From Bacteroidota bacterium (GTDB lineage: Bacteria > Bacteroidota > Bacteroidia > B-17B0 > Aurantibacillaceae): a stretch of DNA of 64,000 nucleotides. Under the pieces are notes generated by a model, which did no database searches, had not been told where the DNA came from, and was given only the letters and a program-made list of their open reading frames with translations. Position numbers and translations under genes: made by a program. The number at the start of each line of letters is the position of its first letter. Within the stretch, counting starts at the first letter, position 1. The stretch lies in the NCBI GenBank assembly GCA_030692515.1, contig JAUXZS010000020.1, positions 186,001-250,000 of the forward strand, written 5' to 3'. This document shows positions 1-64,000 of the stretch, piece by piece.

Positions 1-288
1 TTCTATATCATTCTCCAACAATAAAAATTTATAAAACGTTTTTATTCCGGAAATTATACGAGCTTGTGTAGAAGCCGAAAAACCAATGGTAGCAACCCAT
101 TCAATAAAACTCTGAAGTTGTTTAAAGGAATATTTATCTGGCGTTTGATTCTCTAAAAATAGCTGCGAATAATTTTCTAGTTTTTTAAGATCATCTGCAT
201 ATGCTTCGATAGAATTTTTTGATAGCGAGCGTTCTAACTGCAAATACTGCTTAAATCTGATATAATAAACATTCCAATTATTACTCAT
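1..288 (-). CDS. xerD: Tyrosine recombinase XerD, N-terminal part (gene runs off the window)
   Basis: An open frame reads from ATG at 288 to the window edge (96 codons, no stop), so the catalytic domain lies outside. The visible part starts MSNNWNVYYIRFKQYLQLER and continues with a helical SAM-like/core-binding segment (..LSKNSIEAYADDLKKL.., ..STQARIISGIKTFYKFLL..) typical of XerC/XerD N-terminal domains. XerD resolves chromosome dimers at dif with XerC; Bacteroidota often carry one such enzyme. Divergent aroQ next door is a common Bacteroidota arrangement, which supports XerD. The start overlaps the stop of the upstream small gene by 8 bp, so translation may be coupled. The catalytic R-H-R-Y residues cannot be checked here. 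Confidence 0.82.
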   Translation of the reverse strand, partial: MSNNWNVYYIRFKQYLQLERSLSKNSIEAYADDLKKLENYSQLFLENQTPDKYSFKQLQSFIEWVATIGFSASTQARIISGIKTFYKFLLLENDIE

Positions 289-688
289 AAAAGACCATTA
301 ATGTATCTTTCTTATTAAAAAAATAAAGTTTATTATTTATAACCTGATAATAATTTACTTTAGAAAAATTTTCTTTTAAATCCGATTCTAACCCTATTAA
401 ATGGTCAGGACAAGGAACAGAGCCAGGAAGTATTTTTGTAAACTTAAATTTATTTTTTTTGTAGCAATATTTTAAATCAATAAAATTACAGGAAGTAATA
501 CATTTTGCGGTTTTATTAGTGGGACTAAATGTAATTACCGCTTTATCCTTTGCCATTACATTTTTTTGACCACCAATAAAAATAGATTCTAGATTGTATG
601 GAACTTCCGGTTTGAGTTTTTGTTTTTGAGCATATGCCGAAACAGAACAAAAAAACAAATTAATTAATACTAAAAAACTAAGTCTCAT
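281..688 (-). CDS. Small secreted protein of unknown function
   Basis: 135 residues. The N-terminus is a signal peptide (MRLSFLVLINLFFCSVSAYA, then QKQK), so the mature protein of about 115 residues should be exported. It has four cysteines in the mature part (CITSC, a CY pair and CPD), which could form disulphides. I recognise no domain. It lies directly upstream of xerD on the same strand with an 8-bp overlap, and about 40 bp from divergent aroQ, so it probably heads the xerD transcript. A functional link to recombination is not implied; the arrangement may be fortuitous. Confidence 0.6.
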   Translation of the reverse strand: MRLSFLVLINLFFCSVSAYAQKQKLKPEVPYNLESIFIGGQKNVMAKDKAVITFSPTNKTAKCITSCNFIDLKYCYKKNKFKFTKILPGSVPCPDHLIGLESDLKENFSKVNYYQVINNKLYFFNKKDTLMVFYE

Positions 689-728
689 TTATAATTGAAT
701 TAAGAAATAAGTTTATTAATTTCATACC

Positions 729-1148
729 ATGAAGATAGCAATTATTAACGGACCAAATTTAAATTTATTAGGTAAAAGAGAGCCAAACGTTTACGGTAAC
801 TTAAGCTTTGAAGAATTTTTAAAAGAGTTAATGCTTAAGTATCCAAAAATTGAATTTAATTATTTTCAAAGTAATGTAGAGGGCGAATTAATAAATAAAT
901 TACATGAAGTTGGTTTTACATTTGATGGAATTATTTTAAATGCAGGTGGATACACACATACTTCAGTTGCAATTGCCGATGCGATTGCTGCCATCAAAAC
1001 GCCTGTAGTTGAAGTGCATATTAGTAATATATTTGCTCGCGAAGATTTTAGACATGTTTCATTTTTAGGTTCAAAATGTGTTGGAAGCATTAGTGGTTTG
1101 GGATTAAAAGGCTATGAATTAGCGTTGGATTATTTTATAAGTAAATAA
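729..1148 (+). CDS. aroQ: Type II 3-dehydroquinate dehydratase
   Basis: 139 residues, the usual length for this dodecameric cytoplasmic enzyme. It removes water from 3-dehydroquinate to give 3-dehydroshikimate (shikimate pathway, step 3). Visible signatures: NGPNLNLLGKREPNVYG at 8-24 with the catalytic Tyr22 and the flexible lid Arg17; NAGGYTHTS at 71-79 (Asn71, His77); VEVHISN at 94-100 (general acid His97); and REDFRH at 104-109 (Arg108). All expected active-site residues are present. The gene is divergent from the xerD transcript and converges on the YciO-type gene across a shared hairpin. Confidence 0.96.
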   Translation: MKIAIINGPNLNLLGKREPNVYGNLSFEEFLKELMLKYPKIEFNYFQSNVEGELINKLHEVGFTFDGIILNAGGYTHTSVAIADAIAAIKTPVVEVHISNIFAREDFRHVSFLGSKCVGSISGLGLKGYELALDYFISK

Positions 1149-1154
1149 TTACAT

Positions 1155-1219
1155 AAGCCACGAATTACACTAATTTCACAAAGAAATTAGCTAGATTAAT
1201 CCAAAAAAATTAGTGGCTT
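1155..1219. terminator. Hairpin between convergent genes, probable bidirectional terminator / GCCAC-type repeat
   Basis: AAGCCAC at 1155-1161 pairs with GTGGCTT at 1213-1219, and an inner AATTTC/GAAATT pair sits in the loop region. A T-run follows on the plus strand. It sits 7 bp after the aroQ stop and touches the stop of the minus-strand gene at 1220. The wording (GCCACGAATTACAC...) is like a family of intergenic hairpins I associate with Bacteroidota genomes, so it may be a repeat doing duty as a terminator. Confidence 0.5.
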
Positions 1220-1843
1220 TTAATTCAACACATCCAAACTACCTAAACCTTCTCTTAAAACAATAATTTCGTTACCGCTACAATCTATAACTGTAGAAGG
1301 ATAAATATTACCAAATCCACCATCCACAACAATATCTACTTTTTTTTCGTATTCGTTATGAATCACTTCGGGGTCAGAAAAATATTCAAGAATATCATCA
1401 CTTGTATCATGTAAGCTTGTTGATATTATTGGGTTACCAAGCTGTTCCACAATTTCTTTGCATATTAAATTATTGGGAACTCTTATTCCAATAGTTTCTT
1501 TATTTTGCTTTAAAAGTTTAGGTACGTTTTTATTTGCTTCTAAAATAAATGTGTACGGACCAGGCAATGCCTTTTTCATAATTCTAAAAACATGATTAGG
1601 AATTGCTTTTGTAAATTCAGATAGATGACTTAAATCAGAACACACAAAAGAAAAATTAGATTTCTCTGGTTTAATACCTTTTAATTTACAAATTTTTTCT
1701 ACCGCCTTTTGTTGGGTAATATCGCAGCCCAAAGCATAAACAGAATCTGTTGGGTAAATGATGATACCACCATTTTTTAAGCAATTAACAATTTGATCAA
1801 TGCTTGCTCGAGGGATGTTTTTATCGTTTATTCTAATTAACAC
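1220..1843 (-). CDS. YrdC/Sua5-superfamily protein, YciO type
   Basis: 207 residues covering one YrdC domain. The superfamily makes threonylcarbamoyl-AMP for tRNA t6A, but YciO proteins are a separate branch with unclear in vivo role. Similarity to E. coli YciO is strong over the whole length: IIYPTDSVYALGC near 28-40, ERICRI-like KICKLKG near 52-58, NFSFVCSDLS, PGPYTFILEA, TIGIRVP near 116-122, and NPIISTSL. The TsaC Ser-x-Asn motif (STSAN) is replaced by STSLH, and the TsaC KxR motif is not intact, both as in YciO. Annotating it as TsaC would therefore be unsafe. Single gene, divergent from the beta-barrel gene at 1975. Confidence 0.8.
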   Translation of the reverse strand: MLIRINDKNIPRASIDQIVNCLKNGGIIIYPTDSVYALGCDITQQKAVEKICKLKGIKPEKSNFSFVCSDLSHLSEFTKAIPNHVFRIMKKALPGPYTFILEANKNVPKLLKQNKETIGIRVPNNLICKEIVEQLGNPIISTSLHDTSDDILEYFSDPEVIHNEYEKKVDIVVDGGFGNIYPSTVIDCSGNEIIVLREGLGSLDVLN

Positions 1844-1974
1844 AGCTTAAAGTTACTAAATATAGTTGAAGCCTTGAGAGTTGAAGGAAACCTAAAAAAG
1901 GTTAATATTTTAAATAATTAGCTAAAGTGTTGTAACCTTTTATAATATTTGCATTACAGCCACAGTGCTTATAC

Positions 1975-4698
1975 ATGATTAAAAAAAATCTCATTATACT
2001 ATTAATAGTTTTTTCTTTTTCGGTAAAAGCGCAACAAATAAAACTGTTTGGTAATATCAATGATACCGTAACCAAACAAACATTGCCAAACGCTCTATTA
2101 ATGGCAATAACATTTAAAGATTCTACCCTTGTAAATTTTACCCGTACTAATAACGAAGGCTTTTTTAAACCCATAAAAGTTCCTTTAGATACTTATATTG
2201 TAATTATATCTCACCCTAATTTTAATGATAAAACCTATCTGTTGGTTCCAACAAAAACTGATACAGCTTTTCATTTTAAAAATGTCATACTACCTCCCAA
2301 ATCAATTGTTTTAAATGAAGTAGAAATTATCGCTTTTAAAGACAAAAGTTATTATAAAGGGGACACTTTAATTTTTACTGCCGATTCTTTTAAAACGCAA
2401 ACTAATGCAACTGTTGAAGATTTATTAAAAAAACTACCAGGGGTTAAAGTTGATGCAAAAGGTAAAATTACCATACAAGGAAAACAAGTAGACCAGGTTT
2501 TAGTGGATGGCGACGAGTTTTTTGGTAGCGACCCAACAATAGCTACGCGCAACTTAAATGCAAATACAGTAGATAATGTGCAGGTTTATGAAAAGAAAAG
2601 TGAAGACCCTGATGGCAAAGACGAAACCGTTAAAGTAATAAACCTAAAACTAAAGGATGATTCAAAGAAAGGTTATTTTGGAAAGATAAGTGGGGCAAGT
2701 GATTTTGAAAAATTTTATGAAAACGATTTATTAATCAATAAATTTAAAAAGCAACAAAAAATATCGCTATTTGGCCTCGTCGCCAATACACCAAAACAAG
2801 CATTTGGGTGGGAAGATGAAAATAAGTTTGGGCTAAGTAATGAAAACCCTAATAGCTATGACCCTGAAACAAATACTTGGAATTCTTCAAGGAACGGAAC
2901 CGGTGTACCTCAAACTTTAAAATCGGGATTTTATTTTAATGACAAATTTGGGAAAAACACAAAAGTAAATACCGACTATACCTTTAATCAAAACCAATTA
3001 AAAACTGGTAGTGAAACTAATACGCAATTTTTTTTACCCGATACTAGTTACACCAATCAACAAATACGAACTAACACAAGCCAAAACCAAAGTCACAAAT
3101 TTAATTTTAGATTAACCCAAAAATTAGATTCGTTAACAGAACTAACACTAAAGCCAAAACTTTATTATACACTAAGCGATAACACAAATTCTCAAATAGA
3201 TAAATTCATAACACAAGACGCTATATTAACACGCGAAACCTCAATTTTAAATGCAAGTCATTCAGAATCAACTGATGCAAACATCCTATTAAAAGTGAGT
3301 AGAAATTTCATGAAAAAAGACAGGAACATTACCGTTAGCTATCAACCGTTTTTTTATGATTCAAAATCAAATTCCAACTTAAACACCAATTTTAATTATT
3401 ATCAAAATCAATTAGCAGATTCAACTTTACTTCAAAAACGCACACAAACAAGTCATAGAGAAGAACATGCTGCCTCCATAATTTATACAGAACCATTTAC
3501 AAAAAAATTTAAAACAGAAGTTTCATACAGTTTTAATAATAACAAGAGTAATAATAACCGAACTACATTAGATTATAACGGAACAGGATATGATAACATA
3601 AACCTTTTACAAAGCAATAATTTTAATAATTTACGAGTAACAAACAAAGTTGGTACAAAATTAATTTATGAAGTAAAAAAATACCGAATTACCATTGGCT
3701 CGGCATTTAGAACCATTTATCAGGAAAACATAAACGTTACTAAATCCCAAAAATTAAATCAAACATTTAATAATATTTTACCTTCCGCATCTTTTAATTA
3801 TCGCAAAAATCAGGGCTCTAACTTTACAATTTTCTATAATACGAATGCGCAAACGCCAGATTTGCAACAAATGCAGCCAGTTGTTGATAACACAGATCCT
3901 AATAGAATAACTGTTGGTAATCCAAACTTAAAACCTCAATATAACAATAACATCAATATTAATTATTTCACCTACAAAGGTGTAAGTGACAGACATTTTT
4001 ATTTTGGTGGTAATTATAACATCGTATCAAATGAAATAAACGAAACAACCACTTATGATGCGCAGGGTAAATCTATAACTACACCTATAAATATAAATGG
4101 TAATTACTTTACAAATATTTGGTCTGGCACAGCTTTTCCAATCTTCAATCGTTTTTGTAAAATAAACACCAATATTGGCGCGGGTTTTAACAATAATATA
4201 TCGTATGTAAATGATCAAAAAAATACAACCCAATTTTTTGATATTTCGCCAAACCTTGGAGTTGAAAAACAATTGGATTATTTAGAAGTTTCGTTGATTG
4301 GAAGTTATGGCTACAATATTCCTAAACAAACTATTGCTACTCAACTAAACTCATACTACACCTATGGTTTTGAAGGAAACATTATGTTAAAGTTTCCGAA
4401 AAATTTTAAAATAACTTCAACTGGTAAATACCAAAATAATGGCAACAGAGCGGTAGGTTATAATATAAATTTCTTTATTTTAAATGCAACCGTAAGTAAA
4501 ACATTTTTAAAAAATGAAAATTTAATTGTTTCTGCTGAAGCAAATGATATCTTAAATCAAAACATTAGTAACCAACGTGAAATTGTAATGAATAAAATTA
4601 TTGATACAAAAACACAAATAATTCGTCGCTATTTTTTAGCAAAAGTTATTTTTAAATTTAACAGCTCAAAGAAAAAGGAGGATGAAGATGACTATTAG
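1975..4698 (+). CDS. Outer-membrane beta-barrel protein, TonB-receptor-like with carboxypeptidase-regulatory N-domain
   Basis: 907 residues. Signal peptide MIKKNLIILLIVFSFSVKA, then a CarboxypepD_reg-like beta-sandwich (about 22-110), a plug-like segment (ATVEDLLKKLPGVKVDAKGK near 140-160 and VDQVLVDGDEFFGSD near 170-185), then a long Asn/Thr-rich beta-barrel to the C-terminus, of the OMP_b-brl_3 kind common in Bacteroidota. The last residues are an acidic/basic tail (KKKEDEDDY) instead of a terminal aromatic strand. Likely role is uptake or outer-membrane assembly; the substrate cannot be told. It overlaps the GLPGLI-family gene downstream, so the two are co-expressed and may act together. 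Confidence 0.85.
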   Translation: MIKKNLIILLIVFSFSVKAQQIKLFGNINDTVTKQTLPNALLMAITFKDSTLVNFTRTNNEGFFKPIKVPLDTYIVIISHPNFNDKTYLLVPTKTDTAFHFKNVILPPKSIVLNEVEIIAFKDKSYYKGDTLIFTADSFKTQTNATVEDLLKKLPGVKVDAKGKITIQGKQVDQVLVDGDEFFGSDPTIATRNLNANTVDNVQVYEKKSEDPDGKDETVKVINLKLKDDSKKGYFGKISGASDFEKFYENDLLINKFKKQQKISLFGLVANTPKQAFGWEDENKFGLSNENPNSYDPETNTWNSSRNGTGVPQTLKSGFYFNDKFGKNTKVNTDYTFNQNQLKTGSETNTQFFLPDTSYTNQQIRTNTSQNQSHKFNFRLTQKLDSLTELTLKPKLYYTLSDNTNSQIDKFITQDAILTRETSILNASHSESTDANILLKVSRNFMKKDRNITVSYQPFFYDSKSNSNLNTNFNYYQNQLADSTLLQKRTQTSHREEHAASIIYTEPFTKKFKTEVSYSFNNNKSNNNRTTLDYNGTGYDNINLLQSNNFNNLRVTNKVGTKLIYEVKKYRITIGSAFRTIYQENINVTKSQKLNQTFNNILPSASFNYRKNQGSNFTIFYNTNAQTPDLQQMQPVVDNTDPNRITVGNPNLKPQYNNNININYFTYKGVSDRHFYFGGNYNIVSNEINETTTYDAQGKSITTPININGNYFTNIWSGTAFPIFNRFCKINTNIGAGFNNNISYVNDQKNTTQFFDISPNLGVEKQLDYLEVSLIGSYGYNIPKQTIATQLNSYYTYGFEGNIMLKFPKNFKITSTGKYQNNGNRAVGYNINFFILNATVSKTFLKNENLIVSAEANDILNQNISNQREIVMNKIIDTKTQIIRRYFLAKVIFKFNSSKKKEDEDDY

Positions 4699-5404
4699 AA
4701 AAATCCTTCTCGGTATAATTTTTTGTTTTATTTCCATTACAACAAATGCACAAATTACCGCTGCTAAAATAACTTACGAACGTAAAACTAATCTTTACAA
4801 GAAATTAAAAGGCAATACAGAAAATTGGTTAAAAGAAGAAGATAAAATAAAAATAGATTTTTTTGAATTATATGTTAACGATACATCCTCATTGTTTAAA
4901 CCACAAGAAAGCGAATTACGAGAAAATTTAAGTTGGGCAACTTCAAAAAACACAGTACTTCAAAATTTTAACCTAAATACGCGTTATTTAATAAAAACCA
5001 TTTGGGGCGAAGAATTACATTTAACCGACAGTTTATTTAAGCGCCAATGGCACATTACAGAAAGCAGTCGTAAAATTGCTGGCTATGCCTGTAGAAAAGC
5101 AATTTGGGAACCAAATGATAGCACGAAAATTTATGCTTGGTTTAGTTACGACATAACCCCATCAACCGGACCAGAAAGTTTTAATGGCTTACCAGGAACA
5201 ATCTTAGGTATAGCTACAGAAGACGGTGGCGTTGTTTATTTCGCTAAAAAAGTAGAATTAATAAACCCAGACGCAAAAGTATTTATACTTCCAAAAAAGA
5301 AAAAGGTATATGCTGTAAATGAATTAAAAGCCCAAATGGAAAAACAGTACGGCAAAGAAAAATGGTTTAAAAGAATGCTGAACGAACAGTTTGGTCTTTG
5401 GTAA
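4688..5404 (+). CDS. GLPGLI family secreted protein
   Basis: 238 residues from this start. Signal peptide TIRKILLGIIFCFISITTNA. The family-naming motif is visible as NGLPGTILGI near residues 179-188, with the following VYFAKKVE strand; this matches the Bacteroidota-specific GLPGLI family (TIGR01200), whose function is unknown. The upstream frame offers ATG at 4682 or 4688; an AAGGAG at 4676-4681 sits 6 bp before 4688, a good ribosome-binding spacing, so 4688 is preferred. The start lies inside the 3' end of the beta-barrel gene, a frequent pairing for this family. Confidence 0.88.
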   Translation: MTIRKILLGIIFCFISITTNAQITAAKITYERKTNLYKKLKGNTENWLKEEDKIKIDFFELYVNDTSSLFKPQESELRENLSWATSKNTVLQNFNLNTRYLIKTIWGEELHLTDSLFKRQWHITESSRKIAGYACRKAIWEPNDSTKIYAWFSYDITPSTGPESFNGLPGTILGIATEDGGVVYFAKKVELINPDAKVFILPKKKKVYAVNELKAQMEKQYGKEKWFKRMLNEQFGLW

Positions 5405-5482
5405 AGTCAGTTTACTTTTTTCTAGTAGCGTAAAAAAAAGTTAATTTTAATTAAATAGTGTTATTAACTTAAAAACAAACTA

Positions 5483-5490
5483 TATATTTG
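5483..5490 (+). promoter_or_regulatory. Candidate -7 box (TAnnTTTG) for the RND efflux operon
   Basis: TATATTTG at 5483-5490 matches the Bacteroidota primary-sigma -7 consensus TAnnTTTG exactly and lies 18 bp before the chosen ATG of the first gene. I do not find a good TTG at the expected -33 distance, so this is a weak call. Confidence 0.35.
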
Positions 5491-5508
5491 ATAAAATGTT
5501 TTACTCTA

Positions 5509-5907
5509 ATGTTTAAAGTCCTAAAGGTAAGTATTGCAGTAATAATTTGCACAGCGTTTGTCTTTCGACTTTCATTGATTAATTTTAATTTAATTACCTC
5601 CGTAAAAACTTCTCAAGAGAATTATAAAGTCATAAAAAATGATTTTTCAAGTTCACTAACAAATAAAATAGAGTTTCAATTATCTGATTACGTGGTAAAC
5701 TCTGAATATGCATCAACAGAGATTTGTGAAGAAGATTCTAATGAATTAAGCCAATTAAAAATACATCCTTTTTTCTTAATACAATTTCTGTTCGCACACT
5801 TTTCTAGTAAAACAAATTATCAAGTTGAAAAAATAACACAATTTTATAATTATCTATCCTACGCATCTTCGCATCGCTACCTAAGTTTTCAGGTATTCCA
5901 AATATGA
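5509..5907 (+). CDS. Small membrane-anchored protein heading the RND efflux operon
   Basis: 132 residues from ATG 5509 (the frame also opens at TTG 5488, but ATG 5509 gives a cleaner N-terminus MFKVLKVSIAVIICTAFVF). One hydrophobic segment at about 5-22 looks like a signal anchor; the rest is polar with two histidines near the C-terminus and a second hydrophobic patch HPFFLIQFLFAHF near 86-98. I recognise no family. Its position 160 bp upstream of the adaptor gene suggests membership of the efflux operon; small accessory proteins at this place are seen in other Bacteroidota efflux loci. A regulatory or metal-sensing role would be a guess. Confidence 0.5.
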   Translation: MFKVLKVSIAVIICTAFVFRLSLINFNLITSVKTSQENYKVIKNDFSSSLTNKIEFQLSDYVVNSEYASTEICEEDSNELSQLKIHPFFLIQFLFAHFSSKTNYQVEKITQFYNYLSYASSHRYLSFQVFQI

Positions 5908-6068
5908 TTTCCAAATCCAATTTGGAATTATAAATTACTTTAATAATATTGGTTATTTTAGTTCCAAAAAATTTTATAGCATTTAGCTATATGAATTGGT
6001 AATGTGTTTTTTGCGCTTACCTCTTAAAAAAAATCAACAAAATTTTATTGTTTAAAGAAAAAATTATT

Positions 6069-7151
6069 ATGAAGAGAACTCTCATATTTATGAGCATGTG
6101 CGCCTTGATTTTAATCACAGGCTGCCAATCTGAAAAAGAAGAAAAAGAAGAAGAAACCCAATTTTTAGTTACTAGTCCTTTAAAACAAGACACTATTATT
6201 ACTAGAGAATATGTCTGTCAAGTACATGCCATACAGCATATTGAAGTTAGAGCCTTAGAAAAAGGTTATCTCGAAAAAATTTATGTGGATGAAGGGCAGT
6301 TTGTAAAAAAAGGGCAGTTGATGTTTCAAATTATGCCACTTATATACAATGCAGAACTTCAAAAAGCGCAAGCAGAAGCTAATTTTGTTGAGATTGAATA
6401 CGAAAACACAAAGCAGTTATCCGAAAAAAATGTAGTTTCTCTTAATGAATTAGCGCTTGCAAAAGCAAAATTAGATAAAGCAAAAGCGGAAGTATCATTA
6501 GCGCAAGTACATTTAGGTTTTACCGAAATTAAAGCGCCATTTGATGGTATTATGGATCACTTTCAAGTAAGGCTTGGAAGTCTTATAAATGAAGGTGACT
6601 TGCTTACTACGCTTTCAGATAACAGTGAAATGTGGGTGTATTTTAATGTACCAGAATCTGAGTACTTAAACTATAAAGCACATGCAACAGAAGAAAATTT
6701 GCTAAAAGTAAATTTATTGATGGCGAATAATAAGTTATTTGATTACCCAGGTGTTGTTAGCGCAATCGAAGCAGATTTTAATAATGAAACTGGAAATATA
6801 GCCTTTAGAGCAACTTTTCCTAATCCAAAATCCCTTTTAAGACATGGTGAAACGGGAAATATAGAAATGACAATTCCTCTTATAAATGCAATTATTATTC
6901 CTCAAAAATCAACCTACGAAGTGCTAGAAAAAAAGTTTGTTTTTGTAGTTGATAAAGACAATGTAGTTCATTCAAGAGAAATTATAATAGCCTCTGAAAT
7001 GCCTGATTTATATATTGTGAAAAAAGGATTAGATGCAAGCGAAAAAATAATGTTAGAAGGTATTCGTAAAGTAAAAGACGGAGATAAAATTGAATATAAG
7101 TACGAAGATCCTAAATCAGTTATTCCAAAACTTAGGGTGTACGTTGAATAA
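6069..7151 (+). CDS. RND efflux periplasmic adaptor (membrane fusion) lipoprotein
   Basis: 360 residues from ATG 6069 (the frame extends to TTG 6048, but the lipoprotein signal starts at 6069). Signal MKRTLIFMSMCALILITGC with lipobox LITGC gives a lipid-anchored periplasmic protein. Domains in order: lipoyl/barrel-sandwich half (VEVRALEKGYLEKIYVDEGQ), a helical hairpin of about 50 residues (AELQKAQAEANFVEIEYEN..ALAKAKLDKAKAEV), second lipoyl half (FTEIKAPFDGIMD), then beta-barrel and membrane-proximal domains. This is the AcrA/MexA pattern. It bridges the inner-membrane pump and outer-membrane channel encoded next; the gap to the pump gene is 23 bp. Confidence 0.93.
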   Translation: MKRTLIFMSMCALILITGCQSEKEEKEEETQFLVTSPLKQDTIITREYVCQVHAIQHIEVRALEKGYLEKIYVDEGQFVKKGQLMFQIMPLIYNAELQKAQAEANFVEIEYENTKQLSEKNVVSLNELALAKAKLDKAKAEVSLAQVHLGFTEIKAPFDGIMDHFQVRLGSLINEGDLLTTLSDNSEMWVYFNVPESEYLNYKAHATEENLLKVNLLMANNKLFDYPGVVSAIEADFNNETGNIAFRATFPNPKSLLRHGETGNIEMTIPLINAIIIPQKSTYEVLEKKFVFVVDKDNVVHSREIIIASEMPDLYIVKKGLDASEKIMLEGIRKVKDGDKIEYKYEDPKSVIPKLRVYVE

Positions 7152-7174
7152 TTTAACTATTAAAATAAAATATT

Positions 7175-10100
7175 ATGTTCAGTAAATTCATTCAAAGACC
7201 AGTACTTGCTATAGTTATATCCCTAGTAATATTATTTATAGGCACACTGGCTATTAAAACATTACCTACTTCTCAATTTCCTGAAGTAGCTCCGCCAGTA
7301 GTTATGGTTTCTGCATCGTATCCAGGCGCAAGTGCTAAATCATTAGCCGAATCGGTTATCATTCCTCTAGAGCAATCTATTAATGGCGCTTGGGGTATGC
7401 GCTACATGACTTCTGATGCTACAAGTGCAGGAGAAGCCAATATACAAGTTGTATTTAATCCTGGTACAGATATTAATCAAGCATTAGTTCAAGTTTCTAA
7501 TAGAGTGCAACAAGTAACTAATAGATTACCAATTTTAGTACAACGCGAAGGTGTTGTTATTACACCAGTAATTCCAAGTATGTTGATGTATGTTAACCTT
7601 TATAGTAAAGATAAAGACGCTGACATGAAATTTTTATTCAACTATGCGGGTGTAAACATGGTGCCAGAATTGCAGCGTATTAATGGTATTGGACAAGTTA
7701 GGATATTAGGTAGTAGGCAATACGCTATGCGTGTATGGTTAAATCCAGATAGAATGAGAGCGTATAAAGTTTCTCCTGATGAAGTGATGGAGGCGTTAAG
7801 TGATCAAAGTATTATTGGTAAACCAGGCCGAATTGGAAGAGGTGATAGTAAACAAGCAGAGGCGCTTGAGTATGTATTAACGTATACCGATCGTTTTAAT
7901 GATCCAAAACAATATGAAGATGTTATTATTCGCTCGAATGCAAATGGAGAAAACTTACGACTTAAGGATGTTGCAACTGTTAGTTTAGGGAGTGAATATT
8001 ATGATATTTATTCAAGTATGAATGGGCATCCATCGGCTGCTCTGGTTTTAAAACAAACATACGGCAGCAATGCAAGCGAGGTAATTGAAAAAGTAAAAGA
8101 AAAATTAGATGAGCTAAAAAAAACTTTCCCACAAGGAATGGAATACGAAGTTAGTTACGACGTTTCTAATTTCTTAGATGCATCCATTGAGAATGTAATG
8201 CATACTTTAAGAGATGCATTTATTTTAGTTGCTTTAGTTGTTTTTGTTTTTCTTGGCGACTGGCGATCAACTCTCATACCTACTCTAGCAGTTCCTATTT
8301 CTTTAATTGGTGCTTTCTTCTTTATGCAATTGTTTGGGCTAACCATTAACATGGTTACTTTGTTTGCTCTAGTTTTAGCAATTGGTATAGTCGTCGATGA
8401 TGCCATTGTCGTCGTCGAGGCAGTGCATGCTAAGATGGAAGAAGAAAATCTTTCGCCTTATAATGCCGTTAGAAAAGTTATAGGCGAAATTAGTGGGGCA
8501 GTTATTGCCATTACTTTATTAATGGTTGCAGTATTTGTTCCCGTATCATTTATGTCGGGGCCAGTTGGTACTTTCTACCGTCAGTTTTCTATTACAATGG
8601 CATCTTCAATTGTGCTTTCAGGTGTTGTGGCACTTACGGTAACACCTGTGTTATGCGCTATGATTTTAAAAAACAATCATGGGCAACCAAGAAAGAAAAC
8701 TTGGATGAATCGTTTTTTAGATAGTTTTAATAGAGGCTTTGAAAAACTAACAGGTAAATATGTTTGGCTGTTGAGAATAATTGCCCATAGAAGAATAGTA
8801 ACAATAGGTTTATTTGTGGTATTTGCTCTTGGTATAATTGGTATTAGTAGTAGTTTACCATCAGGCTTTATTCCAAGCGAAGATCAGGGAATGCTTTATG
8901 CAATTATACAAACTCCTCCTGGTTCAACTCTCGAAAGAACAAATGATTTATCTAATAAATTAGTAAAAGTTATTCAAAAAACTGAAGGTGTAAAATCAGT
9001 ATCCTCTATTGCAGGGTATGAAGTATTAACTGAAGGAAGAGGATCTAATGCTGGTACTTGTTTAATTAATCTAAAACCTTGGTCAGACAGAAAACATTCA
9101 GTAACCGAAATTATTGAAGAGTTAGAGCAAAAGGCAAAAGAAATTCCTGGCGCAACTATCGAATTCTTTGATCCGCCAGCTGTTCCTGGATTTGGAGCTG
9201 CAGGTGGTTTTGCCTTGCAATTATTAGATAAAACTAATAGTGGCGATTATAAGCAACTTGAAAAAGTAACTACCGATTTTATGAATGAAATGAGAAAGCG
9301 TAAAGAACTGACTGGTTTATTTACTTTTTTCAGTGCTAATTATCCTCAATACGAAATTGAAATTGATAATCAAGCAGCCATGCAAAAAGGAGTTACAATT
9401 GGTAATGCTATGAACACGCTTTCTATTTTTGTGGGAAGTACTTATGAGCTTGGTTTTATTAAGTATCAACGTTTCTTTAAAGTGTTTGTTCAAGCAGCAC
9501 CAGAATATAGAAAACTGCCAACAGACATCATGAATTTATATGTAAAAAATAATCGTGAAGAAATGGTTCCATTTTCCGCCTTTATGAAAATTCATAAAAA
9601 GCAAGGAGCTAATGAAATTAATAGGTATAACATGTACAATACTGCCGCTATTAGAGGTGGACCCGCTAAAGGTTATAGCAGCGGAGAAGCTATTGCGGCT
9701 GTAAAAGAAGTTGCGGCAAAAACTTTACCTCATGGTTATGATATTGATTGGGCTGCACTTTCGTATGATGAAACACGTCGTGGAAATGAAGCCATATATA
9801 TATTTATTATTGTATTAATATTTGTGTACTTCGTGTTAGCCGCTCAGTACGAAAGTTTTGTTATTCCATTAGCGGTTATATTTTCATTGCCAGCTGGAGT
9901 TTTTGGATCATTCTTAATGATTAAAGGCTTTGGTTTAGCAAATGATATTTATGCTCAAGTGGGTTTAGTAATGCTAGTAGGCTTACTCGGTAAAAACGCA
10001 GTGTTAATTGTTGAGTTTGCTGTACTTAAACATAAGCAAGGTGCAACCATTTTAGAGGCCGCTATTGAAGGTGCAAAAGTTCGTTTCCGTCCAATTTTAA

Positions 10101-10378
10101 TGACATCCTTTGCCTTTATTGCGGGCTTAATTCCATTAGTGTTTGCACATGGTGCAGGTGCAATTGGTAACCGTACTATTGGTGCATCTGCTTTAGGCGG
10201 TATGCTTTTTGGAACCTTATTCGGAGTAATTATTGTGCCAGGATTATATTATATTTTTGGCTCAATGGTAGAAGGACGTAAGCTAATTAAAAACGAAGAC
10301 GATAGTTCATTAACCGAAGATTTAGTTCATAAAATTGACGATTTTCCAACAACACTAGAAAGTGATGATCATGCTTAA
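7175..10378 (+). CDS. RND multidrug efflux pump, HAE1/AcrB type
   Basis: 1067 residues, full length for the hydrophobe/amphiphile efflux subfamily. Starts MFSKFIQRPVLAIVISLVIL (TM1), followed by the first porter domain, TM2-7, second porter domain and TM8-12. The proton relay pair Asp-Asp is in TM4 (GIVVDDAIVVVE, near residue 408) and the matching Lys lies in TM10 (GLLGKNAVLIVEF). These mark an H+-driven HAE1 pump for organic substrates; the heavy-metal (CusA) signature is not seen. It exports drugs, dyes or lipophilic metabolites from periplasm through the downstream channel. The C-terminal coding end overlaps the channel gene by 8 bp. Confidence 0.96.
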   Translation: MFSKFIQRPVLAIVISLVILFIGTLAIKTLPTSQFPEVAPPVVMVSASYPGASAKSLAESVIIPLEQSINGAWGMRYMTSDATSAGEANIQVVFNPGTDINQALVQVSNRVQQVTNRLPILVQREGVVITPVIPSMLMYVNLYSKDKDADMKFLFNYAGVNMVPELQRINGIGQVRILGSRQYAMRVWLNPDRMRAYKVSPDEVMEALSDQSIIGKPGRIGRGDSKQAEALEYVLTYTDRFNDPKQYEDVIIRSNANGENLRLKDVATVSLGSEYYDIYSSMNGHPSAALVLKQTYGSNASEVIEKVKEKLDELKKTFPQGMEYEVSYDVSNFLDASIENVMHTLRDAFILVALVVFVFLGDWRSTLIPTLAVPISLIGAFFFMQLFGLTINMVTLFALVLAIGIVVDDAIVVVEAVHAKMEEENLSPYNAVRKVIGEISGAVIAITLLMVAVFVPVSFMSGPVGTFYRQFSITMASSIVLSGVVALTVTPVLCAMILKNNHGQPRKKTWMNRFLDSFNRGFEKLTGKYVWLLRIIAHRRIVTIGLFVVFALGIIGISSSLPSGFIPSEDQGMLYAIIQTPPGSTLERTNDLSNKLVKVIQKTEGVKSVSSIAGYEVLTEGRGSNAGTCLINLKPWSDRKHSVTEIIEELEQKAKEIPGATIEFFDPPAVPGFGAAGGFALQLLDKTNSGDYKQLEKVTTDFMNEMRKRKELTGLFTFFSANYPQYEIEIDNQAAMQKGVTIGNAMNTLSIFVGSTYELGFIKYQRFFKVFVQAAPEYRKLPTDIMNLYVKNNREEMVPFSAFMKIHKKQGANEINRYNMYNTAAIRGGPAKGYSSGEAIAAVKEVAAKTLPHGYDIDWAALSYDETRRGNEAIYIFIIVLIFVYFVLAAQYESFVIPLAVIFSLPAGVFGSFLMIKGFGLANDIYAQVGLVMLVGLLGKNAVLIVEFAVLKHKQGATILEAAIEGAKVRFRPILMTSFAFIAGLIPLVFAHGAGAIGNRTIGASALGGMLFGTLFGVIIVPGLYYIFGSMVEGRKLIKNEDDSSLTEDLVHKIDDFPTTLESDDHA

Positions 10379-11804
10379 AAATAAATTATATAAATTTTTA
10401 GGGATAACCTTGCTTACCCTATTATACACTGCCTGCAGTGTACCCAACTTTGGGCGGAAAACAGAAAACAAAACAGTTCCTACAAGCTATAATGATTCAA
10501 AGGATACAGTTAATACTGCAAAAACAAAGTGGAAAGATTATTTTAAAGATCCACAATTAACTGCGCTTATTGATTCTGCTTTAACAAAAAATCAGGAACT
10601 AAATATTGTGTTGCAGGAAATTAATATTTCTAAAAACGAAGTAAGAGCGCGTAAAGGAGCGTTCTTGCCTTTTATGAATGCTGGTGTTGGTGCTGGTGCA
10701 GAAAAAGTTGGTAGATATACTAGTCAAGGAGCAAGCGATGCTAACAACCAAATTATGCCTGGTAAAGAGTTTCCTGATCCTTTACAAAATTATCTCTTAG
10801 GCGTTAATGTTTCGTGGGAAGTGGATATATGGAAAAAACTACGCAATTCAAAAAAGTCAGCTTTATACAAATACTTATCTACGGTTGAAGGCAAAAATTT
10901 TATGGTAACTAATTTGATTTCTGAGATTGCCAATTCATATTACGAATTGGTTGCATTAGATAATCAACTTGATATTTTAAATAAGAATATTGATCTATAC
11001 CTAAATTCACTTGAAATTGTAAAATTAGAAAAGCAATCTGCAAGAGTAACTGAATTAGCTGTGCGAAGATTTGAAGCCGAAGTTTTAAAAAATCAAAGTA
11101 GGAAGTATTATATTATGCAACAAATTACTATAACCGAAAATAAAATTAATTTTTTAGCAGGTAGGTTTCCACAAAATGTTGCAAGAAATTCTGTAAACTT
11201 TACTGATTTAGTTATCGACTCCATTCATGCTGGTATTCCATCACAACTATTATCAAATCGTAGTGATATTAGACAAGCGGAGCAAGGATTATTATCGGCT
11301 AAGTTAGATGTAAAAGCTGCTAAAGCAGAATTTTACCCTTCTTTTTTTATTAATGCTGGTGCCGGTTTTAATGCCTTTAATCCAAAGTATTTAATTCAAG
11401 CACCTCAATCTTTATTATATAATATTGCAGGTGATTTAGTAGCGCCATTAATTAATAGAAATGCAATTAAAGCAAATTTTTATTCTGCTAATTCCAAACA
11501 AATTCAAGCAGTGTATAATTATGAACGTGCTATTTTAAAAGCTCATATTGAAGTGGTTAATCAACTATCAAATATTAATAATTTAAACAAGAGTTACGAT
11601 TTAAAAAGCAAACAAGTTCAGGCTTTAACCGAGTCTATTGATATTTCAACTACTTTATTTAAATCGGCAAGAGCCGATTATATGGAGGTATTATTAACAC
11701 AACGTGATGCCTTAGAATCAAAAATTGAATTAGTTGAAACTAAAAAACTACAAATGAATGCGATGGTAAATATGTATAAAGTATTAGGTGGAGGATGGAA
11801 TTAA
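10371..11804 (+). CDS. RND efflux outer-membrane channel lipoprotein, TolC/NodT family
   Basis: 477 residues from ATG 10371, whose ATGCTTAA overlaps the pump stop (GTG 10362 and ATG 10365 are in-frame alternatives). Lipobox LLYTAC near residue 18 predicts an outer-membrane lipoprotein. The typical repeated structure is visible: two halves, each with a long coiled-coil region (ALTKNQELNIVLQEINISKNEV..; RSDIRQAEQGLLSAKLDVKAAKAEFYP near 300) and beta-barrel strands (PSFFINAGAGFNAF). RSDIRQAE is a hallmark of the NodT/OprM branch. It forms the exit duct for the pump. A strong intrinsic terminator follows 25 bp after the stop. Confidence 0.94.
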   Translation: MLKNKLYKFLGITLLTLLYTACSVPNFGRKTENKTVPTSYNDSKDTVNTAKTKWKDYFKDPQLTALIDSALTKNQELNIVLQEINISKNEVRARKGAFLPFMNAGVGAGAEKVGRYTSQGASDANNQIMPGKEFPDPLQNYLLGVNVSWEVDIWKKLRNSKKSALYKYLSTVEGKNFMVTNLISEIANSYYELVALDNQLDILNKNIDLYLNSLEIVKLEKQSARVTELAVRRFEAEVLKNQSRKYYIMQQITITENKINFLAGRFPQNVARNSVNFTDLVIDSIHAGIPSQLLSNRSDIRQAEQGLLSAKLDVKAAKAEFYPSFFINAGAGFNAFNPKYLIQAPQSLLYNIAGDLVAPLINRNAIKANFYSANSKQIQAVYNYERAILKAHIEVVNQLSNINNLNKSYDLKSKQVQALTESIDISTTLFKSARADYMEVLLTQRDALESKIELVETKKLQMNAMVNMYKVLGGGWN

Positions 11805-11828
11805 TTTAATAATGTATTAAACAAACAT

Positions 11829-11864
11829 AAAACCCTCGTTAGTGAAAACTTTCGAGGGTTTTTT
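11829..11864 (+). terminator. Rho-independent terminator of the efflux operon
   Basis: AAAACCCTCG (11829-11838) pairs perfectly with CGAGGGTTTT (11853-11862), a 10-bp stem with a 14-nt loop followed by more T. It starts 24 bp after the channel gene stop. Confidence 0.9.
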
Positions 11865-11979
11865 ATTATTCTAAAATTAAAGAACTAAATAGATATGTTA
11901 AAACGCAACAATTCTTTATCTTTACTCGCAAACACATTAATAACTATATCTTTATCACACAAATCAAATTCAAATAAAA

Positions 11980-13443
11980 ATGAGTCAAGAAATAAGAAAC
12001 CTAGAACCAAACCAATTGTGGAATAAATTTGCAGACCTTAACGCTGTGCCCCGTCCTTCTAAAAAAGAAGAACGTGTAATTGAGTTTGTGGTAAATTTTG
12101 GGAAGAGTTTAGGTTTAGAAACTTTTTTAGATGATGTTAAAAATGTAATTATCAGAAAGCCTGCCACTGCAGGAATGGAAAACAGGAAGGCAATTGTTTT
12201 ACAATCTCACTTAGACATGGTGCATCAAAAAAATTCTGATACCGTTTTTGATTTTGATAAACAAGGCATAGAAATGTATGTTGATGGAGATTGGGTAAGA
12301 GCAAAAGGCACAACCCTTGGAGCCGACAATGGCATTGGTGTAGCAACCATTATGGCAATATTAGAAAGTAAAGATATTGCGCACCCTGCTATTGAAGCTT
12401 TGTTTACTATTGATGAAGAAACAGGAATGACGGGCGCTTTAGGGCTTAAAGGAGGAATACTAAAAGGAGAAATACTATTAAACTTAGATACTGAAGAAGA
12501 TACAGATATTACAATTGGCTGCGCCGGCGGTGTTGATGTAACAGCAACAAGAAAATACAATCAAGTAACTACACCAAACAATGTTGTTGGATATGCTATT
12601 ACTGTTAAAGGATTAAGCGGCGGGCATTCTGGAATGGACATACACAAAGGTTTAGGCAACGCCAATAAAATAATGAACCGTTTATTATATAATGGTCTCG
12701 AAAAATTTTCTTTGCAAGTTGCAGAAATAAATGGCGGCAGTTTGCGCAATGCCATACCCCGCGAGAGTAGTGCGAAAATTGTTATTGCTGAAAAATCAAC
12801 TACTTCATTTATAAAGGAGTTTGAAGCTTTAAGTAACATCATAAAAACAGAATTTAAAACAGTAGAACCTAACTTAACTATTGAACTTACAAAAATTGAT
12901 GCCCCTGCAAAAGTGATGGACAGCGAAGTTCAAAAAACAATTGTTAAAGCTATTTATGCGGCTCAAAATGGTGTTTATCGCATGAGCAATACAATGAAGG
13001 ACCTAGTTGAAACATCCAATAATATTGCTCGCATATTAATTAAAGACGGAGAAATTTTAATTGCCTGTTTAACACGTTCATCGGTTGAAACATCAAAAAA
13101 TGATTTAGCTAATTCATTACAATCTGCTTTTGAATTAGCGAGCTGCCAAGTAACCCAAACTGGCTCATACCCTGGGTGGACACCAAATGTATCTTCTCCA
13201 ATTTTAGACGTACTAGCAAGTGTTTACCAAAAACAAAACAACTCAAAACCAAATGTTGTTGCTTGCCATGCTGGTTTAGAATGTGGTATTTTAGGAACCA
13301 ATTATCCAAACATGGATATGGTTTCTTTTGGGCCAACCATCAGAGGCGCCCACTCTCCAGATGAAAGAGCAAGCATCTCTTCGGTACAAAAATATTGGAA
13401 CTATGTTTTAGAAATTTTGGTTAATATTCCGCTTAAAAAATAA
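11980..13443 (+). CDS. pepD: Aminoacyl-histidine dipeptidase (cytosolic non-specific dipeptidase, M20C)
   Basis: 487 residues, typical PepD length. It hydrolyses dipeptides such as Xaa-His in the cytoplasm with two metal ions. Metal-site motifs: SHLDMVHQ (near 70-77), LGADNGIGVA (near 113-122), DEETGMTGA (near 145-153, containing the catalytic Glu), LDTEE (near 173) and the C-terminal ACHAGLECG with the last His ligand near 430. The lid/dimerisation domain is inserted at about 190-380, with the substrate-binding GGHSGMDIH. No signal peptide. The gene stands alone, preceded by the efflux terminator and followed by repeat-rich DNA. Confidence 0.95.
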   Translation: MSQEIRNLEPNQLWNKFADLNAVPRPSKKEERVIEFVVNFGKSLGLETFLDDVKNVIIRKPATAGMENRKAIVLQSHLDMVHQKNSDTVFDFDKQGIEMYVDGDWVRAKGTTLGADNGIGVATIMAILESKDIAHPAIEALFTIDEETGMTGALGLKGGILKGEILLNLDTEEDTDITIGCAGGVDVTATRKYNQVTTPNNVVGYAITVKGLSGGHSGMDIHKGLGNANKIMNRLLYNGLEKFSLQVAEINGGSLRNAIPRESSAKIVIAEKSTTSFIKEFEALSNIIKTEFKTVEPNLTIELTKIDAPAKVMDSEVQKTIVKAIYAAQNGVYRMSNTMKDLVETSNNIARILIKDGEILIACLTRSSVETSKNDLANSLQSAFELASCQVTQTGSYPGWTPNVSSPILDVLASVYQKQNNSKPNVVACHAGLECGILGTNYPNMDMVSFGPTIRGAHSPDERASISSVQKYWNYVLEILVNIPLKK

Positions 13444-13502
13444 TTTTTTTGAATAATTTGTAACTAGTTCGAATGGATTGCAAATCTTCGAAAACTGTTA
13501 CG

Positions 13503-13615
13503 CCTCCCCCTGCCTCCTCCAGAGGGGGACAAGCTAAGTGTGCTCCGCTTAAAAAATGTTCTATTATGCATGCTGTATATCCTCCTCTCGAGGAGGTGTC
13601 CGAAGGACGGAGGAG
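13503..13615. repeat. CCTCC/GGAGG intergenic inverted-repeat element
   Basis: GC-rich block in an AT-rich neighbourhood, made of short inverted repeats: CCCCCTGCCTCC...AGAGGGGGAC near 13504-13529, CCTCCTC/GAGGAGG near 13580-13595 and GTCCGAAGGAC near 13598-13608, ending in a GGAGGAGGA plus T-run. The wording resembles intergenic repeats I know from other Bacteroidota. It forms the left part of the 507-bp gene-free stretch 13444-13950; the rest holds the decayed gene fragment and operator array listed below. Confidence 0.6.
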
Positions 13616-13686
13616 GATTTTTCGTAATCTTAAAAACAAATAAAAATTCCCACGGATTTGTAATACATGTGCCATATTTTCATTTT

Positions 13687-13831
13687 TCACCTCGCCTCTA
13701 CTCCTTTAATAAAATCTGTAATTCAATAGGCAATTAATTTATCCGTTTTGTTACCGGCTTTAATATGCGAGAGTACCGGCGCACATTCTGTAATGTGTAA
13801 ATAAATAGTGTTTAAGTCTTGGTGCAGTTAG
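13687..13831 (-). pseudogene. Decayed 3' fragment of an arginase/formimidoylglutamase-family gene
   Basis: Read on the minus strand this stretch encodes a near copy of the last ~45 residues of the intact gene at 15399-16427. Peptide identities include YLHI-E-APVLSHIKA, then NKT-KLIAY and ITDFIKGVEAR followed at once by a stop (TGA here, TAG in the intact gene). It has an in-frame TGA where the intact gene has Leu (KLIAY*ITDF) and a Gly-to-Cys change, and it lacks all upstream coding sequence. The nucleotide match to 15399-15543 is gap-free at roughly three quarters identity by eye, with many differences at third positions, so the copy diverged partly while still under selection or came from a related genome. 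Confidence 0.82.
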
Positions 13832-13840
13832 AGATAAACT

Positions 13841-13943
13841 TCAATTTGGCTATAACTTAATTGTTTTTAATACTTATAGCCAATATTGATTTAATACCAT
13901 TTTGGCTGTAAGTCTATTATTTTGTATATTTATAGCCAAAATG
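13841..13943. promoter_or_regulatory. Four-copy TTGGCTATAA motif array upstream of the ATPase gene
   Basis: A 10-bp motif occurs four times in alternating orientation: TTGGCTATAA at 13846-13855, TTATAGCCAA at 13874-13883, TTGGCTGTAA at 13902-13911 and TTATAGCCAA at 13930-13939. Start-to-start spacing is exactly 28 bp each time. The second pair extends to 14-bp arms (13898-13911 / 13930-13943) with one G-T mismatch. The last copy ends 11 bp before the ATPase ATG. This looks like a multi-site operator or a tandemly duplicated palindromic promoter. Confidence 0.75.
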
Positions 13944-13950
13944 AAAAATT

Positions 13951-15363
13951 ATGCTAATCGGTAGAGAAAAAGAAATAGCGCTTCTAAATGAAAAATTCGC
14001 ATCCCCTAAATCAGAGTTTGTGGCTTTATACGGCAGGCGCAGAATAGGTAAAACCTACCTCATAAGAAATGTATTTGAGAATAAATTCACATTCAAACTT
14101 ACTGGTCTTGCTCAGGTAAACTTGCAGGAGCAGCTTACTAATTTTGATATGGCTATGCAAGACCAGTACCCTAAAATCGTTCGTGAAAATCCTACTAACT
14201 GGATGAAAGCCTTTCAGCAAATCAAACAAATCATAGAAAGTTCGAAACAAAAGAAAAAAATTATTTTTATTGACGAATTACCTTGGTTTGACACAGCTCA
14301 CTCGGGCTTCATTCCGGCATTAGAACATTTTTGGAACAGTTGGGCCTCCGCAAAAAAAGATATTTTATTGTTGGTGTGTGGGTCTGCTGCCTCGTGGATG
14401 ATAAACACACTCATAAACAATAAAGGAGGCTTGCACAATCGTATAACTCAAAAAATAAAAATAGAACCTTTTACACTAAAGGAATGTGATGAATTACTAA
14501 AACATAAAAAGATAGCTTTAGATAACTACCAACTTGTACAACTCTATATGGCTTTGGGTGGTATTCCTTTTTATTGGGAAGCTATAGAAAAAGGACTTAG
14601 CGCCTCTCAAAACATCAATAAAATTTGCTTTGAAGCCAATGGATTACTTATAGGAGAATTTGACAATTTATTTAAATCATTATTTACTAAAGCCGAACGC
14701 CACGAAGCTATTATCTCTGCTTTGGCAAAAAAGAGTAAGGGATTAACACGCGAAGAAATTAGTACAGGGAGCATGCTTGCAAATGGCGGAGGTCTCACAC
14801 GTTTATTAAATGAGCTCGAAGAAAGTGGTTTTATTAGGCGCTATGTTCCTTTTGGTAAAAAATCAAGAAATAGCCTTTATCAATTATCTGACTTCTTTTC
14901 TTTGTTTCACATAAAATTTATAAAAAATCAAAAAACTTTTGACAAAAATCATTGGCTGAAACTAATTGATAGTCCAAAACACAGAGCCTGGAGCGGGTAT
15001 GCTTTTGAACAAGTTTGCCTTGCTCATGTACCTCAAATAAAAAAAGCATTGGGTATAGATGGTATAGAAACAGAAACATCTTCCTGGAAAAGTGTACAAG
15101 CTAAAGACGGTGCCCAAATAGACTTAGTTATTGATCGAAGAGATGGCGTAATTAATTTGTGTGAGATGAAGTTTTCTATCAGTCCATTTATTATTGATAA
15201 AAAATATGATGCTGAATTACGAAATAAAATTGGTGCTTTTAAAACCGAAACTCGCACAAAAAAATCACTATTCCTTACAATGCTTACTACTTTTGGTTTG
15301 CAAGTAAATACCTATTCAGGCAACGTTCAAAACGATTTGAAAATGGATGTTCTGTTTAAATAA
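13951..15363 (+). CDS. AAA ATPase (ATPase_2) with winged helix and DUF234/PD-(D/E)XK-like C-terminal domain
   Basis: 470 residues. P-loop GRRRIGKT at 28-35, Walker B KIIFIDELPW at 103-112, sensor-like LLVCGSAASWM near 140-150, a winged helix at about 248-312 (LTREEISTGSM..LTRLLNELEESGFIRR), and a C-terminal domain with Glu353, Asp391 and Glu405-x-Lys407, the spacing of a PD-(D/E)XK nuclease fold. This is the ATPase_2 plus DUF234 architecture, widespread and mobile in archaea and Bacteroidota, with no settled function. ATG 13951 is chosen; an 8-codon reading frame (MKNYANR, stop) starts at 13941 and overlaps it. It sits between a decayed and an intact copy of the same gene end, which suggests recent acquisition. 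Confidence 0.9.
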   Translation: MLIGREKEIALLNEKFASPKSEFVALYGRRRIGKTYLIRNVFENKFTFKLTGLAQVNLQEQLTNFDMAMQDQYPKIVRENPTNWMKAFQQIKQIIESSKQKKKIIFIDELPWFDTAHSGFIPALEHFWNSWASAKKDILLLVCGSAASWMINTLINNKGGLHNRITQKIKIEPFTLKECDELLKHKKIALDNYQLVQLYMALGGIPFYWEAIEKGLSASQNINKICFEANGLLIGEFDNLFKSLFTKAERHEAIISALAKKSKGLTREEISTGSMLANGGGLTRLLNELEESGFIRRYVPFGKKSRNSLYQLSDFFSLFHIKFIKNQKTFDKNHWLKLIDSPKHRAWSGYAFEQVCLAHVPQIKKALGIDGIETETSSWKSVQAKDGAQIDLVIDRRDGVINLCEMKFSISPFIIDKKYDAELRNKIGAFKTETRTKKSLFLTMLTTFGLQVNTYSGNVQNDLKMDVLFK

Positions 15364-15398
15364 ATGTAAGCTTGTTAACTGTAAGCGGCAGAAAAAAA

Positions 15399-16427
15399 CT
15401 ACCTTGCTTCTACACCTTTAATAAAATCAGTAATTAAATAGGCAATTAATTTTCCGGTTTTATTGTCGGCTTTAATATGAGATAATACTGGTGCTCCCTC
15501 TGCAATATGTAAATACACGGCGTTTAAATTTTTAGCACAATTAAAAACATATTGCCTTGCTTGCACGGGTGAAATACCAGAACTTGTTTTTGCACTGGAT
15601 GGCACATTGGTAATAGCATCTAAATCTAATTCAACGCCGCACACTTCGTTTTTAACAAAGCCAATACTTTGTTTTAAAGCGGCATTAAAATCTAACTCTT
15701 CTCTTACAAAAATTGATTCGTAAGTATTAAAAAAAAGTTGCGATGGGTTATTTTTAAACTGGTCTAATGCAACTTTACTATTATATTGCTCATGCATTGC
15801 AAAAACAGAATATTTATTTATAAAACCATTTTTAAAAGCATAGCTAAAACCGTTCCCACTGTGCCTGCCATCTAATTGTCTAAAATCTAAATGAGCATCA
15901 CAATTTATAACATTAATTTTTTTATTCAAGGCGTGAAAAGCTCCGCTAATATTACCATAAGCATTGTTATGTCCACCACCAATAACAATTGGTGTTTTTT
16001 TAAATTGAATAATTGTTTTAATAACTTCTGTTACACGTTCATCAATTTGCGCTACAAAAGAACGAAGATGTGTAATATCACTTTTACTTTTAGAATCGTA
16101 TTCAGAAGCTTTTTCCATAATATCATCCACAAAAACTTCGCCCAACACAAAAATAGATTCAGCATTTAAGAAATGATTGTTTTGTTGAATTAAAAAACTT
16201 TCTAGTGCCGGTTTAAAAGCAGTGTTTGTTCCTGCTCTACCATAATTGGCGCGCACACCAATATCTTCGGGAATACCAATAATAACAAACTTAGCTTTAC
16301 TTTCCTCAAGCTCAGCTTTCCAATTTTTGGTTGTAGCCTCAACCACTTCACCAACTTTTAATTCGCCCGTGCGTTTACGTGTTAACTTTGAAACAAACTC
16401 TTTGGTATAAACTTTTACTGTTTCCAT
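15399..16427 (-). CDS. Ureohydrolase (arginase / formimidoylglutamase family)
   Basis: 342 residues. All six Mn-ligand positions are present: GGGHN (His153), DAHLDFR (Asp177, His179, Asp181) and ELDLDA (Asp268, Asp270), so it should be catalytically active. The family hydrolyses a guanidino or formimino group to release urea or formamide. Bacteroidota proteins of this kind are usually annotated formimidoylglutamase (HutG), the last step of one histidine-breakdown route, but no other hut gene is in the window, so the substrate is open. Its final 145 bp are duplicated in decayed form at 13687-13831. It is the next gene after gldM on the same strand, with a terminator between. Confidence 0.85.
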   Translation of the reverse strand: METVKVYTKEFVSKLTRKRTGELKVGEVVEATTKNWKAELEESKAKFVIIGIPEDIGVRANYGRAGTNTAFKPALESFLIQQNNHFLNAESIFVLGEVFVDDIMEKASEYDSKSKSDITHLRSFVAQIDERVTEVIKTIIQFKKTPIVIGGGHNNAYGNISGAFHALNKKINVINCDAHLDFRQLDGRHSGNGFSYAFKNGFINKYSVFAMHEQYNSKVALDQFKNNPSQLFFNTYESIFVREELDFNAALKQSIGFVKNEVCGVELDLDAITNVPSSAKTSSGISPVQARQYVFNCAKNLNAVYLHIAEGAPVLSHIKADNKTGKLIAYLITDFIKGVEAR

Positions 16428-16451
16428 TTATACATGCAAATTAGTAAAAAT

Positions 16452-16485
16452 AAAAATGCCCTGCCAAAATTAGCAAGGCATTTTT
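16452..16485 (-). terminator. Rho-independent terminator after gldM
   Basis: AAAAATGCC (16452-16460) pairs with GGCATTTTT (16477-16485). Read on the minus strand it begins 6 bp after the gldM stop and ends in a T-run. It separates gldM from the ureohydrolase gene. Confidence 0.8.
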
Positions 16486-16490
16486 AAACA

Positions 16491-18158
16491 TTACTTAACT
16501 ACAATTTTTATTAACGGAAAATCCCTTTCTCCATCAGGTGCTTGCACTCGTATGTTCTCAAAATAAATTTTATTACCTACTTTCAATTTTAGCAATGCCT
16601 CTTTAGCAGTGGGAGACAATTGGCTTCCTATACACTTATAATCTTGACTCACTCCAGAAGAGTTAACTATATTCATAACAAACTCATTCATTTTAAAAGG
16701 AGCAATAAAATCGAAACCTGCATTATCCACTCCAATCGCATTGATGTTTTTAGCTTCAGCTAATTTCATATCCAAATTTCCATAAGTACTTTTTCCCGAA
16801 ACTTTTAATGGAGGGTTAGGAAAACGTTTTACCCTAAAATATTGTGGAGAGCCTTGCCTTTTTAATCCACCTGCAGTTCGTTGCATAACGGTAACCACAC
16901 AAGTACCTGTGCCGCTAACTTTAGTGGTATATTTACCATTTCCATTATTTGCTATAGTTGCATTACATCCACTAATTGTAACAACCAAATCAGTTGGAGC
17001 TACACCGGCAGCCGATACTGTTAAAGGATTTTCGACTCCTGCATATAACACATTCATTTTATCGGGACTAACAGCAACAGCTGCATTTGCAACAACAAAA
17101 TCGTTTTCATATTTAAAATATTTATACAGACCATCGCCCCCTTTAAATTTTATCCATCCCTTAATATCTTTATGACCAGCAATGGAAGTTGGAATATTTA
17201 TTTTTCCGGTTCCATTATCTATCGGCAAAACAATAGCCGCATCACTCATTTTTCCTGTAGCAGTATCAACATCGCCTAAAATAAACTGCATGTTTTCATC
17301 ATTAAACGTTGTAGAAGAGGCTGTTAAAAAAACATCAGCAGTATAAGCAGAGCCTGATTGAATATAATTACTTACAGGCACAATACGTGCTTGCAATACA
17401 TCAAACTTAATTGCCAATTTCCCTGCGGCAGCAGCAAATGAATTAACCATTTCAGATTCAATATTCCTAATATCTGTTTGCATTTTAGATAAGTTTGTAA
17501 TTACACCTGCAAGAGGCATGTTATAAAAATTTTTTAACTCCCACGAAATGGCTTTCGCCTCCTTATCCTTATAATTATCATGCGGCGTAAATAATTTTAT
17601 TTTATCTTTTAATACCAAATAATCTTCTGCCGGCAACATTAATCCTTCCTTGTCTTTCATCTCATCAATCATTTTGTTTAAAGACGTAGTTAAGCCTTCA
17701 ATAGTATGTCGTAATTCTTTAGCAGAATGTTTTGCTTCTGTTGGTTTAGTTTCATCGGTACCAATTAATAAATACGTTGGTCTATCATAATCATCCAACC
17801 TTTCAATTCTTGCTAATTTCATTGTATCAGAGCCTTTAACGTTTTCGGTATACTGCTGCACATTTTGTTTTAGAATAGTTATATAATCAAATGTTTTTTG
17901 AGATAACTCTGTTACTTCTTTGGCTTTTAAATAGTAAGGTTTCGCTTCGTTCTTTCCATTTTTAATTGCTAATTGAAAAGCATCCATCATTTTTTTGGTA
18001 TTTGAACTAAAATTCAAATTTGTAGTTTCAATACTTTCATTAATAGTAACAAAGCCTTGTAAAACTTCTTTACTAACATTTAGCGCGAGTAGACAAGTAA
18101 GAACGAGGTACATCATTCCTATCATTTTTTGACGAGGGGTTTCTTTTGCATTGCTCAT
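16491..18158 (-). CDS. gldM: GldM, type IX secretion / gliding motor subunit
   Basis: 555 residues, slightly longer than the roughly 515 of well-studied GldM. Starts MSNAKETPRQKMIGMMYLVL; a single transmembrane helix at about 13-30 (MMYLVLTCLLALNVS) is followed by ..KEVLQGFVTINESIETTN.., the diagnostic N-terminal block. The long periplasmic part has a helical region to about 230 and then immunoglobulin-like beta domains (SPDKMNVLYAGVENPLTVSAAG near 365-386). With GldL it forms the proton-driven rotary motor that powers T9SS secretion and gliding. Usually it lies in gldKLMN; here K, L and N are absent, so this is an isolated copy. T9SS substrates occur in the same window. Confidence 0.92.
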   Translation of the reverse strand: MSNAKETPRQKMIGMMYLVLTCLLALNVSKEVLQGFVTINESIETTNLNFSSNTKKMMDAFQLAIKNGKNEAKPYYLKAKEVTELSQKTFDYITILKQNVQQYTENVKGSDTMKLARIERLDDYDRPTYLLIGTDETKPTEAKHSAKELRHTIEGLTTSLNKMIDEMKDKEGLMLPAEDYLVLKDKIKLFTPHDNYKDKEAKAISWELKNFYNMPLAGVITNLSKMQTDIRNIESEMVNSFAAAAGKLAIKFDVLQARIVPVSNYIQSGSAYTADVFLTASSTTFNDENMQFILGDVDTATGKMSDAAIVLPIDNGTGKINIPTSIAGHKDIKGWIKFKGGDGLYKYFKYENDFVVANAAVAVSPDKMNVLYAGVENPLTVSAAGVAPTDLVVTISGCNATIANNGNGKYTTKVSGTGTCVVTVMQRTAGGLKRQGSPQYFRVKRFPNPPLKVSGKSTYGNLDMKLAEAKNINAIGVDNAGFDFIAPFKMNEFVMNIVNSSGVSQDYKCIGSQLSPTAKEALLKLKVGNKIYFENIRVQAPDGERDFPLIKIVVK

Positions 18159-18374
18159 GACTTTTAGTTTAGTTGATTAATAAAACTATAAAGCCAAAAA
18201 AATATAAATGATACACAGTTTATTTTTTTGAACAAACTGTAACTTTTTTGAAGTTGATTGTTATTGAAAATAATTATTAGAGGGGTCACCGTTGATTCGA
18301 AATTTAGAATTCAATTCGACAAATTCAATGGGCATAACTTTTCTGCGAGCGTGCCGAAGCGTGTTTATAACTGT

Positions 18375-18424
18375 TTCGACTCCGCTCACCATGACTGATG
18401 TCTGTCACGCTGAGCGGAGTCGAA
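18375..18424. repeat. TTCGACTCCGCTCA palindromic repeat
   Basis: Perfect 14-bp inverted repeat: TTCGACTCCGCTCA at 18375-18388 and TGAGCGGAGTCGAA at 18411-18424, loop 22 nt. A degenerate partial copy (GCGAGCGTGCCGAAGCGTG) lies just upstream at about 18346-18364. This sequence resembles a palindrome scattered between genes in many Bacteroidota. It lies in the 290-bp gap between gldM and the pseudouridine synthase gene; the rest of that gap shows nothing else I can name. Confidence 0.75.
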
Positions 18425-18448
18425 GCGTTGTAATAATTCAAATAAAAA

Positions 18449-19165
18449 TTAAGAAAGCATTTTAGAAAAATAATTCCAAACAGAATCGCTGGTAACAGGG
18501 AAAGCTTTAACCTCAATAGGTTCATCTTTTATGGGATGCACAAAACAAATTTGATAACTGTGCAAATGAATAAAGCCTCCTTCGTTGGTACGTGCAAAGC
18601 CATATTTTAAATCTCCCTTTATGGGGCAACCTATAGCGCTTAACTGACAACGTATTTGATGGTGACGCCCAGTATGCAAATTTATTTTAAGTAAATGGTA
18701 ATTATCAGACGAGGCAATTAATTCATAATCTAACTCAGCTCTAAGCGCATTTTCAACTGGCTTAACATGCGCTTTAGACATGTTTGTTTTTTCGTTTTTT
18801 AAAACGTAATGAATTAATTTATCAGATATTTTTGGTGGTTTATTTTTAACCACCGCCAAATATGTTTTCTTAATAGTTTTCTCTCTAAACAATTCGTTAA
18901 ATCGCGAAAGTGCTTTACTTGTTTTAGCAAAAATAATTAACCCACTCACCGGCCTATCTAAACGATGAATAACACCACAAAAAACGTTACCTGGTTTGTT
19001 ATCTCTAACTTTTATAAAATGTTTTATTTTTTCACTTAAAGGCAAATCACCGGTTTTATCTCCTTGCACAATCTCAGAAGGTAATTTATTAATAATCATG
19101 ATGTGATTATCTTCATAAACAATTTGTTCAGGCCAAATAGAAGTGCTATTAATTTTAGTATTCAC
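18449..19165 (-). CDS. RluA-family RNA pseudouridine synthase
   Basis: 238 residues, no S4 domain: the protein starts almost directly with the catalytic domain (IVYEDNHIMIINKLPSEIVQG). The catalytic aspartate is in VIHRLDRPVSGLIIFAKT (near residues 85-101), and the C-terminal H-TGRHHQIRCQLSAIGCPIKGD block is typical of the RluA/RluD/TruC group. It isomerises uridine in rRNA or tRNA; the exact site cannot be told from sequence. It is the last gene of a five-gene minus-strand run (FAH protein, yidD, MbnP-like, thioredoxin-like, this), 3 bp after its upstream neighbour. Confidence 0.92.
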   Translation of the reverse strand: MNTKINSTSIWPEQIVYEDNHIMIINKLPSEIVQGDKTGDLPLSEKIKHFIKVRDNKPGNVFCGVIHRLDRPVSGLIIFAKTSKALSRFNELFREKTIKKTYLAVVKNKPPKISDKLIHYVLKNEKTNMSKAHVKPVENALRAELDYELIASSDNYHLLKINLHTGRHHQIRCQLSAIGCPIKGDLKYGFARTNEGGFIHLHSYQICFVHPIKDEPIEVKAFPVTSDSVWNYFSKMLS

Positions 19166-19168
19166 GAG

Positions 19169-20611
19169 TTATCTAATGCCGGTTTTTGTTGTTCGTTTCG
19201 CAGGCTTAAAGATAGCGTTTAATTTATACTCTATTCCTTTTGATGGAGCTAAAGCAGGAGATTGTGCCAAATAGCCAAAATTATTTATGAAAAAATAAGC
19301 CTCGTTACCGGTAACAAAATAATTATCTTTTGCAGTTTTAGAAAACGACTTATCATAATTATACCAAATAGACCAATTGAATTTTGGATTAGTTTTTAAA
19401 TAATTTATATATGATTTTAAACTGTCATCCAAACAAATACTAATAAACACAACTTTGTCACCAAACTTTTTTCGTAGAGCATCAATTTTCGGCATCTCTC
19501 GCAAACTCTCAGTATTTTGAGTGGAGAAAAAATTGATGTAAATCCATCTTCCTTTAAAAGAATTTAAAGTGCCTATTGTGCCATCTTTAGTTCTTGCAGA
19601 AAAATCGGGGGCGATAGAACCTGCTTGCATTTTATTAAAATACGTAAGCATTGAATTAGCAATTTTTTTATGCTGCTTTATTTTTGTTTTTTGTTGAAAA
19701 TCAGAGATGATAGTTTCGATAGCATCGGGTACAAAATCGGCACTAAAATAAAAATCCCAAAGATTTTTTAAAATAACTAATTCCCTTAATGAATCGGATT
19801 TTAAAAATTTATCGTTCTTTAAAAAATCAGATAATAAGTTGTAATCTGCTTTTACATTAACAATATTATAAAGCGATTGTCCTTTTTGTGAAGAAGCATA
19901 GCTGTTTAAATAACCTTTAAAACAGGCGTTAAAAAACTGCATGTATTCAAAATGATTGTATTGAATGGGCTTATTTACTATATAATTATTAATTAAATAG
20001 TTTTCTCCTCGAGAAACACTCGCATTAATAGCGGCGATAGAATATTCAACATAATTTAAAAAATATTGATTTTTAATTTTAGCATAACGTTTATCACAAA
20101 TCATTTTTAAAGTATCTGCTCGTTTAAACATCATTGGTCGAGATAAAAACTTACCATCTTGTTTATCAAACAAATTATTTAGTTGTTTTTGATAATCATA
20201 AGTTAAAACATTTAACTCGGTTGTATCGGTTCCTACGACGCCAATGTTTATGGGTAATTCAGCATCGTTATTGTAATCAAAATCTTTATCTAACTCAGGA
20301 ATGGTAATGCCATATACAAAATCTGGCTGAACATATAATTTAGCAATAACATTTTCAATTTTTAAAAAAACAGGCTGCGTAAAATCTGATTGAAAATGCA
20401 ACTCAAAAAAGCCATCGCTTTGAATAGTGTCTTGATCTTCTTTTTGCTGGGTATTGGTAATATAATCGGTTAAAGATTTTAACTGTATAATTTTTCCCGC
20501 ATAAAATTTATCGGCTTTTCCCTTTATAATAATATTTTGAGAAAACCCTTTGTTTAAGAGCAAAAGGAAAAAGAAATATTTAATACTAGATTTAATAATT
20601 TTATAATGCAA
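19169..20611 (-). CDS. TlpA-like thioredoxin-fold protein lacking the CxxC active site
   Basis: 480 residues with signal peptide (MHYKIIKSSIKYFFFLLLLNKGFS). The N-terminal part (about 25-130) is a beta-rich domain like that found in Bacteroidota TlpA proteins; the middle is helical; the C-terminal ~140 residues are a Redoxin/AhpC-TSA thioredoxin fold (SIAPDFSARTKDGTIGTLN, then WIYINFFS). Where TlpA has WCGPC, this protein has STQNTES (near residue 360), so it cannot do thiol-disulphide exchange at that site. It may be a binding or scaffolding relic of the fold. Same operon as the MbnP-like gene upstream (20 bp gap). Confidence 0.78.
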   Translation of the reverse strand: MHYKIIKSSIKYFFFLLLLNKGFSQNIIIKGKADKFYAGKIIQLKSLTDYITNTQQKEDQDTIQSDGFFELHFQSDFTQPVFLKIENVIAKLYVQPDFVYGITIPELDKDFDYNNDAELPINIGVVGTDTTELNVLTYDYQKQLNNLFDKQDGKFLSRPMMFKRADTLKMICDKRYAKIKNQYFLNYVEYSIAAINASVSRGENYLINNYIVNKPIQYNHFEYMQFFNACFKGYLNSYASSQKGQSLYNIVNVKADYNLLSDFLKNDKFLKSDSLRELVILKNLWDFYFSADFVPDAIETIISDFQQKTKIKQHKKIANSMLTYFNKMQAGSIAPDFSARTKDGTIGTLNSFKGRWIYINFFSTQNTESLREMPKIDALRKKFGDKVVFISICLDDSLKSYINYLKTNPKFNWSIWYNYDKSFSKTAKDNYFVTGNEAYFFINNFGYLAQSPALAPSKGIEYKLNAIFKPAKRTTKTGIR

Positions 20612-20631
20612 TCTTAAAAGAAAGATACTTC

Positions 20632-21411
20632 TTAATTCTCAATATGATCTATCGAAAACATATCTTTATAATTGTCAGATATATCTTGAGCTTTTTTGCC
20701 TCCACCTACAACACTATAAGTATCAAAATCAATTAATAATGGGTTAATAAAGATCTCATCAATATTTACATTATAAAACACTTTTGATTGTTTGTTTTTA
20801 CTCGCAATAAGAGTACTGCTTAAATTAAACGTGCATTTTTTTATGAAATTATCAGGTCCAGAAAAACCACCAATGTGCATGGCGTAAGAATCTTCTATCG
20901 GCATAGTTGAAGTCTTTTTATGTCCTTCAAATTTAAAAAAGATATATCCGCTGCTCCAATCCCAAAACATTAAACTATCAGGTGATAAATCACCTGTTTG
21001 AGCACCACTTACATTTCTTAAACTATCTACACCAATTAAAAATTCAATTTGATTATAGGTTCCTTCAGGTAAATTTGCGATAGTAAAAGAATTTACACCT
21101 TCTACGTTTTTAATGATATGATAACTTTCAACCTCAGAAAAAATAGAGCCATCACTCAATTTTAACTTAATATTTGAGATGTAATAATTAAATTTTGTAA
21201 CAGTAAAACTATCCCCATTTGCATTTGCATACCACTTAGTATTTGGTATTAAAGGCAAATTATTTACAATAGCCTTAAAATTAAAAACAGCGCTTGGCTG
21301 CTTATCGACAACAATTACTGGATTTTCAGGTTCAATTTTTTGATCTTTTTTACATGAAAGAAAAAAAACTGAAACAAGAATTAACGAAGTAAAAAAATAA
21401 GTTTTAGCCAT
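20632..21411 (-). CDS. MbnP-like (copper-binding family) lipoprotein
   Basis: 259 residues from ATG 21411; the frame extends upstream to 21507 but that part has no signal and overlaps yidD. Signal MAKTYFFTSLILVSVFFLSC ends in a lipobox (FLSC) followed by KKDQ. The mature protein carries the MbnP fold signatures: NYYISNIKLKLSDG near 88-101, LPEGTYNQIEFLIGVD near 128-143, GDLSPDSLMFWDWSSGYIF near 153-171, and KFEGHKK. MbnP proteins bind copper, some after tryptophan oxidation by the di-haem enzyme MbnH. No mbnH is seen here. The protein should sit on a membrane facing the periplasm or outside. Confidence 0.75.
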   Translation of the reverse strand: MAKTYFFTSLILVSVFFLSCKKDQKIEPENPVIVVDKQPSAVFNFKAIVNNLPLIPNTKWYANANGDSFTVTKFNYYISNIKLKLSDGSIFSEVESYHIIKNVEGVNSFTIANLPEGTYNQIEFLIGVDSLRNVSGAQTGDLSPDSLMFWDWSSGYIFFKFEGHKKTSTMPIEDSYAMHIGGFSGPDNFIKKCTFNLSSTLIASKNKQSKVFYNVNIDEIFINPLLIDFDTYSVVGGGKKAQDISDNYKDMFSIDHIEN

Positions 21412-21437
21412 AACCAAATTTACAAAAAAAATATGAC

Positions 21438-21650
21438 TTAGGGAACTGGGTCGTAACCATGTCCACCCCATGGATTGCATCTTAAAATTCGCCTTAAACC
21501 TAACCAACTACCTTTTAAAGCGCCGTATTTATTGATTGCTTCAAGAGAATACTGACTACAAGAAGGTGTATACCTACAAGCATTTGGCAATAAAGGACGG
21601 ATACAATATTGATAAAATTTAACAAATAGTATAGCTATCTTTTTAAACAC
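21438..21650 (-). CDS. yidD: Membrane protein insertion efficiency factor YidD
   Basis: 70 residues, the full normal length. Carries the complete family signature: [27 protein letters not shown] with three conserved cysteines and C-terminal [17 protein letters not shown]. YidD is a small membrane-associated protein that helps YidC-dependent membrane protein insertion. Elsewhere it often lies in rpmH-rnpA-yidD-yidC; here it is within an unrelated five-gene minus-strand run, 6 bp after the FAH-family gene. Confidence 0.97.
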
Positions 21651-21656
21651 GCTGAC

Positions 21657-22262
21657 TTATTTAATATTTAATTTTAAAAATGATTCGTTATTAATAAAAC
21701 CTTCCAATTTATCGCCAATCTTAACAGAAGCAACACCTTCTGGAGTACCGGTATAAATTAAATCGCCAACTTTTAATGTTACAAATTTTGAAACATAAGC
21801 AATTACCTTATCAAAAGAAAAAATTAAGTCTTTAGAGTTACCAACTTGACGAGATTCACCATTTACTTTTAATTCAAAGTTTAGGTTAGCAATATCAAGT
21901 GTTTCTTTCTTTACGAAAGCACCAATTGGAGCACTGTTGTCAAAGGCTTTGGCTTTTTCCCAAGGCAAACCTTTTTCCTTGCATTTAGCTTGAATATCTC
22001 TTGCCGTAAAATCAATCCCTAATCCAATTTCATCATAATATTTATTTGCGAATTGTTCTTCAATATGCTTTCCCACCTTACAAATTTTTAATACGAGTTC
22101 AATTTCATGATGTAGGTCTTTTGTAAATTCAGGAATATAAAAATCATTTTCCTTTAACAATGCCGTATCCGGCTTCATAAAAAACACAGGTTCTGTGGGC
22201 AATTCGGCCTTCATTTCTTTGGCGTGCTCGGCATAATTTCGCCCTATACAAATAATTTTCAT
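21657..22262 (-). CDS. Fumarylacetoacetate hydrolase (FAH) family protein
   Basis: 201 residues, the size of YcgM/FAHD1-type single-domain proteins. Metal ligands are in HHEIELVLKI near 50-59 (two Glu) and the following Asp in GLGIDFTARDIQ near 82-93; KGLPWEKAKAFDNSAPIG near 97-114 and YTGTPEGVASVKIGD near 170-184 are diagnostic. The family hydrolyses C-C bonds of acylpyruvates or decarboxylates oxaloacetate; the exact substrate is unknown. It is the first gene of the minus-strand operon and divergent from lhgO, 79 bp between starts. Confidence 0.92.
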   Translation of the reverse strand: MKIICIGRNYAEHAKEMKAELPTEPVFFMKPDTALLKENDFYIPEFTKDLHHEIELVLKICKVGKHIEEQFANKYYDEIGLGIDFTARDIQAKCKEKGLPWEKAKAFDNSAPIGAFVKKETLDIANLNFELKVNGESRQVGNSKDLIFSFDKVIAYVSKFVTLKVGDLIYTGTPEGVASVKIGDKLEGFINNESFLKLNIK

Positions 22263-22341
22263 GCTTAAAATTTTATCGATCTAAAAAGTAAAGATAAAGC
22301 AAAATTTTCATCTTTATTTGGTACATTTATACACTGAATTT

Positions 22342-23559
22342 ATGGAACAAAAATTTGACATTATAATTGTAGGTGGAGGAATAGTTGGTTTAGCAACAGC
22401 CTATAAACTTTGTAACTATCATCCTAACAAAACTATTTTAGTTTTAGAAAAAGAAAAAGAAGTGGCGCAACACCAAACATCGCATAACAGCGGTGTTATT
22501 CATAGTGGTATTTATTACAAACCGGGCAGTTATAAAGCTAAAAATTGTGTGGATGGCAGAAGAGAATTGGTACGATTTGCAAAAGATTATAAAATTGCTC
22601 ATGATATATGTGGAAAATTAATTGTAGCAACAGATGAAAGCGAATTAGCCCATATGAATAAGGTGTTTCATAATGGTATTGCAAATGGAGTTGAGGATAT
22701 GGAAATTATTGATCCAAAACGTATAAAGGAAATTGAGCCATTTTGCGAAGGTATTGCAGGAATTCGTGTTGGTTGCACCGGCATAATTGATTACGACCAA
22801 GTAGCCAAAAAATATAAAGAATTAGTAAACGCTAAAAATAATGGCAGTAAAGTTTTAACCTCGCAAGAAGTTATTGCTTTTGAAAGAGCAGAAGATAGCA
22901 CTACAGTAATTACTAAAACAGATAAATTTATTGGTAGATATATTATTTCGACCTCCGGTTTGCAGGCTGATAGAATTGCCAAAAAAGAAGGTCAGAAAAG
23001 CGATGCTTCTATTATTGGATTTAGAGGAGATTATTATGATTTAACTGCAAAAGGATTACACAAAGTTAATCATCTAATTTATCCGGTACCAAATCCAAAA
23101 TTTCCATTTTTAGGTGTGCATTATACACGTATGATTCACGGGGGAACTGAGTGCGGACCAAATGCTGTATTTGTATTTGATCGCGAAGGATATAGTAAAA
23201 CAGCTTTTAACTTTAAGGATACTATAGAGGCTTTTGGCTTTAAAGGCACTTGGAAATTTTTTGGTAAACATTGGCGCTTTGGTTTGGATGAGTACCGCGG
23301 CGCTTTTAGTAAAACGTATTTTTTAAATCGTTTGCGTAAACTGATACCATCATTAGAAATGGATGATATTGTTCCAGCACGTTGCGGCATTAGAGCAATG
23401 GCGCTTGGACCTGAAGGAGAAATGCTAGACGATTTTAAAATTGAAAAACATGGTAATGCCATGCATGTGATAAATAGTCCTAGTCCGGCCGCTACTGCAA
23501 GTTTAGCCTATGGTAATGAAATTGCTTTAATGGCAACAGAATATTTTAATTTAAAATAA
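22342..23559 (+). CDS. lhgO: L-2-hydroxyglutarate oxidase
   Basis: 405 residues from ATG 22342 (the frame extends to 22318, but MEQKFDIIIVGGGIVGLA is the natural FAD-binding N-terminus). The dinucleotide motif GGGIVGLATA is near 12-21, followed by SHNSGVIHSGIYYKPGS near 50-66, diagnostic of LhgO/L2HGDH. C-terminal GIRAMALGPEGEMLDDF and HVINSPSPAATASLA complete the family pattern. It oxidises L-2-hydroxyglutarate to 2-oxoglutarate, a metabolite-repair or lysine/glutarate-breakdown step, passing electrons to the quinone pool at the membrane. It starts a four-gene operon with dapA, 4 bp apart. Confidence 0.94.
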   Translation: MEQKFDIIIVGGGIVGLATAYKLCNYHPNKTILVLEKEKEVAQHQTSHNSGVIHSGIYYKPGSYKAKNCVDGRRELVRFAKDYKIAHDICGKLIVATDESELAHMNKVFHNGIANGVEDMEIIDPKRIKEIEPFCEGIAGIRVGCTGIIDYDQVAKKYKELVNAKNNGSKVLTSQEVIAFERAEDSTTVITKTDKFIGRYIISTSGLQADRIAKKEGQKSDASIIGFRGDYYDLTAKGLHKVNHLIYPVPNPKFPFLGVHYTRMIHGGTECGPNAVFVFDREGYSKTAFNFKDTIEAFGFKGTWKFFGKHWRFGLDEYRGAFSKTYFLNRLRKLIPSLEMDDIVPARCGIRAMALGPEGEMLDDFKIEKHGNAMHVINSPSPAATASLAYGNEIALMATEYFNLK

Positions 23560-23563
23560 TTTT

Positions 23564-24448
23564 ATGAGAAATAATAATTTAAAAGGTACAGGTGTTGCAA
23601 TTGTTACACCATTCACTAAAAAAGGAAATGTAGATACCGCAGCATTAACAAACATTGTAAAACATTTACATTCAGGTAAAGTAGAATACATTGTTATTTT
23701 AGGAACTACTGGTGAAACTGCTACACTTAGTAAAGAAGAAAAACAATTAGTAATTGATACAGTTATTAAAGCCAATGCAAATAAATTACGTTTAGTTTTA
23801 GGCATTGGTGGAAATAATACCGCTGAAGTTGTTGAGACAATTAAAAAAACTGATTTAAAACCATTCGAAGCTATTTTATCGGTTGCGCCTTATTACAATA
23901 AACCAAACCAAGAAGGTTATTACCAACACTACAAAACAATTTCACAAGCAACAAAAAAAGATATTATTCTATATAATGTACCAGGCAGAACAGGAAGTAA
24001 TGTTACTTGGGAAACTCAAGTAAGAATAGCTAAGGATTTTAAAAACATTGTTGCTACAAAAGAAGCTAGTGGAAGTATTGAGCAAATAATGAAAATAATA
24101 AAACACAAACCAAAAGATTTTTCTGTAATAAGTGGCGATGATAATTTAACGCTTGCTGTAATTGCAGCAGGTGGCGATGGTGTAATATCGGTAGTTGCAA
24201 ACGCCTTCCCAAAAGATTATAGCGAAATGGTAAGACTTAGTTTAAAACACAAATTTACAGAGGCTCAAAAATTACATTACGGCTTATTAGATATTACTGA
24301 CCAATTATTTGCAGATGGTAATCCTGGCGGGATTAAATACGCATTGAGCTTATTAAAAAAATGTGAGTCTTATCTTCGTTTACCTTTATGCGAACCAAGC
24401 GATAAAGTAAAACAAGCTTTAAAACAACTTATAAAAAACTACAAATGA
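23564..24448 (+). CDS. dapA: 4-hydroxy-tetrahydrodipicolinate synthase
   Basis: 294 residues, standard length. It condenses pyruvate with aspartate semialdehyde (lysine and diaminopimelate pathway). Signatures: GTGVAIVTPF near 7-16, LGTTGETATLS near 45-55 (substrate Thr-Thr), YNVPGRTG near 136-143 (Tyr), and the Schiff-base lysine in VATKEASG near 162-169. It sits between lhgO and a phosphoribosyltransferase gene that overlaps it by 4 bp (ATGA), so it is translated from a polycistronic message. Confidence 0.95.
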   Translation: MRNNNLKGTGVAIVTPFTKKGNVDTAALTNIVKHLHSGKVEYIVILGTTGETATLSKEEKQLVIDTVIKANANKLRLVLGIGGNNTAEVVETIKKTDLKPFEAILSVAPYYNKPNQEGYYQHYKTISQATKKDIILYNVPGRTGSNVTWETQVRIAKDFKNIVATKEASGSIEQIMKIIKHKPKDFSVISGDDNLTLAVIAAGGDGVISVVANAFPKDYSEMVRLSLKHKFTEAQKLHYGLLDITDQLFADGNPGGIKYALSLLKKCESYLRLPLCEPSDKVKQALKQLIKNYK

Positions 24449-24948
24449 GTAAGGTAAAAATTTTAGATACTCTTCAAATTGACCAAAAAATTAGTCGCTT
24501 GGCCTATGAGGTATACGAAAATAATTTTTCAGATAAAGAATTATTAATCGTTGGTATTGATGGTAACGGATACAAAGTTGCCATCCACTTATGTGAAAAA
24601 TTAAAAAAAATATCTCCATTAAAAATAACTTTAGGCAAAATAAAATTAGATAAAACTAAACCTTGGGAAGGAGAACCCTTAACTGATTTTGAAGAAAAAG
24701 CCTTCATAAACAAAACCATAATTTTAGTCGATGATGTTTTAAATAGTGGTAAAACGCTTATGTATGCGGTTAAATTATTTTTAGATAAACCGGTTAAAAA
24801 AATAAATACTGTTATTTTAGTGGATAGAAGCCATACGCGTTTTCCTGTAAAAGCAGATTTTGTAGGTTTAAGATTAAGTACTACTTTACAAGAACATATA
24901 GAAGCAGATTTTTCAAAAAAAGGAAAAGAAACCGTTTATTTAATTTAA
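24445..24948 (+). CDS. Type I phosphoribosyltransferase, PyrR/Hpt-like
   Basis: 167 residues. The PRPP-binding loop is IILVDDVLNSGKTLMYAV near 91-108; an upstream GIDGNGYKVA supplies the PPi-binding loop. The C-terminal IEADFSKKGKETVYLI fits PyrR-like proteins, where the last strand closes the base pocket. PyrR is a uracil phosphoribosyltransferase that also attenuates pyr mRNA in Bacillota; an RNA role here is unsupported. A base-salvage role is the default. Start overlaps dapA by 4 bp, and the SpoIIE-type phosphatase gene follows 5 bp after its stop. Confidence 0.85.
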   Translation: MSKVKILDTLQIDQKISRLAYEVYENNFSDKELLIVGIDGNGYKVAIHLCEKLKKISPLKITLGKIKLDKTKPWEGEPLTDFEEKAFINKTIILVDDVLNSGKTLMYAVKLFLDKPVKKINTVILVDRSHTRFPVKADFVGLRLSTTLQEHIEADFSKKGKETVYLI

Positions 24949-24953
24949 AAAAA

Positions 24954-26189
24954 TTGTCAGACTCTTCAAAAATATCGCAACAAAAACAAGTTCAGGATTT
25001 AAAACTGAATGCTTTGCTTGAAGTAACAAAAGCAATTAATAATAATTATTCTACATCTGAACTATTTGAACTTTATCAGGATATTTTAGAAAATCGTTTA
25101 GGTGTAGGAAAATTAGTGTTGTTTGTATTTGAAGGGGAATGGAAGTGTTTGTTGAAGTATGGAATTAAAAAAGAAATAGGAGCAATTCAATTTGAAAAGG
25201 AATTACTCGCCATAACAGAAATTGAAACCATTAATTACAGTAAAGGCGAAATAACTAAACAGTTTGAAATTGTTGTTCCAGTTTTTCATAAAAAAACACC
25301 TTTAGCTTACGTATTATTAAGTGATGTAAATCAACAAAAAATTGAATTAAGCGCCGCAATTAAGCATTTACCTTTTGTTCAAACGCTTACTAATATCATA
25401 ATTGTTGCGATTGAAAATAAAAAATTATTTAAAGATAACATTCAAAGAGCGCAAATACGAAAGGAGTTGGAACTTGCTCAAAGCATGCAGCAAATGTTAT
25501 TTCCAAAAGACTTACCAAACTCTGATGGTTTATTGGTTGCAGCAAAGTATTTACCTCATCAACAAGTGGGTGGTGATTACTATGATTTTATTAAACTAAA
25601 TAATCACGAATTTGTTTTTTGCGTTGCGGATGTAAGCGGTAAAGGTGTTGCTGCAGCAATACTTATGAGTAACATACAAGCTACTTTACAAAGCTTAGTT
25701 ACATTTACTCATAATTTAAAGGACATTATTATAGAAATAAATAAACGCGTAATTACAAATGCTAAAAACGAAAAATTCGTGTCCTTTTTTTTAGCAAAAT
25801 TAAATACAAAAAGTCAACAGCTTACTTATATTAATGCAGGGCACAACCCCCCTATTCTATTTTATGAAAATAAATTTTTAGAGTTAAGTAGCGGTTGTCC
25901 ACTACTTGGCATTACAGAAAATCTTCCGGTAATTAATGTAGAAATTTTTAATTATACTTCAGAATTTACATTGCTCTGTTATACCGATGGTTTAACAGAT
26001 ACAATAAACGAAGAAAAGGAAAATATTAGTATTGAAACTATCAAAGATATCATTCAAGTAAACGAAAAATCGAATCCCGATTTTTTAAATCAAGCTATAT
26101 TATTTTATGCTGAAGATTTTAAAGGAGAAGTCGAGTTCCCTGATGATATTGCTTTACTTACTTTAAAGGTAAGCGACTTAAATTTCTAA
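24954..26189 (+). CDS. GAF-like / SpoIIE PP2C-type protein serine phosphatase
   Basis: 411 residues starting at TTG 24954; no in-frame ATG precedes the conserved part, and TTG lies 5 bp after the upstream stop, so the rare start looks real. About 20-150 is a GAF-like sensor; a helical linker (QLRKELELAQSMQQMLFPKDL-like, near 165-186) leads into the SpoIIE domain with metal-site motifs VGGDYYDF near 204, CVADVSGKGVAAAILMSN near 223-240, INAGHNPP near 296 and CYTDGLTD near 342. This is the RsbU architecture: it dephosphorylates an anti-sigma-antagonist-type protein after sensing a signal. No STAS or anti-sigma partner is encoded nearby. Confidence 0.9.
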   Translation: MSDSSKISQQKQVQDLKLNALLEVTKAINNNYSTSELFELYQDILENRLGVGKLVLFVFEGEWKCLLKYGIKKEIGAIQFEKELLAITEIETINYSKGEITKQFEIVVPVFHKKTPLAYVLLSDVNQQKIELSAAIKHLPFVQTLTNIIIVAIENKKLFKDNIQRAQIRKELELAQSMQQMLFPKDLPNSDGLLVAAKYLPHQQVGGDYYDFIKLNNHEFVFCVADVSGKGVAAAILMSNIQATLQSLVTFTHNLKDIIIEINKRVITNAKNEKFVSFFLAKLNTKSQQLTYINAGHNPPILFYENKFLELSSGCPLLGITENLPVINVEIFNYTSEFTLLCYTDGLTDTINEEKENISIETIKDIIQVNEKSNPDFLNQAILFYAEDFKGEVEFPDDIALLTLKVSDLNF

Positions 26190-27638
26190 AGGTTTTTTTA
26201 CCTTTTTCTCTTTCTTTTTATAATAAAGGTCGATGCAAACTAAAGCTGCGAGAAATGACCAAAAAGGTAAAGAAAGTTTATCTGTATCTAAAAAATTATT
26301 TAAAAAGCCATGAACAAAATAAGTCATCAAACCTAGAAATAATCCTATAACCAATATTCTGACTTCAGGCTCGGCTACTGAATAAACCAATTTATATCCA
26401 AGGGAGGTGGAATACAACAACATAATTACAACAATGCATAAACCAATTATACCTTGCTCTGCCAAAGGACCCAAATACTCACTATGGGCATTACCATTTG
26501 TACCAAAGTTTGTGCTAATGATTGTTCTTTCGCTACTTAACTGGTAAGGTGCGTATTTAAACATATAAGTTCCTGGTCCCCATCCTAAAACAGGTTTATC
26601 TTTCCACATACGAATAGCGCAACTCCATCTATTTAATCGCTCAAGATTAGAAGCATCCGTTGAAATATTTGAAACAGACTCTATGTTATTTGAAAAACCT
26701 CCTTCAGCATCGGTATTATTTCTTCCAAGTGCAATAAAAATTTCAGTTTGAAAAGCATAAAATAAACTTCCTAAGGTAACCAAAGTAATTAAAATAGTTC
26801 TGAATTTTATCTTAAGAATAAGGGTAACAAAAATAGAAAATGCAACGATTAAACTTAACCATCCAGCGCGCGCAAATGATAATATAATCGCAAAAACAAA
26901 TAAACAAAACAATGCTAAAGCAAAAGCACGTAAATATTTTGATATGCTTTTAATAAAAACAAATGATAGCATAAGAGGTATAAACATTGCTAAAGCTGCT
27001 CCATAAGCTGTATGATCGTTATAAAATGGTGAAACAACCCAATCGGCAGCCTTATCATTAAAATTAAATTTAGCATGCTGAAAAATTGTATAAAACACCA
27101 CTAAGGCTAATGAAGAAGCATAACAAAACATAAAATATATTGTATTTTTTTTACTTTGAAAAATGTGTGGCATTATGATATAACAACTAAAAATAAACCA
27201 TAAGCGAGAAACCAAATATTTTACAGAAATTAAAACTTCGGTACTAGTTAACGTTGTAAATAACATCCAGGACAATTGAACAACTATTAAAGTTGTAATG
27301 GGGTGATTGATGAATTTTTTATCTGTAATTCTAGAACTTAATTCATTAAAAATATAAAGCAACATTATCCCAGCCATTAGTGGTTCCGAAGGCAAGCTAA
27401 GGTCCATTCCATCAGACATTCCAAGCTCTTTAAGAGAGATAGCTAAAGGAGTGCAAAACGCTAAAAAGAAAACTAATTTCTGTAAATGAAAAATAGCTGT
27501 ATAAACAATAATTAAAATAATTGGCAATAAATTGTAGGGATAAAACATATCTTTTTTATATGCCAATATGTAAGCATTACCCAAAATATATGCCAATATT
27601 AAAATTGGAAATAAATATGTTTTAAAATATCTTGCCAA
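26178..27638 (-). CDS. O-antigen ligase / polymerase family membrane protein (WaaL/Wzy-like)
   Basis: 486 residues with about 11-12 hydrophobic segments. A large periplasmic loop near 320-400 holds WSCAIRMWKDKPVLGWGPGTYMFKY and NAHSEYLGPLAEQGIIGL, the PF04932 signature with the conserved H-SEYL. Members either polymerise repeat units (Wzy) or ligate polymer to lipid A core (WaaL); sequence alone does not decide, but its place beside two Wzz-like proteins and a flippase favours Wzy. It ends with a basic tail KKKEKKVKK. Its 3' end overlaps the convergent phosphatase gene by 12 bp. Confidence 0.88.
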   Translation of the reverse strand: MARYFKTYLFPILILAYILGNAYILAYKKDMFYPYNLLPIILIIVYTAIFHLQKLVFFLAFCTPLAISLKELGMSDGMDLSLPSEPLMAGIMLLYIFNELSSRITDKKFINHPITTLIVVQLSWMLFTTLTSTEVLISVKYLVSRLWFIFSCYIIMPHIFQSKKNTIYFMFCYASSLALVVFYTIFQHAKFNFNDKAADWVVSPFYNDHTAYGAALAMFIPLMLSFVFIKSISKYLRAFALALFCLFVFAIILSFARAGWLSLIVAFSIFVTLILKIKFRTILITLVTLGSLFYAFQTEIFIALGRNNTDAEGGFSNNIESVSNISTDASNLERLNRWSCAIRMWKDKPVLGWGPGTYMFKYAPYQLSSERTIISTNFGTNGNAHSEYLGPLAEQGIIGLCIVVIMLLYSTSLGYKLVYSVAEPEVRILVIGLFLGLMTYFVHGFLNNFLDTDKLSLPFWSFLAALVCIDLYYKKKEKKVKKPLEI

Positions 27639-27639
27639 A

Positions 27640-28566
27640 TTAGAAAAGCTCTTTTGAGCGGCTTTTATATAAAAAGAAAACCAGTGTCATAAAGAATGCA
27701 GATAAGGTTGAAACCAAAACAATAATCCATCTGGTAGGAGAACACTTTTTATCTTGTAAATTTGGTTTGCTCACATAAATATAAAAATCCATTTCACCAC
27801 TAACATCTAATAAGTAACCATCGTTTTTTATTTTAATTTTAGTGTAGGACTTTAATGTTGATTTTATTCTGCCATCTAAAATTTTTAATTCCGTACCTTT
27901 TTCCCTTATTCCTTTTGCTTGTAATTTTGCGTTTTCATTTAAATTAGAACCTGTAGAAAGTTGTTTACTTAAATATTTAGCTTGGTCTTTTTCATCAATA
28001 ATATTATAATCTTCTTTAATTTTAGAAATTGTTTTGCTTAATGAATCTAATTCATGCGACTGTATATCAATTACTTTTTTGGTATTTGCGAGATATTGAT
28101 TTACAATATTTCTTTTAGATTCCTTTACTAAATTATTGGTATTTAAAATTAAAGCGGCATTTAACTTCTGAGCAAACAAAGGGTCTTCATCTTTTACAGT
28201 AATTTCAATAGATTCGTAAATAGTTGGAGAAATTTTAACATTTTCCATAAACATATAATCAAACAGTGCTTTGCCTCCTTTTGAGTTCAGTGTATCTACA
28301 CCATATCTGGCAAATAAATTAAAGTCTTTTGCAAGTTGACATTTTACATCCTCACTTAAAAAATACTGCAACAATTGTTCACTCGCCGATTCTTCGGAGT
28401 TTTGAAATAAGTTAACAGGATAAACAACAGAATTAGATTTAAATTTTTCTTTTATTAAGAATGATGCAGAGTATGATATGACAGCTGCTGCCAACATCAT
28501 AAGAAAAAATACTTTCTTATGTTTAAAAATAGTTTTTATAATATTTAAAGAATCTAGATTTTCCAT
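27640..28566 (-). CDS. Wzz-like polysaccharide chain-length protein (first of two)
   Basis: 308 residues. Two terminal transmembrane helices (about 17-35 and 278-300) frame a periplasmic helical domain rich in coiled coil (HELDSLSKTISKIKEDYNII near 175-195), the Wzz/co-polymerase topology. The KNYK-like start KTIFKHKKVFFLMMLAAAVI is typical. No cytoplasmic tyrosine kinase domain is fused. It should set polymer length in the surface polysaccharide pathway. The gap to the next Wzz-like gene is 2 bp, and to the O-antigen polymerase gene 1 bp, so translation is tightly coupled. Confidence 0.85.
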   Translation of the reverse strand: MENLDSLNIIKTIFKHKKVFFLMMLAAAVISYSASFLIKEKFKSNSVVYPVNLFQNSEESASEQLLQYFLSEDVKCQLAKDFNLFARYGVDTLNSKGGKALFDYMFMENVKISPTIYESIEITVKDEDPLFAQKLNAALILNTNNLVKESKRNIVNQYLANTKKVIDIQSHELDSLSKTISKIKEDYNIIDEKDQAKYLSKQLSTGSNLNENAKLQAKGIREKGTELKILDGRIKSTLKSYTKIKIKNDGYLLDVSGEMDFYIYVSKPNLQDKKCSPTRWIIVLVSTLSAFFMTLVFFLYKSRSKELF

Positions 28567-28568
28567 AA

Positions 28569-29567
28569 TTAAGATTTTAAATTTAATTTGTTAAACTTTT
28601 CACGAAATAAAAGAAATAGAAAACACATTAAATTACTTGCAATAACCGTAATGCCGATAATTAAAAGTCTATTGGGCTTTGCTTTATACTCATTAGGTTT
28701 TGCCTTTTCTACAACAAATTTAATTGGTAAACTGGTATTGTAATTTACGAGCGCTTCATCATATTTAGCCTTAATGTCAGGATATTTAAAACTATATTTT
28801 TCTAAATTATCGTGAACGTTTTGATATGCGCTTCCGTACTTTTTTAACGTGTCTAGTTTTGATTCAAGACGTTTAATAGCTCCGATATCATTTTTTTCTA
28901 GTGCCTTAGCGTAGCTTTTGGTGTAAGCTTTTACCTGTTCTTTATAATGTAAAACGCCTAAATTTCTTAGAACATTTAAGCTATCTTCAAGTTCTTTCAT
29001 TCTAGCTAAAGTGTTTTCGTATTCTTCTTTTACGATTTTTAAAACATTAGCGGTAACCGTTTTTGTCATCTCATGCTTTACCGTGTCACAATAATCAGAT
29101 ATCCCGTTTGCAATTTGAGCCGCACCATCAGCTGTATAATCAAACACTTCTACTTTTACACTATTAAACTCTGTACGCTTAATAGTCACCATATCATCCC
29201 ATTTTAATTTTAAATAATGATAACCATAAACTGTATCCTTTATTTTCCATCTGTCCCAAAGATCAAAAGCGTTAGCCACTTTAAATTTTAAAGCATCTGA
29301 ACTTAAAAATTGTATTAGTTTTTCAACATCGTCTTCATCACCAATTTGCATATAATCTTCCTGATTCCCTGAATTAGGTTCAATTACAAGTTTTGAAACT
29401 GAAAATTGACGGGCAGCAAACAATACCGCTGTTGATTTATATTGTTTAGGCATTAAAAAAACAAGAGTGCCTGTTACAATTGCGCTAATAAGAGTAACAA
29501 TAACAAAAGTTTTTCTCCATTTTATTATTTTTATTATTAATTCTCTAGCTGAAATTTCTTCAATCAT
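28569..29567 (-). CDS. Wzz-like polysaccharide chain-length protein (second of two)
   Basis: 332 residues. First transmembrane helix about 20-38 (FVIVTLISAIVTGTLVFLM) followed by PKQYKSTAVLFAARQ, the Wzz N-terminal domain; a long helical periplasmic region (EYENTLARMKELEDSLNVLR near 176-195); then KAKPNRLLIIGITVIASNLMCFLFLL, the proline-containing C-terminal helix. Also lacks a kinase domain. It is not a close copy of its neighbour: motif spacing and sequence differ, so the pair may form a hetero-oligomer or act on different polymers. Confidence 0.85.
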   Translation of the reverse strand: MIEEISARELIIKIIKWRKTFVIVTLISAIVTGTLVFLMPKQYKSTAVLFAARQFSVSKLVIEPNSGNQEDYMQIGDEDDVEKLIQFLSSDALKFKVANAFDLWDRWKIKDTVYGYHYLKLKWDDMVTIKRTEFNSVKVEVFDYTADGAAQIANGISDYCDTVKHEMTKTVTANVLKIVKEEYENTLARMKELEDSLNVLRNLGVLHYKEQVKAYTKSYAKALEKNDIGAIKRLESKLDTLKKYGSAYQNVHDNLEKYSFKYPDIKAKYDEALVNYNTSLPIKFVVEKAKPNEYKAKPNRLLIIGITVIASNLMCFLFLLFREKFNKLNLKS

Positions 29568-29569
29568 AT

Positions 29570-31015
29570 TTATTTATATTTTATGAATCTAAAAACGGAT
29601 TTAAGGTTAATCATTCCTGTAATAAACGCTAATAAGCCACTAAATATAAGCATTATTACGAAATTGTAGAGCCACTTAGAAGTTAAATTCATAGTGAAAT
29701 AATTAGTGAAAACAATTCCTATTATAAACAAGGCCAGCGATATTAACAAGCCTTTATTTACCCTAAATTTAAATACTTTATAAGAAATAAACACTTGAAT
29801 TAAACATGTTAAAAACTGTGTAACTACACTAGCAATAGCGCTTCCCAATGCATAAAATTTTGGGATAAGAATAAAATTTAAAAGCAAATTAATTAAAATA
29901 CCACTTATGGCCATAAGATTTAAGTATTTTAAATTGCCATTTGCAGTTAATAGCGTACCAAAAATATAAGTAATTGAAATAGCCGTAAAACAAGTCATTA
30001 ATAAACCTAAAATCTGGTATCCTTCAGAGTTTCCTTTATATAATAATTCGCAAAATTTATCAGCATAAAACAAACTACTAATAGAAACAATTAAGGCAGG
30101 CGTTAGCAATAAAGTAAAAGCTAGTTTTACAATATTCTCAATATTTTCTTTTTGTTTTAACATTCGGCTAAACAATGGTAAAAGCTGCACCGAAAATAAA
30201 TAAGCAATCATATTAGCTGCATCTAATAATCTAAAAGCTTTAGCATAAATACCACTTTGTTCTTTTCCCAGATTACCGGGCAATATTCGCTCAATCATTA
30301 CACTATCTAATCGGTTATAAAATGTCATTAATAAAACTAAAATTGCAAATGGAAAACTCTTTTTTAATATCATTCTGTTAAATGCCCAATCCCAATTAAG
30401 TTTAAACGTATGCGTTTTATTTAACACTATTAAAAACCCAATTAATGCAGTAAGGCCGTAACCAATGGTCTGCGCATACACAAAATTCATCACATCAACC
30501 TGTAAACCAAACAAATTAAATATTAAAGCTGCTACAATAATTATCATGATAACACGGTCTAATACCGACATGATACTATCAACTCTAAATAAATGTAATG
30601 CCAATAAATTGGATCTTAGAAAAAGGATAAAACTTAAGAAGAAATTATTAATACATAAAATAAATAACAGCTTTATATATCTAACCTCAAAGCCTAACAC
30701 AAAAAAACCTATGAGTAACGTAACTGAAATATAAAGTAACCCTAAAACAAATTTTAAGCTTAGCATTTTGCTGAAGTGTTTGCTTAATAAATGTGTATGC
30801 TGGGCAATATTTTTATTATTAAAATTGGTTAAGCCAAAGTCTAATAATATATTTATAAGAAAAGAAAAATTAAACAAAACAAAGTACTCGCCATAGCTAA
30901 CATTTCCAACCGTCATTTGAACGTTGGGCTCAATGCTTAAAATCCAAAATGGCTTAATTAACAAATTAAGTATCAGGAGTATAGCTAAATCAAATATGAA
31001 TTTCTTTTTTTGCAC
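29570..31015 (-). CDS. Polysaccharide repeat-unit flippase, Wzx/MOP superfamily
   Basis: 481 residues with about 14 transmembrane segments. N-terminal MQKKKFIFDLAILLILNLLIKPFWIL is followed by FNFSFLINILLDFGLTNFNNKNIA, a good match to the polysaccharide biosynthesis export family. The mid-protein YNRLDSVMIERILPGNLGKEQSGIYAKAFRLLD block contains the charged residues typical of Wzx. It moves lipid-linked repeat units to the periplasmic face for polymerisation by the neighbouring WaaL/Wzy protein. It is the first gene of the minus-strand cluster and divergent from a glycosyltransferase gene, 61 bp apart. Confidence 0.87.
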   Translation of the reverse strand: MQKKKFIFDLAILLILNLLIKPFWILSIEPNVQMTVGNVSYGEYFVLFNFSFLINILLDFGLTNFNNKNIAQHTHLLSKHFSKMLSLKFVLGLLYISVTLLIGFFVLGFEVRYIKLLFILCINNFFLSFILFLRSNLLALHLFRVDSIMSVLDRVIMIIIVAALIFNLFGLQVDVMNFVYAQTIGYGLTALIGFLIVLNKTHTFKLNWDWAFNRMILKKSFPFAILVLLMTFYNRLDSVMIERILPGNLGKEQSGIYAKAFRLLDAANMIAYLFSVQLLPLFSRMLKQKENIENIVKLAFTLLLTPALIVSISSLFYADKFCELLYKGNSEGYQILGLLMTCFTAISITYIFGTLLTANGNLKYLNLMAISGILINLLLNFILIPKFYALGSAIASVVTQFLTCLIQVFISYKVFKFRVNKGLLISLALFIIGIVFTNYFTMNLTSKWLYNFVIMLIFSGLLAFITGMINLKSVFRFIKYK

Positions 31016-31064
31016 AAAAGCAGCAAATATAGGCTTTTTTATGGTTTAAACTAATCTAAATTCA

Positions 31065-31072
31065 TAGATTTG
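31065..31072 (+). promoter_or_regulatory. TAGATTTG box immediately before the glycosyltransferase start
   Basis: TAGATTTG fits the Bacteroidota -7 consensus TAnnTTTG exactly and ends 4 bp before the GTG start at 31077. Transcription would then begin about at the start codon, giving a leaderless mRNA. No clear TTG is seen at -33. Confidence 0.4.
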
Positions 31073-31076
31073 CGGC

Positions 31077-32201
31077 GTGCAAATTGTTGTAAATACTCGG
31101 CTTTTATTAAAAGACAAACTTGAAGGAATGGGGTGGTTTGCATACCAAACATTAAAACATATTACTACTCATAATCCGAATGTACATTTTGTGTTTGTTT
31201 TTGATAGGAATTTTGATTCGGACTTTATTTTTGCTGACAATATTACCCCGCTAATCCTTTCTCCGCAAGCCCGACACCCATTTTTGTATTATGCATGGTT
31301 TCAGCATTCAGTTAAAGGACTATTAAATAAAATGAAGCCCGATTTATTCTTATCTCCCGATGGATTTTTATCCCTAGGAGCTAAATGCAAGCAATTACCT
31401 GTAATTCACGATATAAATTTTTTACATCATCCTAAAGATAGTAAATGGTTAACTGCAGAATATTACAATTTTTATTTCCCGAAATTTGCTAAACAAGCAA
31501 CAAGGATAGCAACCGTTTCGGAGTATAGTAAATATGACATTGTAAAAAACTATGGCATTAACGAAGAAAAAATAGATGTAGTTTACAACGGGATAAATTC
31601 TTTTTTTAGGCCCTTAGATGAACTTACAAAGCAACAAACAAAAGAAAAATACACTGCCGGAAAAAATTATTTTATTAATGTAGGGTCATTGCATCCACGT
31701 AAAAATATAGTAAATCTTGTGCGCGCTTTTTCTATTTTTAAAAAGGAAAGTAATTCTGATTTTAAATTAGTGCTTGCCGGTCCAGATTACTGGGGTGTTT
31801 CAGACATTCATAAAATAATAAAAGAAACAAATTTAAATGATGATGTAATATTTACAGGGAGGTTAAAAGACGAGGAATTAAATTTGGTTTTAGGTAGTGC
31901 ATTTGCTTTAACTTTTGTGCCGTATTATGAAGGTTTTGGTATTCCATTGGTTGAGGCAATGCAAACAGAAACACCTATCATTACTAGCAACGTTACAAGT
32001 TTACCTGAAGTTGCAGGCGAAGCTGCGCTTTTAGTAAATCCATTAGACGCTTATGAAATAAAAAACGCTATGCTAGAGTTATTTCAAAAACCAGAACTTC
32101 GCGAAAGTCTTATTAATAAAGGAAAAATACAAAAAGAGAAATTTTCGTGGGAAAAAAGCGGGAATTTACTTTGGGAAAGTGTTTTAAAAGCAACTCAATA
32201 A
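31077..32201 (+). CDS. Family 4 glycosyltransferase (GT-B)
   Basis: 374 residues from GTG 31077; MQIVVNTRLLLKDKLEGMGWFAYQ is a natural start and no upstream ATG is in frame. N-terminal Rossmann half with the acceptor-side GMGWFAYQ motif; the C-terminal half has INVGSLHPRKN near 199-209, the LAGPDYWG strand and the E-x7-E nucleotide-sugar motif YYEGFGIPLVEAM near 282-294 with the conserved SNVTSLPEVAGEAALLV. It is a retaining sugar transferase, most likely adding a residue to the polysaccharide assembled by the divergent cluster. Donor and acceptor are unknown. Confidence 0.92.
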   Translation: MQIVVNTRLLLKDKLEGMGWFAYQTLKHITTHNPNVHFVFVFDRNFDSDFIFADNITPLILSPQARHPFLYYAWFQHSVKGLLNKMKPDLFLSPDGFLSLGAKCKQLPVIHDINFLHHPKDSKWLTAEYYNFYFPKFAKQATRIATVSEYSKYDIVKNYGINEEKIDVVYNGINSFFRPLDELTKQQTKEKYTAGKNYFINVGSLHPRKNIVNLVRAFSIFKKESNSDFKLVLAGPDYWGVSDIHKIIKETNLNDDVIFTGRLKDEELNLVLGSAFALTFVPYYEGFGIPLVEAMQTETPIITSNVTSLPEVAGEAALLVNPLDAYEIKNAMLELFQKPELRESLINKGKIQKEKFSWEKSGNLLWESVLKATQ

Positions 32202-32402
32202 CAATAGTTAAATATCTTTTAGGTAACAAGTTAATCTAATTTTTTTTCGGACTCATTTCTGCTGCTTCCTTTCAATTAACAAATCAGAAATAAAACATTT
32301 TTAAATACGTTTGCAGCCTTAAACATTATTTGCGACCTTTAAATAATTAACCCCAATGCTTCAAAGTAGTTTTACTTATTCTGAAAATTAATTAATCTGG
32401 CA

Positions 32403-33290
32403 GTGAAGAAAGTTTTGTTTTTGATATTAGTTCTGTTTTTTGTTTTAAAAACAAAATCTCAAACTTATATACCAATGCTTAATTCCTATGCAGAATGGCA
32501 TGTTACAACTTGCTTTTTTGGTTGCTTAACAGATAAATATTACACAATTGGTGATACCACTTTTAAAGGACACACATACAAATTTTTAGATCAATTCCAC
32601 TACAATAAAAATTTTGTAATTAGGGAAGATACTTCATTACAAAGAATTTATATGCGAATACCGGGCTCGGCAACAGATACTAGTGAATGGCTTTTATATG
32701 ATTTTAAATTAAATGTAAATGATACCATGACTCTTTTTAATCCAGGAAGTCCGTTTCCAACTAACCCTGGTAAATTTGTTTTGGATTCCATTATATTAAA
32801 ACCATTATTAGCCAAAAGTTACAGGCATTTTTATCTGCATTCTATAGATACAATCGCATCTGGAGTTAAAAATACGGTTTGGGTCGAAGGAATTGGATCT
32901 TTTTGTTTGATTAATACACCAGGCGCGCCGCCAAAAATAAATGGCGCAGGAAGTTTGAGTTGCTTTTTTAATAGCGGTATTCATGAATATCAAAATTTGG
33001 ATTCAATTTCTTCATGCCTTTCTGTTTATCCACTTTCTGTAATTGAAAAAACTTTAAATCAAACTTTAGTGAAAATAAAATCTAATCCAGTTTCTGATAA
33101 GTTGCAAATTATCTCGAGTGATTTTGAATTAGATGGGCTGAAAATTGAAATACAAAATTTGATAGGTAATACAATAAAACATCAGGAATATTCTAAATTT
33201 ATAGATGTTTCGTCTTTACCAGTAGGAATGTATTTTGCAAGGTTTTATATGAACCAAACTTTATATTCTATAAAATTTATTAAGTATTAA
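32403..33290 (+). CDS. Secreted protein with type IX C-terminal sorting domain (first)
   Basis: 295 residues from GTG 32403. Signal peptide KKVLFLILVLFFVLKTKS, cleaved before QTY. The body is a beta-rich region of the type YYTIGDTTFKGHTYKFLD..REDTSLQRIYMR..LLYDFKLNVNDT, which I have seen in secreted Bacteroidota proteins without known role. The last ~80 residues are a T9SS type A sorting domain: NPVSDKLQIIS, then VEIQNLIGNTI-like, then SSLPVGMYFARFY and a basic end KFIKY. It should be secreted and anchored by T9SS. The 200 bp upstream (32202-32402) show no other gene or clear motif. Confidence 0.85.
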   Translation: MKKVLFLILVLFFVLKTKSQTYIPMLNSYAEWHVTTCFFGCLTDKYYTIGDTTFKGHTYKFLDQFHYNKNFVIREDTSLQRIYMRIPGSATDTSEWLLYDFKLNVNDTMTLFNPGSPFPTNPGKFVLDSIILKPLLAKSYRHFYLHSIDTIASGVKNTVWVEGIGSFCLINTPGAPPKINGAGSLSCFFNSGIHEYQNLDSISSCLSVYPLSVIEKTLNQTLVKIKSNPVSDKLQIISSDFELDGLKIEIQNLIGNTIKHQEYSKFIDVSSLPVGMYFARFYMNQTLYSIKFIKY

Positions 33291-33400
33291 GTAGCAACAC
33301 AAAAGCAACTTTCTAAATCAAGATATTTATAGAGTTTACAAACTAAAAAAAGTTCTCGAAAAAAAATTGTAGTTCCTGATTTGGTAAACAGTTTTAAAAA

Positions 33401-34648
33401 CTACTCGTTCAAATTAAGAATTTCTAATACTCTTTTAGTAGTGCCAGATTTTTTCTCAAAGTACATTTTTAATTTTGTCTCTGTTTCCTTCACTTCAATT
33501 TTATTATTTAAATAATTTAAAACCGCCATTGCTAATTGGCTAGATGAAGAAATGTTTTTAGCTGCGCCAATTTCAATTAACTCGACAGCCTCATTAAATT
33601 TATGGTAATCGTTTCCGTAAAACACAACCGGTTTAAAATATACTGCTGGTTCTAAACAGTTATGAATTCCATCATCTAAACCACCACCAACATAAGTTAC
33701 ACTCGCATAATGATAAATTTTAGAAAGTAAACCCATTGCATCTACTACTAAAACCTGGGGGTTATTTTTTGATTTTTGCTCGGAGTATAAATTATAAGTT
33801 AATTCGTTTTTAGAAAGAAGTTTTGTCAATCTACTTATATTTTTTTCTTCAATATTATGAGGGACAATAATTAATTTTAAATTTGGTAAATTCAAAATTT
33901 TAAACGCCTCTATCAACAATTCTTCATCGCCTTGCCATGTGCTTCCAGCAACAATAACTTTGTTATCCAAACAAAATTCCTTAATAAAAGGTAGCTCTTC
34001 AAAATTATTTTTCACTTCAATCACCCTATCAAATCTAGTATCACCGCATACCTCATAGTTTTTCAGTCCAATTTGTTTTAATAATTCTGAAGATGTTTCA
34101 TCTTGAATAAACAAAGTATTAAATGTTTTTAGGGATTTTCTGAATATACCGCCGTACCATTTAAAAAATGGGTGATGTGGTTTAAATACAGCAGAAACTA
34201 AATAAGTTGGTATGGCTTGTTTCTGTAATTCAAATAAAAAATTTAACCAAAATTCATACTTAATAAAAATAGATGCTTTGGGTTTTACAATATCAATAAA
34301 ATCTTTTGCGTTTTTTTTAGTGTCTAAGGGCAAATAACAAATCACATCTGCTCCACTCCAATCTTTAAAAACTTCATATCCACTTGGTGAAAAAAAACTT
34401 AATACAATTTTATAATGCGAGTGTTTTTTTTTAATGGCTTCTATTAATGGTCTTCCTTGCTCAAACTCCCCATATGACGAGCAATGCACCCATATAGTTT
34501 TGTCTGCATTTAATTTTGAAATTTTATGCGATAGTTGCGCCCGCCAATCTTTTCGTCCGTTTACCCATTGTTTGGCTTTTAATTTATTTATTGAAGCAAG
34601 TTTTATAACAATGCCGTATAAATAAATAACCAAATTGTATAAGAACAT
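33401..34648 (-). CDS. waaA: 3-deoxy-D-manno-octulosonic acid (Kdo) transferase
   Basis: 415 residues from ATG 34648; the frame extends to 34726 but that part overlaps the upstream gene, and MFLYNLVIYLYGIVIKLAS is the typical N-terminal membrane anchor. The GT30 core shows IWVHCSSYGEFEQGRPLIEAIK near 53-74 with the catalytic base Glu, FFSPSGYEVFKDW near 86-98, PKASIFIKYEFWLNFLFELQ near 122-141 and the C-terminal VTYVGGGLDDGIHNCLEPAVY near 310-330. It transfers Kdo from CMP-Kdo to lipid IVA in LPS core synthesis at the inner membrane, so the organism makes LPS or lipooligosaccharide. The gap to the upstream gene is 10 bp. Confidence 0.95.
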   Translation of the reverse strand: MFLYNLVIYLYGIVIKLASINKLKAKQWVNGRKDWRAQLSHKISKLNADKTIWVHCSSYGEFEQGRPLIEAIKKKHSHYKIVLSFFSPSGYEVFKDWSGADVICYLPLDTKKNAKDFIDIVKPKASIFIKYEFWLNFLFELQKQAIPTYLVSAVFKPHHPFFKWYGGIFRKSLKTFNTLFIQDETSSELLKQIGLKNYEVCGDTRFDRVIEVKNNFEELPFIKEFCLDNKVIVAGSTWQGDEELLIEAFKILNLPNLKLIIVPHNIEEKNISRLTKLLSKNELTYNLYSEQKSKNNPQVLVVDAMGLLSKIYHYASVTYVGGGLDDGIHNCLEPAVYFKPVVFYGNDYHKFNEAVELIEIGAAKNISSSSQLAMAVLNYLNNKIEVKETETKLKMYFEKKSGTTKRVLEILNLNE

Positions 34649-34658
34649 ATTATTAAAA

Positions 34659-35393
34659 TTAATAGTAATAAAATTCGTTCGGCGTTTTTTTGTACAGGGG
34701 TAAAATCCAACCAAACCTAAGACCAAATAGCATATCCAAGCGTTTATTAGTGTCCGGTAATCCTGTATCGTAATTTAATTTCCTTACACTTTGTGTAAAG
34801 GCTTCATAGGCTTCAATACCAAAATATAAATTTAAAAGTCTGTTTTCACCTAAATACATATAACCAACAAATTGCGTTAAACTTAATCCACTGCTTAACC
34901 TATCATATCCATGGGCTAAATCACCTTTTACGGCCGCAATTTTTTGTTGTGCATCGTATAATTTTATTTTTGAATGAAAATAGCCTGCTCCAAAACTTGC
35001 CATAAATCCCGAATTTGGATTAGGTGCTAAAAAACTAAAAATTTTACCCCCGGTTAAGTGAATACCCAAACCTCTTTCTGTTACACGTAAGTCGGCAGGA
35101 AAACCTTCGTTATCAATAATAAAACCATCTGAATTTTTTAACTGCGATAAAACATCCTCTTTTACATTTCGTCCAAAAATATAATTTGATTCTGCGCCAA
35201 ATATCCAATTTCGTTTTGTTTTAAACATAAACGAACCTCCAATATTTAAGTTTGGTCCAAATCGTTTAGAAAGATCGCCTGCGGGAATTTGTCCAGAAAA
35301 ATGAATACTAATAAGTGGTACAACAACCTTAGTTGAATCAATTTGCGAAAAACCGAAAACAGAAATAAAAAGAAAAGCAAACATTACTTTCAT
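34659..35393 (-). CDS. Small outer-membrane beta-barrel-like protein
   Basis: 244 residues. Signal peptide MKVMFAFLFISVFGFS cleaved before QIDS. The mature protein is a run of alternating amphipathic strands (NIGGSFMFKTKRNWIFGAESNY, GIHLTGGKIFSFL, NSGFMASFGAGYFH, ENRLLNLYFGIEAYEAF, MLFGLRFGWILPLYK) and ends FYYY, an aromatic end typical for outer-membrane barrels of about 8-10 strands. Function unknown. It is upstream of and co-directional with waaA (10 bp apart), which suggests co-expression with LPS synthesis. Confidence 0.75.
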   Translation of the reverse strand: MKVMFAFLFISVFGFSQIDSTKVVVPLISIHFSGQIPAGDLSKRFGPNLNIGGSFMFKTKRNWIFGAESNYIFGRNVKEDVLSQLKNSDGFIIDNEGFPADLRVTERGLGIHLTGGKIFSFLAPNPNSGFMASFGAGYFHSKIKLYDAQQKIAAVKGDLAHGYDRLSSGLSLTQFVGYMYLGENRLLNLYFGIEAYEAFTQSVRKLNYDTGLPDTNKRLDMLFGLRFGWILPLYKKTPNEFYYY

Positions 35394-35423
35394 GAGACCA
35401 AATTTACTCGATATATTTAACTA

Positions 35424-35455
35424 AAAAAACCCAAAAACTAGACGAATTTGGGTTA
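35424..35455 (-). terminator. Rho-independent terminator after the lipoprotein gene
   Basis: AACCCAAA (35429-35436) pairs with TTTGGGTT (35448-35455); on the minus strand the stem is followed by a T-run (A-run at 35424-35430). It lies 20 bp past the stop of the lipoprotein gene at 35476. Confidence 0.7.
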
Positions 35456-35475
35456 ATTTTAAACTAAATGCCATT

Positions 35476-36324
35476 TTAAGGCAAGGTGATTGTGTATGTT
35501 TTAGAGTTTATTGTTACCGTGGCTTTATCGTCACACGTTCCATCACCAAAATCTATTATTCTGGCAGGCTTTCCTTCAGGCGTATGTCGAAGTTCTCCAC
35601 TAATGAAATGTTTTCTACAAGGTAAACTCATATCTCGTATTAGAGGTTTCCCTGATGTAATAACCGAGCTGTAACTTCTGCCATTTGCATTACTACCACT
35701 TGCATTACCAGTAAGCGAATATTTATCATCGCTCCAAATTAAAGTGCTTTCGCCGGCAAGCCATTCTCGGTAGCGTAATCCAGACCATTGAATTGTTCCG
35801 CTGTTATCTGCTTTTAAAATAGAAATGGTTGCGTTTATTTCATAAACTAAATGTCCGGCTGCATTATGGCCTAAATTTTTTATTGTTTTACCACCATCTA
35901 CTTTATTATTGTTTACGTAATAATTTATTGGCCTAACAGTTATGGTAGTTAAAGAATCTTTATATTTTCCATTATAAATAATTAATAAACTTCCTTTACG
36001 CAATCGTCCATCTAAACAAACACAATTAACGTTCCCGAAATTTATTGTAATAGAATCTGCATTGGTATTTACTAAAGTATCAAACTTTAAAGTTGCACAC
36101 GAACTCATGATTGAATTATTTTCTGAAGTTTTATAACTGCTAATGTTTTTTGTTCTTCCAGCTTCATCTGCAATATTATTCATATCATTATCAATGCTGT
36201 TTGCTAAAGAACTCTCGCTCGCCGAAACGGTTTCTGTATCTTCTTCTTTCTCCTTTTTCTTACAGGAAGTAAAAAATAAAGTAAGACTTAAACCAAAAAT
36301 TAAAACGCTGCTAAATTTTCTCAT
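35476..36324 (-). CDS. Lipoprotein of unknown function
   Basis: 282 residues. Lipoprotein signal MRKFSSVLIFGLSLTLFFTSC followed by a highly charged KKKEKEEDTE stretch, then a Ser/Asn-rich linker and a beta-rich domain. Cysteines in the mature part (SSCATLKF, NVNCVCLDGR, LPCRKHF, DGTCDDKA) may form disulphides. The segment SITINFGNVNCVCLDGRLRKGSLLIIYNG and FDFGDGTCDDKA-like IIDFGDGTCDDKATVTINSK recur in hypothetical Bacteroidota lipoproteins, but I know of no function. It stands alone with a terminator after it; an ABC ATPase gene lies 60 bp upstream on the same strand. Confidence 0.7.
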   Translation of the reverse strand: MRKFSSVLIFGLSLTLFFTSCKKKEKEEDTETVSASESSLANSIDNDMNNIADEAGRTKNISSYKTSENNSIMSSCATLKFDTLVNTNADSITINFGNVNCVCLDGRLRKGSLLIIYNGKYKDSLTTITVRPINYYVNNNKVDGGKTIKNLGHNAAGHLVYEINATISILKADNSGTIQWSGLRYREWLAGESTLIWSDDKYSLTGNASGSNANGRSYSSVITSGKPLIRDMSLPCRKHFISGELRHTPEGKPARIIDFGDGTCDDKATVTINSKTYTITLP

Positions 36325-36383
36325 TATAAATTGTTTTGTTTTAAGATGATATAAATCGGAAAAGGTTTAATTGGGCAAAAAAA

Positions 36384-37109
36384 TTATTGAAAGGAATCAA
36401 TTCGTGTTTTGTAGGTAGTAATAGTTGCATTTTTGGTGTCACTTTCAACCAAACCATCTTTTAAGCGTACAATGCGGTGGGCGTGCAAGGCAATATCTTC
36501 TTCGTGTGTTACTAAAATAATTGTATTTCCTTTATTATGAATTTCTTCAAACAACCCCATAATCTCAACAGATGTTTTACTATCTAAATTACCTGTTGGC
36601 TCATCGGCTAATATTATTGCAGGGTTGTTAACTAAAGCTCTTGCAATCGCTACACGTTGTCTTTGTCCACCACTTAATTCATTCGGCTTATGCATTATTC
36701 TATTGCCTAAACCAACACTTTCTAATACTTCTGTAGCACGCTTTTCTCTATCTATTTTATTAAATCCTGCATACACCAAAGGTAAAGCCACATTATCAAG
36801 TGTGGTTGCTCTTGGTAGAAGATTAAATGTTTGAAATACAAATCCAATTTCTTTGTTACGCACTTCAGCTAATTCATTGTCGCTCATTTTTGCAACAGAT
36901 AAATTATTTAATATATATTCTCCATCAGAAGGGCTATCTAAACAGCCTAACATATTCATTAAGGTTGATTTGCCGCTGCCTGATGGTCCCATTAAAGCAA
37001 CATATTCATTTTTATAAATTGTTAATGAAACATCTTTTAAAGCGTGAATTATTTCTTCACCAATTTTATATGTTTTTCTAATGTTATGTATGGAAATAAT
37101 TTCTTTCAT
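36384..37109 (-). CDS. ABC transporter ATP-binding protein, LolD/MacB type
   Basis: 241 residues. Walker [10 protein letters not shown] near 40-48, Q-loop VFQTFNLLP near 90-98, signature [15 protein letters not shown] near 144-158, Walker [15 protein letters not shown] near 163-176 and switch His in LVTHE near 197. The MacB/LolD/FtsE branch is recognised by the tight match around [19 protein letters not shown] and [11 protein letters not shown]. Permease subunits (FtsX-like) are not adjacent, so the partner must be elsewhere. Candidate roles are lipoprotein release or export of a small molecule driven from the cytoplasm. Confidence 0.94.
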
Positions 37110-37224
37110 TCTTGTAAAAATAAGGCATTTAAAAACGATTAAAAAACCATTGGTACTATTTAAAAAAGATAAATGATTAAAGAGTTATGCTTAAAGACTA
37201 AAGTGTAATGACTAATTTTACATT

Positions 37225-37893
37225 GTGAGTTTTTACAGGCGAATAAAATATTTTATGGTGCATACACTTATGTTAACCAATAAAGAGGCACAAAAGCTGA
37301 TTGAAGAGGGCGAAGTTCAAATTGATGGAATTATTATAACTAAAAACTGCGAATTAAACGAAATCTCGGAAATACGAATAAAAGGTAAAATTGAACGTGC
37401 TAAAAAAGAATTTGTTTATTTACTTTTTAATAAACCAGCAGGATTTGAAAGCACACTCAATAAAAAAATTGAAAAAAATATTTCACCTTTCTTTGATAGC
37501 TATTCCGGTTTAGCTATTGCCGGAAGATTAGACAAACAATCAAAAGGATTATTACTCCTGAGCAATGATGGCAAATGGATTGAGAATTTATGCAATCCTA
37601 AATTTGAAAAAGAAAAAGAATATATAGTATCATTAGATAAACCAATAAGCGATGAGTTTATTGCAAGTTTTGTAAATGGTGTTGAAATTGATGGCTTTAC
37701 TACAAAAAAATGCTTCTGCGAAAAAATAGATTCAAATACCATTCGAATAATATTAACAGAAGGCAAAAATCGTCAAATTCGAAAAATGTGTAAAGTATTA
37801 GGATTCAACGTAATAAGTTTTTTACGAATTCGTATATCAGAATTTCATTTGGGTAATCTTAAAGAAGGTAATGCTGAGATTACAAAAATTTAA
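37225..37893 (+). CDS. RsuA/RluB/RluF-family pseudouridine synthase with S4 domain
   Basis: 222 residues from GTG 37225. The first ~55 residues are an S4 RNA-binding domain whose start (RRIKYFMVHTLMLTNKEAQKLIEEGEV) requires the GTG; the ATG at 37255 would cut into it. The catalytic domain follows with YLLFNKPAGFEST near 67-79, catalytic Asp in AGRLDKQSKGLLLLSNDG near 98-115, and EGKNRQIRKMCKVLGF near 181-196. It makes pseudouridine in 23S or 16S rRNA (RluF-like by the N-x-Q-I-R-K-M pattern). The stop abuts the yceI operator palindrome. Confidence 0.9.
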   Translation: MSFYRRIKYFMVHTLMLTNKEAQKLIEEGEVQIDGIIITKNCELNEISEIRIKGKIERAKKEFVYLLFNKPAGFESTLNKKIEKNISPFFDSYSGLAIAGRLDKQSKGLLLLSNDGKWIENLCNPKFEKEKEYIVSLDKPISDEFIASFVNGVEIDGFTTKKCFCEKIDSNTIRIILTEGKNRQIRKMCKVLGFNVISFLRIRISEFHLGNLKEGNAEITKI

Positions 37894-37935
37894 CAAATAT
37901 ATGTTGCAACATTAAATGTTGTAACATATATTTGT
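37893..37935 (+). promoter_or_regulatory. 43-bp palindromic operator/promoter of yceI, probable MarR site
   Basis: Near-perfect inverted repeat over 43 bp, with two embedded 12-bp palindromes: ATGTTGCAACAT at 37901-37912 (perfect) and ATGTTGTAACAT at 37916-37927 (one mismatch). TATATTTG at 37927-37934 matches the Bacteroidota -7 consensus, and TTG at 37904-37906 lies 20 bp upstream as the -33 element. The operator therefore covers the promoter. The MarR-family gene two genes on is the likely repressor. Confidence 0.8.
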
Positions 37936-37959
37936 ACTCTAAATTTAAAACCAAAAAAC

Positions 37960-38559
37960 ATGAAAAAATTCATCACAACAGCTGCTTTATCTTTTATGGT
38001 AATGTCGGCATCTATTGCACAAACAAACTGGAAATTAGATGGCTCTCACTCTAAATTAGGATTTTCGGTAACCCACATGATGGTAAGCGAAACAGAAGGA
38101 AAATTTAAGGTTTATGAAGGAACAGTTGCCTCGAAAACAGATATGGATTTTACGGATGCAAAAATTAATTTTTCTGCCGATGTAAATTCAATTAATACTG
38201 AAGATGAAAAACGTGATGGTCATTTAAAAAGTCCCGATTTTTTTGATGCAGAAAAATTCCCGAAAATTACATTCGTAAGTAAAAGCATGAAGCCAAATGC
38301 AAAACTTGGTAAAACTGCTTATGTTTTAACGGGCGATTTAACAATGCACGGTGTAACTAAAACAGTAAGCTTTACTGCAATTGGTGCATCCCAAACGGTT
38401 AAAGATCCATACGGAAATATAAAAAATGGCTTTAAAGTATTTGGTACAATTAATCGTAAAGATTTTGGATTATCTTGGAATGCTGCTCTAGAAGCTGGTG
38501 GTGTTGCCGTTAGCGAAGCTGTAAAACTTGATTTAAATATTGAATTAAATAAAGCATAA
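37960..38559 (+). CDS. YceI family periplasmic protein
   Basis: 199 residues. Signal peptide (MKKFITTAALSFMVMSASIA, cleaved before QTNW). The mature protein is the YceI lipocalin-like barrel: NWKLDGSHSKLGFSVTHMMVSE near 22-44, DVNSINTEDEKRDGHLKSPDFFDAEKFPKITF near 76-107, and the DLTMHGVTK block near 126-134. YceI proteins bind long-chain polyisoprenoids. Expression should be controlled by the palindromic operator directly upstream; the marR gene follows 44 bp downstream. Confidence 0.95.
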   Translation: MKKFITTAALSFMVMSASIAQTNWKLDGSHSKLGFSVTHMMVSETEGKFKVYEGTVASKTDMDFTDAKINFSADVNSINTEDEKRDGHLKSPDFFDAEKFPKITFVSKSMKPNAKLGKTAYVLTGDLTMHGVTKTVSFTAIGASQTVKDPYGNIKNGFKVFGTINRKDFGLSWNAALEAGGVAVSEAVKLDLNIELNKA

Positions 38560-38570
38560 TTAGTAAATTT

Positions 38571-38600
38571 AGCCTCCGGTGCATATCCCGGAGGCTTTTT
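38571..38600 (+). terminator. Intrinsic terminator between yceI and marR
   Basis: GCCTCCGG (38572-38579) pairs perfectly with CCGGAGGC (38588-38595), followed by TTTTT at 38596-38600. The marR ATG is at 38604, only 3 bp after the T-run, so the hairpin can also act as an attenuator or translation block for marR. Confidence 0.85.
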
Positions 38601-38603
38601 AAA

Positions 38604-39053
38604 ATGTTATTAGAAGACGAAATACAACAAAAATCTTTCAAATCGCCAGACCAAAAACTGGCAGTAAACCTTTTGTATACCACTAATTGGTTAAGCAATC
38701 ATTACGATAAATTTTTTAAAAATAGTGATTTAACAACGCAACAATATAATGTGCTACGTATTTTAAGAGGTCAACTCCCCAATCCTTGCAGCCTAAAATC
38801 AATTAAAGAGAGAATGTTGGATAAAATGAGTGATACTTCTCGCATACTGGACAAACTGGTAAACAAAGGCTATGCCATCAGAACCGAATGTCCTAATGAT
38901 AGAAGAAGCGTAAATGTAATAATTTCCGAAAGTGGATTAAATCTCTTAAAAGAACTTGATTTTATTGATGAGGCAACAAAAGATATTTTCAAAAATTTAT
39001 CAAACGCTCAAATTGAAACCTTAAATACTTTACTCGATAAATTAAGAGGCTAA
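38604..39053 (+). CDS. MarR family transcriptional regulator
   Basis: 149 residues, typical MarR length. The winged helix is seen as LTTQQYNVLRILRGQLPNPCSLKSIKERMLDKMSDTSRILDKLVNKGYAIRTECPNDRRSVNVIISESG; the D-x-R-R wing motif (NDRRSVNV near 96-103) is intact. It probably binds as a dimer to the palindrome in front of yceI, shutting off yceI and, by reduced read-through, itself. The effector ligand is unknown. It lacks room for its own promoter apart from any within yceI, so read-through of the terminator looks necessary. Confidence 0.92.
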   Translation: MLLEDEIQQKSFKSPDQKLAVNLLYTTNWLSNHYDKFFKNSDLTTQQYNVLRILRGQLPNPCSLKSIKERMLDKMSDTSRILDKLVNKGYAIRTECPNDRRSVNVIISESGLNLLKELDFIDEATKDIFKNLSNAQIETLNTLLDKLRG

Positions 39054-39126
39054 TAAAATCGCTGCCCAATCACTAAGTTACTTAACTTAACCTTAATGAA
39101 ATATCCAAATAGTTTTAAATAATTAC

Positions 39127-39134
39127 TATTTTTG
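39127..39134 (+). promoter_or_regulatory. TATTTTTG box 6 bp before the glycosyltransferase-like gene
   Basis: TATTTTTG matches the TAnnTTTG consensus exactly and ends 6 bp before ATG 39141. As at 31065, transcription may start at or next to the start codon (leaderless). Confidence 0.4.
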
Positions 39135-39140
39135 GAAACT

Positions 39141-40817
39141 ATGAGTAAGGATAAAAAAGCAACAATACCTTTAATTAAAAATCCAAAATCTGTTTACGAA
39201 AAAACAGCAGCTTATTTAGTAAAGAAAAAATTTCACCTAATAATTATAGGTATAGGTATATTTTTATCTATTATTAATTTTAATGCCAGAATAAGCGAAG
39301 CTCATGACGATTCTTTATACATCGAAGCTGGCTACAAATATGTGCATGAATTTCCGAACTATTATTATACTTCCAATGCCCCCATGTACCCAATGTTTTT
39401 GGGTTTATTAACTTTACTATTTGGCACCAATCTAATTATTTTTAAATTGTTTTCGATGTTATTTTTTATCGCTGGTGCGATGATTTATTACAAAGCTCTT
39501 GATAAAAAAGTACCTGATGTGTTAAAATATTTTGTGCTAATATTCATTTGTACAAACCATCTAATTATCTATTTCTCTAGCCAAACCTTTTCAGAAGCGT
39601 TTTACATGTTAATACAGGCAATCTTCTTTTATTATTTCCTGAACTTTAATTTTGGCACTAATCAATTTACCAATGATATCAAACTTGATTATAAAAAGTG
39701 GTTAGTTATAGGCTTTTTAATGATGATATTAACACTAGCAAAAAACATTTTAATTTTTGGTATTATAGCCATATTTCTTTTTTACATCTTTAAAAAAGAT
39801 TATCGTAAATCAGCCTTCTCAATTCTATCTTTTGGTCTTTTTAAATTATTATATGAGGGTATTAAAAGTTTAATTTGGGGAGCTTCCGCAATTCAATATC
39901 AATCTCAAATGGGAATTTTATTTAATAAAGACCCTTATGATGCGAGCAAAGGACAAGAAGATTTTTTTGGTTTTGTAGGAAGATTTACTGATAATATTGG
40001 TTTATACCTTGGAAAACGATTTTATCAAATACTTGGTTTTATGGATGAAGAAAATGATAAAGTATTTTACTCCCTCGCTTTTTTAATTTTGATTCTAACC
40101 TTTTACGGCTTGTATAGAGCAATAAAAGACAGACAATATGTCATATCCTTTTTACTTTTATTTTCTGGCTCAATTGCCTTTGGTACTTTTTTTGTTTTAC
40201 AAGCGAGATGGGATCAACCACGTTTTATTATGGTACATATGCCAGCAATTTTGTTAGGTATTTTTTACGGTATTTATAGATTATGCGAAAAACAAAATGG
40301 TAATCAAAGAATTTTTCTTGTTTTGGTATTCATAATTTCTTGTTCTTTATTTGCCTCATCGTTTAAAAGAGGAGCTAAAAATTTACCTATTGTTTCAAAA
40401 AATTTAAAAGGAGACATTTATTACGGATATACTCCCGATTGGAAAAATTATCTCGAAATAAGTGCTTGGTGTAAAGATAGTCTGCCAGAATCAAGCCTGG
40501 TTGCTTGCAGAAAAGCGCCAATGAGTTTTGTATATGCAAAGGGAAAACATTTTTATCCAATTTATTCGGTTATCGCAAAAGATTCTCTTACCCAACAATC
40601 TAACCCAGATAGCGCACTCGCAATTTTTAAAAGAAACAAAGTAACGCATATACTTATTGCGAGCCTTAGATTAAACCCAAAACAAAATACCGGTGACATT
40701 ATAAATACATTACATAATATTGCAGGACCAATCATGCAAAAATATCCTGAAAAATTAAAGCTTATAAAGCAAATTGGTACTTCTGAAGAATCCGTTATTT
40801 TTGAAATAAAATATTAA
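39141..40817 (+). CDS. Polytopic membrane glycosyltransferase-like protein (ArnT/PMT, GT39-like)
   Basis: 558 residues from ATG 39141 (frame opens at TTG 39132). About 11-12 hydrophobic segments; the first periplasmic loop carries ISEAHDDSLYIEAGYKYVHEFPNYYYTSNAPMYP, with an early acidic pair as in GT-C enzymes that use lipid-linked sugars. The C-terminal ~130 residues are a soluble periplasmic tail. This matches the dolichyl/undecaprenyl-phosphate sugar transferase fold, but no donor can be assigned, and the sequence is too divergent to name ArnT. It is followed 1 bp later by an FkbM methyltransferase, so the pair may decorate one glycan. Confidence 0.7.
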   Translation: MSKDKKATIPLIKNPKSVYEKTAAYLVKKKFHLIIIGIGIFLSIINFNARISEAHDDSLYIEAGYKYVHEFPNYYYTSNAPMYPMFLGLLTLLFGTNLIIFKLFSMLFFIAGAMIYYKALDKKVPDVLKYFVLIFICTNHLIIYFSSQTFSEAFYMLIQAIFFYYFLNFNFGTNQFTNDIKLDYKKWLVIGFLMMILTLAKNILIFGIIAIFLFYIFKKDYRKSAFSILSFGLFKLLYEGIKSLIWGASAIQYQSQMGILFNKDPYDASKGQEDFFGFVGRFTDNIGLYLGKRFYQILGFMDEENDKVFYSLAFLILILTFYGLYRAIKDRQYVISFLLLFSGSIAFGTFFVLQARWDQPRFIMVHMPAILLGIFYGIYRLCEKQNGNQRIFLVLVFIISCSLFASSFKRGAKNLPIVSKNLKGDIYYGYTPDWKNYLEISAWCKDSLPESSLVACRKAPMSFVYAKGKHFYPIYSVIAKDSLTQQSNPDSALAIFKRNKVTHILIASLRLNPKQNTGDIINTLHNIAGPIMQKYPEKLKLIKQIGTSEESVIFEIKY

Positions 40818-40818
40818 G

Positions 40819-41574
40819 GTGGATTTTAATTATACTAAAATAAAATTAGGCAACTGGCTTTTTAAAAATTGCTTTCCGCTTTATAATTTTTCCTATTCAA
40901 GGTTTAAATTAAAAAACGATTTTCACGAAATAAACACACTCAAAAAAATTATTCAGCCCGGTAATTACGTCTTAGATATAGGCGCAAATATTGGATTTTA
41001 CGCCAAAATTTTATCTGGTTTGGTTGGAGAAAAAGGCAAGGTTTTTTGTTTTGAGCCAGATAAAACCAATTTTAAGTATCTTAAAAAAAATGTTGGTCAT
41101 CTAAGCAATGTAATCTTATTTAATAACGCAGTTTCAGATAAAAAGGATGTTATTAAGATATATAAATCGAAACTTTTAAATGTAGATCACAGAACTTATC
41201 CTGTTAATAATTACGATAGTGTTGAGGAAATTAATGCCATAAGCATTGATGAATTAATTCAAGATAAAACAATTGCAAAAGTGGATGTTATTAAAATAGA
41301 CATTCAAGGCTATGAACTTTTTGCATTTAATGGAATGCTAAATCTATTGCAAAGCAATACCAAACTTAAAATAGTGGCCGAATATTGGCCGCATGGCTTT
41401 AAACGCGCCGGCACATCAGCTATTGAATTCTTTGACTTTTTCGATAAGTTGGATTATCAATTTTCAATATTAGAAAACGAAAAACTATTGCCCTTAACAA
41501 AACAATATGTTGTTGAGCAAAACGAAAAACCTTTTGAGTTTAGTTTTAATGTCTTAATTGAGAAGAAAAAATAA
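40819..41574 (+). CDS. FkbM family SAM-dependent methyltransferase (first)
   Basis: 251 residues from GTG 40819, 1 bp after the upstream stop, implying translational coupling. Motif I VLDIGANIGFYAKILSGLVGEKGKV near 51-76 is the Rossmann SAM site; VFCFEPDKTNFKYLKKN near 76-92 and the FkbM-type KVDVIKIDIQGYELFAFNGM near 154-173 follow. FkbM proteins O-methylate sugars or polyketides; here a cell-surface glycan is likely given the neighbouring glycosyltransferases. It converges with a second FkbM gene 25 bp on. Confidence 0.88.
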   Translation: MDFNYTKIKLGNWLFKNCFPLYNFSYSRFKLKNDFHEINTLKKIIQPGNYVLDIGANIGFYAKILSGLVGEKGKVFCFEPDKTNFKYLKKNVGHLSNVILFNNAVSDKKDVIKIYKSKLLNVDHRTYPVNNYDSVEEINAISIDELIQDKTIAKVDVIKIDIQGYELFAFNGMLNLLQSNTKLKIVAEYWPHGFKRAGTSAIEFFDFFDKLDYQFSILENEKLLPLTKQYVVEQNEKPFEFSFNVLIEKKK

Positions 41575-41599
41575 AAATTTAACCGAGCAGCGCTCCAAT

Positions 41600-42445
41600 T
41601 TATAAAGGTAAAGCAATTAAATCGGTAGAGCCATTCATTGGAATGTATTTTTTGTAATTAGTAAGATTAACTTCTTTTTCAGTTTTTGTATCCACCAACT
41701 TATAGTTTAACTTTTTAAAATACTCATAGTAAAAATCAAAACTAATATTTTTCTCATCCATCACATATAATCCAATTTCAAAAATAATTTTAGGACGGTA
41801 TTTTGCAATGGCTTTATCGGCACCTTTAAATACTTCGTATTCGTGACCATCAGTATCAATCTTTATAAAATCAATTTTCTCTAATTTTTCATTTTCAACA
41901 AAATCATTTAAACTAATAGATGGCACACCCTCTGCATTTTTTGGAGTTCCTAAATGAACGGGATGATCGTTGCTTCCTCTTTCTCCATTCACTTTCCAAC
42001 TACTGTAAGCTACAATATCCGGATTAACATTAGAGCTTTCTGAAACAAACGAATTAATTACAGTTACATTTTTAGCTAATTCGGGATTTAATGAAAGATT
42101 TTTTTTCAATCTTTCTAAGGCATAAAACGTAGGCTCAAAAGAATACACTTTACCTTTGTTAGCTAATTTGGCAAACTGAAGTGTCATTAAACCTACATTA
42201 GCACCAATATCAATAATTGTATAATTGTTAGCTATCGTTAAAAAAGAATTTTTTGTAATATGGCTTTGAAATTTCCCGAATAAAAACAATGATAATTCAA
42301 TTCCTTCCGCAAGGTCAACTTCATATTTAACGCCATCTCTATCAATTACACGCATTTGTTTACCAACAAACAACGTTGTAACCTTATATAAGATTTTAGC
42401 ACCAAATATTTTTATTTTCGTAACGGGTAACCAACTATTAAACAT
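41600..42445 (-). CDS. FkbM family SAM-dependent methyltransferase (second)
   Basis: 281 residues. Motif I IIDIGANVGLMTLQFAKLANKGKVYSFEPT near 75-104, and KIDFIKIDTDGHEYEVFKGADKAIAKYRPKIIFEIGLY near 190-227, typical FkbM blocks. N-terminal extension of about 65 residues precedes motif I. It is not a close copy of the first FkbM protein. Single gene on the minus strand, convergent with the first and divergent from the fused methyltransferase-glycosyltransferase gene (57 bp between starts). Substrate unknown. Confidence 0.86.
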   Translation of the reverse strand: MFNSWLPVTKIKIFGAKILYKVTTLFVGKQMRVIDRDGVKYEVDLAEGIELSLFLFGKFQSHITKNSFLTIANNYTIIDIGANVGLMTLQFAKLANKGKVYSFEPTFYALERLKKNLSLNPELAKNVTVINSFVSESSNVNPDIVAYSSWKVNGERGSNDHPVHLGTPKNAEGVPSISLNDFVENEKLEKIDFIKIDTDGHEYEVFKGADKAIAKYRPKIIFEIGLYVMDEKNISFDFYYEYFKKLNYKLVDTKTEKEVNLTNYKKYIPMNGSTDLIALPL

Positions 42446-42502
42446 TATTCTAAATTAAATGAGCACAAATATAATTTAATTATTTATTTTTACTGCTGCT
42501 GA

Positions 42503-43933
42503 ATGAATATACCAAGCCATAAGTACCAAAATTATTTTAACGACATTGCAAAAAAACGTAAAAACCGCTTTTTTAGTAAATATTACTGGAACGAGATTAC
42601 CCATTTTTGCAATTATTTCTCTCACGAAAATTCGTCTGTACTTGAAGTTGGCTGCGGCAATGGCGACCTTTTAGCCAATATTGCAGGTGATAAAAAAACC
42701 GGTATAGATTTTAGTGAAGATTACATTACCTGGGCCAAAGAAAGGCATTCCGATAAAAATATTGAGTTTTTAGTGATGGACGCCAATAAAATTGAGTTAA
42801 ATCAAAAATATGATTTAATCATTTTAAGTAATTTAATTGGCTTTGTAGATGACATTCAAAATGTACTTCAAGAGGTAAAAAAATGTTGTCACCCAAACAC
42901 AAAAATAATTGTTCAGTATTACAATTCATTATGGGAACCACTCATAAAATTTACGGAGCTTATTGGTTTAAAACAAAAAACGCCTTCACAAAATTGGTTA
43001 TCTACTAGAGATATTAATAATTTACTTTTTATTTCGGGATATGATGTTTACAGAACCACAAAACGTTTAATTTTTCCGTTTTATATTCCTATTCTATCTT
43101 TTATCCTCAATAAATATTTAGCTAAATTTCCAATATTCAGATTTTTTAGTTTTAATTTATACAACTTCGCAAAACCTTTACCCGAAAATAACGAAGAAGT
43201 TTATACTCAAAAATACTCTACAACTGTTGTTATTCCTGCTCGTAACGAAAGTGGTAATATTGAAAACGCTATTTTACGTTTACCAAAATTTGGTAAGCAT
43301 ATCGAAATTATTTTTATTGAAGGAAATAGCACAGATGATACTTGGCAAAAAATTCAACAGATTCAAAAAAAATACGCTGCCACACACGATATAAAAATTG
43401 GACAACAAAAAGGAAAAGGTAAAGGCGATGCAGTTCGCGAAGGTTATAGCATTGCCACCGGCGATATTTTAATGATTTTAGATGCCGACTTAACCGTACC
43501 GCCCGAAGATTTACCTAAATTTTATAATGCAATTGCAAGTGGTAAAGGCGATTTTATTAATGGCACACGCTTAGTTTACCCAATGGATAAAGAAGCTATG
43601 CGTTTTTTAAATTATTTAGGAAATCACTTTTTTAGCTGGGCCTTTACTTGGTTGTTAGACCAACGTTTTAAAGATACTTTATGCGGCACTAAAGTTATGT
43701 TCCGTAAAGACTATAACAAGCTTATTAAAAACAGAAAATATTTTGGTGAGTTTGATCCCTTTGGAGACTTTGATTTATTATTTGGTGCGCACAAATTAAA
43801 TTTAAAAATTGTTGAAGTTCCAATAAGATACAAAGAGCGTACTTATGGCGAAACTAATATTTCTCGCTTTAAACATGGTGTTATTTTATTACGCATGTGC
43901 GCTTTTGCAAGCAGAAAATGTAAATTTATTTAG
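42503..43933 (+). CDS. Fused methyltransferase and family 2 glycosyltransferase
   Basis: 476 residues with two separate enzymes. Residues about 1-180 are a class I methyltransferase (VLEVGCGNGDLLANI at 46-60, then DFSEDYITWAKERHSDKNIEF and an IILSNLIGFVDD segment). Residues about 235-476 are a GT-A family 2 domain of the dolichol-phosphate mannose/glucose synthase kind: VVIPARNESGNIENAI near 241, DADLTVPPEDLP near 326 (DxD), and TLCGTKVMFRKDY near 392. A hydrophobic linker near 190-220 could touch the membrane. No stop interrupts, so the fusion is real in this sequence. It may make a lipid-linked sugar that is then methylated. Confidence 0.88.
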   Translation: MNIPSHKYQNYFNDIAKKRKNRFFSKYYWNEITHFCNYFSHENSSVLEVGCGNGDLLANIAGDKKTGIDFSEDYITWAKERHSDKNIEFLVMDANKIELNQKYDLIILSNLIGFVDDIQNVLQEVKKCCHPNTKIIVQYYNSLWEPLIKFTELIGLKQKTPSQNWLSTRDINNLLFISGYDVYRTTKRLIFPFYIPILSFILNKYLAKFPIFRFFSFNLYNFAKPLPENNEEVYTQKYSTTVVIPARNESGNIENAILRLPKFGKHIEIIFIEGNSTDDTWQKIQQIQKKYAATHDIKIGQQKGKGKGDAVREGYSIATGDILMILDADLTVPPEDLPKFYNAIASGKGDFINGTRLVYPMDKEAMRFLNYLGNHFFSWAFTWLLDQRFKDTLCGTKVMFRKDYNKLIKNRKYFGEFDPFGDFDLLFGAHKLNLKIVEVPIRYKERTYGETNISRFKHGVILLRMCAFASRKCKFI

Positions 43934-44037
43934 AACCATTGTGTTTACTTTTTCCTCAAAATTTAAATAGTAAAATAGATTTTATTGTTGTCAAGTTTTT
44001 TAATGAGATGTTATTTTGATTTTTCGCAGAGATAGTT

Positions 44038-44238
44038 CCTGTCTAAACACTGCGGCTAGTTGAATCGGCGCACAGAAAAGAGTTTAGACAGGCGACGGTT
44101 TTATTTTGGCTGCCTCTTCGTCGCCAAAATAAAAATCTCCTTTACGGCAAATGTGCAATGCACATTTGAGCGAGACTGTGTGATGTGCGTTTTGGTTAAT
44201 CAACACACGACCTGGCTCAAATATTTACTAAATATTTG
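44038..44238. repeat. Composite palindromic element in a gene-free stretch
   Basis: Lies in the 466-bp gap 43934-44399. Perfect inverted pairs: CCTGTCTAAAC 44038-44048 with GTTTAGACAGG 44082-44092; TTTTATTTTGGC 44099-44110 with GCCAAAATAAAA 44123-44134; GGCGACG 44091-44097 with CGTCGCC 44119-44125 (overlapping, so alternative to the others); CAAATGTGCA 44148-44157 with TGCACATTTG 44159-44168 (10-1-10); and CAAATATTTA 44218-44227 with TAAATATTTG 44229-44238 (10-1-10). The last two hairpins are also flanked by complementary GGC/GCC and GAGC/GCTC. The rest of the gap is plain AT-rich DNA. Confidence 0.75.
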
Positions 44239-44399
44239 CCCTGAGCGTCAAAAGTGACAGAAAAAATTGCAGGAAATCTTAGATAATGCAAATATTTCTG
44301 ATGGTTATTTATTCGACAATTTTAAATTTTAATCTCTAAATAATAAGCTTTCGAATGAATTTGATATTCGACTAGTTAAAAAAATTTATTGAAACTTGT

Positions 44400-44822
44400 T
44401 TAAAGATTCATGCTTAACAAAGTCATGTAATCTTGTAGCAAAATTGTTGCGCTAATTACATCCACCGTTTCTTTATCTCTTCTATCTTTCTTTTTTAAAC
44501 CACCCATTAACATTGTTTGATGCGCCAAGGCACTTGTAAATCGTTCGTCATAACGATCAATTTTCATATCCGGAAATTTACGTTGCAAATGAATTACAAA
44601 AGGGTCAATAAAACGGGCACTATCGCTTTTATTATTTTGCATGGTTTTTGGTTCACCAACAACTATAATATCTACCTTTTCTTTTTTTAAATAATCTTCT
44701 AAAAATTTAATGAGGTCTTTGCTGTGAACCGTTGTTAAACCACTCGCAATTAATCTAAGACTGTCGGTTACTGCTATACCAACACGTTTGCTACCATAAT
44801 CTATTGCTAAAATTCTTCCCAT
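44400..44822 (-). CDS. ruvX: Putative pre-16S rRNA nuclease (YqgF/RuvX)
   Basis: 140 residues, standard size. RNase H-like fold: first catalytic Asp in LAIDYGSKRVGIAVTD near 5-19, second acidic strand with VVGEPK near 57-62 (Glu), and a third Asp in the late DERFTSALAH / DAxSAxIILQ-like region (VDVISATILLQDY near 122-134). Roles reported for the family are 16S rRNA 5' processing in E. coli and Holliday junction cleavage in other lineages. Stands alone on the minus strand, divergent from pfkA. Confidence 0.93.
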   Translation of the reverse strand: MGRILAIDYGSKRVGIAVTDSLRLIASGLTTVHSKDLIKFLEDYLKKEKVDIIVVGEPKTMQNNKSDSARFIDPFVIHLQRKFPDMKIDRYDERFTSALAHQTMLMGGLKKKDRRDKETVDVISATILLQDYMTLLSMNL

Positions 44823-44955
44823 TTACATACTAAATCTACACAAATATAGCCACAGATTTCAGGGATTACACAAATTAAGAACTACAAGAATAAAAAATAT
44901 GCTAAACTTTTAACTATTAACTAATCTCTACAAACTATTTTCGTAATTTAGTTTT

Positions 44956-45927
44956 ATGATAAAAAAGATTGGATTATTAACTTCCGGTGGCGATTCGCCT
45001 GGGATGAACGCCTGTATACGTGCGGTAGTTAGAACAGCGGTATACAATAACATTGAAGTAATTGGTTTTTTAAAAGGTTACGAAGGATTAATAGATAATG
45101 TTTTTGTAGAGCTTAAACGCGAAAGCGTTTCGGGTATAATACAAAAAGGCGGTACTATTTTAAAAACAGCACGCAGCGAACGCTTCTGGAAAGAAGAAGG
45201 CAGAATGCAAGCCGCAAAAAATTTAGAAAAAAATAATGTAGATGGCTTAGTCATAATTGGTGGCGATGGTAGTTTTCAAGGAGCAATAGAATTAAGTAAG
45301 CTCATTGCAATACCAATTGTTGGTTGCGCAGGCACTATTGATAATGATTTGGTAGGGACAGATTTTACAATAGGATACGATACAGCTATTAATACTGTTA
45401 TAGATGCGCTTGATAAGATAAGAGACACCGCAGATAGTCATGATAGGGTTTTTGTAATTGAAGTAATGGGTAAAGATGCAGGGCTAATTGCCTTACGTAC
45501 TGCCATTGCAAGTGGTGCCGAAGCGTTATTAGTTCCTGAGTTAAAAAATGATTCAGCTTCATTAATTTCAAAAATGAAACAATGGCGAAGCACTAAAAGC
45601 AGTAAAATTATTGTTGTTGCAGAAGGTGATCAAAGCGGTGGCGCATTTAAAGTAGCGGAAACCATTACTACAAATTATCCTGAGTTTGATGTGCGTGTTA
45701 GTATATTAGGACATATTCAACGTGGTGGCAACCCAACTTGTATGGAACGTGTTAACGCTAGTTTAGTAGGTTTTAATGCCGTTAAAGCTCTAATGAACGG
45801 ACATAAAAACGAAATGATAGGCATTATTAATAAACAAGTTGCTTATACCCCATTTGCCAAAGCAGTTAAACACAATCTAAAATTAAATAAAGATTTAGAA
45901 GAGTTAATAGAGATATTGAGTAGTTAG
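44956..45927 (+). CDS. pfkA: ATP-dependent 6-phosphofructokinase
   Basis: 323 residues, like bacterial PfkA (about 320). It phosphorylates fructose 6-phosphate to the 1,6-bisphosphate. GGDSPGMNA at 11-19; GGDGS at 102-106 (Gly, not Asp, at the fourth position, so ATP and not pyrophosphate is the donor); catalytic Asp129 in GTIDNDLVGTDFTIGYDTA; HIQRGGNPTCMERV near 243-256. All ligands present. The gene precedes the TIR-like gene by 22 bp, but the functional connection is doubtful. With fbp at 49885 the window covers both directions of this glycolytic step. Confidence 0.97.
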   Translation: MIKKIGLLTSGGDSPGMNACIRAVVRTAVYNNIEVIGFLKGYEGLIDNVFVELKRESVSGIIQKGGTILKTARSERFWKEEGRMQAAKNLEKNNVDGLVIIGGDGSFQGAIELSKLIAIPIVGCAGTIDNDLVGTDFTIGYDTAINTVIDALDKIRDTADSHDRVFVIEVMGKDAGLIALRTAIASGAEALLVPELKNDSASLISKMKQWRSTKSSKIIVVAEGDQSGGAFKVAETITTNYPEFDVRVSILGHIQRGGNPTCMERVNASLVGFNAVKALMNGHKNEMIGIINKQVAYTPFAKAVKHNLKLNKDLEELIEILSS

Positions 45928-45949
45928 TGGTAAATTTAAAAAACTGAAA

Positions 45950-46789
45950 ATGCCATCAAAAACAATAGAATATAAAAATGTAAAGTTCCCTCCAGAATTG
46001 ATAGTTGAAGCATATATTGCTTTCAAGGGTTTATTATTAGAGGAGAATAAGGTTTCCTATTCTAAAACATTTGCAATTAGAATTAATGATAAAGAATATT
46101 GGCAATTCGATTCTCAAGAAGAATTTTTTTCAGAATTCCGAAAAGATATTGATTCTGCAAATTTTAAACATCAGCACAATAGTAACATAGGAGGGATTGC
46201 ATTTTTTGGATTTACATTTTCTAAACTATCCTCTAGATTCGAACTATCGATTGAATTACCTGAAAGACATCAAATTGAAAAAGTTTTTGAAATTTTTGAA
46301 TCCAATTATTCAAAACATTGTACTCCAAAGGAAGTATTAATAAAAGGCATTGAATCAAAAGTTAAAATATTCATTGGTCATGGGAGAAACATTCAATGGA
46401 AGGAGCTAAAAGAACACCTACAAGACAAGCATGGCTTTGGAGTTATCTGTTATGAAACAGGGGCAAGAGCGGGTTATACAATAACAGAAGTCCTAGAAGA
46501 TATGTCATCAAAAGCATCATTTGCTTTACTTGTTTTAACCGCAGAAGACCAAAGCGTTGACGGTAAATTCCATGCACGAGAGAACGTAATTCATGAAACA
46601 GGTTTATTCCAGGGGAAATTAGGTTTCAAGAAAGCAATTGTGCTTTTAGAGGATGGCTGTAATGAATTTAGTAATATTTGTGGAGTTCAGCAAATTCGAT
46701 TTCCTAAAAATTCTATCGCCAATATTTTTGGAGACGTGCTTGCTACCATATATAGGGAATATGATTTATATAAGAAAATCAGCAGTTAA
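45950..46789 (+). CDS. TIR-like (PF10137-type) protein with an unrecognised N-terminal domain
   Basis: 279 residues. The C-terminal part (about 138-268) matches the TIR-like 'predicted nucleotide-binding' family PF10137, which includes Cap12/PycTIR effectors: KIFIGHGRN at 139-147, ETGARAGYTITEVLEDM at 169-185, FALLVLTAEDQ at 191-201 and HARENVIHETGLFQGKLG at 208-225. Glu216 in NVIHE is at the position of the catalytic Glu of NAD-cleaving TIR domains. Residues 1-130 (..FAIRINDKEYWQFDSQEEFFSEFRKD..) are not recognised and could be the sensing part. Such proteins are often NADases in anti-phage defence. No cyclase or Argonaute gene adjoins. It follows pfkA by 22 bp and ends 6 bp before a hairpin repeat. 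Confidence 0.82.
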   Translation: MPSKTIEYKNVKFPPELIVEAYIAFKGLLLEENKVSYSKTFAIRINDKEYWQFDSQEEFFSEFRKDIDSANFKHQHNSNIGGIAFFGFTFSKLSSRFELSIELPERHQIEKVFEIFESNYSKHCTPKEVLIKGIESKVKIFIGHGRNIQWKELKEHLQDKHGFGVICYETGARAGYTITEVLEDMSSKASFALLVLTAEDQSVDGKFHARENVIHETGLFQGKLGFKKAIVLLEDGCNEFSNICGVQQIRFPKNSIANIFGDVLATIYREYDLYKKISS

Positions 46790-46795
46790 CAGTTT

Positions 46796-46852
46796 AGACC
46801 TGTCAGGTTTTAAACTGTGTTTTTAATTAAACCTGACAGGTCTTTAATTTTT
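46796..46852. repeat. 57-bp hairpin repeat, copy 1 (left of toxin-antitoxin pair)
   Basis: AGACCTGTCAGGTTT (46796-46810) pairs perfectly with AAACCTGACAGGTCT (46829-46843), followed by TTAATTTTT. An almost identical 57-bp copy lies at 47520-47576, with one difference. It can also serve as terminator for the TIR-like gene, whose stop is 6 bp upstream. Confidence 0.85.
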
Positions 46853-46905
46853 ATAAAGTGTAAAAAAAAACTAACACGAATAAGAAGATAGCCCTGCGCA
46901 ATTAC

Positions 46906-46924
46906 CTTTTCAGGTTTTGAAAAG
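46906..46924. promoter_or_regulatory. Candidate operator upstream of the antitoxin gene
   Basis: CTTTTCA (46906-46912) and TGAAAAG (46918-46924) form a 7-5-7 inverted repeat about 40 bp before the antitoxin ATG. Toxin-antitoxin operons are usually autoregulated through such sites; a TTAATTTG close to the ATG may be the -7 box (one mismatch to TAnnTTTG). Confidence 0.3.
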
Positions 46925-46964
46925 TTACAGCTTTTTATTAACTTTATATTCAAATTAATTTGCC

Positions 46965-47207
46965 ATGACAACAACCGATCATATCAGAAATGGAATTATT
47001 GAAAAGCTACTTACAATTTCAAATAAAGACTATTTAACCGCCCTTTTACAATTAGTTAAAAATAGTCCAGTAGACAAGGACACTGTAAAGCTAACAGAGG
47101 AACAAATCGTAATGTTAAAGCTCAGTGATACTGACATCAAAGAAGGAAAATTGATTGCTCATTCACAACTTGACAAATCCGACTTAAAGTGGCTAAAAGA
47201 ACTGTAG
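46965..47207 (+). CDS. Antitoxin of a RelE/ParE-type pair
   Basis: 80 residues, no cysteine and no signal peptide. N-terminal half (MTTTDHIRNGIIEKLLTISNKDYLTALLQLV) is helical and could dimerise; the C-terminal half (KLTEEQIVMLKLSDTDIKEGKLI, then ..KSDLKWLKEL) is charged and likely extended, the usual toxin-wrapping segment. I do not recognise a named antitoxin family, but size, order and the 19-bp overlap with the toxin gene make the role likely. It should repress its own operon. Confidence 0.75.
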   Translation: MTTTDHIRNGIIEKLLTISNKDYLTALLQLVKNSPVDKDTVKLTEEQIVMLKLSDTDIKEGKLIAHSQLDKSDLKWLKEL

Positions 47208-47509
47208 TTTGGACTGAAACTGCCGCTCGTCAACGTCGTGAAATTCTAAAATATTGGGTTCAACGAAATGGAACAAAGACTTACGCGGAAAAACTAATTA
47301 AGCTTACCAGTGAACAAATCAAAGTAATTCAAAGCAATCCCAAATTATTTAAAAAAGCAGATTTTCCAGACACACACGTTTCAGCCTTAGGGCACTTCAG
47401 TATATTATACAAATTTACCAAAGACACTCTTATTATCACAGCATTTTGGGACAATAGACAAGATCCAAAAAAGTTGCTTGATATTTTAAAAAAAACAAAC
47501 AGCAAATAA
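47189..47509 (+). CDS. RelE/ParE family toxin
   Basis: 106 residues from GTG 47189, which overlaps the antitoxin gene by 19 bp. The start VVWTETAARQRREILKYWVQRNG (near 5-27) matches the first strand and helix of the superfamily, followed by AEKLIKLTSEQIKVIQSNPKLFKKADF and HFSILYKFTKDTLIITAFWDNRQDPKKLLDIL near 70-101, the strand set ending in the FWDNRQDP block typical of this branch in Bacteroidota. RelE toxins cut mRNA on the ribosome and ParE toxins attack gyrase; the sequence does not decide. The pair is bracketed by copies of one hairpin repeat. Confidence 0.88.
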   Translation: MAKRTVVWTETAARQRREILKYWVQRNGTKTYAEKLIKLTSEQIKVIQSNPKLFKKADFPDTHVSALGHFSILYKFTKDTLIITAFWDNRQDPKKLLDILKKTNSK

Positions 47510-47519
47510 AATTTAGTTG

Positions 47520-47576
47520 AGACCTGTCAGGTTTTAAACTGTGTTTTTAATTAAAGCTGACAGGTCTTTAATTTTT
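47520..47576. repeat. 57-bp hairpin repeat, copy 2 (right of toxin-antitoxin pair)
   Basis: Same 57-bp sequence and orientation as 46796-46852; the single difference (AAAGCTGAC for AAACCTGAC) disrupts one base pair in the stem. It starts 10 bp after the toxin stop and ends in a T-run, so it also works as a terminator. Confidence 0.85.
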
Positions 47577-47683
47577 TTTAATTGTTCCAACGGAGGTTAA
47601 GTTAAATCCCCATCACCATCTCAAAAATTTTGTTAATGCCTGTAACTTATTAGGGCGTTAAACGTTTTACTCCAAAACAGACT

Positions 47684-48295
47684 ATGCGCAAAATTATTTT
47701 ATTTTCAGGCTTATTAATTTCATTATTACTATTAAGCTCTTCTTTAATTCCTAAAAACAAAGGGAAAAACCTTCATAAAAATGGTGATATTATTTTCATC
47801 GTTAATCCCTCCGGCCAAGGTAAAGCCATACAATTAGCAACAAAATCAAAGTACACTCATGTTGGAGTTATTTTTATTGAAAATGGTAATGAAGTTGTTT
47901 ATCATGCTGTAGAGCCAGTGATGAAAAGTTCGTTAAAAGAATTTGTGGGCATGAGTGCCGATGGCAAATACGAAATAAAGCGTTTAAAAAATCAATCGCT
48001 CTTAACTACCGAAGTCATTACTAAAATGATTGCTTCCGCAAAATCACAATTAGGTTTGCATTACGATTTAGGTTTTAGTTGGGATGATAAAGAGATGTAT
48101 TGTTCTGAATATGTGTGGAAAATTTATAATAGAGCCCTTAACATTAGTGTTGGTAATTTAAAAGCCTTAAAGGAATTTGATCTTAGTCACCCTGCCGTAA
48201 AAGAAAAGTTAGTTGAGCGTTATGGCAAAAACATTCCTTTAGATGAAAATATGATTTCGCCCGGAGACATGTACAGCTCTGATTTATTAGAGTAA
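47684..48295 (+). CDS. YiiX/YebB-like NlpC/P60-superfamily cysteine hydrolase
   Basis: 203 residues with signal peptide (MRKIILFSGLLISLLLLSSSL). The permuted papain-like fold of YiiX is indicated by GDIIFIVNPSGQGKAIQLATKSKYTHVGVIFIE near 34-66 (catalytic His in THVGV) and the catalytic Cys in YCSEYVWKIY near 143-152. The family acts on peptidoglycan or acylated peptides in the periplasm; no substrate is known for this branch. Transcribed alone, downstream of the toxin-antitoxin hairpin. Confidence 0.86.
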   Translation: MRKIILFSGLLISLLLLSSSLIPKNKGKNLHKNGDIIFIVNPSGQGKAIQLATKSKYTHVGVIFIENGNEVVYHAVEPVMKSSLKEFVGMSADGKYEIKRLKNQSLLTTEVITKMIASAKSQLGLHYDLGFSWDDKEMYCSEYVWKIYNRALNISVGNLKALKEFDLSHPAVKEKLVERYGKNIPLDENMISPGDMYSSDLLE

Positions 48296-48314
48296 AAAAT
48301 GTTTGAGATTTATT

Positions 48315-48917
48315 TTAATTCCTGTTTGATAAAAATGCTAAAATGGTAATGCCATTTATAATTGAAATAGCTATCAACGACTGGATGTTTTGATTGAGGT
48401 TATAAGAGAAAAAAATCAACGAAAAAATTCCTAAAAAAACCGATAAAAATAACATGGGGCTCGCTGCCTGAATTCTGTAATAATCATCAGACGTATTAAC
48501 GTAAGCTTTTATTTCTCGCTGAAGCAAAAAATCTTTACCCACTTTAAACGTAGTAAACTTTTCCGGAGCTTCAATAAAATCATTTACAATTAAAGTATAC
48601 GCTTTGCCATTTACATCTACAATACTTATTTCTAAAACTTTTCTTTCGCCCTTTTCATTTGTTTTAAGGCTATAGTTTGTGAAAGTGTTTTTTGTATAAT
48701 GCGTTTGGTAGTTGCAAGGGCCATAAAATGAAATAATTATTTCGCAAAAAACAAAAAAACAAAAAACATTGAAGTAATTTAAAAATTTATAAGCTGGTGA
48801 TTTTTTAAAAGAATGAAGTTTATTATAAGCGCGAATTTTTTTTATTTCAACTAATTCGGCAACTTCCTCAGGTGTTAAAGGTATGCGAGGGACTCTTTTT
48901 TTTCCCTCCTCTTTCAT
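48315..48917 (-). CDS. Membrane protein of unknown function
   Basis: 200 residues. A basic cytoplasmic N-terminus (MKEEGKKRVPRIPLTPEEVAE), one hydrophobic segment at about 48-66 (LNYFNVFCFFVFCEIIISFYG), a polar periplasmic domain (about 70-145) and two hydrophobic segments at about 150-172 and 178-195. No family recognised. It overlaps the upstream glycosyltransferase gene by 4 bp (ATGA), so it belongs to the fbp-glycosyltransferase transcript and may help that membrane enzyme. Confidence 0.65.
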   Translation of the reverse strand: MKEEGKKRVPRIPLTPEEVAELVEIKKIRAYNKLHSFKKSPAYKFLNYFNVFCFFVFCEIIISFYGPCNYQTHYTKNTFTNYSLKTNEKGERKVLEISIVDVNGKAYTLIVNDFIEAPEKFTTFKVGKDFLLQREIKAYVNTSDDYYRIQAASPMLFLSVFLGIFSLIFFSYNLNQNIQSLIAISIINGITILAFLSNRN

Positions 48918-49885
48918 TTTAGATTTATTTTTTCATCCACTAAATAATTATTACGAACAGGGCTGTTACGCAAAATTAATTCGCCAATAAAACCGGCTAA
49001 AAACATCATGCTTCCAATTATCATACATGTTAACGCAATGTAAAAAGAAGGGCGGTCTGTAATTAAACGTGCCGCATGATGTGTGTAGGCGCAATACAAT
49101 TTATAGGCGCCTAAATAAAAGGCAAAACTAAAACCAACTAAAAAAAGTAAAGTACCAACCAAGCCAAAAAAATGCATGGGGCGTTTACCAAATTTAGAAA
49201 GAAATGTAATGGTTAATAAATCTAAAAATCCATTTATAAATCTGTTCCAGCCAAATTTACTTACTCCATATTTACGTGCTTTATGTTGCACTACTTTTTC
49301 GCCAATATTATCAAAGCCGGCAGCTCTTGCCATTACCGGAATAAAGCGGTGCATCTCGCCATACACCTCTATGCTTTTTACAACTTGTTTTTTATAAGCC
49401 TTTAAACCGCAATTCATATCATGCAATTTAATGCCTGTAATTTTTCTGTTTGTCCAGTTGTATAATTTAGAAGGTAAATTTTTAGTGAAAGCGTTATCGT
49501 ATCTTTTCTGTTTCCAACCGCTAACAAGGTCAAAGCCATCAACCGCAATCATTTTATAAAGCTCAGGAATTTCATCGGGACTATCCTGTAAGTCTGCATC
49601 CATCGTAATTACAACATCACCAATGGCCGCTTCAAAACCCAAATGTAAAGCTGGAGATTTACCGTAATTGCGTCTGAATTTTATGCCTTTAACAGCAGTA
49701 TTTTTAGTTGCTAACTGCTCAATTATTTGCCACGAATTATCTTTGCTACCATCATCAATAAAAATTAACTCGTAAGAAAAATTATTCTCAGTCATTACTT
49801 TTACAATCCAGTCATGCAACTCCGGTAACGATTCCGCTTCATCTTTTAAGGGAATAACTACAGATATTTGGCAAATAGAATTCAT
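48914..49885 (-). CDS. Membrane-anchored family 2 glycosyltransferase (GtrB/DPM1-like)
   Basis: 323 residues. GT-A motifs VVIPLKDEAESLPELHDWI near 9-27, FIDDGSKDNSW near 42-52, FRRNYGKSPALHLGFEAA near 70-87 and the DxD in MDADLQDSPDEIPELYKM near 94-111; AYKKQVVKSI and the RAAGFDNIGEKVVQHKARKYG block complete the fold. Two C-terminal transmembrane helices (about 235-262, 280-305) anchor it. Such enzymes move a sugar from a nucleotide donor onto undecaprenyl phosphate. It overlaps the fbp stop by one base. Confidence 0.9.
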   Translation of the reverse strand: MNSICQISVVIPLKDEAESLPELHDWIVKVMTENNFSYELIFIDDGSKDNSWQIIEQLATKNTAVKGIKFRRNYGKSPALHLGFEAAIGDVVITMDADLQDSPDEIPELYKMIAVDGFDLVSGWKQKRYDNAFTKNLPSKLYNWTNRKITGIKLHDMNCGLKAYKKQVVKSIEVYGEMHRFIPVMARAAGFDNIGEKVVQHKARKYGVSKFGWNRFINGFLDLLTITFLSKFGKRPMHFFGLVGTLLFLVGFSFAFYLGAYKLYCAYTHHAARLITDRPSFYIALTCMIIGSMMFLAGFIGELILRNSPVRNNYLVDEKINLK

Positions 49886-50898
49886 TAAACTTTTTCCTCT
49901 GCGTATTTTGTCATAAAATCCATAGCTGTTTGTACCATAGCAGAACTACCCAAAAACAAAGGAGTACGTTGGTGTAATTCAGTAATAGGCACTTCCATAA
50001 TTCGTTTATAACCGGTAGTTGCTTTGCCCCCAGCCTGTTCAATAATAAAAGCAAGAGGATTACACTCATACAACAAACGTAATTTACCGTTTGGCGATTT
50101 AGTCGTAGTTGGATAAATATAAACCCCACCAACAATTAGGTTACGATGAATGTCTGCAACACCAGAACCAATATAACGAGAAGAATATGGGCGATTAGTT
50201 GCTTTATCTTCTTCTTGACAATATTTAATGTATTTTTTTACGCCTTCAGGAAAATGTAAATAATTTCCTTCGTTTACCGAATAAACAATACCCACTTCCG
50301 GAGTTTTCATTAAAGGGTGTGATAAACAAAATTCGCCAATACTTGGATCTAAAGTAAAACCATAAACACCTTTACCCGTAGTATAAACCAACATACAGCT
50401 TGAACCATAAATAATATAACCCGCCGCAATTTGCTCGGTACCACGTTGCATAAAATCTTCGATAGTACCCGGTCCACTTAAAGTTGTACGACGATAAATA
50501 GAAAATATAGTACCAATTGAAACGTTTACATCAATGTTGGATGAACCGTCTAATGGGTCCATTGCCACAACATATTTAGCGTTTTTTGAAATTTCAGAAT
50601 CTATAGGAATTATCTCATCGTTTTCTTCACTTGCAATGGCGCAAACCTCACCCCCAGCCTTTAACGCGGCTATAAATTGTTCGTTAGCAAAAACATCTAA
50701 TTTTTTAACGCGCTCTCCTTGAATATTTGTATCGCCGGTTTCCCCTAAGATTTCAACTAAACCTGCTTTTGTAACCTCACGGTTAACGATTTTTGCTGCA
50801 ATTGCAATATCACGTAGTAAACGCGATAATTCTCCTTTAGCAAATGGAAAATCGCTTTGTTTTTCGATAATAAATTGACCTAATGTTTTCACCTTCAT
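49885..50898 (-). CDS. fbp: Class I fructose-1,6-bisphosphatase
   Basis: 337 residues, usual length for class I. Releases phosphate from fructose 1,6-bisphosphate (gluconeogenesis). [22 protein letters not shown] near 51-72, metal-site [23 protein letters not shown] at 113-135, and the C-terminal [17 protein letters not shown] near 286-302. ATG 50898 is backed by the [14 protein letters not shown] start. It heads the operon with the glycosyltransferase and membrane-protein genes. Confidence 0.97.
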
Positions 50899-50989
50899 TC
50901 TTAAGTATTTAATTAAGATTCAAAAGTAAAAAAATTAATGAATAAAGCGTAACTTATTAAGAGTTATTACTAGAAAATAGGGCTTAAAA

Positions 50990-51256
50990 CTAAAAATCTT
51001 TTTTTAAGAATTCTCGCCAATCACTAAGATTAGCAATAACTTGTAACTGACGATATTGGTAGTGGAATTTTTCTTCGTCGGTTTGAGAATTGAGAGTATT
51101 AATACGGTATTTATCGAAATTAGATAAAGCAAAACGCTCCTCAGGACTAAGTTTAATACCGCTAAATTCTTTATCGCGTAAATCGTTAATACTTATAACA
51201 AGACCGGTAGTCTTTTTATTAAGCAAGTTAGTTATAAAATCATTTTTAACGTTCAC
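50990..51256 (-). CDS. Small conserved-looking protein of unknown function
   Basis: 88 residues, soluble, no signal or membrane helix. Sequence MNVKNDFITNLLNKKTTGLVISINDLRDK... ends LQVIANLSDWREFLKKDF. I recognise no family. It starts with a clean ATG and has its own upstream gap of 108 bp to the divergent gene at 51365. It lies 91 bp upstream of fbp on the same strand, so co-transcription is possible. Codon use looks like its neighbours, which supports a real gene. Confidence 0.55.
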   Translation of the reverse strand: MNVKNDFITNLLNKKTTGLVISINDLRDKEFSGIKLSPEERFALSNFDKYRINTLNSQTDEEKFHYQYRQLQVIANLSDWREFLKKDF

Positions 51257-51364
51257 ATCGTAAATATAAGTTTTAGGTTTCTTTCAAATAAATGTTTTCG
51301 CCTATTATACTAACATTCGGATGTTAATTGCGGATATTCTTAGACGATTTGATATTTTTACAAT

Positions 51365-51979
51365 GTGGTAAATTACAATTTAAAACTAATCTTCCTTTTT
51401 CTCTGCTTATCTTCTTTGCTAATTGCTCAAAAAACATCTAAGCAAGAAAAAATATGGGCCTTCAAACATCCATTTTCTGCGGTGAAAATAAAAAAACTGT
51501 ATCGTCAGGTTTCTCCAATTTATAAACAGTCGTTAAATAAATTATTATTAGACAGTTTTAATAATGGTGGGAAATTAGACGCCTTTAGACATACTTATTT
51601 TATGGCGGCATTTGCTCAAAAAGTTAAAGTAAAAAAGTTACGTGAATTAGGAATTGCTCATGAAAAGGGAAATCAAAAACAGTTTATTAAACAGCAAACG
51701 GAGGAAGGCGAATTAGCAGATAGTTTAAGTAATGTAATGGATTTGAATAATAATGAATTAGGTTATAAAATTGGAAAAGAAAATAAAAATTTAAGTCTTG
51801 AAGAATTAAGGCAACTAATCATAAAAGAAATAAACGAGGGTAAAGCACTTATTATGAAACGCAATAAATCAGGAAATTATCTTGATTGTAATAACAATAT
51901 TATTGATTTAAAACTTTATTTACACAAATGGTATGTTCCAAAATGCTTGGTGTCATCTGATTATATTTACAAAGACTGA
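51365..51979 (+). CDS. Secreted protein resembling DUF6973 proteins
   Basis: 204 residues from GTG 51365. Signal peptide (NYNLKLIFLFLCLSSLLIA, cleaved before QKTS). The central block KLDAFRHTYFMAAFAQKV near 76-93 and GIAHEKGN..EEGELADSLSNVMDLNNNELGYKIGKE near 103-140 has the His-x-Asp/Asn pattern of a small family of secreted proteins in Bacteroidota and other phyla (I think DUF6973; not verified). Conserved His, Glu, Asp and Asn look like metal or catalytic residues. Function unknown. Confidence 0.68.
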   Translation: MVNYNLKLIFLFLCLSSLLIAQKTSKQEKIWAFKHPFSAVKIKKLYRQVSPIYKQSLNKLLLDSFNNGGKLDAFRHTYFMAAFAQKVKVKKLRELGIAHEKGNQKQFIKQQTEEGELADSLSNVMDLNNNELGYKIGKENKNLSLEELRQLIIKEINEGKALIMKRNKSGNYLDCNNNIIDLKLYLHKWYVPKCLVSSDYIYKD

Positions 51980-51992
51980 TATTCACAAATGA

Positions 51993-52129
51993 AACCACAT
52001 AGAAACATAGATTTTTTCCGGCATTAAAATTCTAAGAAAGGAAAACAGAGCTTTTTCTTCGTCAAGGACGAAGAAACTATGTATACTTGAAAATTTTGTT
52101 TTGATTGTTTTCTATGTACCTATGTGGTT
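51993..52129. repeat. AACCACATAG inverted-repeat element
   Basis: AACCACATAG at 51993-52002 pairs with CTATGTGGTT at 52120-52129, each beside a second related word (AAACATAG / CTATGTAC). An inner hairpin, TTCTTCGTC at 52055-52063 with GACGAAGAA at 52067-52075, sits between. It fills the 158-bp gap between convergent genes. Similar CACATAG hairpins are, to my knowledge, common between genes in Bacteroidota. Confidence 0.65.
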
Positions 52130-52137
52130 CAAAAAGC

Positions 52138-52605
52138 TTACATTGTCTGTATTTGATCGTAAGTCAATTTACAGTTAACCCATTCGCCATCTAAATTGGC
52201 ATTATATTTTTTATAGAATTCAATGGCGGCCACATTCCAATCTAAAACTTGCCATTCCATTCGTCTTACTTTTTTAGCTTTTGCAACTTTTACAACTTCG
52301 TTAAACAATAGTTTACCGTAACCATTCTTCCTCTCGCTTTCGGTAACAATAATATCTTCCAAAAATAAACACTTCCCTTTCCAGGTAGAATATTTATAAT
52401 AATAAACTGCTATGCCAACAATTACATTTTCTTTTTCTAAAACAAAATAGTCAAATATTTTATCGTCGCCAAAACCCCAATTTTGCATTTCATCTAAAGT
52501 AACTTCTACTTCATCAGGCGCTTTTTCGAAAATAGCCAATTCCTTTACCAATTCAAGCACACGTGGCAAATCATTTTGATTTCCAATTCTAATTTTTACA
52601 TCCAT
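52138..52605 (-). CDS. GNAT family N-acetyltransferase (diamine acetyltransferase-like)
   Basis: 155 residues. One GNAT domain: IRIGNQNDLPRVLELVKELAIFEKAPDEV near 5-33, the acetyl-CoA site with ERKNGYGKLLFNEVVKVAKAKKVRRMEW near 90-117 (Q/RxxGxG/A variant RKNGYG), and VAAIEFYKKYNA near 124-135. The N-terminal ELA-FEKAPDEV block is characteristic of spermidine/diamine acetyltransferase-like proteins. Acceptor not proven. Part of a three-gene minus-strand run with a 1-bp gap to the upstream gene. Confidence 0.88.
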   Translation of the reverse strand: MDVKIRIGNQNDLPRVLELVKELAIFEKAPDEVEVTLDEMQNWGFGDDKIFDYFVLEKENVIVGIAVYYYKYSTWKGKCLFLEDIIVTESERKNGYGKLLFNEVVKVAKAKKVRRMEWQVLDWNVAAIEFYKKYNANLDGEWVNCKLTYDQIQTM

Positions 52606-52606
52606 A

Positions 52607-52954
52607 TTATTGAGAAAATCGTTTTTTTAAAATTACTTTTTGAAGAATACGTTTAATAATTAATTCGGCTAAAATTTCTTCAAAACTTAACGTAGTATTT
52701 TTTAGCTGATAATTTTTTATTTGCAGCTCACTAATATCAATTCGGTATAATAAATTAGACAATAAGGAATTGTTTTTTATTAGAGGATTTAATTCATTTA
52801 AAATAGACTTTTTTAAAAGCTCCCAATCAATGGCTAAATTCTCAACAAAATCGGTACTTAAACTACAGCTATCAAAATCTTTTTTTAATTGCCGTTTAAA
52901 TAATTCAAATAAATTTTCTTGAATCAAATAATTATTTACATCTAATTCTTCCAC
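52607..52954 (-). CDS. Small helical protein of unknown function
   Basis: 115 residues, mostly helical and charged, no signal or membrane span. I recognise no family. Its stop is 1 bp before the acetyltransferase start and its start 4 bp after the ferredoxin-like stop, so it is in a tight operon with both, which argues it is translated. Confidence 0.6.
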   Translation of the reverse strand: MEELDVNNYLIQENLFELFKRQLKKDFDSCSLSTDFVENLAIDWELLKKSILNELNPLIKNNSLLSNLLYRIDISELQIKNYQLKNTTLSFEEILAELIIKRILQKVILKKRFSQ

Positions 52955-52958
52955 TTCA

Positions 52959-53267
52959 TTACTTCTTTAACAACAAACGTTCTACTGGTTTTTTATTTAT
53001 TATATGTGAATTAATAATTTCCTGTACATCGCCCTTTTTAACGCCCACATAAAACGTTCCTTCGGGGTAAATAACAACTGTTGGTCCAAAATCACAAATG
53101 CCTAAACAACCACTTTTATTAGCTCGTGTTTTTAAATTCACTTTTAAATCTTTTAATTGTTTTTTAAACTCTGCAACCAACTCTAAACCATGGGTTTCGC
53201 CACAACTAATTTTTTCGCTGCCGGTACGCTGGTTAGTACAAACAAAAATATGAATATCAAAAACCAT
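52959..53267 (-). CDS. Thioredoxin-like [2Fe-2S] ferredoxin
   Basis: 102 residues, the size of stand-alone thioredoxin-like ferredoxins related to NuoE. Cysteines Cys10 (FVCTNQ), Cys22 (KISCGE), Cys54 and Cys58 (GCLGIC) fit the spacing C-x(11)-C...C-x3-C for a [2Fe-2S] cluster. IVIYPEGTFYVGVKKGDVQEII near 65-85 is the C-terminal part of the fold (the ..VVIYPEGxxY.. signature). Electron partner unknown. First gene of a three-gene minus-strand operon. Confidence 0.9.
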   Translation of the reverse strand: MVFDIHIFVCTNQRTGSEKISCGETHGLELVAEFKKQLKDLKVNLKTRANKSGCLGICDFGPTVVIYPEGTFYVGVKKGDVQEIINSHIINKKPVERLLLKK

Positions 53268-53304
53268 AAACTTTATTTAACTTGTGGTGTTATAAAAATA
53301 ACTT

Positions 53305-54210
53305 ATGGCAAAGATATTAATTACAGGCGGAAGTGGTTTAGTTGGAAATGCAATTTCTAAATTGTTATTAAGAAATGGCCATAAACCTATTTGGTTGAGC
53401 AGAGAAACTGGTGAGTTTAATGGTATTAAAAAATACAAATGGGATATTTCGAAGAAATTTATTGACGAAAAAGCTTTTGAAGATGTAGAAAGCATCATTC
53501 ATTTAGCGGGAGCAGGAATTGCCGATAAACGCTGGACACCTGAATACAAAAAAATAATTATAGACTCCAGAGTAAAGAGCTGTGAATTATTATTTGAATA
53601 TATTTTAAAGAATAATTACAACATTAAAACCTTAATTGGAGGCAGCGCAGTTGGCTATTATGGCGCCTTGCAAAGTGATAAACTTTTTACCGAAGAAGAT
53701 TTTCCTGGTAATGATTTTCTTGCAGAAACATGCCAACTTTGGGAAAAATCATATCAACCATTTATCAATCAAGGTACTCGAACAGTAATTATAAGAACGG
53801 CAACAGTTTTAAGCAATAAAGGCGGTGCCTATACAAAAATGGTAGGTCCATATAAATTAGGATTAGGCGCGGCTTTGGGAAGCGGTAAACAAAACTTTCC
53901 GTGGATACACATTAATGATATTGCTGGAATTTACAACTTTGTATTATTTAACCAGAATAGTAACGGCGTTTATAATGCGGTAAGTTCCGAAATAATAAAC
54001 AATCATGATTTTTTAAAACAGTTGGCTAAAAGCTATAATAAACCATTTTTTTTACCAAATATTCCTGAATTTATTTTAAAGATTGTAATGGGAGAAAGCT
54101 CAATATTACTTAGCCAAGGAGTAAAAATTAGTAACAAAAAAATTAAAGACCTTGGCTATACCTTCGAGTTTGAAACAGCTAAAGAAGCTTTAAACGATTT
54201 GGCTAAATAA
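53305..54210 (+). CDS. NAD(P)-dependent epimerase-family protein (TIGR01777 / YfcH type)
   Basis: 301 residues. Rossmann start KILITGGSGLVGNAISKLLL near 3-22, then HLAGAGIADKRWTPEYKKIIIDSRV near 68-92 with the TIGR01777 signature, SAVGYYG near 112-118 (Ser and Tyr-x3 in the catalytic region) and FPWIHINDIAGIYNF near 200-214. Extended SDR family of unknown substrate, often found in both bacteria and plastids (related to the cell-division inhibitor SulA of cyanobacteria). Divergent from the ferredoxin operon; followed by a shared terminator. Confidence 0.9.
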   Translation: MAKILITGGSGLVGNAISKLLLRNGHKPIWLSRETGEFNGIKKYKWDISKKFIDEKAFEDVESIIHLAGAGIADKRWTPEYKKIIIDSRVKSCELLFEYILKNNYNIKTLIGGSAVGYYGALQSDKLFTEEDFPGNDFLAETCQLWEKSYQPFINQGTRTVIIRTATVLSNKGGAYTKMVGPYKLGLGAALGSGKQNFPWIHINDIAGIYNFVLFNQNSNGVYNAVSSEIINNHDFLKQLAKSYNKPFFLPNIPEFILKIVMGESSILLSQGVKISNKKIKDLGYTFEFETAKEALNDLAK

Positions 54211-54218
54211 GGGTTAAT

Positions 54219-54252
54219 AAAAAATCCCCGCATATAAATGGCGAGGATTTTT
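54219..54252. terminator. Bidirectional terminator between convergent genes
   Basis: AAAAATCC (54220-54227) pairs with GGATTTTT (54245-54252) with an inner CGC/GCG pair and one C-A mismatch. A-run left and T-run right serve the plus-strand epimerase gene and the minus-strand sorted protein gene. Confidence 0.8.
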
Positions 54253-54271
54253 ATTTAAAATAAATTATTAA

Positions 54272-55282
54272 TTATTCTACAACAATTTTTTTAGTAGAAA
54301 TTGTGTTGCCAATAGATAAATTCATGATATAAATTCCTTTTGGAAGTCCCGTAACATTTAATTTTGAATTAATGCTATTTTCCTTTCCAAGAAATTCTTT
54401 TTTAACTTCTTGTCCTAACAAATTTGTAAGACTTACACTAACATCTTTATTTGCGGAATTATCCAATTTAATATTAATATAATCACTCGACGGATTCGGG
54501 AAAACTAAAAGATTATTATTTATTTCATGCGAACTTAAACCGGCAACTACCGCGCTATTAACTTTAGCATCAAAAGATGTTGTAACAACCGTTCCGCTTG
54601 TTGAACTTTCATAAATAATTGACAGAACAGGAAATTTATTAGAACTATGGAAGTACGAATATTCTTTTTGGATAGTTGCTTGAGTATATGTTCCCTGTGC
54701 AATAACAAAACTTAAAGTATTAACCACCTGCAAACAATTTGTTAAGGTTAATCCTCCAGGCATAACTACAGTGCCTGTACCCGATGCATTAACATTAATA
54801 GTTCCTGTAAAAGAAACAAAAGTTGTTCCAGCCGTTGTAGAACCTGAAAATTGATCTGTGGAATTTGACCCAAAATTAACAGGCCAAGTAACAAATACGG
54901 CAGTATTAGTGAAATTTAATGCGAAGCCAGGAGATTGAATTCCCACAATTTCGTAAGTTGATGGGGTCATTTTAAGCATTGTAAAATCGCCGTTACCTTG
55001 ATCCTCTGCTAGTGTAGCACCAGGAAAAGCTGCAGAACTAGGCGTGGATGCAACCGTAGTATAAGTACTTGATTCAACAAGAGTGCTAGAAACCAAAGAA
55101 AGAAAACTCCAACTTTGTCCAGCACCAACAGCTTTAGGAACTGCAGTGGTAGAATCATAATACTGCCTTGTATTTACATCTCCTACCCCAGGTTCATTAA
55201 GGGCTTTAGTTAGACTTAATTGTGCGTTACAAATTTGTGCGGCAAAAAATAATGCCGTAAAAGAAAAGTAGATTTTTTTCAT
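54272..55282 (-). CDS. Secreted protein with type IX C-terminal sorting domain (second)
   Basis: 336 residues. Signal peptide (MKKIYFSFTALFFAAQICNA). The body is Ser/Thr/Gly-rich, likely beta-sandwich. The last ~75 residues are a T9SS type A sorting domain: LLVFPNPSSDYINIKLDN near 259-276, VSLTNLLGQEVKK near 283-295 and TGLPKGIYIMNLSI near 311-324, ending KKIVVE. Secreted across the outer membrane by T9SS and then cleaved or anchored. A palindrome and a good promoter lie upstream. Confidence 0.9.
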   Translation of the reverse strand: MKKIYFSFTALFFAAQICNAQLSLTKALNEPGVGDVNTRQYYDSTTAVPKAVGAGQSWSFLSLVSSTLVESSTYTTVASTPSSAAFPGATLAEDQGNGDFTMLKMTPSTYEIVGIQSPGFALNFTNTAVFVTWPVNFGSNSTDQFSGSTTAGTTFVSFTGTINVNASGTGTVVMPGGLTLTNCLQVVNTLSFVIAQGTYTQATIQKEYSYFHSSNKFPVLSIIYESSTSGTVVTTSFDAKVNSAVVAGLSSHEINNNLLVFPNPSSDYINIKLDNSANKDVSVSLTNLLGQEVKKEFLGKENSINSKLNVTGLPKGIYIMNLSIGNTISTKKIVVE

Positions 55283-55303
55283 ATTTTGTTTTTTTATTTG
55301 ATT

Positions 55304-55341
55304 AAAAGTAAATAAAATTTATACTATAGTCAAACTATAGT
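55304..55341 (-). promoter_or_regulatory. Promoter with ACTATAG palindrome for the sorted secreted protein
   Basis: ACTATAG (55323-55329) and CTATAGT (55335-55341) form a perfect 7-5-7 palindrome. Read on the minus strand, the TTTG inside it (55331-55334) lies 19 bp from TACTTTTA (55304-55311), a TAnnTTTG box with one mismatch. The palindrome thus covers the -33 region and could be an operator. The ATG is at 55282. Confidence 0.55.
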
Positions 55342-55344
55342 CTG

Positions 55345-56103
55345 CTAAACAATCCACTTAATTTCTTTAACATCAAACTCTAATTGTTTGCCACTTTTAT
55401 TCTCTAACAGCAGCAAACCCCTGTCGCTAGATCCCTTTACCAATAAAGTATGCGTACTATTGTTAATTTCAAAATCCATCCAATTATTTATTCTAAAAAA
55501 ATGTTTTAAATATTCTGTTTTAATTTGTGTGAGTTTATTGTTTTTTAATTGTAAATAATATTTCTCAAAATTTTCACAAAACAATTTTAAAATCATTTCA
55601 ATTTCGAATGTTTTATCTGTTAGGGTTTTTAACGACACGGCGTTAATTGATTCATCAAAAATTGTTTGGTTTATATTTAGTCCAACTCCAATAACGCTCC
55701 AACTTATTTGTGTTTTAGAAATATTATTTTCAATTAAAATTCCGGCTATTTTTTTATTATTAACCAAAATGTCATTAGGCCACTTAATTTTAATGTCAAA
55801 TTGGCTAGTATCCAATAATTCAGCCAACACGTCATAGCACGCTAATGCAGCTATCTGATACAAATAATGTTGATATTTAAGCTCTAAAAATGTTGGTTTA
55901 ATTATGAGCGAAGCGGTCAAATTACTTGTCTTTTCAGTACTCCACACACTTCCTCTCTGCCCTCTGCCGTTTGTTTGATCTGCGGTGTGCACCACCGTGC
56001 CCTCAACAAGGTTAACGTTCTTTAACAACTCAATGGCATAAGAATTGGTACTATTAACTTGTGGTAAAAAAATAATGTTTCTACCTATAAATAAAGTTTC
56101 CAT
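55345..56103 (-). CDS. birA: Biotin-[acetyl-CoA-carboxylase] ligase
   Basis: 252 residues, the short form without the DNA-binding repressor domain. Activates biotin with ATP and links it to the carboxyl carrier protein lysine. STNSYAIELLKN near 18-29, biotin/ATP loop TADQTNGRGQRGSVW near 41-55 (GRGQRG), IKIKWPNDILVNNKKIAGILIE near 103-124 (KWPND) and the GVGLNIN strand near 138-144. No helix-turn-helix, so it cannot repress biotin genes as E. coli BirA does. It is divergent from rsfS-ftsH, a frequent Bacteroidota grouping. Confidence 0.95.
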   Translation of the reverse strand: METLFIGRNIIFLPQVNSTNSYAIELLKNVNLVEGTVVHTADQTNGRGQRGSVWSTEKTSNLTASLIIKPTFLELKYQHYLYQIAALACYDVLAELLDTSQFDIKIKWPNDILVNNKKIAGILIENNISKTQISWSVIGVGLNINQTIFDESINAVSLKTLTDKTFEIEMILKLFCENFEKYYLQLKNNKLTQIKTEYLKHFFRINNWMDFEINNSTHTLLVKGSSDRGLLLLENKSGKQLEFDVKEIKWIV

Positions 56104-56182
56104 TAAACCAAATAAGATTAAATTTGTTGTCTAGTGTAAACCTAGTAAATTTAATTAAAAGTAAAGCGACAAAAAATAATAT

Positions 56183-56842
56183 ATGGCCAAAATTCCGGTT
56201 AAAAAAACAGCAGCAAAAAAAACAGTAAAAATTGCAGCTAAAAAAACAGAAACTACAAAAGCTGCTCCTTCAAAAAAAGTTGCCGTTAAAAAAACAGTAA
56301 AAGCTAAACTTGGATTTGCGGCTTTGCCAAAAAAAACAACTAAAGCAAAACCTGCTTTAATAAAAAAAACGGTAAAAAAGGTTCCAATTACTGATAAAGA
56401 AAGAGAATTTAGAGAGGCTAATTTAATTGCCAATTCAGAAAATAAAAAGAAACCAGCAGCCGGTAAAAGACCAAAAAAATCATCTACTCCAAAACAAACA
56501 ACTAGTTTGCTTGATGCGATTGTTGAGGGAATGGAAGAAAGGAAAGCAAAAAATATTACCATTTTAAATATTAGCAAATTAGAAAATAGAGTTACAGATT
56601 ATTTTGTTATTTGTGATGCTGATAGTAAAACTCATGTTAAATCAATTGCCGATAGCGTTGAAGACATGGTAGCAAAACTTACCAACGAAAAAGCATATCA
56701 TACAGAAGGACAGCAAAACAGCGAATGGATCTTAATTGATTACATAAATATTGTGGTACATGTCTTTTTAAGAGAGACTCGCGAATTTTATAACATTGAA
56801 GGTCTTTGGGGAGATGCAGAAATAACAACAATTAATAATTAA
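56183..56842 (+). CDS. rsfS: Ribosomal silencing factor RsfS with a histone H1-like N-terminal tail
   Basis: 219 residues, about twice the usual 110-130. The C-terminal part (about 107-219) is a normal RsfS domain: LLDAIVEGMEERKAKNITIL, VTDYFVICDADSKTHVKSIAD, EGQQNSEWILIDYINIVVHVF and REFYNIEGLWGDA. RsfS binds L14 and blocks 50S-30S joining in starvation. Residues 1-106 are a Lys/Ala/Thr-rich tail (repeats of AAKKT, KKTVK, KPAL, KKVP) like bacterial H1 homologues, with no other start codon close to the domain, so it is translated as part of the protein. It lies 17 bp before ftsH. Confidence 0.93.
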   Translation: MAKIPVKKTAAKKTVKIAAKKTETTKAAPSKKVAVKKTVKAKLGFAALPKKTTKAKPALIKKTVKKVPITDKEREFREANLIANSENKKKPAAGKRPKKSSTPKQTTSLLDAIVEGMEERKAKNITILNISKLENRVTDYFVICDADSKTHVKSIADSVEDMVAKLTNEKAYHTEGQQNSEWILIDYINIVVHVFLRETREFYNIEGLWGDAEITTINN

Positions 56843-56858
56843 CACAACCGACATTATA

Positions 56859-59027
56859 ATGAGCGATACACAAAATACCGAGCCAACTCCTAACGACACT
56901 AACAATAAATCTAACTCGCCGGAGGAAGAAAGAAAGAAGCAATTTGAGCGCATGAAAGAAAAATTCAGTCGCCCCGGCTCTAACTTTGGAGGCGGTAAGG
57001 GTGGTAACGGTGGAAACAATTTTTATTGGATTTACGGAATTGTTATTGTTGTTTTACTTTTTATTGTTTTTACAGGATCAGGTTTTAGTCCAAAACTACA
57101 AGAAGTTACGCAAGGTAAATTTTATCAAGATATGCTTGCTAAAGGCGATGTTACCGAAGTAGTTATCGTCAATAAAACAATTGCACGCATCTACATCAAT
57201 CCTGATAGTGCATACAAATGCGATAGATATAAAAACGAAAAAGGAGTTACGCCTTTTCCAGACAAAAAGTTTAAAGGGCCGCACTACTTTATTACTGTTC
57301 CTTCTATAGATAATTTAATGCTGGGAATGGAAAAAGTTCAGAACGAAGCTGGTATTCCTAAAGAAAAACAAGTATTTGCAAGTAGCGTTGAAGAAACCAA
57401 TTGGTTAGCCGACCAATTATGGTTATTACCACTTTTAATAATGGTTGTTATTTGGATTGTGATGATGCGCCGTATGGGCGGTGGTGGTGCTGGCGGTGGC
57501 CCAGGACAAATATTTAATATTGGAAAATCGAAAGCAACTTTATTTGATAAAGACTCTAATGTAAACACAACTTTTAATGATGTTGCAGGATTAGATGGTG
57601 CTAAAATGGAAGTTATGGAGATTGTAGATTTCCTTAAAAATCCAAAAAAATATACCGACTTAGGAGCAAAAATTCCTAAAGGTGCCTTATTAGTTGGTCC
57701 TCCGGGTACTGGTAAAACCTTATTAGCAAAGGCTGTAGCCGGCGAAGCAAAAGTTCCTTTCTTTTCTTTAAGCGGATCGGATTTTGTGGAAATGTTTGTT
57801 GGAGTTGGGGCATCGCGTGTGCGTGACTTATTTAAACAGGCAAAAGAAAAAGCGCCTTGCATTATTTTTATTGATGAGATTGATGCAATTGGCAGAGCAC
57901 GCGGTAAAAACGCAGCTGCTGGTGGAAACGATGAACGTGAAAATACATTAAATCAGTTATTAACTGAGATGGATGGTTTTGGAACTAATAGCGGTGTAAT
58001 TATTTTAGCAGCTACCAATCGTGCTGATATTTTAGATAGAGCCTTAATGCGTGCCGGACGTTTTGATAGACAGATTTATGTTGATATGCCGGATTTAAAT
58101 GAACGTAAAGAAATTTTTGCGGTGCATTTAAAGAAAATTAAAATTGACGAAAGTGTACAAATAGATTTTTTAGCAAAACAAACTCCAGGTTTTAGTGGAG
58201 CAGATATTGCGAACATTTGTAACGAAGCGGCTTTAATTGCAGCGCGTTCAAACAAAAAAATGGTTCAGAAACAAGATTTCTTAGATGCTGTTGATAGAAT
58301 TATTGCAGGTTTAGAAAAGAAGAATAAAATTATCACTCCACAAGAAAAACGTGTTATCGCTTTTCACGAAGCAGGACACGCAACAGTAAGTTGGATGTTA
58401 GAACATGCACATCCTTTAGTAAAAGTGACTATTGTGCCACGTGGCCGCTCATTAGGCGCTGCTTGGTATTTACCAGAGGAAAGACAAATAACTACTACAG
58501 AACAAATAATGGATGAGATGTGCGCTGCCTTGGGTGGACGTGCGGCTGAAGAAGTTATTTTTGGTAAAATTAGTACTGGTGCTTTAAGCGATTTAGAAAA
58601 AATAACAAAACAAGCTTATGCCTGTATAGTTTATTATGGCTTAAACGAAAAAATAGGTAACATAAGCTATTACGATAGTTCAGGGCAAGGTGATTATGCT
58701 TTTAGCAAACCTTATAGCGAGCAAACTGCCAAAACCATTGATGAGGAAGTTAAAAAAATGATTGATGTTGCTTATGCAAAAACAAAACAAATTTTAATAA
58801 GCAATAAAGATAAACTAACTATGCTTGCTCAAAAATTATTAGATAAAGAAGTTATTTTTAAAGAAGACTTAGAAGAAATTTTTGGTAAACGTCCTTTTGA
58901 TAAACCAGAAGAAGTTGTAGTTCCTAAAATTGAAACTAAAGTTACTGCAACTGATACAAGCTCTGCGGATACAACTACTACAGATGCTGGTACAACAAAT
59001 ACTCCACCGAGTATTGATAAAATATAA
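56859..59027 (+). CDS. ftsH: ATP-dependent zinc metalloprotease FtsH
   Basis: 722 residues. Acidic/basic cytoplasmic start, TM1 at about 57-73, a periplasmic domain, TM2 at about 193-208, then the AAA+ module with Walker A GPPGTGKT (near 281), Walker [12 protein letters not shown] (near 337) and SRH ([17 protein letters not shown] near 389-405); the zinc site is AFHEAGHAT near 506-514 with the later Asp ligand. It degrades membrane and short-lived cytoplasmic proteins. The tail is Thr/Asp-rich ([16 protein letters not shown]), a usual Bacteroidota feature. Confidence 0.97.
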
Positions 59028-59104
59028 TTAATCAAATAGTTTCTTTTAAATTTATATAAACGAAACCGCTTAATAAGTACAAAAAAATAGTAGTTATTAA
59101 ATAA

Positions 59105-60619
59105 ATGATTCGTTATAATAAAATATTTTTTTTAGTTTGCCTTTTGCCTTTATTGTGCAAAGGGCAAACTTATTTTAATAATTATTATAAAACGGGCTAT
59201 AATAATACATTTAGCACACATGTCTTTAATAACGTTGTAGATTCAAGTTTTACGGTATTTAATTATGCAACGGATTCAGTTACTGGTTATCAGGGATTAT
59301 ATTCTACTAACATTAGCAAAACAGGTACCCTTAACTTTAAAAAAGTTCTTACCTACCCAAATTACGATTATTATTCTTATTTAAACGGTTTAAAACAATT
59401 TATACCTGCCACCAATTGCAGCTATATTGGAGCATCGGTAACATATACATCTAGTCTTACAACAATCTTGCTTACGAAAATAAATAAAGTAACGCTCGAT
59501 ACTATTAAAACCTCCTTTTATTACGATGGCGTATATGGCTACTATATGAACAACTTAATTAAATTTAACGATAATAAATATTATTTAATAGGTAACAAAA
59601 GTCATACTTCTGGCCAGTGGCCATGTGTATTTCAGTTAGATAGTAATTTAAATATTATTAGCACCTTTACTATTAGCAACTCGATTAATCTAACTACAAC
59701 TAATGTAGTTTTGAATCCAATTTCAAAGAAACTTGTGTTTGGCGGAACTGTTCTATATTCAAGTACTCAACAAAACGTAGGTTTTATTGAGTCTGATACT
59801 TTAGGTACAGTGTCAACTTCTACTGTCATTGCGTTTAGTGGTGTTCAGGGAATGGCACAGCTGAAATACAGTTTATTTGATAATTGCTATGTTTTTAATG
59901 GTGGTATAAAAACTAGTCAATATGGCCCTAATAATATGTATAAATTAAATATAACTAAACTCAGTTCAAGCCTAAATGTATTGTGGAGTAAAAAATATGC
60001 GTCAGCAGCAATTTCAAATAACTTTAACGGTATGATTATTAATTTAGACGGGAGCGTTGTGAGTTGTGGGAGATATAGTGATAGCACCGCCTTACCACTT
60101 GTAAATTATGATAATAAAGGAGTTATTTTGAAAACTAAACCTAATGGCGATAGTTTGTGGATGCGCCAATATAATAATTACATTACGGGCAGCTCACCCG
60201 TAAGTTATAACGAAACTTTTTTTGGCGTTGAAAAAACCTTGGATGGCGGTTATATTTTGTGCGGTAATGTAATGAATCAACCACAGGCGAAAGCTTGGCT
60301 AGTTAAAACAGATAGCTTAGGTTGTATTTCTATAGGTTGTGGGAATATAATTACAAGTATGGACGAAAAGGTTAGGGAAGGTAACATTACACTTTTCCCA
60401 AATCCAGCAAATGATGTTTTAAACATTAATTCTGAATTACAGTTTTCTAATGCTGAAGTTATTAATAGTCTTGGCCAATTAGTATTAAGCAAAGAAATGA
60501 TATTAAAAGACCAAAAAGCTATTATCAACATTAAAGATCTGCCTAACGGCGTTTATTTGCTTTACCTAAAAAACAACAATTCGAAAACCGTTAGTAAACG
60601 TTTTGTTGTTTCAAGATAG
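59105..60619 (+). CDS. Secreted protein with type IX C-terminal sorting domain (third)
   Basis: 504 residues. Signal peptide (MIRYNKIFFLVCLLPLLCKG, then QTYF). The body is a set of beta-blade-like repeats (NLIKFNDNKYYLIGNK, VSCGRYSD, VEKTLDGGYILCGNVM) as seen in secreted propeller-like proteins of Bacteroidota. The last ~75 residues are the sorting domain: ITLFPNPANDVLNIN near 430-444, EVINSLGQLVLSKE near 452-465 and IKDLPNGVYLLYLKN near 478-492, ending KRFVVSR. It starts 77 bp after ftsH and is followed 9 bp on by a fourth sorted protein. Confidence 0.9.
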   Translation: MIRYNKIFFLVCLLPLLCKGQTYFNNYYKTGYNNTFSTHVFNNVVDSSFTVFNYATDSVTGYQGLYSTNISKTGTLNFKKVLTYPNYDYYSYLNGLKQFIPATNCSYIGASVTYTSSLTTILLTKINKVTLDTIKTSFYYDGVYGYYMNNLIKFNDNKYYLIGNKSHTSGQWPCVFQLDSNLNIISTFTISNSINLTTTNVVLNPISKKLVFGGTVLYSSTQQNVGFIESDTLGTVSTSTVIAFSGVQGMAQLKYSLFDNCYVFNGGIKTSQYGPNNMYKLNITKLSSSLNVLWSKKYASAAISNNFNGMIINLDGSVVSCGRYSDSTALPLVNYDNKGVILKTKPNGDSLWMRQYNNYITGSSPVSYNETFFGVEKTLDGGYILCGNVMNQPQAKAWLVKTDSLGCISIGCGNIITSMDEKVREGNITLFPNPANDVLNINSELQFSNAEVINSLGQLVLSKEMILKDQKAIINIKDLPNGVYLLYLKNNNSKTVSKRFVVSR

Positions 60620-60628
60620 AACATTAAA

Positions 60629-61675
60629 ATGAAACATTTTTCCATATTTATACTTCTCGCTATTTTCTTTTGTAAAAACACAAATGCACAAAAGTATCAG
60701 CCTTATGATACCAATATGGTTTGGAAGGTTTTTCAAACCGGCAGCGCAACAGCTTTTAACAACCAATGTAACAGAACCGACGCCTATAACTATTATGTAA
60801 GAAATTATATAATAAATAATGGTAGACTATGGCATAAGGTGTATGCAAATATAATCCAAGGCAATTTTATTCATCAATCATTTGGCGGTAATTGCGATCC
60901 ATCTATCATACCTGTAAATTCCACAGTGTTTATTGGTATGTTCTCTAATGACACCTTAAACAAAAAAGTATATTTTGTTCCTACCTGGAGCTTAGTTCCC
61001 AATTTTACACCAACAGATGCTAATTTAATATTTGATTCAAATAAAACTATTGGTGATATTATGTCTGTTTATTCTGGTGGTGATCCATCAACAACTATTG
61101 GATTAAATTATCAAATAACGCTTATTGATTCTGTTTTATTGGGAACAAAATACCATAAACGTTTTACCGGAACCACTACCTTTTGGCAAAACTACAGCCC
61201 TACAAATGCTTATTTTATTGAAGGTGTGGGTGCTAGTGGCGGTGTGTTTAATAGCTATTTTAATATTTTTAGTTACAAGTCTTCAAAAGTAGGTTGCTTT
61301 TCTAATGATAACTATACAAAATATTATGCTGGACAATATAACTGGAGTATGTCACTAGGAAATTTTCAGTTAGCTTTAAGAGATACCAATACATGTTTCA
61401 CCTCTTTGTTGTCTGGATTTACTAAAAATAATTTGACAGACAATACACTGAGCATTTACCCGAATCCAACAAGTGGAGTTATTAATTTTGAGCAGACAAC
61501 TATTGTGTCTTCAGAAAATTATCTTGTAAGAATAATTGATCTTCTTGGTCAAAATGTTATGGAAGAAAAATTTGAAAGTACAATTAATATAAGCAATCTG
61601 AAAAATGGTATTTACTTTTTGCAATTATTTGATAAAGAAAAATTAATTGCAATTGAGAAAATTATTAAAGAATAA
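60629..61675 (+). CDS. Secreted protein with type IX C-terminal sorting domain (fourth)
   Basis: 348 residues. Signal peptide (MKHFSIFILLAIFFCKNTNA, then QKYQ). Mature part has a beta-rich region with cysteines (NQCNRTDAYNYY, GGNCDPS) and the loosely related architecture of the protein at 32403 (..YYVRNYIINNGRLWHKVY.., ..SNDTLNKKVYFVP..). The sorting domain is LSIYPNPTSGVINFEQ near 272-287, VRIIDLLGQNVMEEKF near 296-311 and NISNLKNGIYFLQLFDKEK near 317-335. It is 9 bp downstream of another sorted protein and likely co-transcribed. Confidence 0.88.
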   Translation: MKHFSIFILLAIFFCKNTNAQKYQPYDTNMVWKVFQTGSATAFNNQCNRTDAYNYYVRNYIINNGRLWHKVYANIIQGNFIHQSFGGNCDPSIIPVNSTVFIGMFSNDTLNKKVYFVPTWSLVPNFTPTDANLIFDSNKTIGDIMSVYSGGDPSTTIGLNYQITLIDSVLLGTKYHKRFTGTTTFWQNYSPTNAYFIEGVGASGGVFNSYFNIFSYKSSKVGCFSNDNYTKYYAGQYNWSMSLGNFQLALRDTNTCFTSLLSGFTKNNLTDNTLSIYPNPTSGVINFEQTTIVSSENYLVRIIDLLGQNVMEEKFESTINISNLKNGIYFLQLFDKEKLIAIEKIIKE

Positions 61676-61747
61676 AACCTAAATAAAAAATGTACTACGC
61701 TCAAAATAAAAAGTGAACCGAATATTTCGTTTTTTTTGTTTAAGAAA

Positions 61748-64000
61748 TTAAACTCTAATGCCTATTACGCAAACATCATCAATTTGTTCTAATTCACCTT
61801 TCCAATTGTCAAAGGTGTTTTCTAAAATGCTGTGCTGTTCTTTTAAAGGAAGTTGGTTGTTCTCTAACAGCAAAGCATTTAGAGTTTTGTATTTAAACTT
61901 TTTACCTTTTGGTCCGCCAAATTGATCGGCGTAACCATCGGTATAAAAATATAGCATATCGCCTTTTTTAAAATCTATAATTTGTAATGTAAATGAATCC
62001 GTTTTAATCCCTTTACCAATAGGCATTTTATCTGCTTTGCATTCAATAATAGCATTCTCACGCACAACAACAGGTGAATTATGCGCCGAAGCATAAGTGA
62101 TGGTATTATTGATTTTATCAAAACAAATAACTGTTCCATCCATACCATCTTGCCCACCTTCATGAGACAAATTTTTGATTAAACGTTTTCTAACATAGTT
62201 TAATATTTCATGCGGCTCTTCAATTTTCTTTTCATTAATAGCTTCGTTAATAAAAGAAATATTTAAAATGCTCATAAAGGCACCTGGCACACCATGACCA
62301 GTGCTATCGCAAACAGCTAAATAAAATTTCTCGCTAATGATTTTATCTTCTTCTTTCTCTACTTTACGTGTTGCCCAATAAAAATCGCCAGACACAATTG
62401 ATTGTGGTTTAAACAATACAAAAAAATCATTCAGGTTTTTAGCTAAATAATCATTGCTAGGCAAAATTGTTTTTTGAATTCTTCTAGCATAATGAATAGA
62501 ATCAACAATCTCTTTTTGTTTTTCTTCAATTACATCTTTTTGCTTACTAACCTCTGCCGTGCGCGCTATGACTTTATCTTCAAGGTTATGATTAATGTCC
62601 TGAAGGTCATGTATTAGTTTACTGATGGAAGCTTGCATTTTTTTAAAGCTATTAGCCAAAACTCCAATTTCATCCTTGCTACCAGTTTTAATTTCAACAT
62701 CTAAATTTCCATCGGCTAATTCTAGAGCCTCTGTTGTTAATTCGTTTAAGGGTTTTGTAATGGCCCGAGACATAAAAAAAGAAACTCCAAAAACAATTAC
62801 TAACAAACATAAAAATCCAACAATAATATTGTTTCGTAAATAAGTTACTTGTTCAAAAGCTTCTTCTTCATCAATCTCGCTCATTAACACCCAATGCATA
62901 TCATTTATCTTTAAAGGCTTATAGGCCGAAAGTACAGAAACACCGCGGTAATCAGGAAATATTTTAGTGTCACTTATTCCACTTAAAGCTTCTTTTGTAC
63001 CTAATGTTTTTACGGTTTGAAGTCCGATTGAACTATTATAATTTCGGATTTTTTCAATTGTTTTTTCATCTTCTTTAATATCCTTCAGCATTGCAAAATA
63101 GTTACTGCTATCTTCTAATAAAAAACGAGATTGATTACGAAGTGTATAATCGTCTCCAACAATATAAGTTTCGCCAGTATTTCCTAAACCAACATTTTTC
63201 CAATTTTTTCTATTGGTCATAATATTGTTTATTTTATCAATTGGCATTTGAAAGGCAAGGACACCAATTTCTTTATCGCCATCAAAAATAGTACAAGCAA
63301 TAAAAGAAGAATGTGCATTATAAGAGGGATGATATGGCGCAAAATCTACAATTTGCACGAAATTTTTCTTTTTATTTTTAGTTACAGAATTAAAAGCAGA
63401 AGCCAGATTGGTATTTTTAAATGGGCCGTCAATTAATGATGTAGCAAAATCTACTTCTTTGTAAACGGTATAAACAATATTTCCTGTTTCCGTATCTATT
63501 AAAAAAATATCATAAAAGCCAAACTTCTCGGCGAAATTTTTAAATACAGAATGATATTTTGCGTGAGCTAAAGTGTAAGAACTATTATCATTAGCGCTAA
63601 CTAACTTGTCTTTTTCTCCAATTTTATTTGGATTACTTACGTAATACAAATCGGTTAAAATTACGCTCTTTTTATTATGAGAGACTTCATCGTCAAGACT
63701 TGCTTTTTGCGAAATATTTTTATTAAGCAATGGTAAAAACTCCGCGGTTACATAATCATCACCCTTTTTCTTGATTTTAGAGTATTCTTCTTCAGTATAG
63801 TTTAAATCAGTATCAATTTTATTAAAACCATTTTCTAATTCTTTCATTGCCTCAATAACCATGGGGTTTTCGGCGGTAGTAATAATTTGGTCGTTTATTA
63901 TTTGGAAATAATCTTCAATTTGGCGAGCCTTTAATTCTCTAAATGCAGTTAACTTATCAAACGATTGTTTTTGCAAGGCATGTTTAGCTCTAAAATAACT
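61748..64000 (-). CDS. Sensor SpoIIE-type phosphatase with dCache and HAMP (N-terminus outside the window)
   Basis: The frame stays open to the window edge, so the start is missing (750 codons visible). Visible order: start of a periplasmic Cache-type sensor (SFDKLTAFRELKARQIEDYF, a sequence shared with chemoreceptors, and a long ligand-binding region to about 380 with ..FLLEDSSNYFAMLKDIKEDE..), transmembrane helix near 385-405 (NIIVGFLCLLVIVFGVSFFMS), HAMP (RAITKPLNELTTEALELADGNLDVEI), coiled coil (ARTAEVSKQKDVIEEKQKEIVDSIHYARRIQ), and SpoIIE phosphatase with VSGDFYWA, VCDSTGHGVPGAFMSIL, ASAHNSPVVV and FYTDGYADQFGG. It should couple an extracellular ligand to dephosphorylation of a target in the cytoplasm. 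Confidence 0.9.
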   Translation of the reverse strand, partial: SYFRAKHALQKQSFDKLTAFRELKARQIEDYFQIINDQIITTAENPMVIEAMKELENGFNKIDTDLNYTEEEYSKIKKKGDDYVTAEFLPLLNKNISQKASLDDEVSHNKKSVILTDLYYVSNPNKIGEKDKLVSANDNSSYTLAHAKYHSVFKNFAEKFGFYDIFLIDTETGNIVYTVYKEVDFATSLIDGPFKNTNLASAFNSVTKNKKKNFVQIVDFAPYHPSYNAHSSFIACTIFDGDKEIGVLAFQMPIDKINNIMTNRKNWKNVGLGNTGETYIVGDDYTLRNQSRFLLEDSSNYFAMLKDIKEDEKTIEKIRNYNSSIGLQTVKTLGTKEALSGISDTKIFPDYRGVSVLSAYKPLKINDMHWVLMSEIDEEEAFEQVTYLRNNIIVGFLCLLVIVFGVSFFMSRAITKPLNELTTEALELADGNLDVEIKTGSKDEIGVLANSFKKMQASISKLIHDLQDINHNLEDKVIARTAEVSKQKDVIEEKQKEIVDSIHYARRIQKTILPSNDYLAKNLNDFFVLFKPQSIVSGDFYWATRKVEKEEDKIISEKFYLAVCDSTGHGVPGAFMSILNISFINEAINEKKIEEPHEILNYVRKRLIKNLSHEGGQDGMDGTVICFDKINNTITYASAHNSPVVVRENAIIECKADKMPIGKGIKTDSFTLQIIDFKKGDMLYFYTDGYADQFGGPKGKKFKYKTLNALLLENNQLPLKEQHSILENTFDNWKGELEQIDDVCVIGIRV

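Follow-up and report, generated by a model that had tools for sequence, protein, structure and literature searches.

We analysed a stretch of 64,000 nucleotides from a Bacteroidota genome (hereafter the window). It carries an intact gene for a ureohydrolase of the arginase family and, beyond one ATPase gene, a second copy of the 3' end of that gene. The features of the locus are listed below by position in the window.

4682–5404, plus strand: GLPGLI-family gene (Porph_ging; PF09697, E 3.7e-8), the far border of a variable interval
6048–11804, plus strand: genes of an efflux system (HlyD-, AcrB- and OEP-type by family matches), within the variable interval
11980–13443, plus strand: beta-Ala-His dipeptidase gene pepD (TIGR01893, E 1.6e-175)
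13444–13686, no strand: intergenic stretch from the dipeptidase gene to the ureohydrolase fragment
13687–13831, minus strand: second ureohydrolase 3' end, a fragment with an in-frame TGA (from alignment and protein search; secure part 13689–13820)
13842–13942, no strand: two imperfect palindromes 5' of the ATPase gene (13842–13886 and 13898–13942; from inspection of the sequence)
13951–15363, plus strand: ATPase with a C-terminal PD-(D/E)XK-type motif, PADLOC PDC-S27 (D391, E405 and K407 invariant in 15 homologues)
15364–15398, no strand: 35-base spacer between the stop codons of the ATPase and ureohydrolase genes
15399–15543, minus strand: 3' end of the intact ureohydrolase gene, the counterpart of the fragment in the alignment
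15399–16427, minus strand: intact ureohydrolase gene (open reading frame; PF00491, E 2.9e-18)
16491–18158, minus strand: gldM, conserved neighbour of the ureohydrolase gene (TIGR03517; synteny)

The open reading frames between the GLPGLI-family gene and the ureohydrolase gene (5405–15398) are one of 139 amino acids without assignment, those of the HlyD-, AcrB- and OEP-type proteins, the dipeptidase and the S27 ATPase. No integrase is present among them, as the initial annotation had stated. That annotation had also placed the ATPase between the two gene ends, and the reading frame at 13951–15363 does lie there, accompanied by the two palindromes and by no other gene.

The ATPase matches PDC-S27 of PADLOC over its full length (PDLC04984, residues 2–469 of 470, E 1e-205), of which it is a typical member, as well as Pfam ATPase_2 (E 3e-17). 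The Walker A residues and a QxD...ExK motif (residues 389–407) are invariant in 15 homologues, the PD-(D/E)XK assignment being made by motif only. In the accessible portion of its source, PDC-S27 is described as a fusion of an ATPase with a PD-(D/E)XK domain that was found via guilt by embedding, and PDCs are termed unvalidated (PMC12988326). That portion mentions neither palindromes nor gene-end scars (PMC12988326), and a literature search over titles and the beginnings of abstracts found no description of gene-end scars at PDC-S27. The ATPase gene is a probable anti-virus (defence) gene, its defence function being presumed. Its distribution is patchy (10 of 60 genomes searched, including this one, and 3 of 24 genera), and a second copy in the same genome encodes a protein 81% identical to it.

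The ungapped alignment that the initial annotation had described, between the fragment and the terminal 145 bases of the ureohydrolase gene, was reproduced with 106 of 145 bases identical; the differences fall mostly on third codon positions (23, against 10 at first and 6 at second positions in the ungapped alignment). The best local match covers 105 of 132 bases (80%, E 9e-32). As had been described, the fragment is in frame, retains most of the C-terminus, contains an internal as well as a terminal TGA, and lacks the upstream coding part. Its first 13 or so bases (13819–13831) are poorly matched, hence the narrower secure part given above. Read by eye, a one-base indel may stretch the match to about position 13829. 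A search of the genome with the ureohydrolase protein returned the gene, the fragment and one weak, distant match of the family. Homology at the DNA level to the second ATPase copy of the genome spans 13834–15360 only, which leaves the fragment outside the ATPase unit. The fragment reaches 13831 and the S27 unit starts at 13834; the cargo thus directly adjoins the partial copy, and direct copies of 132–145 bases flank the insert on both sides. A short sequence past the stop of the fragment, ATTACAAATCCGTG, was considered as a signal and rejected, as its one site in the window equals the chance expectation.

Neither the ATPase nor a second gene end was found beside the ureohydrolase gene in the loci of 29 relatives, 28 of which have 0.7–1.5 kb of sequence past the gene (at least 1.3 kb, up to about 1.5 kb, in 25 and 0.7–1.1 kb in three), while the remaining one, L029, terminates within the gene and has none. 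A tandem fragment in relatives without the ATPase, named in the initial annotation as the pattern that would speak against it, was therefore not seen in these 29 loci. Its expectation for such relatives was borne out in part: ATPase and fragment are absent together, but none of the loci compared joins the sequence at 13.44–13.69 kb to the ureohydrolase 3' end, and that sequence has no match in any of them. Nor was a second full ureohydrolase gene found in the relatives examined. Second ureohydrolase pieces in two genomes (G009 and G022) look like a single gene split by a contig end or break.

On the 5' side of the ureohydrolase gene, gldM or the next conserved gene is present in 14 of 16 stretches from relatives, and on the other side the GLPGLI-family gene is its convergent neighbour in close relatives. 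The interval between the two differs widely in length and content. It is empty in G006 (32 bp) and measures 1121 bp in G019, 2608 in G026 (with a ferritin), 3607 in G007 (a response regulator), 3621 in G021 (a helix-turn-helix protein that matches PDC-M64), 6693 in G012 (secreted proteins and pepD) and 9994 in the window (the efflux system, pepD and S27). The GLPGLI-family gene was not found in G035, where 3841 bp separate the ureohydrolase gene from the next conserved gene and hold a HigB-type toxin and a helix-turn-helix protein. The dipeptidase gene is common to G012 and the window only, and the ureohydrolase fragment occurs in one of the eight intervals compared, that of the window.

The divergence of the two gene ends was modelled with clock-like codon models on the last 43 codons, with branch lengths taken from codons 1–299. 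Neither the codon models nor the third-position counts include the 13 poorly matched bases at the start of the fragment or its internal stop codon. A model in which the fragment was functional after separation and then neutral (lnL -741.6) is better than one in which it was neutral since separation (lnL -753.8), with a likelihood ratio of 24.3, in agreement with the earlier view that the fragment is a diverged rather than a freshly duplicated copy. The two copies thus diverged mostly while both were coding. In the best fit the fragment has been neutral over about 9% of the terminal branch of the gene; the separation depth hits its upper bound in this model, which makes the exact date unreliable. 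Intact gene and fragment differ at 18 of 42 third positions and at 8 of 84 first and second positions. The whole-gene third-position distance to G012 is 0.43, and the divergence of the two ends resembles that between different species of the genus. Estimates of omega for the fragment on five placements were 0.54, 0.38, 1.55, 0.26 and 0.26 (0.046 for the genes), and on three of the five an omega of 1 lies within 0.2 lnL of the best value. A first polarised count assigned the third-position bias wholly to the intact gene, as if a local duplicate owed its bias to that gene; this reading was rejected, since the clock-like codon test points the opposite way. Because the copies diverged mostly while both were coding, one of the two ends was probably imported rather than duplicated on the spot.

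We lean towards the intact 3' end as the imported copy, because of its silent-site ratio and because S27 and the intact end are naturally paired, converging across a spacer of 35 bases. The silent-site ratio, which sets the distance to seven relatives against the spread among those relatives, is 1.55 for the intact 3' end, compared with a mean of 1.17 and a maximum of 1.39 in other 43-codon windows of the gene (resampling p 0.003), and is ordinary for the fragment (1.21–1.24). Part of the excess is driven by a low spread among the relatives in this stretch (p 0.03), the distance of the intact end itself being not unusual (p 0.20). A codon-model test gave no support for an unusual intact 3' end (multiplier 1.12, p 0.83; flat profile along the gene), the controls coming from a separate profile run since six control blocks of the test were badly optimised. 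In that profile a longer own branch is preferred at block 86–129, by about 3 lnL; comparable excesses are therefore found in other parts of the gene too. A mosaic breakpoint of the intact gene at the 5' boundary of the fragment would accordingly be suggested by the ratio test (p 0.003) but not by the codon test (p 0.83).

The initial annotation had expected the fragment to be closer to the relatives than the intact end is. This is not clearly so over all positions (0.70–0.75 ungapped and 0.74–0.80 gapped, against 0.78–0.81 for the intact end in both), but it does hold at third positions for six of the seven relatives. Third positions are near saturation. In trees, three placements of the fragment lie within 0.8 lnL of each other; in a separate analysis support was 70 on the full alignment and 34–39 on the 3' part. 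The gene and the fragment share four states absent from the seven close relatives, and any donor must therefore be a near relative. A search for a possible donor arrangement found no ureohydrolase gene in 135 S27 records and no S27 beside 29 ureohydrolase genes.

We looked for other loci at which a free fragment of a gene end lies close to the intact gene. In 112 records (1.10 Mb, 820 open reading frames; 96 of them S27 records) the free hits were those of the window, one in L145 and two in L168, and 40 further S27 records (409 kb) added L280 together with the complex L302. A similar arrangement, with third-position-biased copies, is thus present at three of the 135 other S27 loci screened (L145, L168 and L280). 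None of the 26 other related S27 loci has gene-end copies flanking the ATPase. In L145, from a Saprospiraceae MAG, the 3' end of the S27 gene itself is repeated (138 bases, 90%) with a Fic gene in between, which matches SoFic and PDC-S04; here S27 is the target and not the cargo. The L145 fragment overlaps the Fic stop codon, and its differences number 10, 3 and 1 at third, first and second positions; a single residue near the junction distinguishes the two ends, all other differences being silent. In L168, from a Lutibacter MAG, S27 lies between two fragments that both match the 5' end of a Polysacc_synt_2 gene (differences at third, first and second positions 12:1:2 and 8:1:0), and a DUF1016/YhcG gene matching PDC-S02 precedes the intact gene. 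The gene concerned in L280 encodes a ketol-acid reductoisomerase; 165 bases at its 3' end are repeated, with coding-part differences of 12:5:1. The copy abuts the downstream palindrome of S27 at position 4508, with 5.7 kb between the fragment and the gene, which runs towards the end of the available stretch. By these counts of differences, the codon model having been fitted at the window locus only, this small set fits imported ends rather than fresh duplications.

No comparable fragment was found in 800 kb of other DNA (two stretches of 400 kb from two genomes of the genus), where six of eight raw hits lie inside neighbouring similar reading frames and the two free ones in a repeat array. The enrichment near S27, four clear loci in 136 records (1.28 Mb) against none in 0.8 Mb, is not significant (0.14 by length), and the loci were selected for S27 from records left unmerged, in which the same species may appear twice.

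The locus is best read as a variant of an already known kind of event, an import scar beside a known defence candidate. The arrangement first reported is real, and the interpretation then given to it is partly supported. The explanation we favour, with somewhat better than even confidence, is that the scar records an integrase-free import of a foreign S27 gene together with a ureohydrolase 3' end, through a homologous joint on one side and a non-homologous joint on the other. The donor DNA would come from another lineage in which a PDC-S27 gene and its palindromic upstream region adjoin a ureohydrolase 3' end. It would recombine by homology within the ureohydrolase gene of the recipient, while its other end would be joined without homology. 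Likely routes would be a circularised fragment integrating by a single crossover, or one homologous plus one illegitimate joint; the circular route would give a mosaic intact gene, the cargo and a partial copy abutting the cargo in a single step, and the second route would end in the same arrangement. The product would be an intact gene with its 5' part from the recipient and its 3' end imported, followed by the cargo and then by the displaced old 3' end of the recipient, which would now be decaying.

Other explanations give a similar geometry. An older full ureohydrolase paralogue, in which tandem functional genes diverged, one shrank to its last 140 bases and S27 then entered, would explain why the copies differ silently and why constraint was lost late. 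This is unlikely, as it requires a long-lived duplicate that appears in no relative of the set and a deletion ending at the ATPase unit. Insertion with a long target duplication, with the cassette on entry duplicating the end of the recipient's own gene over about 140 bases, would likewise leave direct copies of a gene end on both sides of a defence-type gene, and Nobusato et al. in 2000 and Furuta et al. in 2010 reportedly described such insertions for restriction-modification genes. The accessible portions of two later sources cite it for these genes (PMC3031569, PMC4978471). The likeness is that direct copies of a recipient stretch enclose a selfish or defence-type gene, with no obvious recombinase; the difference is that the copies in the window were already diverged when the event took place, most of the divergence having arisen while both were coding. 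Under long target duplication the copies would start out identical and the fragment would have decayed neutrally ever since, a model that is 12 lnL units worse, and the copies in L145, L168 and L280 also differ mainly at third positions; we regard it as quite improbable here.

Classical integrative elements displace and restore gene 3' ends, and the initial annotation had compared the locus to them. A site-specific element that inserted at the gene end, restored it with its own copy and has since lost its integrase would find some encouragement in a tyrosine recombinase near another S27 copy (L082). The comparison does not hold up well: the interval encodes no integrase, the related loci lack gene-end copies, and the other cases involve unrelated genes and, in L168, a 5' end instead of a 3' end. 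We give this origin a low probability, slightly below that of target duplication. It is very improbable that the ATPase is self-mobile, its nuclease acting on flanking palindromes as ends. Matching short repeats do flank S27 on both sides in 9 of 26 related loci, in 12 of 78 others (two of 80 were excluded for short flanks) and in L280. At the window locus no palindrome copy was found 3' of the ATPase gene, and those upstream could be explained by autoregulation. The exact pattern TTGGCTNTAAN{10,30}TTATAGCCAA occurs at this locus only in a genome-wide scan allowing no mismatches, and the palindromes were for that reason also rejected as a genome-wide repeat family or as transposon ends.

The favoured import resembles two other known systems. 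Minimal mobile elements, known from Neisseria, are variable cassettes between two conserved genes whose exchange is not known to leave a displaced gene end; the GLPGLI-ureohydrolase interval is similarly variable among eight related species but does contain one. Homology-facilitated illegitimate recombination and circularisation with a single crossing-over have both been reported in the laboratory, according to the accessible portion of one source (PMC3240628). Like the proposed import, such events combine one homologous with one non-homologous joint and need no site-specific recombinase, and they would, we infer, yield a mosaic gene plus a partial copy; they were seen in laboratory transformation and conjugation (PMC3240628), while the event proposed here is read from sequence.

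These observations bear on the movement of single-gene defence candidates, PDC-S27 among them, in the absence of recombinases. Where a displaced gene end differs silently from the intact one, it would record an import and separate transfer from local duplication; it would also give a relative date and could name the donor. It is conceivable, and we propose it tentatively, that an integrase-free route is used repeatedly in the spread of small defence genes among Bacteroidota, in which circularised DNA, or DNA recombining on one side, enters at a gene end, replaces it and leaves a scar of 80–165 bases. On the same reading, and just as tentatively, scars taken for target duplications may be signatures of mosaic genes that give a date for each transfer and indicate its donor lineage. 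Because a similar signature recurs at three further S27 loci, the route can be tested. Several other hits of the screen were left uncounted: repeats of about 170 bases in L129 and other long direct repeats in L278, L291, L295, L300 and L303, which are not clearly ends of an intact gene; weaker or intergenic repeats in L136, L149 and L191; hits inside reading frames in L089, L302 and L305; and the complex nested copies of L302.

An inverted repeat precedes most genes of PDC-S27, the PADLOC single-gene defence candidate to which the ATPase gene of the window (13951-15363, plus strand) belongs. At a score of at least 11, 54 of 78 loci have one no more than 130 bases upstream of the gene (1.3% in pair-block shuffles), and 14 of the 78 have one no more than 90 bases downstream of it (none in shuffles). 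The sequence of the upstream palindromes varies between genes, and some genes have an additional copy directly 3' of the stop codon. Short repeats matching on both sides of PDC-S27 are present in 9 of 26 related loci and 12 of 78 other loci. The palindromes and longer repeats are as follows (L-numbers are loci outside the window):

Window 13842-13942; L055-L057, L061-L063, L065, L066, L070, L140, L147, L167, L178 and L194: palindromes at PDC-S27 genes
L129 (Bacteroidales MAG), 968-5623: BrnT/antitoxin pair, nucleotidyltransferase/HEPN pair and PDC-S27 gene, each with a trailing repeat
L303, 4202-4581 and 6542-6919: direct repeat copies

The repeat that follows each of the three units in L129 is about 170 bases long, and this layout, in which every gene unit is followed by a repeat copy, resembles an integron cassette array. 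In L303, a 381-base direct repeat, apparently mostly non-coding, lies on either side of PDC-S27, with copies 92% identical.

In two genomes, G009 and G010 (L083, L084), dapD and cmk flank a PDC-S27 gene. Of 30 dapD loci (L095-L124), 19 have cmk within 1.5 kb on the 3' side of dapD and no PDC-S27 in between.

The interval from the GLPGLI-family gene to the ureohydrolase gene (window 5405-15398, counterparts in L033-L039) is a gene-content hotspot, ranging from 32 bp to 10 kb and differing in gene content among eight relatives. Within it, between the beta-Ala-His dipeptidase gene pepD and the second ureohydrolase 3' end, the sequence at 13505-13620 is GC-rich in AT-rich surroundings, has by eye an inverted-repeat look, and may be a dispersed repeat.
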